Below, piece by piece: positions 1 through 41,392 of a stretch of 41,392 nucleotides of DNA. Every line of letters begins with the position of its first letter. The stretch's first letter is position 1. The DNA is from a virus, in the IMG/VR virus record IMGVR_UViG_3300042462_000918, positions 1 through 41,392 of that record; one strand, 5' to 3'. Made by a program: the position numbers and the translations under genes. Under the pieces are notes generated by a model that was not told the DNA's origin, did no database searches, and saw only the letters and a list, made by a program, of their open reading frames with translations.

Positions 1-248
1 TTCACGATGCCGTCAGACGCGGCAAAAAACGCAAGCACGTGCTTGATGAAGTGACGTTCGTTGTCCTTCAACTTGAGCCAGTCATTTCTGTCCTCGGCAA
101 GATCTATCTCTTCCGCAGTCCAGAAGGACGCTTCTTGTCGCTTAAACTCTTTCCAGAGATCATCGTGTACGATAGGATAAATGACAAACCTGTCTGGGTT
201 GTGCTGAAGAATCGGTTCTTCCATAATTTCTCCAAATGAGACACGCAT
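1..248 (-). CDS. nrdB: Class I ribonucleotide reductase beta subunit (partial, N-terminal 82 residues)
   Basis: Makes the radical-bearing small subunit of ribonucleotide reductase, which reduces ribonucleotides to deoxyribonucleotides for phage DNA synthesis. The minus frame reads [14 protein letters not shown], then [13 protein letters not shown], then [13 protein letters not shown]. These match the start of class Ia small subunits of the RRM2-like type, and the Asp closing EEIDL is the first iron-ligand position. The gene runs off the left edge, so the other ligands and the radical tyrosine are not visible. Two starts are possible. The ATG at 248 follows AAAGG six bases upstream. The in-frame ATG at 224 follows GGAG five bases upstream, and the protein would then begin MEEPIL. 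I use the longer form. It is the last gene of the replication block, 32 bases after the helicase stop. Family assignment is firm from the motifs. Confidence 0.9.
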
Positions 249-280
249 AACTATCCTTTCATCCCACTGTCGGTCTGAAT

Positions 281-1702
281 TTATACTTCGTCTACCTTTA
301 CCATTCTCTTGGAAAGCTCTGAATCCTCTTTTAGCTCTTTCCACTTAAGCCTTAAAGCTTTTTTTACATCATCTTCATCTGCCTTAGCAGTCGCATCAAG
401 AGAACCAGCACCGCCTATGATCTCAAACTTGCTACGTGCTGTGTCAATCTTTAACGGAAAAACAAGGCCGTCTCTACCCGCACGGTTCTTAGCTACGTAC
501 AATCTGCCGAAGCCTGTCGACTTCTCATGGGACTTACGGGAGATACCCACCACGATGTCCGCCACTTGCGCCTTGCCGTAGGCCTCACTCATGTTGCTAA
601 GATCCACGATGTCGCTCTGCGAACCTTCCTTGTTAGACTGTGATGCCGTCCAGATCGGAATACCTCTTTCACCCGCAAGACCACGAAGCTCTTCATAGAT
701 CAGCTTCAGCTCATGACGAAGAGAATCGTACTGACGTGTCGAACGCATGATGTCTGCATAATCGATGATAATTACGCCTGGCTTGAAGCCCTTCACATCC
801 AGCCGCTCGATGTGGCTTCTGAGTGTGTAGATCGACGCGGTATTGGTTGGGAACTCTTTAATGATGAGTCGTCCCAGCTTCATATCCTTGTACTTTTCAA
901 GGACTTGATCCTTGTTGTCGATCACGGTGTTAGAATCCATATCACAAAGATTCGAATCGTAACGAAGACCGATCGCAGACTCCGACAACTCAAAAGTGTA
1001 GTGCAGCACGTCGATACCCTGCGTAAGGGCATATGCACCAAGATTAATGAGGAAATGTGACTTTCCTACGCCTGTCGGTGCGACGACGACGCCGATCTCG
1101 CCTGCACCGAGACCACCGTTGAAGATGTCCTTCTTGTCAAGCTCGCCGAGACCTGTAGGAACTGCGTTTCGCTGAAGCCGAGTGAACCTGCTCTCATAAT
1201 CTGCAAAAAAGTCGTGACCGAGTTGGGGAGCTGTTCCAACCATGACAGCCTTCTTGATGCCATCCACGATAGACTCATACTTTTCAGCCTGAATCTGCTC
1301 GACTGCCTCCTCGAGGGCCTTCTTAAGGGCCTGCTTTTTACAAAAGTCGAGAGACTTTTCACGAACGTATTGCAGGTCGCCGGGATCTGGATTTGCTCGC
1401 ATTCGCTGGAGATAATCCACGATTTGATCTCTGATGATGGTGTCAGTACCTGTCTTCAGCTCATCACGAATAATGGTGAGAAGAAGCTGAAGCGTTGGAA
1501 ACACCTTGTACTTCTTGGCATAAGAAAAATACCTGTCTGCGAGGTATTGCAGGTACTTTGGCTCAAAGTATCCTACTTCGAAAACCTCGAGCATCTGCTC
1601 AGCGAAGTGCTTATCCACAAGCAACGCTTGGACGACTTTTTCTTGAAATGACTTTCCATAAGTGCCAAAAGATGCCTTTGTCACAGCCTTATCTTCAATC
1701 AT
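281..1702 (-). CDS. Replicative DNA helicase, DnaB-like (T4 gp41 type)
   Basis: Ring helicase that unwinds DNA at the phage fork, the counterpart of T4 gp41. The 473-residue protein has an N-terminal helical domain (about 1-160) and a RecA-fold domain. Walker A is APTGVGKS (208-215), Walker B is VIIIDYAD (310-317), WTASQSN (351-357) is the sensor motif H3, and KNRAGRDG (405-412) fits the motif H4/arginine-finger region. I chose the ATG at 1702 rather than the upstream in-frame ATG at 1726. It forms an ATGA overlap with the stop of the exonuclease gene and has GAGG five bases before it. The gene is therefore probably translationally coupled to the exonuclease. No primase is seen in the window. 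Confidence 0.9.
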
Positions 1703-2685
1703 CCGTTCCTCACATTTTCGATGCAATTGAAAGTCATCAAGAATTCCGCAACATCGAAATCATTGATACCCTCTTTGATAAGAGACTTTACAAGACCCAT
1801 CCTATTCGCTTGCGGTACAAATGTATCGATCAACGAATCTATCTTGGATGCTTGATGATGCGACAACATTCCGCCGTCGAGATATACCAGTCTCCAATTT
1901 CTTTTTACGTCCTCCCTGGACTCCAGAATCCTTCGATAAGAAACAGACTCTTCCGAGTGAGATTCGCAGTACTTGAACACGTCTTCAAGGATAATGTCGT
2001 CCTCGAGTGACAGAAACGGCAACACTTTCGCCGCCGTCTTGAACCCGAGCCCTTTCACACCCGTGATGTTGTCAGTAGCATCTCCGCAGAGCGCCTTGGC
2101 GAGGGCAAAATTCTTGGGTTGAATTCTGAACTCTTCCACGACGTCGGCGACAGTCACATAGTTCTTCTTATGAAGATTGTAGATCTTTGTGCTGTCATCC
2201 AGCAGCTGGTACATGTCCTTGTCTGACGACACGATGACCTTAAGCTTGTCCTTGAACCTACCCCTCGCAAGGTAGGCAATGACGTCATCACCTTCGCAGT
2301 CGGAAGCGTACAGCTGACAAGCAGGTACATTCTTCAACATCGCAAGAAGGGCGACGATCTGGTGCTGCTTGTTCTCGTCTGTGTCAGGTATGTCGTCCTC
2401 GTAAAACCTGTTTAGCTTCTCCGGTTTGCGATTCATCTTGTACTCGGAGTACAGGGCACGTCTTTTTTGAGATCCACCGCCCTCCCAGGCTATGTAGACG
2501 GCCCTCGGACTAATTTCATTGACCAACCTACGGAGCGTTTTTAGGAAACCTATACAGCCACCCATCTGGTACCCGTGGGATGACATCGTCGGATATGCGC
2601 TGTACGAACGCACAAAGAGATTCATTGCGTCAAAAATTAAAATCGGCCTTTCATCATTTGACATGCTACAAATATAATTTTCCAT
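1699..2685 (-). CDS. 5'-3' exonuclease / RNase H of the FEN family
   Basis: Structure-specific 5' nuclease expected to remove RNA primers and flaps during lagging-strand synthesis, like T4 RNase H. The acidic clusters of the PIN/FEN fold are present: D19 in IFDAMNLF, E131/D133/D134 in EGDDVIA, D155/D157 in SSDKDMYQL, and D202/D205 in GDATDNITGVKGLG, which begins the helix-3-turn-helix. Where the usual FDG motif is expected the protein reads AWEGG (E68), a conservative Asp-to-Glu change. Length (328) is normal for phage members. The start at 2685 has only a purine-rich GAGAGAG directly before it; an ATG at 2664 has no Shine-Dalgarno sequence at all. The gene follows a strong terminator and overlaps the helicase gene by four bases. 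Confidence 0.88.
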   Translation of the reverse strand: MENYICSMSNDERPILIFDAMNLFVRSYSAYPTMSSHGYQMGGCIGFLKTLRRLVNEISPRAVYIAWEGGGSQKRRALYSEYKMNRKPEKLNRFYEDDIPDTDENKQHQIVALLAMLKNVPACQLYASDCEGDDVIAYLARGRFKDKLKVIVSSDKDMYQLLDDSTKIYNLHKKNYVTVADVVEEFRIQPKNFALAKALCGDATDNITGVKGLGFKTAAKVLPFLSLEDDIILEDVFKYCESHSEESVSYRRILESREDVKRNWRLVYLDGGMLSHHQASKIDSLIDTFVPQANRMGLVKSLIKEGINDFDVAEFLMTFNCIENVRNG

Positions 2686-2724
2686 CTCTCTCAGTACAGA
2701 TTAAGTCGCAAAGTCTAAAAACAA

Positions 2725-2756
2725 AAAAACCCATGGAAGCGATTCCATGGGTTTTT
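2725..2756 (-). terminator. Strong intrinsic terminator after the 116-residue tagged gene
   Basis: Arms 2725-2738 and 2743-2756 pair as a 14-bp stem (GC core CCCATGG, A/T flanks) around a 4-base loop at 2739-2742. On the minus strand the stem is followed by a run of seven T. It lies just downstream of the stop at 2775 and upstream of the exonuclease gene. The flanking A and T runs make it potentially bidirectional. It should separate the dUTPase-side unit from the exonuclease/helicase/nrdB unit. Confidence 0.85.
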
Positions 2757-2774
2757 AACTCCTGATAACAACTA

Positions 2775-3125
2775 TTAATCTGAACTTGGTTTTGGCTTGT
2801 GAACGCTAACTGGATGGTGTCGCTCAACATCATCAATTTCTTCCCAGCGACTTTCTTCCTCTAGCCAGTACTCAACGTCAACATCATCTTTTTGACCCAC
2901 GATTTGTCCGTAGACCACGTGATACTCATGCTTCGAGTCCACGGGTACACCTGCAGCCAAAAGGGCACGAAGTGGTACCATCTTGGTTGGATCGTTGTCG
3001 TAGGTACGAATGATCTTGGCGATTCGAATTGGATCAATCCTTGATTCGGAAACGAGCTTGTGATCTCTCACAGAGGAATACTCTTCACGAATGATCTGCT
3101 GGAGGTTTGACAACGAGAGCTTCAT
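2775..3125 (-). CDS. Small protein with the N-terminal MKLS...IIREEY tag
   Basis: Function unknown. The 116-residue protein starts MKLSLSNLQQIIREEYSSV, an amphipathic segment nearly the same as the starts of the proteins at 22629-22913 and 25270-25623, although the rest differs. Residues 30-65 look like a small mixed fold (IRIAKIIRTYDND, VPLRALLAAGVPV). They are followed by a strongly acidic stretch (DDVDVEYWLEEESRWEEIDD) and a short His/Pro/Lys tail. The central part, which mentions a distance-like 'HEYHVVYGQIVG' strand, is not a domain I can name. A TATAATTA element lies 14 bases before the ATG and a strong terminator lies downstream, so it may be its own transcription unit. No good Shine-Dalgarno sequence is seen. 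Confidence 0.72.
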   Translation of the reverse strand: MKLSLSNLQQIIREEYSSVRDHKLVSESRIDPIRIAKIIRTYDNDPTKMVPLRALLAAGVPVDSKHEYHVVYGQIVGQKDDVDVEYWLEEESRWEEIDDVERHHPVSVHKPKPSSD

Positions 3126-3131
3126 AATCAG

Positions 3132-3139
3132 TAATTATA
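3132..3139 (-). promoter_or_regulatory. TATAATTA promoter-like element
   Basis: On the minus strand TATAATTA lies in the 52-base gap between the dUTPase stop and the ATG at 3125. It could serve as a -10 box or as a copy of the NATARTTA element found before the virion genes. There is no convincing -35 hexamer at 17 bases. It is very close to the start codon (14 bases), which leaves little room for a leader. Confidence 0.35.
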
Positions 3140-3177
3140 CAGCTTTTTCAAAATTTGTTCTTTTTTGTACAAATTAA

Positions 3178-3633
3178 TCACACACCCGTAGATCCAAAAC
3201 CGCCAGATGAACGCCTGGTCGGTTCTAAATCCGTGCTACGAACACTGGAAAAAACTACCGGGATGACAGGTGCAAATACAAGCTGCGCGATCCTGTCACC
3301 CTTATTCACAAGAAAATCATTCTTTCCCATGTTAGCGAGGATGACCTTAACCTCTCCCCTGTAATCGCTATCGAGAGTTCCAACTCCATTTAGGACAAAA
3401 ACGCCCTCTCTGGCTGCCAGTCCTGACCTGGATCTGACCTGGCATTCGTAACCCTTAGGAATTTCCATCGAAAGTCCTGTCGGCACTATAACCCAACTGC
3501 CCTTTGGAATACATACGTCCTCTGAGGCAGTTACATCACAACCAGCTGCACCAGCAGATGCATACCTAGGCTGTGTCTCTCCGACATACTTGACAGTCAA
3601 GATCCTGTCTTCATAACCATCCGTATCAATCAT
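3178..3633 (-). CDS. dut: dUTP diphosphatase (dUTPase)
   Basis: Hydrolyses dUTP to dUMP and pyrophosphate, keeping uracil out of phage DNA and feeding dTMP synthesis. All five motifs of the trimeric dUTPase family are visible: AGAAGCDV (I), VRSRSGLA (II), GVGTLDSDYRGEVKV with the catalytic Asp (III), GDRIAQLVFAP (IV) and the C-terminal Arg-rich RRSSGGFGSTG arm (V). I start it at the ATG at 3633 (151 residues). It overlaps the RecA stop by 8 bases and has GAGGAG upstream. The frame stays open for 31 more codons upstream, but these encode a Ser/Lys/Arg-rich run inside the RecA gene and are not dUTPase-like. It is probably coupled to recA. Confidence 0.95.
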   Translation of the reverse strand: MIDTDGYEDRILTVKYVGETQPRYASAGAAGCDVTASEDVCIPKGSWVIVPTGLSMEIPKGYECQVRSRSGLAAREGVFVLNGVGTLDSDYRGEVKVILANMGKNDFLVNKGDRIAQLVFAPVIPVVFSSVRSTDLEPTRRSSGGFGSTGV

Positions 3634-4870
3634 CTGTCGTCGTCTCCTCATCTTCATCTGGCTCGACTTCTTCCATGTCATCCTGACCATTTGTGATGAG
3701 AGCACAATCGATGACCTTATCGACAAACGGCTTGTATGCTGGGTCTCTCATAACGTCTCCGAAGTCATTCTTATAGAACTTTTTCTCAACGATGATCTCT
3801 CCTGTCGAAGAATCAGAGACAACCAGCTCTTTCCATGAACTTGTTCCAGCGATGGAAACGTCTACATCTCGTGTTACCTTCTTTGAATCAGTCCATGACA
3901 TGGAAACCTTGTTCTTTTCGCACCACGCTCGGCACTCGTCAAAAAGGTACTCGTGCTCCACGATGCCTTTTCCAAAGTGAATGTCAAACTCGCACTTACG
4001 GAAAGGAGGTGCGACCTTGTTCTTCTTGATGGAGATAGTCGTGTGAATACCGATGATATTCCCGGCTTTATCCTTGATCGGACTACCGCTACCAAGCCGG
4101 ATTCTCACTGAGGCATGGAAAGGAAGCGACTTTCCGCCAGGGCTCACGAGGGGATCGCCATGCATGACGCCGATAGACTCTCTCAACTGATTGATGCAAA
4201 TAAGAGTCACGTGGTTCTGACCGATCACACCCGTGATCTTACGGAAACCCTTGCTCAAAACACGAGCCTGCAGGCCGACCGTATTCTGATCATAATCACC
4301 CTCGAGCTCTGCCTTCGGAGAAGACGCCGCGACGGAGTCCCAAATCACAAGAATTGGCACGTTCTTATCAACGAGCTGCTTTGCCTTAGTGACTGTACTC
4401 TCGATGATCGCAAACACCTCTTCGGTGCAGTGAGTATCGCAATACACAAACCTCTTGGAGATGTCGATTCCCATGTGGCGAAGCTTTTGAATTGGCGTCG
4501 CATTTTCGGTATCAACATACACCACAAGCCCACCCAAAGACTGGGTTACTGCTGCGGCATGATATGCAAGGTGAGACTTACCAGAAGATGGAAGACCTGA
4601 GATCTCAATGATTCGACCTTCAGGATAACCCCCACCCATTGCATTGCGAATCGCATAGTTAAGCTGGATAGAACCTGTATCAATCCAACGCTTTACAAGG
4701 GTTGGCGCTTCATCTACGCTTAGATTATAAGCCACTCTTTGCCCAAACTCTTTGTTAAGCTGCTTGATAAGATCGGCAGTGAGATTATCAATCTCATCAC
4801 TACCCTTCTTCTTCGGCAGCTTTTCAGGAGTTTCGGCTGGAGCGGCAACTTTTGGTGTTGCCTTTGCCAT
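3626..4870 (-). CDS. RecA/UvsX-type recombinase
   Basis: Strand-exchange ATPase that forms filaments on ssDNA, used in phage recombination-dependent replication and repair. Walker A is GLPSSGKS (92-99), and VPILVIWDS (161-169) carries the Walker B Asp. The NQLRESIGV segment (217-225), followed by SPGGKSLPFHASVRI, covers the L2 DNA-binding loop and the conserved strand after it. The N-terminus is Lys/Ala/Pro-rich and the C-terminus ends in a very acidic tail (EEVEPDEDEET), as in RecA and UvsX. At 414 residues it is close to T4 UvsX in length. The gene lies 10 bases after the gp32-like SSB gene and overlaps dut, giving the functional order SSB, recombinase, dUTPase. An AAGGAGTAAAAA element precedes the ATG. 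Confidence 0.92.
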   Translation of the reverse strand: MAKATPKVAAPAETPEKLPKKKGSDEIDNLTADLIKQLNKEFGQRVAYNLSVDEAPTLVKRWIDTGSIQLNYAIRNAMGGGYPEGRIIEISGLPSSGKSHLAYHAAAVTQSLGGLVVYVDTENATPIQKLRHMGIDISKRFVYCDTHCTEEVFAIIESTVTKAKQLVDKNVPILVIWDSVAASSPKAELEGDYDQNTVGLQARVLSKGFRKITGVIGQNHVTLICINQLRESIGVMHGDPLVSPGGKSLPFHASVRIRLGSGSPIKDKAGNIIGIHTTISIKKNKVAPPFRKCEFDIHFGKGIVEHEYLFDECRAWCEKNKVSMSWTDSKKVTRDVDVSIAGTSSWKELVVSDSSTGEIIVEKKFYKNDFGDVMRDPAYKPFVDKVIDCALITNGQDDMEEVEPDEDEETTTDD

Positions 4871-4880
4871 TTTTTACTCC

Positions 4881-5717
4881 TTAGTCGTCGTTCATCAGGT
4901 CTTCAAAAGCCTCGTCCAGTGTCTGCTTACGTGCAGGAGCAGGCTCACTTGCTGCCTTTGCGGCAGGAGCGGCGGACTTAACATCATCAATAAGATCATC
5001 CAAAGCGTTGGAGTTGATGGCTGGACCCCTTGTGGTCCCTTCATCTACGACATTCGGGGTAGTATCACCGTTCAGCCATGCATTGAGAACGGTCTCAATT
5101 TCTTCTCGCGACTTGAGCCGATACATGTCATCAATGTTTGGGACTGCGTCCATCCACTTCTTCACAGTGACTGGGTCATCGTGAATCTTTGTGGGTCTTC
5201 CCTTACAGTCAACGACAGTGTCCTGGAACTGCTTGCCTGGCGGCTGGGTGATTGTGACCTTCAGGTCGAAACCCTCGTTGGGATCGAGGATGTCGCCGTA
5301 GTCTTCGTCGATAAAGAAGCTGAGAAGTCGCTGATAAACAATCTTACCAAAGGACCAAACCATCGGTCCCTTATCTTCCTGACCACGAACAATGACTGAT
5401 GCATATGCACGCATCTTGGACTGAAGCTGCTTTGCAAGCGTACGATCATCTGGCTTACCTGAATTGTAAAGCTTACGAATCAGATCATCAATTGGATCTG
5501 GCTTACCGAACTGCTTTGGGGCAAGAATACCAGCATTGTTACCAATATAGTAGAACCAGCGCTCAATGAAAGGCTGGCCTTCCACGGCATTCTTCCAAGG
5601 AAGACAACGAATCTTATACTCACCTACACCTGGCTTCCAAAGCTGGACGTTGGAAGTCTTCTTTACACCACTGAGCTCTGCCATTCGACGGCGAATCGCC
5701 TCTAGATCAACTGCCAT
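4881..5717 (-). CDS. Single-stranded DNA-binding protein (T4 gp32-like)
   Basis: Coats ssDNA at the fork and recruits replication proteins. The 278-residue protein has a basic N-terminus (LEAIRRRMAEL), a core with aromatic and basic residues (ERWFYYIGNN, MRAYASVIVRG, VWSFGKIVYQRLLSFF, DPNEGFDLKV), and an Ala/Pro-rich linker to an acidic tail (TLDEAFEDLMNDD). This is the gp32 plan, in which the tail binds partner proteins. The Cys/His zinc site of T4 gp32 is not visible, so this is a zinc-less variant. It stands directly before the recombinase gene, as expected for a recombination module. GGAAAGAGGAA lies upstream of the ATG. Confidence 0.85.
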   Translation of the reverse strand: MAVDLEAIRRRMAELSGVKKTSNVQLWKPGVGEYKIRCLPWKNAVEGQPFIERWFYYIGNNAGILAPKQFGKPDPIDDLIRKLYNSGKPDDRTLAKQLQSKMRAYASVIVRGQEDKGPMVWSFGKIVYQRLLSFFIDEDYGDILDPNEGFDLKVTITQPPGKQFQDTVVDCKGRPTKIHDDPVTVKKWMDAVPNIDDMYRLKSREEIETVLNAWLNGDTTPNVVDEGTTRGPAINSNALDDLIDDVKSAAPAAKAASEPAPARKQTLDEAFEDLMNDD

Positions 5718-5828
5718 AATTCCTATTCCTCTTTCCTCTTTTTGGCAAGAAACTTTCCACTACTTCGTGGATTGTCTCCAACCTAAACTGAATTCCGCTT
5801 GTAGTTCAAGTTGACTTGAAGTTTTTTG

Positions 5829-6062
5829 TCAGCTCCATTCTTTCTTAGGACCGGGAGACTCTCCACCCATGTGTCCCACGACGGCTCCACCACCAACAGC
5901 AGAGAACTCGCTGACGCCGTCACTCTTCTTACCAGAACGTTTGTTTCGCTTTTTATCGCGTCTCGATTTCTTCCCTCCAGGCGGCAGCAATTGATTGCCA
6001 ACTCTAGGATTTCCTACCTCGAGCAGAAGGGAGATATATTCTTTAAGTAAGGAGTGACTCAT
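5829..6062 (-). CDS. Small basic protein starting MSHSLLKEYISLLLE
   Basis: Unknown function, 77 residues. The start MSHSLLKEYISLLLEVG is a short amphipathic helix of a type I have seen at the N-termini of other marine phage proteins. It is followed by a very basic linker (GGKKSRRDKKRNKRSGKK, about 30-47) and a Gly-rich end (VGGGAVVGHMGGESPG). I use the ATG at 6062, 17 bases after the upstream gene's stop. A TTG further up (6107) would overlap that gene and adds non-conserved-looking residues. There is no clear ribosome binding site, so translation may depend on the gene before it. The basic middle would suit nucleic acid or scaffold contact, but that is inference. Confidence 0.6.
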   Translation of the reverse strand: MSHSLLKEYISLLLEVGNPRVGNQLLPPGGKKSRRDKKRNKRSGKKSDGVSEFSAVGGGAVVGHMGGESPGPKKEWS

Positions 6063-6078
6063 GTCATAAATATGAGCA

Positions 6079-6336
6079 TCACGCCAAAACGACCTTGGAA
6101 CGTACAAGCCCTAAAGTCTCTGTGATTTTTCTGTCAAGCTCTTTTTTGAGATTCTCAGAGTGGGCTTCCACCTCAGAAGCCTTTAATTCTTCAAGTAATG
6201 CCCAAACTGACTCTGCCTCGTCCTTCAAAAACTTAGCTAAAGCAATAGCTGCTTTCAAGGCAGCAAACATCTCGATGGGCTCTGTGTCAGGGAGTACACT
6301 CTCAAGCTCTTTGAGCTTTTCTTCGACCTCATTCAT
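6079..6336 (-). CDS. Small helical protein, unknown function
   Basis: An 85-residue protein that is almost entirely helical and heptad-like: VEEKLKELESVL, MFAALKAAIALAKFLKDEAESVWALLEELKA, LKKELDRKITETLGLV. It is probably a coiled coil or a small helical bundle. The start is well fixed. The ATG at 6336 overlaps the HD-domain gene stop as ATGA, and AGGGGGG lies seven bases before it. Translation is therefore coupled to the HD hydrolase, which may be a partner. No family recognised. Confidence 0.72.
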   Translation of the reverse strand: MNEVEEKLKELESVLPDTEPIEMFAALKAAIALAKFLKDEAESVWALLEELKASEVEAHSENLKKELDRKITETLGLVRSKVVLA

Positions 6337-6941
6337 CTAAACCCCCCCTTTTCTTGCCGGGTCGAAAGATAATCAGCGACCATGACCACATGGGCCAGTA
6401 GGGGCTCTTTCAAGCAGTAAGACTTGTTTTCATCAAGAACATATCCGTCGTTCAAAAGAATGGCAAGATATTCATCTGTCTTCAAGTGCAACCCGTAATG
6501 TTGGCAGACAAACACACTGCGTTGCGGCGTCTTCATGTGCGTCATATCCTTGTTGTACTTGTACATTTCGCCAAGCTTATCTCGGTGCCAATCGGAATCC
6601 TGCGGTACATAATAGTCGACAAATGTCCCATCATTTTCAGGAAGTCCTAACTTTCCGATGTCGTGGAAGAGGCATCCGATGATAAGAGAGTCTTTCGGCA
6701 ATGACCATCCGAATGCCTTAGAGTAAGTCAAGGCATTTTGAAGGACGCGAAGAGAGTGGTCGACGAGCCCACCAGGTTCAGCAAGGTGATAGTCTTTCCT
6801 AGACGATGCCGGGCACATGACAAGCCTCTCCCCTAGATCATCCACAAGCCTCAATGCTGCCTCAGACCTATCGCCTAGCTTCTCGCATAAAGACCGAAAC
6901 TTGCCATAATTTTGTTCAATTTGTTCTGCTGTAAGTGTCAT
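6333..6941 (-). CDS. HD-domain phosphohydrolase
   Basis: Metal-dependent hydrolase of the HD superfamily. The metal ligand pattern is visible: H62 in GGLVDHSLRV, H93-D94 in CLFHDIGKLG, H148 in CQHYG, and D190 in VMVADYLS. This resembles the HD proteins that act on nucleotides or on RNA/DNA 3' ends (YhaM-like HD domains), but the OB-fold of YhaM is absent and the substrate cannot be told from sequence. The protein is 202 residues. It lies between the polymerase gene and a coupled helical protein, so a role in nucleotide or nucleic acid metabolism is likely. The ATG at 6941 has no clear Shine-Dalgarno sequence. Confidence 0.82.
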   Translation of the reverse strand: MTLTAEQIEQNYGKFRSLCEKLGDRSEAALRLVDDLGERLVMCPASSRKDYHLAEPGGLVDHSLRVLQNALTYSKAFGWSLPKDSLIIGCLFHDIGKLGLPENDGTFVDYYVPQDSDWHRDKLGEMYKYNKDMTHMKTPQRSVFVCQHYGLHLKTDEYLAILLNDGYVLDENKSYCLKEPLLAHVVMVADYLSTRQEKGGFR

Positions 6942-6965
6942 GTATCAATTGTATGACATGGATGC

Positions 6966-8189
6966 TTAATTGTGCAATCCACCCAAAATCTCTGGTTTTA
7001 TCGGGAAGACCTGCACGTACCCCGGCACTTTTACCTCTTTTATGGACATAACCTTTTCGATGTCTTCCGGGGCAACATCAAGGATCAACGCGTCGTGAAG
7101 GACGAACAGGGGCCTGATACCGGGAGAGGAAGAAAGATCTTCGACGATATTTGAGAAGCCTAAGAGGGCGACGTCCACACCGGTGGACTGTGCGTATGAA
7201 TTCACGAAGATGTGGTCGAGGGGCTCTTCGATCACGATCCTCCGCCCATACCGATTCGTGATCGTCCCAGTCTTCAAAAACTCATCTTTCACACGCTTCT
7301 TCAGTTCAATCGTCTTGAAATACGACTTTACCTTGGCCACAAAATCATCCAGCTCTTTTCCTCCGATGCCAAGGGCCGCCCCCAGGGCGGTCTTACTGGA
7401 ACCATACAGCTCCGAAATGACTGCACCTTTTGCGGCTTTCCTGTCCACACTTCCCCCAAAAACCTCAGAGGAGATGTAAGAGTACAGATCTACGTCAGGG
7501 CAGCTGCCTCCAGCTTCGTACAAAAGAACGCGCGCTTCGAGAGCAGAAAAATCCAAAGACACAATGGAGCCGCCTAGGTGGGACGGGACGATCATGTCCC
7601 TGTATTGCTTCTTAATGGTCAAGATGTGCGGACCCGACTCAACGGTAAGCCGCCCAGTCCGCGTGCCGAACCTATCATAGGTGACGGGCACGGCAAACCC
7701 ATCAATACCGGGCTTGAAGCCGTCAACGACACGGTGGTTCATCCCACTTTCCTCAAGCACAAATTCAAATCGACGGCGGTCGATTTTGGCTGGTGCGAGT
7801 GACCTGAGAACATGTGCCTCGGGCACCCACACTGCCTCATAGAACGCACGATTTAATGTGGGGAAGGTTTCCTTCACAGAATTTATGAGCCTCTTTACAA
7901 AGGCGCGGTGCGCGTCAGCTGGCATGATCAGCGACCAAGGCAAAGCTTGAAAGGAACCTGAGACAAGGGAGCTCATGGCGGAGACGAAGCGTGCGGGTGG
8001 CGAAACGTCGAGGCTTGTGCCATTCAACTTTAAGAGTGTATCAAGACACCTGTCGTCATATGTCTTCAGCTTGCCCGATAAGTGCCAAAAACCTGCAGGC
8101 ACAGTTGATGACCAGAGATAACCTTCGTCAAGAAGAAGGTGCTTCTCCGTACCTAAAACGCTTGAATCGATGCATATCTGTTCCAACAT
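6966..8189 (-). CDS. Family A DNA polymerase, polymerase domain only
   Basis: Template-directed DNA synthesis. Landmarks in order: TGRLTVESG (178-186), the thumb/palm GRLSS-type motif; motif A DFSALEARV with D213 and E218; motif B DRKAAKGAVISELYG with R250, K254 and Y262; NSYAQSTGVD (330-339); motif C LHDALILDV with H365 and D366. Two usual residues differ. The O-helix Phe (E. coli Pol I F762) is Ile258, and the Glu after the motif C HD is Ala367. The 407-residue protein has no 3'-5' exonuclease domain and none is found next to it. Rhodothermus phage RM378 encodes its polymerase and exonuclease as separate genes, so a split enzyme is plausible. The start at 8189 has no clear ribosome binding site. 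Confidence 0.85.
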   Translation of the reverse strand: MLEQICIDSSVLGTEKHLLLDEGYLWSSTVPAGFWHLSGKLKTYDDRCLDTLLKLNGTSLDVSPPARFVSAMSSLVSGSFQALPWSLIMPADAHRAFVKRLINSVKETFPTLNRAFYEAVWVPEAHVLRSLAPAKIDRRRFEFVLEESGMNHRVVDGFKPGIDGFAVPVTYDRFGTRTGRLTVESGPHILTIKKQYRDMIVPSHLGGSIVSLDFSALEARVLLYEAGGSCPDVDLYSYISSEVFGGSVDRKAAKGAVISELYGSSKTALGAALGIGGKELDDFVAKVKSYFKTIELKKRVKDEFLKTGTITNRYGRRIVIEEPLDHIFVNSYAQSTGVDVALLGFSNIVEDLSSSPGIRPLFVLHDALILDVAPEDIEKVMSIKEVKVPGYVQVFPIKPEILGGLHN

Positions 8190-8234
8190 ATCATGTATAA
8201 CACATGCCGGATGACATTTACAACTTAATAAGTT

Positions 8235-11200
8235 TTACTGCTTATTTTTCTGTCCGGCCGCTTCAAGCTTTTCTGAGGTATCTTTAATCATGTCAAGGAC
8301 TGAGGGGGCGGACTCGTACTTGCCGTATGAGTCGTAGAACGCGAACGTGAGGTTTGTATCGAACTTTCCCTGTGTGAATGAGTGCGTGATGCCAGAGACG
8401 CCGTACACGTTGTCGATTGACGTGCCGGTGTTCATGTCGACGAAAAACATCTGTGTGAATCCCACGATCGGCATGCCCATTGTTCGCATGGATAGCTGTG
8501 CAGGTATCACCCTGAGCGGAAGATTCCCTGGGCCTGAGCCCTTTGGAGTCGCGGTCACAGAGTCGCTCTTACCCATGCCGATCATCTGAATCGATGCCAG
8601 CTTAGGATCGCTGTTCGTCGCCATTGAGACCTCCATGATGGCACTGCCGTTGGAGCCGGGTACCAGTGTGGGAATCATCTTTGAGACGTGACGTTTTACC
8701 GACTCCCAATCGCCCTTTCCACCTGTCGTCGTGATTGTTTGGGTCTGTATCCTGCCTTTGTTCTCGAAATCAGTGACCTGAGTGCTTACTTTTTCTGTGG
8801 CGGTTGCCTCGCTGTCGCTTGTCATGCTAGTTAAGTCGAGCTGCGTCTCTGCGTTTCTCAGATACGGATCAAATGGATCGTACATCTCTATGAACTTTTG
8901 CGTTTTGTCCACGCGGGTCGTCAAAAAGTTCGTCGCTTTTCTATAGGGATTTGCTCCCTTGTCGTAGATGTGAACCTTCAGAATCCTATCCGAGGTGCTT
9001 CCGTACGGTGTCTTGATCGCGTCAGACTGGTGGTATCTCTTAAGCAGGTCTCCGGTACCGCCTGTGTCGGACGTACGCTTGAACGTCACCTCGAGCAATA
9101 CTTCAATTTCTGGCTGCTGGAATCCACCTCGGCCGGCATTAAAGGACAGGGAGAGAGCGCCAAAGTTTGCCTCCTGCTTTTCTGCGACTGCTGCCTGTGG
9201 GTGGTCTTCGGAACCCCAGGGGGTCAGGAGGCCCTTTTCATGCCTAAACCCATAGGGTATCGCACGAAGGTCCCTGATCTGCGCGTTTACTGCAAGTTGT
9301 ATGAACTGTTCGACAGTCATGTTTGTGGACGCGTTGTTGGCAATCGTCTCTTTGTATTGCAGGAGGAACTCGTGCAAGTCGATTGCAAACTCAGAGATGT
9401 TCGTCCCAGCCGCAAGGCAGGCAAGGTCGTTAAAATTATAGAAGAAGATCTGGCACTCTTCTACGGTCTCGAGCCCCAAGAGTGCTGGCGTCATGAAGAC
9501 ACTGAAGAGCTTTCCAAAAGAGATGGTCTTTTTTTGTATTCCCTTTATGGCTTTTTCTACCTTGCCTTTTACTTGCACGATCCTGCTGCTATTGTAGATC
9601 TCAATCTGGCCAAGATAAGGGTACTTAACCCCCTTGTAGCCCATGTCATCTTCAAGAAGTACCTTGTTTTTTTCTATACGATCCACTATGAACGGGTCAG
9701 GCGTCTTCGACAGGGCCTCAAATTTTTCTTTGATGATAGCCTCTGCTCGCTGCTCATACATCTTCTTAAAGTAAAAAACGTTACTACTTCTATTTGGCCC
9801 TGTATAGTAATCAAGCAATTTACTTTTCAGTAATCCCGCCTGCTGTGTGGTCAAATGCGGTGCCGCCTGCGCTGCATTTTTTGATTTGACAGGCGTTTTT
9901 ATGAGAGAGTTGTACAATTCATTGATAGCAGCTTTGACTTCACTCATGTTTAAATCAGGATAAGATCCTCCAGTTGCAGACCCTAGAACAACATACGGTC
10001 GTACTTCTTTCGGCTCGCCTCCGGGGGGTTCTAGCTTGTGGATCCTCCTGATGCGTGCGATCTCCTCCGTGAGTTTCTCCTGCTGTTTTCTCAGCTTCAG
10101 GAACTCAGCGTCGTCTTGAAGCGTCGCGCGCCGAATTTCTGCTGCGTTTTTTGTGAAAAGACTCAGGCTCAGGCTCACTTGACCGTTCTGCTCGAAAGTG
10201 AAGGTCGAGTTCACGATGCCGAAAGCTTCTTTCATGAGCATGCTGTTGTTTATGAACTCAGCATATGTTCCTGAGACGTCAGCATCTCCCTCTGGAAATC
10301 TCCACCCATATGTCAGCCACACTGTCGCTCTACCGTACGCTGCGGGTTGTATCATATCTGCAAGCTCTGATAACCTTGACCTGTCGTGCAGCTTCAATGC
10401 CACCTGCGCTGTTTTGTGACACATCACCCCTGTCGTACCTTTGATGTCTATCGTCACACTCTCTAAAGTCATGAAGGGACGCATCGGATCCAAGACTGGC
10501 ACGTACCTGAGTTCGTTGTCGACTGGATCTAGGTTGATCAGTGTCTGCGGCGTCGTGAAAAGTTCCATTCCTGCCGAAGTCTGCGTTCTGCGATTGTCTT
10601 TCTGCGCCCCATCTTCTTCTGTTTTTACCTCTCCGGTAGTTCCGTATGCAGAGTTGTACATTATTGTGTTGGGATTATTTTCATCAGCGTCAACTGTGGC
10701 GCCCCCCATCAAGAACTTAAGAAGGCTAGGGGTTGAAAGAGCTTTTTCTTCGCTAAAAGGCCTGTCAAAGACAAACTCGAGCTCCATGTACGGGATGCAC
10801 CGGGCCAAGATCATCGGTGGCATGAAGTTTAAGAACATCTCCACCTTACTCGCGTCTCGTGTGGCAGGAGATATGAACCCATTCCTGACCTGGCAGATGC
10901 TCATAGGTCTGTCTTTGAAGGCGTCAGGGCCCAAGCCTGAGATCTGGTGGAATTTTAGGTCTTCTTTCAGGGTCTTTTCGGTAGGACTGTAGTACGTTTT
11001 CGGCGACTTTTGGTACGACAGCGGCTGGTCTAAAGATGAGTAAAACGAGACCCACCTGTTCAGCTGCTGTCGCTGCTCTTCTGTGATATCTGAACCTGTA
11101 CCAAGCGCCTCTAGATCAGTTCTAATTTTTTCGATCGTGTAAGACCCGTTTCCCGCGTTGATCAGCAGCTCTTGCAGTCTGCTGACTATGGTCTCAGGAC

Positions 11201-11294
11201 CCCCGGGATTTCCCTTGGTCAGCTTTTCTGCCGCGAGTTCGCGCGCAGGTTTGAACATCCTGTATATGTTCTCTAAGTTCGTGAAGTCAGACAT
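8235..11294 (-). CDS. Large baseplate protein, probable hub component
   Basis: Virion protein of 1019 residues. It lies at the end of the tail operon after tape measure, baseplate and LysM-like genes, where hub genes usually are. The C-terminal part (about 930-1000) reads MGMPIVGFTQMFFVDMNTG, then VSGITHSFTQGKFDTNLTF. That pattern (Gly-Ile-x-His-x-Phe, Gly-x-Phe-x-Thr-x-Leu) resembles the last domain of phage hub proteins of the gp27/gpD type. The middle contains a helical Lys/Glu-rich segment (about 390-415, LRKQQEKLTEEIARIRR). The N-terminal part has helical regions but no domain I recognise. GGTGA precedes the ATG. The hub role is inference from position and the C-terminal pattern. Confidence 0.62.
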   Translation of the reverse strand: MSDFTNLENIYRMFKPARELAAEKLTKGNPGGPETIVSRLQELLINAGNGSYTIEKIRTDLEALGTGSDITEEQRQQLNRWVSFYSSLDQPLSYQKSPKTYYSPTEKTLKEDLKFHQISGLGPDAFKDRPMSICQVRNGFISPATRDASKVEMFLNFMPPMILARCIPYMELEFVFDRPFSEEKALSTPSLLKFLMGGATVDADENNPNTIMYNSAYGTTGEVKTEEDGAQKDNRRTQTSAGMELFTTPQTLINLDPVDNELRYVPVLDPMRPFMTLESVTIDIKGTTGVMCHKTAQVALKLHDRSRLSELADMIQPAAYGRATVWLTYGWRFPEGDADVSGTYAEFINNSMLMKEAFGIVNSTFTFEQNGQVSLSLSLFTKNAAEIRRATLQDDAEFLKLRKQQEKLTEEIARIRRIHKLEPPGGEPKEVRPYVVLGSATGGSYPDLNMSEVKAAINELYNSLIKTPVKSKNAAQAAPHLTTQQAGLLKSKLLDYYTGPNRSSNVFYFKKMYEQRAEAIIKEKFEALSKTPDPFIVDRIEKNKVLLEDDMGYKGVKYPYLGQIEIYNSSRIVQVKGKVEKAIKGIQKKTISFGKLFSVFMTPALLGLETVEECQIFFYNFNDLACLAAGTNISEFAIDLHEFLLQYKETIANNASTNMTVEQFIQLAVNAQIRDLRAIPYGFRHEKGLLTPWGSEDHPQAAVAEKQEANFGALSLSFNAGRGGFQQPEIEVLLEVTFKRTSDTGGTGDLLKRYHQSDAIKTPYGSTSDRILKVHIYDKGANPYRKATNFLTTRVDKTQKFIEMYDPFDPYLRNAETQLDLTSMTSDSEATATEKVSTQVTDFENKGRIQTQTITTTGGKGDWESVKRHVSKMIPTLVPGSNGSAIMEVSMATNSDPKLASIQMIGMGKSDSVTATPKGSGPGNLPLRVIPAQLSMRTMGMPIVGFTQMFFVDMNTGTSIDNVYGVSGITHSFTQGKFDTNLTFAFYDSYGKYESAPSVLDMIKDTSEKLEAAGQKNKQ

Positions 11295-11298
11295 CTAA

Positions 11299-11592
11299 TC
11301 ACCCAACCAGTCTTGCGACCGCAGTGAGGTCCGGTATCTTTATAACTGTTCCAGCCGGGACCTGTAGTCCCCACCCAATTCCTGACGCAGCCGCGAGCAC
11401 CCACCAGTATCTAGCATCATTATATATCTGGCCCGCGAGAACGTCCAACCGCTCACGCTCTCTGAGAATGATCTCCCCGGCCGAGAGACGCCCCGTTGTG
11501 ATCGCCTCACGGATGGCGACGATTGCATTCGAGGTCCCGTACTGGGCTCCGAACGAAAGGACTGGTGCACTGTTGTATCTACTAAATGGCAT
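11299..11592 (-). CDS. LysM-like baseplate protein (gp53/gpX type)
   Basis: A 97-residue protein with ERLDVLAGQIYNDARYWWVLAAASGIG followed (in shorter pieces) by LQVPAGTVIKIPDL. This is the LysM-like pattern of small tail/baseplate proteins such as P2 gpX and the LysM part of T4 gp53: a low-complexity start, 'Leu-x-Ile-Ala/Gly..Tyr', 'Tyr-Trp-x-Leu-Ala', then 'Pro-x-Gly-x-x-Ile-x-Ile-Pro'. Such domains sit between tube and baseplate. It lies directly between two large baseplate-type genes with 4- and 8-base gaps, and AAAGG precedes the ATG. The LysM assignment is fairly secure; the exact counterpart is not. Confidence 0.75.
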   Translation of the reverse strand: MPFSRYNSAPVLSFGAQYGTSNAIVAIREAITTGRLSAGEIILRERERLDVLAGQIYNDARYWWVLAAASGIGWGLQVPAGTVIKIPDLTAVARLVG

Positions 11593-11600
11593 AATTACCT

Positions 11601-14600
11601 TTATCCGAGATCGACGTCAACTGGTCCGCCGACTGTTGTAGGAGGGGGAAGCTGCGGTGATGGGAGGGGATTTTTATCTCGTAAAGTACCGTCATTGTCA
11701 TTCGAGTCGCCGGGATAAATTGGAGCTCGATTATAACCGTTTGAATCAATTCCAGGACTAATGTCGTGCATCGGGGTGAATGAAATAGTCACCTTGCACA
11801 TCTTTGGAGCTTTTTTAGTTACGTCGACATCCCACGTAACATTTGTATACCAGTCGAAACTCATACTTTCAATAACACCCGCAAGACCTTTGCCGCTCGC
11901 CGACTTAAAAGACTTCACCAAAGCATTATTTTCGACACTCATGAACTTGTTTATGCCGTCTAGGCGATCAGCTTGCTCCTGATAATAATCATCAATTTGT
12001 TTTTGCGTCTTACCAGAAGCTTCTTGTGCTTCGCGGTCATGTTCTTGTAATACACGCTTTTGTTGACTTTCTGGCAAGTCTAAGGCAGAAATATTTGCCC
12101 CAAATTTATGTCGTAACAGGTACGTTTCAGACCTTTCATTTTGAAAATAGGGAATTTCTTCTTTTGTAAGTTTTCTATTTGGCTTCAAAAACGTGACCTC
12201 GCCGTAGGTGATGTCTTGAGCAGTATTACCGATTGATTCTATTTTTACATCGCAATCAAAAGGCAGCACGATATAGTCTTGTACTCTTTTTGCTTTATTA
12301 GGCTCTGCTGATACCTCAAGTCCTTTCGTGACTGCACGGTCTGCACGCAATCGAAGTACTGCTCCAACTTTTTTCTCTCTAGAGATTCTTTCTTTTAGGG
12401 GGATTAAATTTTTAGAGTTAGAGCTCTGGAATTCTTTTTCTTTCTCCTTATTTTCTTCATTGAACCTTGTGTCTTTTAATTCTGCACCGAAGAGGCGTGC
12501 TAGGGCAAATTTGGAATAATTGCTACGAAACAGGTTCCCCAAACGAATCCTGATCAAAGGTGAAGCGCCGACGAGCTGGCTGAACGGCTGGATGAACTCA
12601 TATTTATTTCCTGACTTGTGGCGTCTGCCCTCAGTGTACTGAGGGTAGACTAAAGTTGTTAACTTATTTATTTTTTCCCACATGTCATTAAAATCTCCTG
12701 GGTCTGTTGCCACGATAAAGAACGACATCCCAATTTTTCGTTGGGTTCCTTTGTAGATTTTTACAGGTTCTACTCTTCCGATACCTTCGACGCTGTCGTA
12801 CCCGGCCGTATAGTCGTCCGAGAGAGAATCTATAAAAGCGTGAAAAGCGATGATCTCATTTGTCCTGATATCATGAAAATAAAATGGCATGTATTCTGAA
12901 CCAAGAATATCCTCCATTTCATTCACTAAAATGCCAAGCCCATTTTTCAAATTAGTCTCAATCTCTGCTCTTGTCAATATCGGTTCGTTGGAGCGGCCCG
13001 CTCTTTTATCTCTATCAACAATATAAGATTTTCTTGCGGAAGCGTCAGACAAGTTCAAAGATCTTAACTCAAACCCTGCAGCCAAAGCTGACACGCTCGG
13101 CGGCACCAAGTAGAGTGACGGAGCACGATTCGAAGACCACGTCAATTTTACATCTTTTTCGCTTACACGACCTGCGTGCACATCTACGGTTGATTCTATT
13201 CTTGAGGCTTCAGACTTTCTCTTGTTGTCCTCTCCTGTCAGCACAGCGTCGCCAATTGTGGCAAACATATTGAGTGCAGCCATTAATTTAGATCGCCCGA
13301 TGGACTCTAACGCAGCCAAGAGCCGGGTAATTCTATCCAGATTAAATCCGCCCAGCCCAGGAGAAAATGCCTCTGCAAAATTGTCATACACGCTCACACT
13401 GGATCTGATAATCGCGCGGGAAGTCGGCACTATTTGACCTGATGCTCTCACAGTATTTAAAACAGCCGTCGACAAGAAATTCGTGATGCCGCCACCGTCA
13501 AGCCCAAAGTAAACTGCGTTTCCCTTTCCGACTGATTCAGAATATGAAAAAGTCGTAGGTACCATTCCTATCAAATTAGAGAAAAACTTGAATACTTCAT
13601 CTGACGCTTCATTCTTGGAAGTTGAAGACCCTAATGTAAGTCTTCCGGAATCATTAACGTTGCTATTTCTTCCCGTCAGAGCTGTTATGTTGTTGAGTAT
13701 GAGGTTAAAAAAGACGCCGATAATAACACCGATGCCCGCAGACATGGCGATCGCGAGAGCTGCCATCGCCATTGAGGACCACCCGGCATTCTGCACAAGG
13801 ACGTTGTTGATGTTCCCCCAAGAAGAATTGTCAGAGATGCTCGCGTAAAAGACCTCTCGAAGGTCCTCTTCCTTCAGCTCTTTAATGATTCGATCAACCT
13901 CTAGCTCCACGAGGTCTATCTTTTGCGCAGTCAACTGCTTTGCCAGCCAAGACGTCTGGACGACGTTCGGGTCGTTTGCTGCCTCTGACGCTTTTGTGAA
14001 TTCGCCTGAGGCCCTCAAGGACAGCGCGGTGCCGACCTGTGCGAGGCGACCGGCCGTGATCTCACCGTACTTTGGGTGGTAGAAAGTGGGATTGTATTGG
14101 TCGTTCGTCTCACCTGTGGCAGAGTCCGTCGTCGAGGAAACGCCTTCGACGTTTCGTTTGGAGGACTTCTTCACAAGACTATCGGAGTCAAAGCTTTTGC
14201 TTCTCTCCGCAGTCATGGCAAACCTGTTGTTAGACAGCACCACATTTTGGTACTTCGATATCTTACCCAGGAAAGGCAGCTCGTCTGCTGGGGCTGCGGG
14301 GTCTGGAGTGTCTATCTTCGACAGAAGATCATTTCCATTGTATGCGCCCGCGATCGCACCACCCTCTTTCCCCTTGCTTATGACTTCTTTTAAGACGCCT
14401 TCAGGAGTGTCTTGGGTAGTCGGAGTCGTCATCCACCCCCTCAAAGAAAGATTCGGGGACTGAGGTGTTACTCCACCTATGTTGTCCTTCCCTTGGGTGA
14501 ACCACGTGGAATTTCTTGTTGTCTCTCTCGGCGCTGGAATCGGGGGAGTAGTATTGTTTTCACCGGAGATCCTTGAGATCTTATAGCCTTCGTCGCCGTC

Positions 14601-14855
14601 TACTTTGTAATAGTTTGTACTAGTCTTCTTGCCGAGATAGTCTGCCAAGGTCGACTTGGTGGCTGGACTTATATCCTTCGGGGTGTGATCGACGTTGACG
14701 TTTCCGCCGTGCTGCCCCACTTCCCTGACAGGATAATTTGCGTCGCCAGTGCGAGACGAAGAGCCCACGTCGAACGTATAGACGCCTGGGTTCTTGATCC
14801 CGGGCTCATCGATGACAAAGCCGCCAACCCCTGTGTCTAACTCATTGTTCGCCAT
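11601..14855 (-). CDS. Large baseplate/tail structural protein with internal hydrophobic segment
   Basis: 1084 residues, probably a virion protein. The N-terminal third is Gly/Ser/Thr-rich and low in hydrophobics. At about residues 360-395 there is a long hydrophobic stretch (MAMAALAIAMSAGIGVIIG and FFNLILNNI), unusual for a baseplate protein. The C-terminal half holds segments that recur in marine phage tail proteins: SFFIVATDPGDFNDMWEKI, then ASPLIRIRLGNLFRSNYSKF, then a strand-rich end (WYTNVTWDVDV, KVTISFTPMHDISPG) like tube-initiator or wedge proteins. The tail is Pro-rich. It has GGAG 11 bases before the ATG and stands between the small 75-residue gene and the LysM-like gene. No family name can be given. 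Confidence 0.62.
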   Translation of the reverse strand: MANNELDTGVGGFVIDEPGIKNPGVYTFDVGSSSRTGDANYPVREVGQHGGNVNVDHTPKDISPATKSTLADYLGKKTSTNYYKVDGDEGYKISRISGENNTTPPIPAPRETTRNSTWFTQGKDNIGGVTPQSPNLSLRGWMTTPTTQDTPEGVLKEVISKGKEGGAIAGAYNGNDLLSKIDTPDPAAPADELPFLGKISKYQNVVLSNNRFAMTAERSKSFDSDSLVKKSSKRNVEGVSSTTDSATGETNDQYNPTFYHPKYGEITAGRLAQVGTALSLRASGEFTKASEAANDPNVVQTSWLAKQLTAQKIDLVELEVDRIIKELKEEDLREVFYASISDNSSWGNINNVLVQNAGWSSMAMAALAIAMSAGIGVIIGVFFNLILNNITALTGRNSNVNDSGRLTLGSSTSKNEASDEVFKFFSNLIGMVPTTFSYSESVGKGNAVYFGLDGGGITNFLSTAVLNTVRASGQIVPTSRAIIRSSVSVYDNFAEAFSPGLGGFNLDRITRLLAALESIGRSKLMAALNMFATIGDAVLTGEDNKRKSEASRIESTVDVHAGRVSEKDVKLTWSSNRAPSLYLVPPSVSALAAGFELRSLNLSDASARKSYIVDRDKRAGRSNEPILTRAEIETNLKNGLGILVNEMEDILGSEYMPFYFHDIRTNEIIAFHAFIDSLSDDYTAGYDSVEGIGRVEPVKIYKGTQRKIGMSFFIVATDPGDFNDMWEKINKLTTLVYPQYTEGRRHKSGNKYEFIQPFSQLVGASPLIRIRLGNLFRSNYSKFALARLFGAELKDTRFNEENKEKEKEFQSSNSKNLIPLKERISREKKVGAVLRLRADRAVTKGLEVSAEPNKAKRVQDYIVLPFDCDVKIESIGNTAQDITYGEVTFLKPNRKLTKEEIPYFQNERSETYLLRHKFGANISALDLPESQQKRVLQEHDREAQEASGKTQKQIDDYYQEQADRLDGINKFMSVENNALVKSFKSASGKGLAGVIESMSFDWYTNVTWDVDVTKKAPKMCKVTISFTPMHDISPGIDSNGYNRAPIYPGDSNDNDGTLRDKNPLPSPQLPPPTTVGGPVDVDLG

Positions 14856-14891
14856 GTCGATTTACTCCGGTGTCGCTGCCTTCTCGGGCCC

Positions 14892-15119
14892 TTACTCTTC
14901 GTTCTTAATTATGCCCACTTTCTCGTTCAGCGCCTGCACAAAAGCGTTACGTAGAGAGTCATCAGTCTTGACCCTCTCGGCGAACCCGTGGAGGGCCGTC
15001 ATGACCTCCGAGAATTTGCCGTGAAGGATTTCCTCTACCATTTTTTTCTCCTCGGGGGCGACCTTGGAGATGGCTGTTTTGTAGGCTTCGTTTTCTATGA
15101 TTTCTTGCATTATTTTCAT
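14892..15119 (-). CDS. Small acidic helical protein coupled to the tape measure gene
   Basis: 75 residues, mostly helical and charged (MQEIIENEAYKTAISKVAP, EEKKMVEEILHGKFSEVM). Unknown function. The ATG at 15119 overlaps the tape measure stop as ATGA; a second ATG three codons later is also possible. Placement directly after the tape measure and before the baseplate genes suggests a small tail assembly or baseplate factor, but nothing in the sequence proves it. Confidence 0.65.
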   Translation of the reverse strand: MKIMQEIIENEAYKTAISKVAPEEKKMVEEILHGKFSEVMTALHGFAERVKTDDSLRNAFVQALNEKVGIIKNEE

Positions 15120-18100
15120 AAATCTTTTCGTTGCGAGCCGCCTGTGGCGGTCAAGCGCTCTGGGGGTTTCTGATCTTTTCCAATAGGAAGTCCCTGCGTG
15201 CCGGTAAGACCCGGGTTTTGTGTCGCAAAGTTTAACCGGTCTCGAATGATCGACTTGCTTCTATAAACCATTGCTTTTTCTACTTCGCCAGCGTCCATTT
15301 CAACTTGGATATCTAGATTAATGACAACTTCCCGATTTGCCAGCCTCACCTCAGTTTTAGAGCCGCCGATGCCCAAGCCCCTTGCAAGGGTCTGTAAGCC
15401 GGCCCTAATTTGAACTTTACCCGCGTTTATTTCGTTCAATTGGCTGTTTAGAGCATTCACTTTATCGACAACATCAGTCAAGCCGGTCAACGCAGTGCCA
15501 ATACCCGCTGTGTTAAACGTCCCTGTCACGTTCTCAAATCCAGCTTTAATCCGTGAGAGATAAAGAGACAAGTCAAAGAAGTTAGTCGATATGGACTTGA
15601 GCTTCGTCATTTCAACATTGGCCAACGCCGTCTCTACCTGCGAAAGATTGACTCCCTGCACTGCGCCGACGAAACCCGCCGGAGTTTGACCAAATGCACT
15701 CGCGAGAGAGCCCAAAGAGTTCGAAATCTCTGAAAATTTGTTTCGAATATCTGCCCCAGAGGGCAAGGTAACGCCATTCATATCTTCCAACGCAGTTCCG
15801 AGACTGCTGAACGAATTCAAGAATGTCGTTATAGCACCAATCGCCTTGTCTGGGTTCACTGTCCCTAACGAAGTTTTTATGAAAGATATCCCGCCTACAA
15901 TACCCGGCATATGTGGGGCAATTTGACCCAAGGCAGTGCTTAAAGACTCCATCGCTGCCTCTATGGGACTTTTAACGCCTGGCATGCCCCAAAGCTTAAG
16001 CAAGGTATTAACTGCTTTTCCCCCGCCCTCTGCAGTTCCGAATTGCTTTAGGGCCGTGATCGACTCAGTCATCTTCTTCAGGTTGTCGAAAAATACGGTG
16101 ACTTTTTCTGCGACTTTTGACAAAGTTGCGCCATTATTGTAAGTACCCAAAAACTTACTAACCGCTGAAACATTATCCATCAGCTTTTTGAGACTATCAC
16201 CCTTTTCACTGCTCACCATGCTTTCCAATACTTCTGATATCCTACTTATGGCCGCGCCCATATCAAACTTAACTGTCGTCGGAGGTGCGCCGTCTTTTGC
16301 GCCTGGGACTGTGTCGAGCTGCTTGACTGCTGACGCGAGCTCAGGTATCGACTTCAGGAGGCTGAAGAGGCTCACGACGAGCTTTACCTGCTTCTCGAAC
16401 ACGTCTGCAGACGTGCCTGTCGGCATTCCACTCACCAATGTCTTCACGCCCTCTATCAAGCTTCCAGTAACGGGGCCGAGGCTTTTCAACGACCCGACGA
16501 CGTCAGCTATCGTGGTGGCTACAGGTAACAACATCTTTAAGGGACCGACCTTAACCTCTTGCATCTTGATTGGATTATTTTTCTGGGCCGTGCTCAAGGA
16601 GTTGATCAGATCTCCCAGCGCGCCTAAAATCGTGCCGATGCCCGCCAGCTTGCCTATCTGGTCCACGGGGATGCCCGCCACAGCGTTGACAAGACTCGTG
16701 ATTATACCGCTGGACAGGGCGGGCAAGGTGTCCTTTAACGAGCCGAGGTACGTCGTGAAGAACGTGCCCAGCTTTGTGAAATTGATGCCCTCCATACTGG
16801 TCCCGAGCATGCCACCGTCGGTTTTAAACCGGAACATCTCCATCAGCTTCGGATCGGGCATCAACGACTGCATGAGGCCGCCAAGCCCCGACAAGATCGC
16901 ACCCACACCCTTTGCTTTCTCTGGGTCTGGCATCGGTAAAGACAAGATGACGCCGATATTTGCTGCTAATGTGTTTATCAAGGCCCCGAGTGCGAGTGTC
17001 CGCTTTTCGGTCATTCTGTTGGCGCCGCGTACCATCGCATCGACCTCATCGTCGTCACCGCCCAGCTCATCGACCGCCTTGTAAAAAGCGTCAGAGGGTT
17101 GGAGACCTGTCAGGATGCCGGGTATTGAGGCAAGGAGATTCGTGAAAACTTCCGCAGACGGACCGAGATCTTCGGTCTTGACGCTTCGAGCTGCGTTCAG
17201 CAGCGTTTCTGCGATGCCGATGATGCCTGTCCCCTTGCCCGCCTCGCCGAGGAGGCTCTTGATAAACCGTCCCCCGGCATCCAGCCTTGACGCAGCAGTC
17301 TCTCCCTTTTTAAAATCCTGCTCAAGGAGGGTCTCGAACATTCCCCCGATGCCGTCGAACATCTTGACGACGACTTCCATCACTTTCATGAAAGAATCGA
17401 TCGCTGGGCCGACGCTCGAATTCAAGTTCGCTTCCTGCAATTTCTTCAAGATGTCCACTGCGGTCGTAGCCACAGCCATGACGCCCAAAGCTAAAGCTGT
17501 CATGCCTGATGTCATTAAGGCTGCGCCGATGCCTAATGTGCCTACAAGAACCACACCGATCGCCGTGGCCCCAAGCAGAATAGGCACCATCATGAGGAAT
17601 GCCATGGAGACTGAGTCTAAGATCTTAGCTGCATTTTCGACGTCTTGTGGGTTAAGGCCGCTTAATATTTCCACCACCGCCAAGGCAGTTCCAGCCATGG
17701 CCATAACGCCAACTGTCATTGTGAGCGCCCCGATTAGAACTCCAGGAAGCGGGATCTTAGCTGCTAAAAACATCACTCCCAACATCGGAATCGTAAGAAG
17801 AACCATAGAAGCCATCACCACAAGCAATTGCCCTATCGTTTCCCACTTGGCACCTTCCACCAGCTTCGACAGAGCAACTATTGCCACGGCGACGCCGCCC
17901 ATCGCCAACATGGATCCTGCAATCGCAAGCCCTCCCTGAATAATTTGACCCGGGCTTTGTCCGCTGGCCATGTTCATTGCAAGCATCATCGGAAGGGATG
18001 CCAGCGCGGCTGCGGTTAAAATACCTATTGACTGCCAAACAGCTGTCGGGTCTGAATCTTTCAAGATGGCGACCATTGCCTTGACAGCTAACGCCAAAGC

Positions 18101-20827
18101 GACGCCCCCGAGAGCCAAAGCACCAGCAATGGCCAGCAATTTTAAACCCATGTTGGCCGCAGCGGCAGGGTTAAATTTCTGTGTCGCGGCGTCGACTTTA
18201 CCTGCACCCGCTGCTGTTGCTGCAGTCGCATCCGTCGCAGCCTTTGCGTCTGCCACTTTGCCTGCTGCACCAGCCACAGCGCCCCCTTGATTTGTTATTG
18301 CTGCGGCTCTATTCGCGGCGTTTGTCGCTTCTCTTTGGAGATTTTGTGCCCTCTTAAGCTGCTTGATCTGCTGTTTATTTAGGTTAGACGTATCCACCCC
18401 AGCTGCGGACTTTGCTGCATCAGCTACGGCAGTGCCAGCACCCGCTGCAGCGCCTTGAACTGTGGCTCCAACTTTACCGATCACTGCAGCCAATTGGCTT
18501 GCCAGCAATTTACCGAAGCCTGCAACTGCCAACGAGAGCAGTCCTTTCAGCGCGGCGCCGCCGAATATTGCACCAATGACGTAAGGAGCGATGTCCTCGA
18601 GCATCGGTATTAACTTGGTCGATGCCCAGTTCCAAATCTTATCGCCCACGCTCTCCAACATCTCAAGCAACACAGGACTTATGTTTTTCCAAGCATCCTT
18701 GAGAGCCTCCCAGATGGGCCCTAGGGTCTCTGAAAGAAATGAACCGGCGCCACCATCAGTCAATTTTTCCTTGCCTGAGATGAGACGGCCGATGTACTTG
18801 ATTCCGCTTGCGACCTTCTCGGATAACCACCTGATCGCCTCCGTCGAGACCTTGGTGACGAAAGTCCACATCGTCTTGAATCCCTCGACGACCTTTTGAC
18901 CGGCAGAGCCCTGCGCACCCATGAACTTATCGAATACTCCGCCTGGTCCTGTGATGTTCTCCATGAGCTGCTTGAATGAATACTTGCCGCTCATAAACTC
19001 TTTAAAGAACTTTTTAAGCTCATCGACGATGCCGCCTGCGAGCTGCCTAAACTTCTTCGGATCGAATATCTCTTTCAGGCCCTCAAAGAACATCTTCATG
19101 CCTGGGAAAGTCTTCATGATAGCTTCGCCGAGCTCGCGGCCTGCCTGACGTAGCACGTGGAACGTGCCGATCATGTTACGCATCAAACCCCTGAACTCTG
19201 ACGTCCTCTCAAAGCCTTGCGTGACGCCTTGCAGGAACTTATCCAAGAATCCACCCTCACTGGAGCCTGATTGGGAGACAAGATCCATCGCACCTTTTAA
19301 CTCTCTTAATGCCTTAATCTGATCGATCTGGCGCTTCTCAGCTTCGTCGCTCTTTTTGTTTATCTTGTCTAATGACACTCCTTGGTTCTTTAGTGAGAAC
19401 GCTTGTTTAGCCGTGGCGGCGTCAAGTCCTGTAGCCGACTCCAAAAGAGACAGCTGCTGGCGATTGAATGACGAAGCATCCTTACCTGCTGCTGCAAAAG
19501 ACTTACGTAGCATGTCCAGCTGCGTAGCAGGATCCTGGGCCTCCATCATCTTGAAGGCGTCGATATTTACGCCAAAGGCCTGTGACAGCTTCGATGCGTT
19601 GTCTGCGGCACTCTCAAAAGTCTCAAAGGCGTCTAGGGTTCCCGTGATCTTTTCAAGTTCTAATCCAAGCTTTCTAGCATATACTGAGGCGGACGCAATC
19701 TGCTTCACAGTCGCACCGCCAAAGTGCTTCACGTCTCCGAGAGCTTTTGCCATGTCCTTTGAAATCAATTTCGCTGACACACCGAACTGCTTGGAAAGAG
19801 CGAGAGACTGCTTCGTGAAGCTGACCGCAACAGATGTGACAGATTGACCTGTTATCTTTGCTTGCATGGTCAAAGATCTAAACTCTTCGCCTGTGAGCCC
19901 AAGCCCTTTCATGAAAGACGGTAGCTGCTTGCCTGTCTTCTTAAATTCATCAGCAAAACTGTCGAACGTGGCGCCAAGACCCACAGACATATCAAGAAAT
20001 GCTTTTAGCTGTGCGCCTGCCGAGCCCCACATTCTCCTTGCGTTCAGCCCAGTACCCTCGAGCGATTCGTTATTTTTCGCCATGGATATGAGGGCAGAGG
20101 AGGCCGTCTGCTGCAAATCGCCGTAAGCTTTTTTCACTTCTTGAACGGCTGCAAACCACTCGCTAGATCCGCTCGCGAGTTTGTTCGCTTTCTCTGTAAG
20201 GAAGTCGAGGAAGTCGAAGGGCAACGCTATGATGGCCTTTCCTATCTCTAGAATGGCATCCACGACATTTTTGAAAGCGTCGATTGCGAAGCCGATACCG
20301 GCTCCCACTGCGCCAAATCCAGATGTCAAACCGCTTAATGCCCCTGAGGCAAAAATGGCCGACTTGGGAAACCTTTCCTTCAACATCTTTGTCAAATCTT
20401 CCCAAGTCTCGATGGCTTTTTCCGTTTTCTTATTGTTGTCTTGAACAGCTGTGGCCAGCTTCGCCACACTGTTAGACGTATTGCTGGCCGCATTGCCGGC
20501 CTGGTTAACGGCGGTGGCCATGGCAGTGACTGACGTCCCTGCTTGCTTCGCTTGATTGGACATGTCACCAAGTGTCTGTTGCGAAGTTTTCCCGAGATTG
20601 CCCAGCTTGGCAGTCAAATCATTGATGGCTTTTGTGGCAGCGTCGACGCTTGTTATAAGAGCCTTTGTGTCCAGCGCTTTCATCGCATCTTGGATCTGAG
20701 TCATGATCTGGACTTGATCCATCTGCTTCTTGTTGACGGCGTCAACCGCGGCGGCCATCTGCTGCGTTACGGCCAGCAGATTTTTGGCGATATCAAGCTG
20801 CTCTGTTGTCGAGTTTGACTTTGCCAC
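15116..20827 (-). CDS. Tail tape measure protein
   Basis: Sets tail length, fills the tube lumen and takes part in DNA delivery. At 1903 residues it is the largest gene here. It has an N-terminal coiled-coil region (about 1-130, Gln/Ala/Asn-rich), a long hydrophobic region with many Ala/Gly/Leu/Val segments (about 740-1140), and a long helical C-terminal half with repeating 'GxLxxLxxxLP' type stretches. That is the usual tape measure composition. By the general rule of about 1.5 angstrom per residue the tail would be roughly 280 nm long. I use the GTG at 20827, which has AAGGGGTGA before it; no ATG is close. It follows a 30-codon ORF by 10 bases. Confidence 0.93.
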   Translation of the reverse strand: MAKSNSTTEQLDIAKNLLAVTQQMAAAVDAVNKKQMDQVQIMTQIQDAMKALDTKALITSVDAATKAINDLTAKLGNLGKTSQQTLGDMSNQAKQAGTSVTAMATAVNQAGNAASNTSNSVAKLATAVQDNNKKTEKAIETWEDLTKMLKERFPKSAIFASGALSGLTSGFGAVGAGIGFAIDAFKNVVDAILEIGKAIIALPFDFLDFLTEKANKLASGSSEWFAAVQEVKKAYGDLQQTASSALISMAKNNESLEGTGLNARRMWGSAGAQLKAFLDMSVGLGATFDSFADEFKKTGKQLPSFMKGLGLTGEEFRSLTMQAKITGQSVTSVAVSFTKQSLALSKQFGVSAKLISKDMAKALGDVKHFGGATVKQIASASVYARKLGLELEKITGTLDAFETFESAADNASKLSQAFGVNIDAFKMMEAQDPATQLDMLRKSFAAAGKDASSFNRQQLSLLESATGLDAATAKQAFSLKNQGVSLDKINKKSDEAEKRQIDQIKALRELKGAMDLVSQSGSSEGGFLDKFLQGVTQGFERTSEFRGLMRNMIGTFHVLRQAGRELGEAIMKTFPGMKMFFEGLKEIFDPKKFRQLAGGIVDELKKFFKEFMSGKYSFKQLMENITGPGGVFDKFMGAQGSAGQKVVEGFKTMWTFVTKVSTEAIRWLSEKVASGIKYIGRLISGKEKLTDGGAGSFLSETLGPIWEALKDAWKNISPVLLEMLESVGDKIWNWASTKLIPMLEDIAPYVIGAIFGGAALKGLLSLAVAGFGKLLASQLAAVIGKVGATVQGAAAGAGTAVADAAKSAAGVDTSNLNKQQIKQLKRAQNLQREATNAANRAAAITNQGGAVAGAAGKVADAKAATDATAATAAGAGKVDAATQKFNPAAAANMGLKLLAIAGALALGGVALALAVKAMVAILKDSDPTAVWQSIGILTAAALASLPMMLAMNMASGQSPGQIIQGGLAIAGSMLAMGGVAVAIVALSKLVEGAKWETIGQLLVVMASMVLLTIPMLGVMFLAAKIPLPGVLIGALTMTVGVMAMAGTALAVVEILSGLNPQDVENAAKILDSVSMAFLMMVPILLGATAIGVVLVGTLGIGAALMTSGMTALALGVMAVATTAVDILKKLQEANLNSSVGPAIDSFMKVMEVVVKMFDGIGGMFETLLEQDFKKGETAASRLDAGGRFIKSLLGEAGKGTGIIGIAETLLNAARSVKTEDLGPSAEVFTNLLASIPGILTGLQPSDAFYKAVDELGGDDDEVDAMVRGANRMTEKRTLALGALINTLAANIGVILSLPMPDPEKAKGVGAILSGLGGLMQSLMPDPKLMEMFRFKTDGGMLGTSMEGINFTKLGTFFTTYLGSLKDTLPALSSGIITSLVNAVAGIPVDQIGKLAGIGTILGALGDLINSLSTAQKNNPIKMQEVKVGPLKMLLPVATTIADVVGSLKSLGPVTGSLIEGVKTLVSGMPTGTSADVFEKQVKLVVSLFSLLKSIPELASAVKQLDTVPGAKDGAPPTTVKFDMGAAISRISEVLESMVSSEKGDSLKKLMDNVSAVSKFLGTYNNGATLSKVAEKVTVFFDNLKKMTESITALKQFGTAEGGGKAVNTLLKLWGMPGVKSPIEAAMESLSTALGQIAPHMPGIVGGISFIKTSLGTVNPDKAIGAITTFLNSFSSLGTALEDMNGVTLPSGADIRNKFSEISNSLGSLASAFGQTPAGFVGAVQGVNLSQVETALANVEMTKLKSISTNFFDLSLYLSRIKAGFENVTGTFNTAGIGTALTGLTDVVDKVNALNSQLNEINAGKVQIRAGLQTLARGLGIGGSKTEVRLANREVVINLDIQVEMDAGEVEKAMVYRSKSIIRDRLNFATQNPGLTGTQGLPIGKDQKPPERLTATGGSQRKDL

Positions 20828-20837
20828 AAATCACCCC

Positions 20838-20930
20838 TTACTTGAGCAAAAGAATATCGATAAGCTTGTTCGCAAGACTGTGGCTAAAACCCAATTCAAT
20901 GAAAGTTTTTTGGTCAGTGTCGTCCTGCAT
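20838..20930 (-). CDS. Short ORF (30 residues) just before the tape measure
   Basis: Reads MQDDTDQKTFIELGFSHSL, then ANKLIDILLLK. It has an ATG with GGGTGA five to six bases upstream and ends 10 bases before the tape measure GTG, whose own ribosome binding site begins right after this stop. The acidic start and the amphipathic end with Ile/Leu are more protein-like than random. It sits in the gap after a terminator, so it may be the first cistron of the tape measure unit, or a leader that couples translation. No homology known to me. Confidence 0.5.
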   Translation of the reverse strand: MQDDTDQKTFIELGFSHSLANKLIDILLLK

Positions 20931-20980
20931 GTTTCACCCTATGAAGATATGATTAGATATACGAATTTAAAATTATCGAT

Positions 20981-21014
20981 AAAAATTTGTGGCGTCCATT
21001 TCACTGGACGCCAC
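20981..21014 (-). terminator. Intrinsic terminator between the gp26 unit and the tape measure unit
   Basis: A perfect 10-bp stem, GTGGCGTCCA (20989-20998) with TGGACGCCAC (21005-21014), encloses a 6-base loop. On the minus strand it is followed by AAATTTTTA. It lies 8 bases after the stop at 21022, so it ends the transcript of the gp26-like gene and its extension. Confidence 0.85.
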
Positions 21015-21021
21015 CATAAAA

Positions 21022-21231
21022 TCAACTAAATCTTCTCAATCTGGAGGGTGTCTGTGTCCTCGCTCTGTTCTGTAGAGCTCTAACATCAGGTGAGTTCTGG
21101 TGCAAAGCCCTGCTGGGCGTTTCTTCCCCATTTCCCTTGTTTAACTCTTTGCTGATTCTTTCGATGAACCAGCGCCGATACGTGACTGGAAGGTTGTAGG
21201 CTTCTCCGTACAAGAATCCCCCATAATACAT
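21022..21231 (-). CDS. Possible frameshift extension of the gp26-like gene (tail assembly factor)
   Basis: 69 residues from the ATG at 21231: MYYGGFLYGEAYNLPVTYR, then RWFIERISKELNKG and a polar end. The aromatic, LPV-x-YRRWF-containing core looks like the second half of tail assembly chaperones. The ATG has no ribosome binding site. The same frame is open upstream to 21312, inside the gp26-like gene, and that part is also protein-like (FFGLRPEDKALAVLEPTFLL directly before the Met). It is in +1 frame relative to gp26, so a +1 (or -2) shift would give a fusion of about 369 residues. It may be an independent coupled gene instead. See the candidate shift site. Confidence 0.6.
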   Translation of the reverse strand: MYYGGFLYGEAYNLPVTYRRWFIERISKELNKGNGEETPSRALHQNSPDVRALQNRARTQTPSRLRRFS

Positions 21232-21265
21232 GAGTAAGAATGTTGGTTCGAGTACTGCAAGTGCC

Positions 21266-22132
21266 TTATCTTCCGGACGAAGGCCAAAGAAAGTTGACTC
21301 CGAGCGGCATGTTCACCTCCTCCTGGTGACCACAAGCCGGGCAAGACGTCTCCTGCTTCATCTCAATGCCAGGTTCACTGTCCTTGATGTAATTTCTCAA
21401 GGCGAGAGAATCGCGGGCGGGCATCACCTTCACGAACGCCGCGATCTTGGCTCTATCCTCCACACCGTCGATCGAGACAATGGAATACATGAGGTTGGTC
21501 GTCACGTTTGACTCAGACGAAAGTCCCAGCTTCTTCTGCTTCTCTCCTGTCGCCATGATGTCTTCCTCGTCCTTTCCAGTCAAGAACCTGAACTTGACGA
21601 TCTTCTTTGAGAGAGGAAGCTTGAACTCAAAGACGTTCTGGCCGGGGGCAGTGGGCGCGATCTCAAGGCGCTTAAGCGGCAGCATAGTCAGCTCAAACTT
21701 GTGGGGTGCCTTCGTGCCGCACTCTGGGCACTCGACCTCGGCGTCATAGTCTGAACCGTACCCAGTGATTCTGATGGCAACCATCAAGGCGTTTCTGTCG
21801 CCAGTGAGAAGATCGCGAGGATCGATGCTCTTATCCATGAGGCATGACCTGATGAGCTCAGTGATGACTGTTCCCTTCTTAAGATATGCCTTGCTGGTCA
21901 GGATGTCTTCTTCACGGGCCGTCATTGCTCTGATGTCCACGGTCTCACGGCCGTACAACGACGAATCTACTGGGTAGACGAGGCCGCTCGATGGGAGGGG
22001 CATTGTCTCAACCGGGATATCAAGACCGAAGTCTGACTTCACCTTATCAAAGGACGACATCTGCTGAATTCTCGGGTCAGCACCCGGTACACCCTTAAAA
22101 ATCTCATTCTTCTGCTCACGTGCGTCTGACAT
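21266..22132 (-). CDS. T4 gp26-like baseplate/tail assembly protein
   Basis: 288 residues, matching the T4 gp26-type baseplate family. A conserved-looking start (VETMPLPSSGLVYP) is followed by a middle with VDIRAMTAREEDIL and a zinc-ribbon split over two CxxC pairs (C135/C138 and C264/C267: CPECG and CPACG). In T4 this protein is a baseplate hub component; in large phages the same family stands just before the tape measure, where tail assembly chaperones are found. It ends NFLWPSSGR at 21266. AAGGAGTTTAAG precedes the ATG. A very strong SD-like sequence (AGGAGGAGGTGAAC) lies inside the gene directly before Met275. The gene is divergent from the plus-strand gene at 22232. Confidence 0.85.
   Translation of the reverse strand: MSDAREQKNEIFKGVPGADPRIQQMSSFDKVKSDFGLDIPVETMPLPSSGLVYPVDSSLYGRETVDIRAMTAREEDILTSKAYLKKGTVITELIRSCLMDKSIDPRDLLTGDRNALMVAIRITGYGSDYDAEVECPECGTKAPHKFELTMLPLKRLEIAPTAPGQNVFEFKLPLSKKIVKFRFLTGKDEEDIMATGEKQKKLGLSSESNVTTNLMYSIVSIDGVEDRAKIAAFVKVMPARDSLALRNYIKDSEPGIEMKQETSCPACGHQEEVNMPLGVNFLWPSSGR
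21286..21292 (-). promoter_or_regulatory. Candidate +1 translational frameshift site (TTT CTT TGG)
   Basis: Near its end the gp26-like gene reads AAC TTT CTT TGG CCT. Slipping +1 at TTT-C or at CTT-T joins the gp26 frame to the frame of the 21022-21231 ORF before the TAA at 21266. The shift must fall within 21312-21266, between a TGA that closes the +1 frame and the gp26 stop. CTT-T is the same P-site pair as in the prfB +1 shift. The strong SD-like AGGAGGAGGT is about 25-30 bases upstream, farther than in prfB. Inference only. Confidence 0.4.
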
Positions 22133-22231
22133 CTTAAACTCCTTAAATCAACATTTTATTATTGATGTGTGTTGCGTAAATAATAACGCGTCACAAAACC
22201 AACATAATTTAAAACAGGTGATATTTACAAT
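22133..22231. promoter_or_regulatory. Divergent intergenic region between gp26-like gene and plus-strand structural gene
   Basis: 99 bases holding the start signals for both strands. On plus, CATAATTT (22203-22210) lies 29 bases before the ATG at 22232 and resembles the NATARTTA element seen before other virion genes; AGGTGA is the ribosome binding site. On minus the leader is A/T-rich with a short inverted repeat (ATCAA ... TTGAT) just upstream of AAGGAG. No consensus sigma-70 promoter is visible. Confidence 0.4.
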
Positions 22232-22627
22232 ATGTCGTTAAACCACCCATTTGTAAGCGAAGGATACGCACCCGCGTACCAAGTCTCAGCAGTTCCATTT
22301 CTAACATCTTCTGCCTTGCAAGTGGGAGAGACAAAAGAAATAAGGTTGCAATATGCGTCGAAATTTGTCACGGTAAAAAATACGGGTGCGACAGGAACAA
22401 AGATTGCGATTTCGTTCACGCAAAATGGTTTGAAACCACAAAACTCAAATTTCTTCGACGTCGTCGCCGGTGATACACCATTTACAATGGATGTGCGCAC
22501 GACAAGCTTGTTTTTATCAGCAAGCGTCGGCACACCATCATTTTCCTTTTTGGCTGGACTCACTGCGATCCACGAGATGCACTTTACGAAAATAACGGGA
22601 TCTAACGGTTATCCCGGCGTGGGTTGA
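22232..22627 (+). CDS. Virion-type protein, unknown function (beta-rich, 131 residues)
   Basis: Starts MSLNHPFVSEGYAPAYQVS and continues with short beta-type segments (IRLQYASKFVTVKNTG, IAISFTQNG, DVRTTSLFLSASVG). The opening NHPFVS-x-GY-x-PAYQVS and the 'FVTVKNTG' pattern are familiar from structural proteins of marine phages; a head or tail decoration role is likely but unproven. AGGTGATATTT before the ATG supports the plus strand. A minus-strand frame of 112 residues also exists across the same bases but has no ribosome binding site. It is the only plus-strand gene within the tail block, and its stop is one base from that of the convergent tagged gene. Confidence 0.75.
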   Translation: MSLNHPFVSEGYAPAYQVSAVPFLTSSALQVGETKEIRLQYASKFVTVKNTGATGTKIAISFTQNGLKPQNSNFFDVVAGDTPFTMDVRTTSLFLSASVGTPSFSFLAGLTAIHEMHFTKITGSNGYPGVG

Positions 22628-22628
22628 T

Positions 22629-22913
22629 TCAGCCCTTCTTTGTCGTCATGTAGCCGTGCACCTGCTGAATGTTTTCGTGTGCGACAGATATGTGGTCCTG
22701 CACCCAACCAGGAAGCTGGTCGTTAGGCTGCAACAGTGCACGTAACTCCTCTGCCATCTCACAGGTTGAGGTGAGCTTTCCCATCGCCATTCCGCCCTCT
22801 GAATCATGCGGATCTTCTCCGTGTAAGAACCTTGTGGGGTCGGCGTCTCCTATTCCCATGGAGGCGTACTCTTCCTTGATGATTCTCTTCAACATCCCTG
22901 CAGTCAACTTCAT
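22629..22913 (-). CDS. Small protein with the N-terminal MKLT...IIKEEY tag
   Basis: 94 residues, function unknown. It opens MKLTAGMLKRIIKEEYASM, the tag shared with 2775-3125 and 25270-25623. After a Gly/Asp-rich linker comes a helical module (MAEELRALLQPNDQLPGWVQ, then DHISVAHENIQQVHGYM). A similar 'LPxWVQxxIxxAxxxIxxVxxY' helix pair is common in small proteins of large marine phages and looks like a structural or scaffold-type helical hairpin. AAGGGGAC precedes the ATG. The gene lies 15 bases after the homing endonuclease stop. Confidence 0.75.
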   Translation of the reverse strand: MKLTAGMLKRIIKEEYASMGIGDADPTRFLHGEDPHDSEGGMAMGKLTSTCEMAEELRALLQPNDQLPGWVQDHISVAHENIQQVHGYMTTKKG

Positions 22914-22928
22914 AGTGTCCCCTTTTGT

Positions 22929-24584
22929 CTAAATAGGCAAGTGAAAAATTATATTTGGCATACCGAATATTTGAGAAACCTTTGCGGCTCGGGCGGCTTC
23001 CGCCTGAGAAATGCCATTCTTTGAATCCGCACGAATACTGAAACGATTCAGTCTTTTATTGAAGTCAGTCCACCAAAACCTCGGTTCTTTCCCAGTCTCG
23101 ATATGCTTCCATCCGGCAGCCATATATCCTGCCCCTGCTCCGACTCTCATGTCGACATACGTCATCAAAACGCTTGAGCCTGATTCTCGGGCGTATTGTT
23201 TTGCTGCAGATGATAGCTTACCCAGCCATCCCCTGACATTACAACCTAATTTTGCGCAACACCTACCGAGCTCAAGCCCACCGTCATATTTTCTATGAAA
23301 CGGTCTCCTGATTGAGATGGCAGCTAACAATTCTCTCGTCTCAGGTTCAAACAGTCCCAAGTAGCGCAGCCCCACGACATGACCCTCCAGGTGGTTCGAA
23401 TCAAAAAAAACCCTTGCAGCTGCGGGAGATACATCACCTAATACGAGACTTCGCGCGTTATACGACCTGTCGCAACCCATTAACCTGTGCTTGATCATGC
23501 TCTTGATCACGTCTTTCTTGTCGCGCCACTCGTCTTCATAGATCGAAAAGAGGTTCACACCCACTTCACGACAAGCCAACAGCTTCTTATAGTGGTAGAG
23601 TGGGTCCTGTTTGCACTCAGATGAATGCCAATAAAGACCGTTGTACTCTATGGCTAAATTTTTAGAAGGGACCCAGACATCGATCTCTTTAGGCGGAATC
23701 ACATCTCGTGCTGACAGCTGTACATCATGCCCGAGCGTCCTGATAAACTCGTAGATCTCTAATTGCCCCGTGGATTCTTTGGGGTGACACTTGAAGCACA
23801 CAGGGGATTCCTCTAGCATGGCAAGACTTTTGGACTGTTCAGATCCGCAAGCATTACACTGGAATAGCATCCTGTCTATTCGGCGGCGCCTGTAGCACTC
23901 TGGGTCTGATACTAACGTGAACTTGCCTGCCTCTCGAACACGATCCAACAGCTCGGTGACTGACAAACGTTTTCCGGCCTCTCTCTTCCTGTATGACTGA
24001 GACACTTTTTTCGCAGTGCGTTCCACTGAAGCGTGCGTCTCTTTCGTGAGGCCTGAGTTCCACGGGACCGTCTCTCCTGTCGAGTGCCTCGCTTTTTTCG
24101 TAAAAGAGGATTTTCTTGACGCTGTCTCCGCCTTCTCAGCATCCGCGCGCCAATCGACAATCCTACCAGATGAATACCCTTCTGTCAGAGTCATCGATAT
24201 CTTATCGGCAATACCCTTAATCTTGTCAGAACTGCCCTTGTCTAGGCCCTTGTTCCACACAGAATATTTTCCGGCCTTGAACCCCTCCCTTCTTTTCTCG
24301 ACAATGGACTGCTGACGTTCTGGGTCACCGTAGACGGAATACACACGTGCATTGTGACCTCGCACGTACTTAGAGGTAAATCCGTTTTTCCACCCAGACC
24401 AAGCGAGGAGAGACGTGCACTGCTCGTCGCAGACGCACTTTGGATGTATTCCCGCATGAAACGTCTCCAAGTACAACGAAAAATGATCGCTGATATCGTG
24501 GACGTCTTTCAGGTGCCCCACAAAACGCTTCTCTTGGGCAAAGTGCGCGTCGCAGCGCGGGCACTTGATCTTCTCATAGGTCAT
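22929..24584 (-). CDS. Free-standing homing endonuclease, Vsr-like (EDxHD) nuclease domain
   Basis: 551 residues, multi-domain. An N-terminal C2H2 zinc finger (C8, C11, H24, H29) comes first. Two NUMOD3-like Trp-Asn-Lys/Ser-Gly-Leu motifs follow (VWNKGLDKG about 109-117, PWNSGLTKET about 174-183), then a zinc ribbon (C243/C246, C263/C266). The Vsr-like core has EIYEFIRTLG, PPKEIDVWVP with D302, and LAIEYNGLYWHSS with E313 and H320. The last 190 residues (FDSNHLEGHVVGLRYLGLF, then YVDMRVGAGAGYMAAGW) match a GNAT-like tail seen in other phage endonucleases of this type. It should cut a specific DNA site and copy itself into gene-less alleles. It stands between the tail tube and a tagged gene. 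No ribosome binding site is obvious. Confidence 0.85.
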   Translation of the reverse strand: MTYEKIKCPRCDAHFAQEKRFVGHLKDVHDISDHFSLYLETFHAGIHPKCVCDEQCTSLLAWSGWKNGFTSKYVRGHNARVYSVYGDPERQQSIVEKRREGFKAGKYSVWNKGLDKGSSDKIKGIADKISMTLTEGYSSGRIVDWRADAEKAETASRKSSFTKKARHSTGETVPWNSGLTKETHASVERTAKKVSQSYRKREAGKRLSVTELLDRVREAGKFTLVSDPECYRRRRIDRMLFQCNACGSEQSKSLAMLEESPVCFKCHPKESTGQLEIYEFIRTLGHDVQLSARDVIPPKEIDVWVPSKNLAIEYNGLYWHSSECKQDPLYHYKKLLACREVGVNLFSIYEDEWRDKKDVIKSMIKHRLMGCDRSYNARSLVLGDVSPAAARVFFDSNHLEGHVVGLRYLGLFEPETRELLAAISIRRPFHRKYDGGLELGRCCAKLGCNVRGWLGKLSSAAKQYARESGSSVLMTYVDMRVGAGAGYMAAGWKHIETGKEPRFWWTDFNKRLNRFSIRADSKNGISQAEAARAAKVSQIFGMPNIIFHLPI

Positions 24585-24642
24585 GTACGAATTGTATCAC
24601 AATGCAAGAAGTTGTTTATTCCAGCAAGAGCCGTCATCGCAC

Positions 24643-24677
24643 AAAAGAAAAACCCCACAAGTTTCCGAGTGGGGTTT
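24643..24677 (-). terminator. Intrinsic terminator after the tail tube gene
   Basis: The stem is AAACCCCAC (24650-24658) with GTGGGGTTT (24669-24677), 9 bp around a 10-base loop. On the minus strand it is followed by TTCTTTTGT. It lies 25 bases after the tail tube stop and before the endonuclease ATG, so tube transcripts should mostly end here and the endonuclease would be expressed weakly or from its own promoter. Confidence 0.82.
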
Positions 24678-24702
24678 GCATAAGCCCTAAAGCGAGAAAT
24701 TT

Positions 24703-25194
24703 TCAGAACTGTAGGACGCAGTTGTCGAAGCGGAGTGTGAGAGAGATCTCAAGGGGACCGCCGTCCTCGTATGTGACTTCACCGAAGTTGACCTCAGTCG
24801 GAAAAGCTCCCTTGATATCCCAAAGTTCGATCACTGTGCCGACAGGATCGAGCAACTTCAGCTGAATGTCTCTCTTGTAGAAGTCGGCGTAGCCGGCGCG
24901 ACCCGAGACGGACTCGTAGCAAGTGCGGATCCACTCCATGCACTGCTGAGCGCCTGAGGGAGCGATCGGGTCGTGCAACGTGACCGCGATGGTCCCGAAT
25001 GTGGTCTTACCCGCGACGTAACGACGTGAGTTGATGAATGGAATTTCCTGCTCTTCGGTGCTCACCGTCGGGCGTGCCGCCGTCTTGCAGATATAGGCGT
25101 CAATACCCTCGATCATGAGAACCCATCGGTTCTTGCGCTTGGGCTCAAACTTCGTCGGTAACATCGATGATACGTCAAGTGTCTCTGCGGCCAT
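24703..25194 (-). CDS. Tail tube protein (T4 gp19-like)
   Basis: 163 residues, the length of T4 gp19. It forms the stacked hexameric rings of the inner tail tube. Supporting segments are KNRWVLMIEGIDAYICKTA near the N-terminus, IPFINSRRYVAGKTTFG, ITVTLHDP-type strand (IAVTLHDPIAP), and the C-terminal strands GTVIELWDIKGAFPTEVNFG and EISLTLRFDNCVLQF, all typical of tube proteins of contractile tails. GACAGGAGATTCACAC precedes the ATG. It has its own NATARTTA-like element and terminator, consistent with high expression as a single gene. Confidence 0.92.
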   Translation of the reverse strand: MAAETLDVSSMLPTKFEPKRKNRWVLMIEGIDAYICKTAARPTVSTEEQEIPFINSRRYVAGKTTFGTIAVTLHDPIAPSGAQQCMEWIRTCYESVSGRAGYADFYKRDIQLKLLDPVGTVIELWDIKGAFPTEVNFGEVTYEDGGPLEISLTLRFDNCVLQF

Positions 25195-25215
25195 GTGTGA
25201 ATCTCCTGTCTTTAT

Positions 25216-25223
25216 TAATTATA
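25216..25223 (-). promoter_or_regulatory. TATAATTA element before the tail tube gene
   Basis: On the minus strand TATAATTA is 29 bases before the tube ATG, upstream of the AGGAG site. It is one of several NATARTTA-like copies located in the short gaps before major virion genes. T4 late promoters use a single TATAAATA box read by gp55; this may be the analogous element here. Confidence 0.42.
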
Positions 25224-25269
25224 GATGTTTTTTGTTGTTGCTTCGATATAACCAAAATTCGATATCGAC

Positions 25270-25623
25270 TCAAAAATTATTTTTGTCAGCCTGTAAAAAC
25301 AGCGACTTTAATGAGGGTTTTTTGTCGGCGCCGAGTGCGGTCGGTTTTTGTGCAGGCTTCCACGCCGAAGACATGTTGTGATCTGCGTCGTAATAGCTGG
25401 CGCCACCGAGAGGATAATCTTCGTAGCTGTCGTCGTACTCATCTTCGCAACCGCAGTCTCCATCGCCTGAAGCATCAAGCTCGACGTCAATTTGGCCCAA
25501 CATGACAGAACCAGGAGCAACATCGATGGGAACAGACCGAGAGGGCACATGAGGGACATCACGGATCACCCTTGACATCTCTTCAGAAATTATCTTTTTT
25601 AGTTGGTTTACCGTAATTCTCAT
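25270..25623 (-). CDS. Small acidic protein with the N-terminal MRIT...IISEEM tag
   Basis: 117 residues, function unknown. The start MRITVNQLKKIISEEMSRV is the third copy of the tag (compare 2775-3125 and 22629-22913). A middle part with VPIDVAPGSVMLGQIDVEL is followed by a very acidic Cys/Asp/Glu/Tyr run (GDCGCEDEYDDSYEDYP) and a basic C-terminal end (KKPSLKSLFLQADKNNF). The second half is low in complexity and likely disordered. It stands between tail sheath 1 and the tube gene with a weak GAGAAG site before the ATG. Confidence 0.72.
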   Translation of the reverse strand: MRITVNQLKKIISEEMSRVIRDVPHVPSRSVPIDVAPGSVMLGQIDVELDASGDGDCGCEDEYDDSYEDYPLGGASYYDADHNMSSAWKPAQKPTALGADKKPSLKSLFLQADKNNF

Positions 25624-25653
25624 GTGCTTCTCAGTGTGCTCTGGTGCCTCTTA

Positions 25654-28623
25654 TCACTCTGCCTGGAGACCATTGGCGACGACGAAGTCGAGTGAAACAA
25701 ACTCGATGGACTTGGTGGGCTGGACAAAGATCTTACCGCGGACCGTGTTGTTCTCGATGTCCTGCTGCGTCGTCGTCGAAGAGTCCACTATTACCCTGAA
25801 CCTCTCGAGTCCTGCCTGTGCCTGGATCCTCTGGAGACGTGGTGTCACGGCAGCAGTGAATCTAGCGAGTGTCGCGGCGCGATTTGGCTCGAACAGAATG
25901 GTCTGGGCGATATCGCGAACCTGACGTCTGATCTCGATGAGCAACCTGCGGACATTCACTCGGTCAAGAGCAGAGGCTGCAGTCTGAAGCGTCTTCTGAC
26001 CCCATACAACCGGACCGCCGCTGCCGTCGAATGCAGCAATTGGATTGATGTTGGCATCGTACAAGACATCCATGTCTGCTTGATTCAGTCTTACCTTTGC
26101 CTCAATTGCCCTGTTACCGATTGCACCTCTTGTGAAGCCGGCAGGTGCAAACCACGGATGGCCGAGCCTGTCGTTGAGTGCCATCGCACCAAGGACCACG
26201 ACTGAAGGGGGAACAACGAGGTTTGTACGTGTGTTCGGGTCCTGCATCGTGACATCGGGGAAGTAAGCGGCAGCGAAGTTGTTGTCTAGCGCCCTATTCT
26301 TGAAGTTCGTGACAGTGTTGCTCACATGGGGTCTTTCTGTCGTGTACTTGATGTCGTTGTTAAGGTTGTCCTTCTCAACAATGTCCATTAGGTACAAGGC
26401 GTCAAACCTGTCGCGAACTGACTCGGCAGCGAGAGTCGTGACAGACTCTTCACGAATGCCTGGGATCACAAGGAGCTGCAGGTCGACATTGACAACGTTC
26501 TTCATGATCTCTAGAGCCTTTGTGTAGGCCCTCGCGCAATTGCCATTCTCACGACCACGATCATCCCAAGCCATGTCTGCGGCGACCGCGACGTTGTTAA
26601 ACTCTGCAGAGTCCCTGTCGAACAGGTTTACACCGTCAAATCCACCCTGCATGATCATCGTGAACTTTGCGAACTTGCGGTTTGCAGACACCGTGAGGTC
26701 TTCAACCTTGAACGCTCGAGTCGAACCTGCCGGAGTGATGTTACCACCTCTGACGTACACTGCATCTTTCCATGACTGATCATCGGCAAGGCCCGCTGCA
26801 TTTTCGGTAACTTTCACATTCTCAAGTGTGAAAAGGTTGTTGCAGAACCTGTCTGAGTCCAAGATACCGAATGCAGCTGTGTCTTCCTGTCCTGGATTGC
26901 TTCCCGTCAAAAAGCGAGCGTTGACTGTCGAGAAGTTCGGGAAGTACTTGGCAAACGAAAGGATCGACTTGTTACGAAGGGTAGACACATTCTGGTTATC
27001 CAGGTTTGTGACGTGCTCAAACTGAACGCCCCAGTACAACCTAGAGCTTGCAGCTGTACGATCACCTTCGCCTAATGTGATCGATTCCCTGAATGGCACG
27101 GGGGGTGTCACGGCATTCTTAAGAACTGTGGCTGCGAGAGTTGCGACGTCCTCAGCCGAGCTGGCCAGTGGCGCTGAACCTGAGGTTACCAAGTGATCGA
27201 TGCCGCGGAAACCGACGGGTAAAGCGGTCGCCTCGACCATGCCGAGTTCGATGTCTGGATTTACCTCTACACGAACGTAGTTTGACTGAGCCGGGTAGTT
27301 CCCCTCAATCACGACCTTCTGCGATCTCTCATCTCTGTCAAAGTCGAAGAACGCATTGACGTCTCCGATCACCTTTGAGATGTACCTGTCACTTCTGGGA
27401 TCTAGCGAAAGACCGCGGAACTGATTTATGGCTCTTATTTTCTCGTCTGAGTCGACAAAGTCTCTCACCACGACGTCGAATGTCCCGTACTTGTTTGTAA
27501 GGTCGGGTGAGGGTGTGATGTTTTCGATTGAGATCTTGTAGTTGCTCGAGACACCAGCACCCGCATCAATTGCGTGGAACCTGAAGAGATCGACAGCCTC
27601 GCCGCCGAAACGTTGCGATATCACCCACGGCGACTTTGCGTTCGAGAACCTATCCTCGAACGTCTCATAATTTGGAACAGTTGTACTTCCAGCGTCACGG
27701 CCGCTAGAGCCCGTAGTCAAGAATGCGTAAGGCCTCATGACTCCATCTGCGTCAGCCGTAAGGCCTGACCCGTCAACGGCTGCGAGCACAGGATGAATAT
27801 CCCAGTGCGCGTACAAGCAGTGTCCTGCTTCCTGAAGTTTGTAGGGGTCTGTGTTAAACTTGTTCCCAAAGTACGCAGGACTTCTCACGTCGAAAGAGGC
27901 GGCGACGACGTTCGGATATCTAGAATCTGTGCCTTTGTGACCGTTCAAGAGCATCACAAACTCTTGCTTTCCGCCTGAAAGGTCGACGCTGCCGATGGTC
28001 TTGCCCTTGAGATTGCCGCTGTTCCCATCGGCGACAAATCCCGAAGCGGGAGCGCCAGAAGTATTTGCGCTAAATGAAGACGAAAGCTTCAGGTTAACGC
28101 CTGAAGCAGCCATCAATACCCCACGTACGATGACAGCGGGGTCGTCACTTCCAACCGTCTGCAAACCTGCAGATGAGAAGATTGTCGAGCCGGCAGACTC
28201 CGACATGAACGCGCCGAGGAAATATGTTCGGCCAGGTGAGCCGCCCACGTTGGCATATGGGTTATGTTCATAACCACCGTCGTCCAAGGACGGAAGCTGC
28301 TCGCCCACCACAAACCCAGCGTTTGTGACAGAGCCGTCGGCGTTACGCTGCTTACCGTCACCCACCCCAAGGGTCCTGATGAAGGTCGCAGAGCCAGCGC
28401 CTTCGCCGAGCCACGTCGAGACAGCGAGAGGACCAAACTTCTTCCCGTCTGTCTTACCGAACTTGTCATAAAAATCGCTGATGTTTCCAACAGTGACAGG
28501 TATGAAAGCGGGCCCCTTCACGGCTGTACCGATGACGCCTGCGGGGACGCCTGTCGGCTGTGTGGTCACTGGGCCTGATAGATCTATTTCCGTTGCAGTT
28601 ACTCGAGCGCTTCCTTGTGCCAT
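25654..28623 (-). CDS. Tail sheath protein 1 (gp18-like)
   Basis: Contractile sheath subunit, 989 residues, longer than T4 gp18 (659). Family signs: the start with IDLSGPVTTQPTGVPAGVIG and VKGPAFIPVTVG, and near the C-terminus the hallmark region LDRVNVRRLLIEIRRQVRD, then PGIREESVTTLAAESVRDRF and WFAPAGFTRG earlier. The middle third is probably surface insertion domains. It is a paralog of the sheath upstream (28673-31663), clearly similar at both ends and diverged in the middle. GGGAGCACAAAA precedes the ATG. Confidence 0.93.
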   Translation of the reverse strand: MAQGSARVTATEIDLSGPVTTQPTGVPAGVIGTAVKGPAFIPVTVGNISDFYDKFGKTDGKKFGPLAVSTWLGEGAGSATFIRTLGVGDGKQRNADGSVTNAGFVVGEQLPSLDDGGYEHNPYANVGGSPGRTYFLGAFMSESAGSTIFSSAGLQTVGSDDPAVIVRGVLMAASGVNLKLSSSFSANTSGAPASGFVADGNSGNLKGKTIGSVDLSGGKQEFVMLLNGHKGTDSRYPNVVAASFDVRSPAYFGNKFNTDPYKLQEAGHCLYAHWDIHPVLAAVDGSGLTADADGVMRPYAFLTTGSSGRDAGSTTVPNYETFEDRFSNAKSPWVISQRFGGEAVDLFRFHAIDAGAGVSSNYKISIENITPSPDLTNKYGTFDVVVRDFVDSDEKIRAINQFRGLSLDPRSDRYISKVIGDVNAFFDFDRDERSQKVVIEGNYPAQSNYVRVEVNPDIELGMVEATALPVGFRGIDHLVTSGSAPLASSAEDVATLAATVLKNAVTPPVPFRESITLGEGDRTAASSRLYWGVQFEHVTNLDNQNVSTLRNKSILSFAKYFPNFSTVNARFLTGSNPGQEDTAAFGILDSDRFCNNLFTLENVKVTENAAGLADDQSWKDAVYVRGGNITPAGSTRAFKVEDLTVSANRKFAKFTMIMQGGFDGVNLFDRDSAEFNNVAVAADMAWDDRGRENGNCARAYTKALEIMKNVVNVDLQLLVIPGIREESVTTLAAESVRDRFDALYLMDIVEKDNLNNDIKYTTERPHVSNTVTNFKNRALDNNFAAAYFPDVTMQDPNTRTNLVVPPSVVVLGAMALNDRLGHPWFAPAGFTRGAIGNRAIEAKVRLNQADMDVLYDANINPIAAFDGSGGPVVWGQKTLQTAASALDRVNVRRLLIEIRRQVRDIAQTILFEPNRAATLARFTAAVTPRLQRIQAQAGLERFRVIVDSSTTTQQDIENNTVRGKIFVQPTKSIEFVSLDFVVANGLQAE

Positions 28624-28645
28624 TTTTGTGCTCCCATTTAAACAC

Positions 28646-28653
28646 TAACTATT
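28646..28653 (-). promoter_or_regulatory. AATAGTTA element before sheath 1
   Basis: On the minus strand AATAGTTA lies 30 bases before the sheath 1 ATG, in the 49-base gap between the two sheaths. It is the same 8-mer as the one before the neck gene at 34956. Its presence between two adjacent sheath genes suggests they are transcribed separately. Confidence 0.42.
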
Positions 28654-28672
28654 ATCATGTGTGAAGTTTAGA

Positions 28673-31663
28673 TTAGACGAACTGTACGCCGCTGTTGGTG
28701 ACGATGAAGTCGATCGCGATGTATTCAATCACTCTCGTCGGAACCACAACGATCCTCCCGTTAAGACGATTGGCGTCCATGTCGGCCTGTGTGTTGTTGG
28801 TCTCATTCATAACGACCTGGAACGCCTCGACGCCGGCCTGTGACTGGATCATGCTGAGTTGCAGCGATGCATCGGCGACGAAACGGTTTCTTACCTCGGG
28901 CGTGTTCTGCTCGAAGATCAGACGCTGAGCGATGGCAATGACGATTCTCTTCACTTCAAGAAGCAAGCGACGGACGTTGACACGGTCAAGAGCTGACTTA
29001 CTCACCTGGAGTGTCTTCTGGCCGTAGATGACGTAGCCGAGACGTGGGAATGTGGCGATCGGGTTGATCCTCGAGTCGTACAGCGAGTCCCTGTCTGAGA
29101 CGTTGAGACGAACGCCCACGTTTGTAACGAAATCGAGCGCGGCCCTGTTGAAACCAGCAGGAGCGAACCATGGATAGGCAACCTTGTCGTTGAAAGCAAG
29201 GGCCCCGAGAGCAGCCACTGATGCAGGAACCTTGACTCTTCTGCGGTTCACGGTGTCATCGATGAAGACGTCGGGGAAGTAAGTTCCCACAAAGTTGTTG
29301 TCGATAGAGCGAGCGTCGAACAACTTGATCGTCTCGTCCACACTTGGACGTGCCGTGGAATCGTCGTAGAGGCGATTTGAGCTGTCGTCGTAGGCAGGAA
29401 TGTCCATGACGTAGTATGACAAGCCGTAATCCTTAACTTTACTCATCGCGTAATCTGTGATGTAGCTCTCACGGATGCCCGGGATCGCCAACACATTCGT
29501 GTTCGTGGCCATCGGATCCGTCATGATGTTGATCGCCGTCTTGTACGACATCACAGTCGAGTTCTCGATGGTTGCACCCGCATGGTTCGTCGAGTTGAAC
29601 CCGGGCGATGCAAACGTTGCGCTTGCACCTGTTTCAAACGATCCTGCCTTGTCATTCAGACGACGGGCGTCGCGGTCGAGAATGTTCACACCGTCCCAGC
29701 CACCATGCATAAAAGTCACGAACTTGGTGTACTGCGAGTACTTGTTGAACTCCGACGCGCTCAGCTTACTCAGCAATGTCGCGAATGTGTAACGATCGCC
29801 GAGGGCATCATTCACCGTGTAGTTCGTGCTATCAACGACACCGTTTCTGATGTAAGCAGCTTCCTTCATGTGCTGGTTGATTGAGCCCGTAAGGTTTGTC
29901 GTCGCTGTCGCCGAAAGGGCAACACGTGCAAGTGTGAACTTGTTGTCGTTGAAGGTATCTGCACCAGACCCTGTCACAAGCGTATCGAGCTTCGAAAGGC
30001 CCATGAACTTCGTGTAAGCTGCCAGAAGACCGTTCTTCTCGCTTGAGGCGTTCGGATTGAGTGCAATGTTGTTCCTTTCGAACTTCACGCCCCAGTGGTA
30101 CAACGACACAGGAACCTCGGTGTTGCTTGGCTGTCCGAGCCAACCATATGAGCTGTTCATCGCGCCGCGCGTCACCTTGACGCGGAATGGAATAGGCGGA
30201 AGAATTGATCCTCTAAACTCAGTGTCGGTTAGCTTGGCACCAATTCTCGCGTTTGCGGCGTTGGGCTCGCCAGCTGTCAAAAGATCATTTGTCTTTAGGA
30301 GCTGCATGCCCCTAAACCCGAACGGTAAGCAGTTGGCAGGAACAAGGTTCCTTTCGACGCTGTCGTTCATGACAACCCTGACGTACTTGGATACATTTGT
30401 ATACTTACCTGACGTCACGATTCTACGCTCACCCTCAACGGTCATGTCAAAGTCGTACGTGACCTTACGGTCGCCTATAAGCTTTCCGATGTAATTCTCG
30501 ACAAGCGGGTTTAATGAGCAATTGACGAAAGACTCAAGCACAACCTGGTTAATGTCTGTGTCATTCCAGTCGCGGATGTTGACTGTGAAGGTGCCGTATG
30601 GATTTGAATCGTCCATAGAGGCTCTCAAGTCCGCAATGGCAATCTTGTAGAGCGTATTTGCGTACTCACCGTCGTCCACTGCCTCGAACTTGAAGAGATC
30701 GTGCTCTACATCACCGAAAGGTTGCGAGATAAACCACGGGGTCTGTGGGGTCTGAAACCTTGTGTCGAACGACCCGAACGTTTCGCGCATTGTCAATGAT
30801 GCGTCACCAGAGACGGCAGACGTTTTTAAGGTACCGGACAGAATTGCAATTTCATTCCCACCGTTATCTGCAAGCTCATAATCTACCGGAAAATCCGCAT
30901 AAACCAAATGCTGCTCTTGCACGAACTTGTCTGGATCTGTGTTAAGAACTTTGGCAAAGTAATCTGCGCTCGACGGGTCAAGTGACACTGTTAAAACGCG
31001 GATGCCAGGCAAACCGCCAGTGTTGGCAAAAGTATTTCCCAGCGAAGATGAAATGACAATGCTAAACTTGCCAGAGGAATCTGCAGTGACCTGATCCACA
31101 TCTGTGACATCGAATGCAGGGGTGCTTCCAACAGCTGAAATCATGATCCTTGAAGTCTCAGTTGACATAAACATGCCACGAATCATTCGACTGCCAGTGA
31201 CATAAGAATAATTCTCAGACAACATCGGAATGACGCTCTCGTTTGTAACATTTATGTCATGCTCTGCTGCTAAAAACTGCACAACTCCTGCGTGGGAAGA
31301 GAAAGGGGCTTGAACGCCTGAGAGCTTCATACCTGCATTCTTCACGCGGCCTGTGTCGAGCGTGTCCTGAATGTCTGCATCCACGTTGTTGGAACCGGCG
31401 CCGAGGACGCGCAGATATGTCAAGGCCGACTTGTTCTTCAAGAACTCGTTGACGGCGTAGGGGCCGTACTTCTTGGGATCCAAGTTACCGAACTTGGAGA
31501 CGAACTCACTGAAGTTGGGGACAGTGACGGGGACGAACGCGGGCCCCTTGTTTGCTGTCCCAATGACGCCGCCTGGTACACCGGAAGGTGCCGCGGGCGT
31601 CGGGGCTGAAAGGTCAATCTCACGTTCGAAAAAATTTGGTGATCTGAATGTTTGCTCGGGCAT
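28673..31663 (-). CDS. Tail sheath protein 2 (gp18-like paralog)
   Basis: 996 residues, a second complete sheath protein. It opens PNFFEREIDLSAPTPAAPSG and has GVIGTANKGPAFVPVTVPNF, WFAPAGFNRAALDFV, YGQKTLQVSKSALDRVNVRR and IPGIRESYITDYAMS, all shared with sheath 1. Both copies are full length with good ribosome binding sites (here AAGGAGAGCGG), so neither looks like a pseudogene. Two sheath genes could form mixed tubes, or one could be specialised for a tail end or for baseplate contact. I cannot tell which is the main subunit. Confidence 0.92.
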   Translation of the reverse strand: MPEQTFRSPNFFEREIDLSAPTPAAPSGVPGGVIGTANKGPAFVPVTVPNFSEFVSKFGNLDPKKYGPYAVNEFLKNKSALTYLRVLGAGSNNVDADIQDTLDTGRVKNAGMKLSGVQAPFSSHAGVVQFLAAEHDINVTNESVIPMLSENYSYVTGSRMIRGMFMSTETSRIMISAVGSTPAFDVTDVDQVTADSSGKFSIVISSSLGNTFANTGGLPGIRVLTVSLDPSSADYFAKVLNTDPDKFVQEQHLVYADFPVDYELADNGGNEIAILSGTLKTSAVSGDASLTMRETFGSFDTRFQTPQTPWFISQPFGDVEHDLFKFEAVDDGEYANTLYKIAIADLRASMDDSNPYGTFTVNIRDWNDTDINQVVLESFVNCSLNPLVENYIGKLIGDRKVTYDFDMTVEGERRIVTSGKYTNVSKYVRVVMNDSVERNLVPANCLPFGFRGMQLLKTNDLLTAGEPNAANARIGAKLTDTEFRGSILPPIPFRVKVTRGAMNSSYGWLGQPSNTEVPVSLYHWGVKFERNNIALNPNASSEKNGLLAAYTKFMGLSKLDTLVTGSGADTFNDNKFTLARVALSATATTNLTGSINQHMKEAAYIRNGVVDSTNYTVNDALGDRYTFATLLSKLSASEFNKYSQYTKFVTFMHGGWDGVNILDRDARRLNDKAGSFETGASATFASPGFNSTNHAGATIENSTVMSYKTAINIMTDPMATNTNVLAIPGIRESYITDYAMSKVKDYGLSYYVMDIPAYDDSSNRLYDDSTARPSVDETIKLFDARSIDNNFVGTYFPDVFIDDTVNRRRVKVPASVAALGALAFNDKVAYPWFAPAGFNRAALDFVTNVGVRLNVSDRDSLYDSRINPIATFPRLGYVIYGQKTLQVSKSALDRVNVRRLLLEVKRIVIAIAQRLIFEQNTPEVRNRFVADASLQLSMIQSQAGVEAFQVVMNETNNTQADMDANRLNGRIVVVPTRVIEYIAIDFIVTNSGVQFV

Positions 31664-31691
31664 CTACCGCTCTCCTTGCAATGTATAACCG

Positions 31692-31699
31692 CAACTATA
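31692..31699 (-). promoter_or_regulatory. TATAGTTG element before sheath 2
   Basis: On the minus strand TATAGTTG, one base off NATARTTA, lies 36 bases before the sheath 2 ATG. The gap (31664-31737) has no terminator hairpin, so read-through from the neck genes is also possible. Confidence 0.35.
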
Positions 31700-31737
31700 A
31701 GTATGAAGTAAAAAGTGCAAAATTTATGAATTGGGAT

Positions 31738-33063
31738 TTATTCTTCGATCGCGGTTATTGTCAGGCCCGCAAGATCGACTCCAGGTGCGTACGTTGTCTC
31801 TCCTGTGAAGGGATTCTTGTTGACTATTCTAATATATTGCGTCGACTGTTTACCTGCAGCGTCTGTGGAAACAAATTTTGTATACATACCAGGCTTGGTT
31901 CCCCTTGGAAAAGAGCTCAAGGCTGGGTCTGAATCTTCTATCTCACCGCCCGTAAACGGCCTTAGATTGTCGTACTTTCTTTGGTCGCTGCTCCTTCCTC
32001 TTCTAGCATTTTCGGCGGTAGGTAATGTCGGGTCGTCAGACCCCAAAAACGGATCATCTACGGGGGGATCTTGCTGGACGGGGGACTTATTGGCAGGCAC
32101 ACTTTTCCCTGTGAGACCCACGTCGAAAGACACCGAGGGAGAGCTCACATACTTCTTTGCGGCGATAGGCACTCCCGGCGCAGAAGAAGCAAGGATGAAC
32201 GCAGGTACTTTCACGCTGAACTTCTGCTTTATTATCCTCTCCCCCTGAGACATGTCTTCAAAGTTGGTCTCCGTAGCGAAGGATCCATCATCGACATTAG
32301 CTATGAACCAATACCCTTTTGGGGTGTCGAGCCTCCACCCTTGGGTCTGCGGCAAGTATGAAGATATTATCGTCTCAATCACTTGGTTCATGTGGTGTGT
32401 ATACTGCGTCCAGACGATCACATCATATGTGACGGTAATAAACTGCGGAGATGGAATCACGATCGTCTCGTAGACATTTCCAATGTTGCTCTTTCGCCCT
32501 GAGATTAAACCTCCAGATCTCACTGTCGGATCTTCAGAAAAATCTCCGATATTTCCCTTCGTAGACAGCTGGCCCATAAAGGCATCTATGGGCGTCACAG
32601 CAAGATTCTGTTGGCCCTGCAGAGACGTTCGATTAATTAAATTTTGGTAACCCCTGTCTGATTTATCTAACCTTCTGCTGATGACAATCTCACCAGTTTT
32701 TTGGTTGATCCCACGCCCCACAAGGTCTTCGGTAGATGTCTGGGAAAAGCCTGCTCTGCCTATGGTTATCAAAGGCAAAATTAACGTGTTAGATTTATCT
32801 CGAAGAGGCTTGTTCCTCTTTAACATGGCCCATTTTTCCCCGCCAGCAAAAATGACAGGTACTTTTTTCATGCCCGACGAGCTGGTTTCGTCGATTTGTA
32901 TCGGGATCTCCTTGTCAAATAAATTGAAGATTGCTGAATCAACGTCTTCGAGGCCAACTGAGGGGACGACGAAGTCGGACGTAGCGCCGGCGTCTGGATA
33001 TCCTGTCGGGAGAGGTTGCTGGCCCTTGTTGGTTTTACCTCTTGCATTAAATCTGTTCGGCAT
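31738..33063 (-). CDS. Tail sheath stabiliser / tail completion protein (gp15-like)
   Basis: 441 residues. It has segments familiar from large-phage tail completion proteins: FDKEIPIQIDETSSSGMKKV, VPVIFAGGEKWAMLKRNKPL, LILPLITIGR, IPSPQFITVTYDVIVWTQYT and PKGYWFIANVDDGSF. The C-terminal 150 residues are polar and probably flexible. By position after the gp13/gp14-type neck genes and before the sheath it corresponds to T4 gp15, which caps the tail and joins it to the neck. I use the ATG at 33063, with GAGGA upstream; a TTG at 33072 would place that element right on the start. The gene starts just after the stop of the neck gene. Confidence 0.75.
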   Translation of the reverse strand: MPNRFNARGKTNKGQQPLPTGYPDAGATSDFVVPSVGLEDVDSAIFNLFDKEIPIQIDETSSSGMKKVPVIFAGGEKWAMLKRNKPLRDKSNTLILPLITIGRAGFSQTSTEDLVGRGINQKTGEIVISRRLDKSDRGYQNLINRTSLQGQQNLAVTPIDAFMGQLSTKGNIGDFSEDPTVRSGGLISGRKSNIGNVYETIVIPSPQFITVTYDVIVWTQYTHHMNQVIETIISSYLPQTQGWRLDTPKGYWFIANVDDGSFATETNFEDMSQGERIIKQKFSVKVPAFILASSAPGVPIAAKKYVSSPSVSFDVGLTGKSVPANKSPVQQDPPVDDPFLGSDDPTLPTAENARRGRSSDQRKYDNLRPFTGGEIEDSDPALSSFPRGTKPGMYTKFVSTDAAGKQSTQYIRIVNKNPFTGETTYAPGVDLAGLTITAIEE

Positions 33064-33068
33064 AAAAA

Positions 33069-33737
33069 TCAATCCTCGTCATAAAAAGCAGATCCAGCGC
33101 TTGTCGAGTCACCCAACGGGGATACTTCTCGAGGGCCCGCAATGGGCGGGTCAAGAACTCCATTTCTAACCAAATCTCTAACATCTCCTGTAATGCCCTC
33201 TTTATTCTCGGACAGACCGCGCTGCTGAACAAATGTCTCTTGGACTGCGTCTTCGTCAGTATAAGAAATGTCAGTCGGGCCCAATGTCGGTGCGCTAAAT
33301 TGACTTTGACGTACTTTTGTACCGACAAGCTTGACACCGTCGATGTGCTCTGGCATGCCGTATATGTTTCTCATGTAGTTGAGCTCGGCTATTTCATAAA
33401 ATATGAATGAAAAAGAGAAGTAATCGCCGATAGAGGGCGAGATTCCCTTCTCGACCATGTCTCTGTACTGGAGGTAAATTTCAATCCTATACTGCGCGTC
33501 GACTCCAAACTGGTCGACTTTTGTGTCAGCGTGGAAATTGCTGCTCACGAGGGCTTCTATTTCTATCGGATTATCGAACACTTTTTTCAATGATTCATTG
33601 TAGACGTTGTGTGTCTTTGTCTTTATTTCAGAGACGGCATAATAGTAAATCTTTTGACCCACGACGTCTTTGATGAATTCTTTCGTGATATCAGAGATGA
33701 AGTTGAGCTCTCGAGGCGTTATAAAAAGTCTGGCCAC
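33069..33737 (-). CDS. Neck protein (gp14-like)
   Basis: 222 residues. The N-terminal half reads TPRELNFISDITKEFIKDVV, GQKIYYYAVSEIKTKTHNVY and NESLKKVFDNPIEIEALV. The pattern of Tyr-Tyr, 'VYxEsxxKxFxxPIEIxAL' and later SFSFIFYEIAELNYMRNIYG is typical of T4 gp14-like neck/head-completion proteins. The C-terminal end is polar (SPLGDSTSAGSAF). The start is GTG at 33737 with AAAGGAG seven bases before it. It lies between the gp13-like and gp15-like genes, as in T4. Confidence 0.72.
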   Translation of the reverse strand: MARLFITPRELNFISDITKEFIKDVVGQKIYYYAVSEIKTKTHNVYNESLKKVFDNPIEIEALVSSNFHADTKVDQFGVDAQYRIEIYLQYRDMVEKGISPSIGDYFSFSFIFYEIAELNYMRNIYGMPEHIDGVKLVGTKVRQSQFSAPTLGPTDISYTDEDAVQETFVQQRGLSENKEGITGDVRDLVRNGVLDPPIAGPREVSPLGDSTSAGSAFYDED

Positions 33738-33758
33738 TTTTTTCTCCTTTGTCTGATG

Positions 33759-34940
33759 TCACCCTAACGATATCGCCTTTCCCAGCGGCATCGGCACGTA
33801 CTTAAGCTGCTTTTGCATGTTTTCCGCCAAAAGCGCCTGCTGTTCCATCAATTTTGCGTTCGTTAAATTGTCCAAGAATTCTTTTAATTGAGTGAGCAGC
33901 CTTTCCTTATCCTCACGACCTGTTGACACCAGGCTTTCTCCATTTAATTGAAGATCTGCGTTTGGTATCGGAATGTTAGTAAACTTCGAGCGTATGAGGC
34001 CTAGCAGCTCCCTGCAAAGGGCAAGGGTATATTGGCGAACCCACTGACGCCCTGGCTGTGTTATCGACGAAAAAGGAATATTTCCGAGTGGTACGTTTTG
34101 TGGGCCTGACACACCGTAGATGGACTGATCTTGCCCTTGCAACGCGGTCGCATTTAATGGATCAAGTGCACCAGCCTGCACTTTTAGAAACAGCTTTCCG
34201 GTCTGAATGTCCGTCACAGGTATTGGATAGATTCTTAGATTGCCACCCAGTATTTCATACGAGTAATGAGAGCGCCTCACCCTGAACGCCGACTCTAACA
34301 TACTGCGGCGTAATACATCCTCGAAAATCGGCAGCACGTAAAAGATGGTGGAGTTGACATACGATTCATAGTTGAAGTTTGTCGCGAGGAAGTTAGTCAT
34401 GTTAGACGCATTCAGCAAAAAGTGCTGGGCGGCGAGGGGTTCAAAGTGAAAGACGTCGATGATTCGAATCTGACTTTTCACTGGCATGGTCTGATATATG
34501 ACGCTGCCTGAGACTGCCTCTTTTAAATCCGTATAGATGTTGTAATCCTGCTTTCCGCCCACGAGGTCGATGTATCCCAAAGTGGCATCGTAATTTCCTC
34601 CCACACCTGCGTAGGTAGAATATGGTGACGCCTGACGCATCAAGAACTCTAAAGTCTGGTGTGGGTACGCATTTGTCGGGTCGTTACTTCCGGTTGGCAT
34701 CCCGAGGACGTTCGCAAGTTCCGACTGAATCTTCATCTCGTGGATCTTCCTAGAGTACTCGCAGCATGCCTCTTCAAAACATGCCCAGATTTCCTTTCGA
34801 GTCAGCTCCACTGAGAGAACGTCATCTCCCAGCTTACGCTTCACAAACGTGACCATTGAATCAGCTTCTTGTTGAAATTGCAGATCTGCATCAAAGAAAG
34901 CAAACGGAGTTGGCTGTATTGTCTGTACAAAGCTTGGCAT
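33759..34940 (-). CDS. Neck protein (gp13-like) / virion structural protein
   Basis: 393 residues. It begins with a helical segment (EADSMVTFVKRKLGDDVLSV, ELTRKEIWACFEEACCEYSR), has a middle of strand type (YIDLVGGKQDYNIYTDLKEA), then YEILGGNLRIYPIPVTD and a helical C-terminus (ERLLTQLKEFLDNLTNAKLM). This arrangement, with a short 'GGNLRIYP' strand and helical ends, matches a neck/connector protein of large marine phages. The gene order neck-neck-stabiliser-sheath supports gp13. It is the first minus-strand gene of the tail block, with an AATAGTTA element 23 bases ahead and GAGAGGGTCAC before the ATG. Confidence 0.62.
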   Translation of the reverse strand: MPSFVQTIQPTPFAFFDADLQFQQEADSMVTFVKRKLGDDVLSVELTRKEIWACFEEACCEYSRKIHEMKIQSELANVLGMPTGSNDPTNAYPHQTLEFLMRQASPYSTYAGVGGNYDATLGYIDLVGGKQDYNIYTDLKEAVSGSVIYQTMPVKSQIRIIDVFHFEPLAAQHFLLNASNMTNFLATNFNYESYVNSTIFYVLPIFEDVLRRSMLESAFRVRRSHYSYEILGGNLRIYPIPVTDIQTGKLFLKVQAGALDPLNATALQGQDQSIYGVSGPQNVPLGNIPFSSITQPGRQWVRQYTLALCRELLGLIRSKFTNIPIPNADLQLNGESLVSTGREDKERLLTQLKEFLDNLTNAKLMEQQALLAENMQKQLKYVPMPLGKAISLG

Positions 34941-34955
34941 GTGACCCTCTCTACA

Positions 34956-34963
34956 TAACTATT
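34956..34963 (-). promoter_or_regulatory. AATAGTTA element before the neck gene
   Basis: On the minus strand AATAGTTA is 15-23 bases before the ATG at 34940, in the 98-base divergent gap to the plus-strand 47-residue ORF. It would start the whole neck-to-tail unit if it is a late promoter. Confidence 0.42.
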
Positions 34964-35038
34964 GTCGCTCTGCGACCTTATCGTTCCTATGTACTTATCA
35001 ACCAAAATTTGTAATTATCCCTACAGGAGGAAGCAGAT

Positions 35039-35182
35039 ATGGTCATCATCATTAATCTAGACGGAGATGAAGAGGTTCACGATGACGTTCGTGAGGAGCA
35101 GGGCAAGAAAGAGAGAGAGAATTTCCTTCCAGAAGCCTACCACTTTCCGCAACCACAACTGGTCCCCATCGCCGGGATTTAA
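35039..35182 (+). CDS. Small acidic protein (47 residues)
   Basis: Reads MVIIINLDGDEEVHDDVREE, then QGKKERENFLPEAYHFPQPQ and LVPIAGI. The ATG has a strong AGGAGG eight bases upstream, and the stop is TAA at 35180-35182. A hydrophobic/acidic start and a Pro-rich end are not like any family I know. It is the first plus-strand gene of the tail-fibre block and is too short to be listed by most ORF finders, but the ribosome binding site and the intergenic position make it credible. Confidence 0.65.
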   Translation: MVIIINLDGDEEVHDDVREEQGKKERENFLPEAYHFPQPQLVPIAGI

Positions 35183-35381
35183 GACAAAAACCTGCTGTGT
35201 AAAATATTTTTTTTGACAATCACAAAATCATCGTTGTAACTGCCTAAAATCATTAAGCATATTTTTATAAAAAATGTGCAATCAAAAAACGTCATCACCA
35301 CTTCTTGACGATAGTTATTTGTTGGTCGAGCTTGGATTTGAGAACTTGTTCTGATACAACACTAACACTAGGAGATGGAAC
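35183..35381 (+). promoter_or_regulatory. Leader of the tail fibre operon, with GATAGTTA element
   Basis: 199 bases, A/T-rich, no ORF. GATAGTTA at 35310-35317 matches the NATARTTA element seen before the tail genes, here 72 bases before the ATG. A TATAAAAA run lies at about 35267. TTGACA occurs near 35213 but without a good -10 box 17 bases on. AGGAG at about 35371 is the ribosome binding site of the fibre gene. Confidence 0.4.
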
Positions 35382-38372
35382 ATGGCATTAACTAAGTTAC
35401 AACAGGCCCAGATGAGCGGAACAGTCGACGTGCTCATGACAGACAGGGTAGCAAATCTTCTCGCCGCCGACAGAACACTTGTTGATGACCTTAACTCACT
35501 TCGTACGCAGATCAGAAAGATCCAGGGTACGGATGCATGGTCAGACAGCCTGAGCGGTTCTCAGGACTTGGCCGACATCTACGCTGCAATGAGAGTCAAC
35601 GGTGATGTGGCTAACTTCCAAAACGACCTCTACGTTGCAGACGACGCTTTTGTGTCTGGTTCGTTCGAGGTTGCGGGGTCAGTCGAATTCCTCGGCGATC
35701 TCGTTGTAGGCGGAGACCTTACTGTCGAAGGTGGCAAGATCACGATGTCGAACGGCGCTGTCATCGACAGCGAGGTTGCCGGCGAGCTGAAGCTTGACGA
35801 GGACCTCGTCAAAGTGACAGGCGACTTTGAGGTTGAGGGCGGAAAGATCACGATGTCGAATGGCGCTGTCATCGACAGCGAGGTTGCCGGCGAGCTGAAG
35901 CTCGACGAAGATCTTGTCAAAGTGACAGGAGACCTTGAGGTTGAGGGCGGAAAGATCACGATGTCGAATGGCGCTGTCATCGACAGTGAGACAGCTGGTG
36001 AACTGAAGCTTGACGAAGACCTCGTCAAAGTGACAGGCGACTTTGAGGTTGAAGGTGGTAAGATCACCATGTCGAACGGTGCTGTCATCGACAGCGAGAC
36101 AGCCGGCGAGCTGAAACTTGACGAAGACCTCGTCAAAGTGACAGGCGACTTTGAGGTTGAAGGTGGTAAGATCACCATGTCGAATGGTGCTGTCATCGAC
36201 AGCGAGACAGCTGGCGAGCTGAAGCTCGACGAAAGCCTTGTCAAGGTGACAGGTGACCTTGAGGTTGAGGGTGGTAAGATCACAATGTCGAACGGCGCTG
36301 TCATCGACAGCGAGACAGCCGGTGAGCTGAAGCTCGACGAAGACCTCGTCAAGCTGACAGGTGACCTCCAGGTCGACGGAAATGATATCAAGTCTTCATC
36401 TGGCGACACTGTCTTTACATTGAGCGGTGAGAACGCTACTGTCGCTGGAAACCTCGTCGTTTCAGGCGACCTTGTTATCAACGGCTCAACAACAACCGTC
36501 AACACGACAAACCTCGAAGTGAAAGATGCCATCATCGGTCTTGGCTACGCCAGCGGTTCATCTGAAGAAGCCAATGGCGATAGAGGCTTCGTGTTCTCAC
36601 GCGACGGTGACAATGTCGCTGCCTTTTGGGACAATACAGCTACAGAATTCCGCCTTATCTACACAGCAAATGATCCATCTGAAGCTGTTCTTACAGAGAC
36701 AGGCTGGGTTGACTTCCACGCTAACAGCATGCTGGCTGAAGGAGACCTCGAGGTCAAGGGTGGAAAGATCACGCTGTCAAACGGTGCTACAATCGACAGC
36801 GAGACAGCCGGTGAGCTGAAGCTTGACGAAAGCCTTGTCAAGGTGACAGGTGACTTTGAGGTTGAAGGTGGTAAGATCACCATGTCGAACGGCGCTGTCA
36901 TCGACAGCGAGGTTGCCGGCGAGCTGAAGCTCGACGAGGACCTCGTCAAGGTGACGGGTGACTTTGAGGTTGAAGGTGGTAAGATCACCATGTCGAACGG
37001 CGCTGTCATCGACAGCGAGACAGCCGGTGAGCTGAAGCTTGACGAGGACCTCGTCAAGGTGACAGGAGACTTTGAGGTTGAAGGTGGTAAGATCACCATG
37101 TCGAACGGCGCTGTCATCGACAGCGAGACAGCCGGTGAGCTGAAGCTTGACGAAGACCTCGTCAAGGTGACAGGAGACTTTGAGGTTGAAGGTGGCAAGA
37201 TCACGATGTCAAATGGCGCTGTCATCGACAGCGAGACAGCCGGCGAGCTGAAGCTCGACGAAGACCTCGTCAAGGTGACAGGAGACCTTGAGGTTGAGGG
37301 TGGCATGATCACCATGTCAAACGGCGCTGTCATCGACAGCGAGACAGCCGGCGAGCTGAAGCTCGACGAAAGCCTTGTCAAGGTGACAGGAGACCTTGAG
37401 GTTGAGGGTGGTAAGATCACGATGTCAAATGGTGCTGTCATCGACAGCGAGACAGCCGGCGAGCTGAAGCTCGACGAGGACCTCGTCAAAATGACAGGAG
37501 ACCTTGAGGTTGAGGGTGGTAAGATCACCATGTCAAATGGTGCTGTCATCGACAGCGAGACAGCCGGCGAGCTGAAGCTCGACGAGGACCTCGTTAAGCT
37601 GACAGGAGACCTCCAGGTCGATGGAAACCACATTAAGTCATCGACAGGCGACACAGTCTTTACGTTTGCTGACGCTAACGCAACTGTCGCTGGAAACCTC
37701 GTCGTTTCAGGTGACTTCGTCGTCAACGGCGCAATGATGACTGTCAACACGACAAACCTCGAAGTGAAGGATGCGATCGTCGGCTTGGGTTACGCTTCAG
37801 GCTCGACAGCGGTTTCGCCAGCTGGCGACAGAGGCTTCGTGTTCAGCAGACTCGGTCTCGACAACGTTGCGACCTTCTGGGACCATGCTGACTCGAAGTT
37901 CAAGATGGTATTCACGAACAGCAACCCCGATGCAACCGACATCAATGAGCTTAGCTACGCTAACTTCCACGCTGGCATTGTCTCCTCGCAGGCAGGCTTC
38001 AGCGGTTCGTTGACGAAGCTTGTCGACGGTTCGTCGTACATGGTCGCCGGCGTAGGTATCTCGATCGCCACTGGCTCAAATGGTGCTATCACCATCAGCG
38101 GTGCATCGAACTCCTACAACAAGGGTTACCTCGCTGGTAACTCGGGTCACATCTCAGCTGGTGTCCTTAACTTCGCCGCAGCAGGGTTCGGTACCTTGAG
38201 TTCGGCTGACGACAAGAACGTCGACGTTTACCTGAACGGCGCGCTTCTGGCCTACGGTGCTGGACGTGACGTGACGGCGATCTCGACGACAACTGTCACC
38301 TTCGCCACAGCTCTGGCTAACTCGTTGACGCCAGACGACGTCGTCACAGTTGCTTTGAGAAGCTTGATTTAA
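35382..38372 (+). CDS. Modular tail fibre protein 1 with 36-residue tandem repeats
   Basis: 996 residues. The N-terminal domain (1-110: KLQQAQMSG, then a Leu-rich coiled coil LVDDLNSLRTQIRKIQG, and DVANFQNDLYVADDAFVSGS) is shared with fibre 2 and probably attaches to the virion. Then come two repeat arrays: 6 copies (111-326) and 8 copies (454-741) of a unit around KITMSNGAVIDSETAGELKL. Each array is followed by a related insert (327-453 and 742 on: DLQVDGN, NATVAGNLVVSGD, TVNTTNLEVKDAI, RGFVFSR). The C-terminal part has GFSGSLTKLVDG and a terminal module (VDVYLNGALLAYGAGRDVT). Repetitive beta structure of this kind is usual for fibres. AGGAG precedes the ATG and a terminator follows. No chaperone domain is recognised. 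Confidence 0.85.
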   Translation: MALTKLQQAQMSGTVDVLMTDRVANLLAADRTLVDDLNSLRTQIRKIQGTDAWSDSLSGSQDLADIYAAMRVNGDVANFQNDLYVADDAFVSGSFEVAGSVEFLGDLVVGGDLTVEGGKITMSNGAVIDSEVAGELKLDEDLVKVTGDFEVEGGKITMSNGAVIDSEVAGELKLDEDLVKVTGDLEVEGGKITMSNGAVIDSETAGELKLDEDLVKVTGDFEVEGGKITMSNGAVIDSETAGELKLDEDLVKVTGDFEVEGGKITMSNGAVIDSETAGELKLDESLVKVTGDLEVEGGKITMSNGAVIDSETAGELKLDEDLVKLTGDLQVDGNDIKSSSGDTVFTLSGENATVAGNLVVSGDLVINGSTTTVNTTNLEVKDAIIGLGYASGSSEEANGDRGFVFSRDGDNVAAFWDNTATEFRLIYTANDPSEAVLTETGWVDFHANSMLAEGDLEVKGGKITLSNGATIDSETAGELKLDESLVKVTGDFEVEGGKITMSNGAVIDSEVAGELKLDEDLVKVTGDFEVEGGKITMSNGAVIDSETAGELKLDEDLVKVTGDFEVEGGKITMSNGAVIDSETAGELKLDEDLVKVTGDFEVEGGKITMSNGAVIDSETAGELKLDEDLVKVTGDLEVEGGMITMSNGAVIDSETAGELKLDESLVKVTGDLEVEGGKITMSNGAVIDSETAGELKLDEDLVKMTGDLEVEGGKITMSNGAVIDSETAGELKLDEDLVKLTGDLQVDGNHIKSSTGDTVFTFADANATVAGNLVVSGDFVVNGAMMTVNTTNLEVKDAIVGLGYASGSTAVSPAGDRGFVFSRLGLDNVATFWDHADSKFKMVFTNSNPDATDINELSYANFHAGIVSSQAGFSGSLTKLVDGSSYMVAGVGISIATGSNGAITISGASNSYNKGYLAGNSGHISAGVLNFAAAGFGTLSSADDKNVDVYLNGALLAYGAGRDVTAISTTTVTFATALANSLTPDDVVTVALRSLI
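35712..36359 (+). repeat. Tandem repeat block A: 6 x 108 bp
   Basis: Six in-frame copies of a 36-codon unit in fibre 1, very similar in DNA as well as protein. The core is KITMSNGAVIDSE, then AGELKLDE and LVKVTGD. Substitutions are few: Val/Thr in DSE(V/T)AGEL, Asp/Ser in LDE(D/S)L, Phe/Leu in GD(F/L)EVEG. High identity suggests recent duplication or gene conversion between copies. Confidence 0.95.
36741..37604 (+). repeat. Tandem repeat block B: 8 x 108 bp
   Basis: Eight more copies of the same unit, separated from block A by a 381-base insert whose relative follows block B. Copy 1 is the most different (LEVKGGKITLSNGATIDS); copy 6 has GGMITM for GGKITM. The pattern block + insert, block + insert indicates duplication of a larger module of about 1 kb, with different copy numbers afterwards. 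Confidence 0.95.
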
Positions 38373-38389
38373 TATAAGTTGAGTTATGG

Positions 38390-38422
38390 GCCAGGCCCAT
38401 TTTGTGGGCCTGGCTTTTTTTT
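38390..38422 (+). terminator. Intrinsic terminator after fibre 1
   Basis: GCCAGGCCCA (38390-38399) pairs with TGGGCCTGGC (38405-38414), a perfect 10-bp GC-rich stem with a 5-base loop, followed by eight T. It lies 17 bases after the fibre 1 stop. Fibre 2 must be expressed by read-through or from a promoter in the 38 bases that remain. Confidence 0.9.
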
Positions 38423-38460
38423 ACTTTTATTAACGCATACAGCCAATAGGGAGATTTACC

Positions 38461-40158
38461 ATGTCGTTAATTAAATTTCAACAGTCGCAGATGAGTGGCA
38501 CCCTTGCTGGTTCTGTCAGTGACAGGGTGGAAAACCTTCTTTCTCAGAACAGGACACTCTCTGATGACTTAAATTCGCTTCGTACACAAATCAGAAAAAT
38601 CCAAGGTACAGAAACTTGGGCAGACAACCTGAGTGGATCTCAGGACCTTGCTGATCTTTATGCAGCCATGCGTGTCGACGCAAGCACCGGTATCGCCAAT
38701 TTCCAAGAAGATGTCTACGTCGCTGACGATGCATTTGTCTCAGGTTCATTGGAGGCCGCCGGTATCGTGGTGTCGCTTGGGGGCTTCAGCGGCTCATTGA
38801 CAAAGCTGTCAGACGGTGGTGACTACCTCCTTGCGGGGGCGAACATCATGCTGGCAACAGAGTCTAACGGCGCGGTCACAATCACAGCGGTCGCAGGCTC
38901 GCCTGATTCGGCTGTGCAGTTCAACAGCGGCGGAAGCTTCACTGGTGACGCAAGCTTTACATTCACACCTGGCAAATTATACATGTCTGGTGCGTTTTCT
39001 CAGGGCTTTGAGTCGGCTGCTTACGGGGACAATTCACATGCAGAGGGCAAGTGGTCAATGGCCTCCGGTATGTTCGCGCATGCTGAAGGCGATCTAACCA
39101 CAGCAGGTGGCCAGGCTTCGCATGCTGAGGGCAGCGGTTCGCTTGCAATGGGTATCGCAGCTCATGCTGAGGGTTACCTGTCGTCTGCACCCGCCAACTA
39201 TTCGCATGCCGAAGGCTGGTTGACAATCGCTTCTGGTTCGTTCTCGCATGTCGAGGGTAAGGCAACCATAACTTCTGGTTCGTGGGCTCACGCTGAGGGC
39301 GTCTTTACTGTCGCTCGCGGCGCAGCTTCGCATGCCGAAGGTAGCGGTTCTTTGGCAACGGGCATTGCTTCGCACGCTGAAGGCAAGGATACAACGGCAC
39401 TTGGGGATTTCTCACATGCTGCTGGCTTTGGTTCTTTGGCAAGCGGTTATGCTGCAAGCGCAATTGGCTTTGGTGCTGTCGCAGCAGGCAACTACTCGTT
39501 CGCTGCAGGTGAATATGTAGTTGCTTCTGGCTCTGCGCAGTCTGCCTTTGGTAAATGGAACAAGGAAAACAATGGAGACTCTCTGTTCATCATCGGTGCA
39601 GGTTCATCGGATGAGGATAGAAAGGACATCTTCCTTGTCGGTGCAAACTCAGTCATGGTCGGTTCGGCCTCGTTGGCTGCTGACACATTCTTCCACGTCG
39701 CTACATCAGGCGCGGCCGACAAGGCCAAGTTTGATGGCAGCGTTCTTGTGGACGGGTTTGTCAAGTCAGAGAGCGGGTTCAGCGGTTCATTGACGAAGCT
39801 TGCAAATGGCGACGATTACATGCTCGCAGGAGTGGGCATCACACTTTCGACAGGCTCGAACGGTGCCATCACAGTCAGTTTTAACACTAACAGCACAGCG
39901 AAGGGTTACTATGCAGGAAACAGTGCACACCTGTCTGGTGGCGTATTTACTTTCGGCCCTGCCGGTGCTGCTCTTGGTACGCTGAGCATTGGAACCGATG
40001 AGTTCATCGATGTGTATTTGAACGGCGTCTACATGTCATGCGGCGCAAACCGTGACATCACAAACGTCAGCACAACGTCTTTTAGCTTTAACTCGAACAT
40101 CGCGTCAACTTTGACGAGCGAAGATGTCATCTCAGTTGTATTGAGATGCCTAGCATGA
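38461..40158 (+). CDS. Modular tail fibre protein 2 with HAEG beta-roll
   Basis: 565 residues. Residues 1-100 (KFQQSQMSGTLAG, SDDLNSLRTQIRKIQGTETW, FQEDVYVADDAFVSGS) repeat the N-terminal domain of fibre 1. Residues 107-145 are a 'GFSGSLTKLSDGGDYLLAG' module, present again at about 440-475. Residues 193-360 hold a roll of 14-residue HAEG repeats, as in trimeric adhesin heads. After it comes GKWNKENNGDSLFIIGAG and DRKDIFLVG, the capping part seen after such rolls in phage proteins. The C-terminus (YYAGNSAHLSGGVFTFGPAG, VYLNGVYMSCGANRDITNVS) matches that of fibre 1. Probably a trimeric receptor-binding or side fibre. AGGGAGATTTACC precedes the ATG. Confidence 0.85.
   Translation: MSLIKFQQSQMSGTLAGSVSDRVENLLSQNRTLSDDLNSLRTQIRKIQGTETWADNLSGSQDLADLYAAMRVDASTGIANFQEDVYVADDAFVSGSLEAAGIVVSLGGFSGSLTKLSDGGDYLLAGANIMLATESNGAVTITAVAGSPDSAVQFNSGGSFTGDASFTFTPGKLYMSGAFSQGFESAAYGDNSHAEGKWSMASGMFAHAEGDLTTAGGQASHAEGSGSLAMGIAAHAEGYLSSAPANYSHAEGWLTIASGSFSHVEGKATITSGSWAHAEGVFTVARGAASHAEGSGSLATGIASHAEGKDTTALGDFSHAAGFGSLASGYAASAIGFGAVAAGNYSFAAGEYVVASGSAQSAFGKWNKENNGDSLFIIGAGSSDEDRKDIFLVGANSVMVGSASLAADTFFHVATSGAADKAKFDGSVLVDGFVKSESGFSGSLTKLANGDDYMLAGVGITLSTGSNGAITVSFNTNSTAKGYYAGNSAHLSGGVFTFGPAGAALGTLSIGTDEFIDVYLNGVYMSCGANRDITNVSTTSFSFNSNIASTLTSEDVISVVLRCLA
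39037..39540 (+). repeat. 12 x 42-bp HAEG repeats in fibre 2
   Basis: Twelve 14-codon units starting HAEG, with 'Ser/Ala-x-Gly' in the middle (for example HAEGSGSLAMGIAA). The first nine are regular; the last three decay (HAAGFGSLASGYAA, SAIG..., FAAG...). This is the left-handed beta-roll repeat of YadA-type heads. A thirteenth, degenerate unit may follow. Confidence 0.85.
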
Positions 40159-40184
40159 TGCATTGATTTAGCGTTTTGACGTTG

Positions 40185-40217
40185 GGGTCGGGGAGTAATC
40201 CCCGGCCCTTTTTCTTT
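40185..40217 (+). terminator. Intrinsic terminator after fibre 2
   Basis: GGGTCGGGG (40185-40193) pairs with CCCCGGCCC (40200-40208), 9 bp including one G-T pair, with loop AGTAAT, followed by TTTTTCTTT. It lies 27 bases after the fibre 2 stop. Confidence 0.88.
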
Positions 40218-40256
40218 CCACAAATTATTTATCAATATCTCAAAAGGAGGACCACA

Positions 40257-40790
40257 ATGACACAAGACGCACTAAAGATGAAAATATCTTTTATAGAAGA
40301 GCTAATGAAGCAAAAGATCTCTCAAGCTAACTCCTTGAGAGAGTCGTTAAGGCCTTTAGAGGCTTTTAATACAGCCACCAAAGAAATGAGTAAAAAAATA
40401 GAAGAAATTGTCACGCCAAAAAAGCAAGAGTCACTTGAACTTTTATCTAAGGCAAAGATGACAGGAGAATCGTATCGTTTCTTGATTGAAATTCTTGACC
40501 AGCTGTCTGGGCTCACACAGCACTCCAAGCAAGATTCAGAAAAGATTTTGTTCAGCAGACAGCAAGAGCTTAACTTCATCGCGCAAGAGTTTACAAAGCT
40601 CAAAGAGCTGTATGAAAAATTGAACCTTGAGCTCAACAAACCTGAGCAAACGATATCAGAAGATAAGAAAGAAGAAACAAAGACAAACTACATACGCCCA
40701 GATCAAAACCCTAACACCAGAGTCGGAAAAGCGGCTTTAGAATTGCAGCAGAGAAAGAAAGTCGGAAAGCCGCAAGAAGAAGAAGTTTGA
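40257..40790 (+). CDS. Coiled-coil protein next to the tail fibres, unknown function
   Basis: 177 residues, highly charged and helical: LKMKISFIEELMKQKISQAN, PLEAFNTATKEMSKKIEEIV, SRQQELNFIAQEFTKLKELY. It ends in a disordered basic/acidic tail (LELQQRKKVGKPQEEEV). The ATG at 40257 follows AAAAGGAGG, a strong site; the frame is open further upstream from a TTG but that part runs through the terminator. Because it follows two fibre genes it could be a fibre assembly or scaffold protein, but no family is recognised. Its stop directly abuts the stop of the convergent minus-strand gene. Confidence 0.75.
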   Translation: MTQDALKMKISFIEELMKQKISQANSLRESLRPLEAFNTATKEMSKKIEEIVTPKKQESLELLSKAKMTGESYRFLIEILDQLSGLTQHSKQDSEKILFSRQQELNFIAQEFTKLKELYEKLNLELNKPEQTISEDKKEETKTNYIRPDQNPNTRVGKAALELQQRKKVGKPQEEEV

Positions 40791-41392
40791 TCACTTGGAA
40801 TAAGTGGCTGTGAGTTTGCTTCCAGTAGGGGGTGGGATCAGCATCGTGACCTCATCCCCTGAAAGAGTGAAGTCCGCTTCAGGCCCTTGCTCTTGCAATA
40901 GCCCGTTTAAAAATATCATGATCGAATCGGGTGAGGCAGGGACAGACAAGAGGTGAAAGACAGGATTTATTCCGTCTGCAACACCGGTCAACCTTTCGTT
41001 CCAGACCATGTCCTGCAACTCTGACGTGCTGCTAATGGTCACAATTCCGCTAGGCGATGTTGTAATGCTGATTCCTGCGCCGGCCTCGAATGTCGTTTCC
41101 GTAGTTGCTATTCTAACCACAATTTCATCGTCAGGATGAAGCTGAGAGAAAAGTTGTAGGCTTGTTGTCGAAACAACAGCGTAGTCCTTTCCTGTACCCG
41201 CCAGTAACAACTGGCCATTTAAGTAAACATCTATGTCAGTCTGGTCATCATAGCTCGGAAGAAGGGAACCAAGAGAAGAAAAATCGAGCAAGCCTGCAGC
41301 ACCGACATCGCCTACAAAAAAAGAGCCTTTTTTATAAAAAATATTGCTAAAGGAGCCAGCTGAGCCTGCGGCGGCTGATATAGTAATCGTAC
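40791..41392 (-). CDS. Tail fibre-like protein, C-terminal part (runs off the right edge)
   Basis: The frame stays open to the window edge, so the real start is outside; the TTG at 41291 is not the start. The visible part begins ITISAAAGSAGSF and reads YKKGSFFVGDVGAAGLLDFS, then DIDVYLNGQLLLAGTGKDYA, which is the terminal module of fibres 1 and 2. It goes on with GAGISITTSPSGIVTIS and then a different beta module (GINPVFHLLSVPASPDSIMI, FLNGLLQEQGPEADFTLSGD) of a kind common at phage fibre C-termini. So the fibre end module here is internal, followed by an extra module. Confidence 0.78.
   Translation of the reverse strand, partial: TITISAAAGSAGSFSNIFYKKGSFFVGDVGAAGLLDFSSLGSLLPSYDDQTDIDVYLNGQLLLAGTGKDYAVVSTTSLQLFSQLHPDDEIVVRIATTETTFEAGAGISITTSPSGIVTISSTSELQDMVWNERLTGVADGINPVFHLLSVPASPDSIMIFLNGLLQEQGPEADFTLSGDEVTMLIPPPTGSKLTATYSK

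Follow-up and report, generated by a model that had tools for sequence, protein, structure and literature searches.

The gp26-like gene of the window, an IMG/VR virus record of 41,392 bases, very probably encodes two tail assembly chaperones through programmed +1 frameshifting at UUU CUU UGG, a short form of 288 aa and a long form of 369 aa that would be the counterpart of the G/GT pair of phage lambda. Comparison of sequences among related loci shows a conserved frame relation between the gene and its extension, a frozen slip site and coding in the extension, and we infer that the shift is by +1, not -2, along with a chaperone role and any ratio between the products. The gp26-like gene lies on the minus strand at 21266-22132, starting at an ATG at 22132 with a good Shine-Dalgarno (SD) sequence upstream (TTAAGGAGTTTAAGATG) and stopping at the TAA at 21268-21266; its 0-frame product of 288 aa ends in ...GVNF LWPSSGR, encoded by AAC TTT CTT TGG CCT TCG TCC GGA AGA TAA. 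The extension ORF (minus strand, 21022-21312) opens after the TGA at 21315-21313, closes with the TGA at 21024-21022 and, read in the +1 frame relative to the gp26-like gene, translates as FFGLRPEDKALAVLEPTFLLMYYGGFLYGEAYNLPVTYRRWFIERISKEL... The original prediction of a frameshift at this place had been assigned to 21022-21316, an interval that does span the second ORF, although the gene of the short product starts at 22132. The two frames indeed overlap only within 21312-21266, that is, over 47 nt, and the TTT CTT TGG reported in this overlap is located at 21284-21292 on the minus strand, with UUU in the E site, CUU in the P site and UGG in the A site, followed by a CCT (21281-21283, minus strand) whose third base T is fixed.

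The arrangement has the layout of a G/GT-type module, with a pair of overlapping ORFs between the tube and tape measure genes, the second one in a shifted frame and without a start of its own. Upstream lies a gp19-like tail tube protein gene (24703-25194, minus strand; PF06841 with E 7.9e-5, below the curated cut-off), and downstream a 1903-aa candidate tape measure protein gene (15116-20827, minus strand), considered as such from its position and length; no informative Pfam match was found for the first 794 residues of this candidate, and the genes at the same position in relatives carry a tape measure annotation. Gene order among relatives is sheath, tube, gp26, extension and tape measure. 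Regarding the mechanism, most ribosomes would terminate at the TAA at 21268-21266 to produce the 288-aa short form. Some ribosomes, with a tRNA paired to CUU in the P site while UGG is exposed in the A site, would slip one base forward, the P-site tRNA re-pairing on UUU and T21286 being skipped, and would then read GGC CTT CGT... into the long form (...GVNFLGLRPEDK...). The computed length of this frame-shifted product is 369 aa, in agreement with the roughly 369 residues anticipated, and the junction peptide predicted for the window is GVNFLGLRPEDK or GVNFFGLRPEDK. In general, a step of one base could bring the P-site tRNA onto UUU or UUC. If the pair works as G/GT does in lambda, its common part would coat the tape measure protein, and recruiting the tail tube protein would fall to the extension.

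The first line of evidence is the relation between the two frames. Searching IMG/VR with both proteins provided, together with phage genomes, 160 loci that carry both parts, and the extension is in the +1 frame in all 160 of them. After the addition of distant relatives 274 non-redundant loci were analysed, and in the +1 groups the +1 frame remains open for at least 100 nt across the gp26 stop in 200 of 200 non-redundant loci, compared with only 13 of those 200 for the -1 frame. Locus L361, with gp26 at 3046-3891, likewise has its extension in the +1 frame. None of these counts represents independent observations, since the loci are mutually related. A separate gene for the extension, whose translation would begin independently through coupling or re-initiation once gp26 has terminated, is very unlikely to account for these arrangements. 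It is true that Microcystis phage Mel-JY01, a cultured relative of the +1 type, has the extension annotated as a separate CDS. In the window, however, the first ATG of the extension frame, at 21231, lies inside the conserved domain and, as had been predicted, has no ribosome binding site (no SD; anti-SD energy of +3.5 kcal/mol), and no ATG, GTG or TTG is found upstream of it in that frame. Among 191 loci, there are 87 whose extension frame contains no start codon before the conserved GLxP, and 107 (about half) have one near the site, rarely with an SD. From the findings named beforehand as contrary to frameshifting, none appeared except an early start in the extension frame with a good SD at an SD-like spacing, in 7 of the 191 loci, one of these starts being an ATG.

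A second line of evidence comes from the slip site itself. The alignment of homologues that had been called for revealed, besides the +1 relation, YTT TGG CCT at the junction in 191 of the 192 loci having the Trp codon, a conserved slippery sequence as in G/GT-type systems. The predominant forms are TTT TTT TGG CCT (121 loci) and TTT CTT TGG CCT (63), followed by the rarer TTC TTT (4), CTT TTT (3) and TTT CTC TGG CCA (1); the locus with this last, degenerate site (L157, 2928-3060) also bears a downstream insertion containing a TTTTTTCGG stretch. Across the rest of these genes, TTT and TTC occur in a ratio of 861:537 (TTT being 62% of the Phe codons), CTT represents 828 of 3520 Leu codons (24%) and CCT 499 of 1499 Pro codons (33%). 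That the preceding codon is more often UUU than UUC would be consistent with weak E-site pairing, judging from prfB. In a tree built from 125 sequences, third positions upstream have a median of 41 changes, compared with 4 and 1 inferred for the third positions of the two slip codons. The T that ends CCT is also fixed, which is explained by its place in the middle of a Leu codon of the +1 frame. The junctions that lack TGG have TTT followed by C (SP-15, GXN1, BRock, LuckySocke and LR756508) or by T (L333, L335 and LIS04), and across junctions the pattern is UUU or CUU followed by U or C, barring single cases where a neighbouring UUU can serve. In the window group, CUU or UUU in the P site followed by U corresponds to the slip of the prfB type.

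The phase of coding selection changes at the same point. Upstream of the slip site, changes per site amount to 38.1 at 0-frame third positions compared to 13.6 and 8.5 at the other two. In the overlap right after the slip site, which lies ahead of the gp26 stop in most loci, the fastest positions are already the third positions of the +1 frame (25.3 versus 8.7 and 15.3), and beyond the overlap they remain so (37.7 versus 18.5 and 9.5). As third positions of the +1 frame are the ones that change fastest from the slip site onwards, this frame is under protein-level selection from there. A separate start further down appears hard to reconcile with coding selection that begins at the slip site, upstream of any common start, and it would leave the frozen YUU-UGG and the invariant frame relation unexplained. 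Altogether, the frame relation, the frozen site and the phase switch give strong comparative support to the prediction of a +1 slip at YUU-U fusing gp26 to the extension before the tape measure gene.

Relatives outside the +1 group place the extension after gp26 in the -1 frame; these include cyanophages, GAP32, Serratia BF, PA5oct, Atu_ph07 and a megaphage. A classical -1 site, T TTT TTC, joins the same protein pair in 68 of 72 cyanophage and jumbo-phage loci, and the megaphage LR756511, in which T TTT TTC is found further upstream, belongs with this group. Independent translation of the extension draws its other arguments from here, as it is listed as a separate CDS in the -1-type phages S-RIM8, S-SCSM1 and Cygsa01. 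Cygsa01 has a TAATG without a TTT TTC site, and its extension may be translated by re-initiation at that TAATG. S-SCSM1 is the one clear exception: at 2150-2374 of its locus it has T TTT TTC, yet the extension is in the unexpected +1 frame with its own ATG, through an indel or else a switch to translating the extension on its own. A different arrangement is seen in two loci of the Pseudoteven type (1501-2795), from Xman and RCIP0002, where a gp51-like and a gp26-like gene follow each other on a single strand; in T4 the gp51/gp26 gene pair is divergent.

For the frameshift at the slip site, a change of two bases backwards leads to the same frame as one base forwards and adds one residue to the product, and such a -2 shift is employed by phage Mu (review PMC5009743). 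The form TTT TTT TGG would permit -2 re-pairing, but no good -2 partner exists in TTC TTT TGG (4 loci), in the TTC TTT CGT of GXN1 or in the CTG TTT CGC/CAG of BRock and LuckySocke, and YUU followed by Y always offers the P-site tRNA a +1 partner. A -2 shift is therefore even less probable here than separate translation. Lastly, the idea that one contig carries a sequencing or assembly error, or a gene in decay, has nothing in its favour beyond the general risk of metagenome contigs, and it is refuted by the comparison, since hundreds of contigs as well as cultured phages show this arrangement.

With respect to the signals that might stimulate the +1 shift, the strong SD-like element announced for the window (AGGAGGAGGT, 21324-21315) is present and conserved, but the 25-nt spacer between its GGAGGT (21315-21320, minus strand) and the P-site codon matches neither the prfB nor the dnaX type of stimulator, so that it fits no known one. 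Such a distance exceeds the known stimulating range and therefore counts against what is otherwise the best explanation. The element is found in relatives at -34 to -29 from the A-site base. A strong anti-SD site near this position is present in every locus of the window clade, the mean energy of the anti-SD duplex being -11.1 kcal/mol versus a baseline of -0.57 further upstream, and the Glu codon within the element is GAG in 119 of 123 cases versus 43 of 124 at control Glu codons. In relatives of the type of Mel-JY01 and Flavobacterium phage immuto (also cultured) the SD-like sites are further off, in 8-nt windows starting at -48 to -37, and are found in 85% of the loci versus 11% of control stretches. 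In the -1 group the SD takes its usual place, about 10 nt ahead of T TTT TTC. An internal start at the ATG after the SD-like element was considered and discarded, as an ATG occurs there in only 76 of 125 loci. Conserved RNA structure was likewise rejected as the stimulator: RNAalifold, run on 48 and 51 non-redundant sequences, yielded no consensus structure downstream of the slip site. Single-sequence z-scores in 100-nt windows are somewhat low in the window clade (-1.76). Tentatively, and with more doubt than confidence, these features could be read as a new class of +1 signal, UUU-YUU-UGG acting with neither stop codon nor RNA structure and stimulated by an SD element 25 to 40 nt upstream; the same tentative reading includes that the signal is kept across a large T4-like clade whose relatives shift -1 at the same spot in the same protein. 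Should this far-off SD-like element prove active, it would represent a stimulator of a new kind.

The gp26-like protein matches PF12322 (E 1.4e-19) and phrog_150 (E 8e-23) in profile searches, and its score of 71.1 bits against a curated cut-off of 24.5 places it in the T4_baseplate family (T4 gp26 family) of PF12322. T4 gp51, a paralogue of gp26, matches the same family over residues 1-201 (E 3.9e-52) and carries an extension-like C-terminal tail in frame. A search of Pfam and PHROG with the extension alone gave nothing significant, and comparing the profile of the window-type extension directly with that of the gp51 tail produced no significant match either (probability 0.8%). A chain of profile matches links them: the window extension with the Mel/immuto type (99.4%), the latter with the cyanophage type (93.1%) and the GAP32 type (95.8%), and the cyanophage extension with the gp51 tail (97.6%). 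From these matches it follows that gp26 would correspond to the short form, the long form being either gp26 joined to its extension or gp51. Most likely, then, the gp26-like protein is itself the G counterpart (TAC-N), contrary to the idea of a zinc-ribbon gp26 protein that had borrowed the frameshift, and the extension, through its profile link to the gp51 tail, is most likely the T counterpart (TAC-C). T4 gp26 and gp51 have been listed as hub assembly chaperones (PMC3004832). The two parts were also modelled apart: a helical hairpin is predicted for the extension, and the AlphaFold2 model of the gp26-like protein has a pLDDT of 88. Neither a profile sequence search of PDB with gp26 nor Foldseek at E below 0.001 found a match in PDB; in a second look at PDB, the HK97 tail assembly chaperone 2ob9 and the uncharacterised 3fgx shared the top rank with a modest Z of 6.3 (below 8), the next being 4.5, so the likeness of the model to 2ob9 is suggestive only.

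Various studies have addressed related systems. According to a review (PMC5009743), tail chaperone shifts are -1, -2 or +1 depending on the phage and are conserved except in T4, and the tail chaperone of HSTV-2 very likely uses +1. A +1 shift is also indicated for structural proteins of Listeria phage PSA by a title cited in PMC9024508. Both resemble the window in being +1 cases in tailed phages, a likeness that rests on the papers' descriptions. The lambda G/GT system (TAC-N/TAC-NC) shifts -1, unlike the +1 at YUU-UGG proposed for the window. The prfB (RF2) frameshift shares the CUU-U slip in the P site with the window, where neither the SD about 3 nt upstream nor the A-site stop codon of prfB is found, UGG occupying the A site; at the prfB site, UUU and CUU rank among the codons most liable to shift (PMC10885494). 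The -1 systems of cyanophages and jumbo phages have in common with the window the PF12322 protein and its fusion before the tape measure gene, and differ in direction and in the position of the SD, about 10 nt upstream there and 25 nt for the SD-like element here. In T4, gp26 and gp51 belong to the same family as the window gene, gp51 consisting of a gp26-like part and the extension-linked tail, but the two forms are separate genes without frameshifting instead of one gene with a slip. Vladimirov, Gautam and Davidson (Virology 2022, 566:9-15) identified T4-like tail assembly chaperones, and this work, as far as the articles citing it convey, is prior art for the T4 part, that is, for genes 26 and 51 as separate sources of the two forms. 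It is cited in PRFect (PMC10885494) for T4-like phages with a short gene and a fused longer gene, and in PMC12846349 for poly-T -1 sites in T4-like phages, to judge from the citing passages. Sullivan et al. 2010 (PMC3037559) described cyanophage gp51 as lacking the first 200 residues; the frameshift would account for this short 'gp51', which would be the part added to gp26 after the slip.

A +1 site kept throughout a large clade of T4-like tailed phages, uncultured and almost wholly metagenomic, looks new, and so does the SD-like GGAGGT 25 nt ahead of it; among phages that shift frame in this way, +1 is the rarer direction. One protein family would thereby reach the same chaperone pair by three routes: shifting +1, shifting -1 or, as in T4, encoding each form in its own gene. 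It becomes possible to test directly how the direction of shifting changed at a single site and how frameshifting was gained or lost. The annotation is corrected as well, since public records miss the extension or list it as a separate hypothetical gene. Other features of the window are worth mentioning. Between the tail tube and gp26 genes, a 551-aa ORF (22929-24584, minus strand) has no Pfam match and looks by eye like a homing endonuclease. Two small proteins, encoded at 22629-22913 and 25270-25623 (minus strand), have a motif in common at the N-terminus (MKLTAGMLKRIIKEE, MRITVNQLKKIISEE). Two large tail sheath paralogues of 989 and 996 aa adjoin each other at 25654-28623 and 28673-31663 (minus strand), and a 996-aa fibre-like protein made of near-identical repeats (EGGKITMSNGAVIDSETAGELKLDEDLVKVTGDL) is encoded on the plus strand at 35382-38372.
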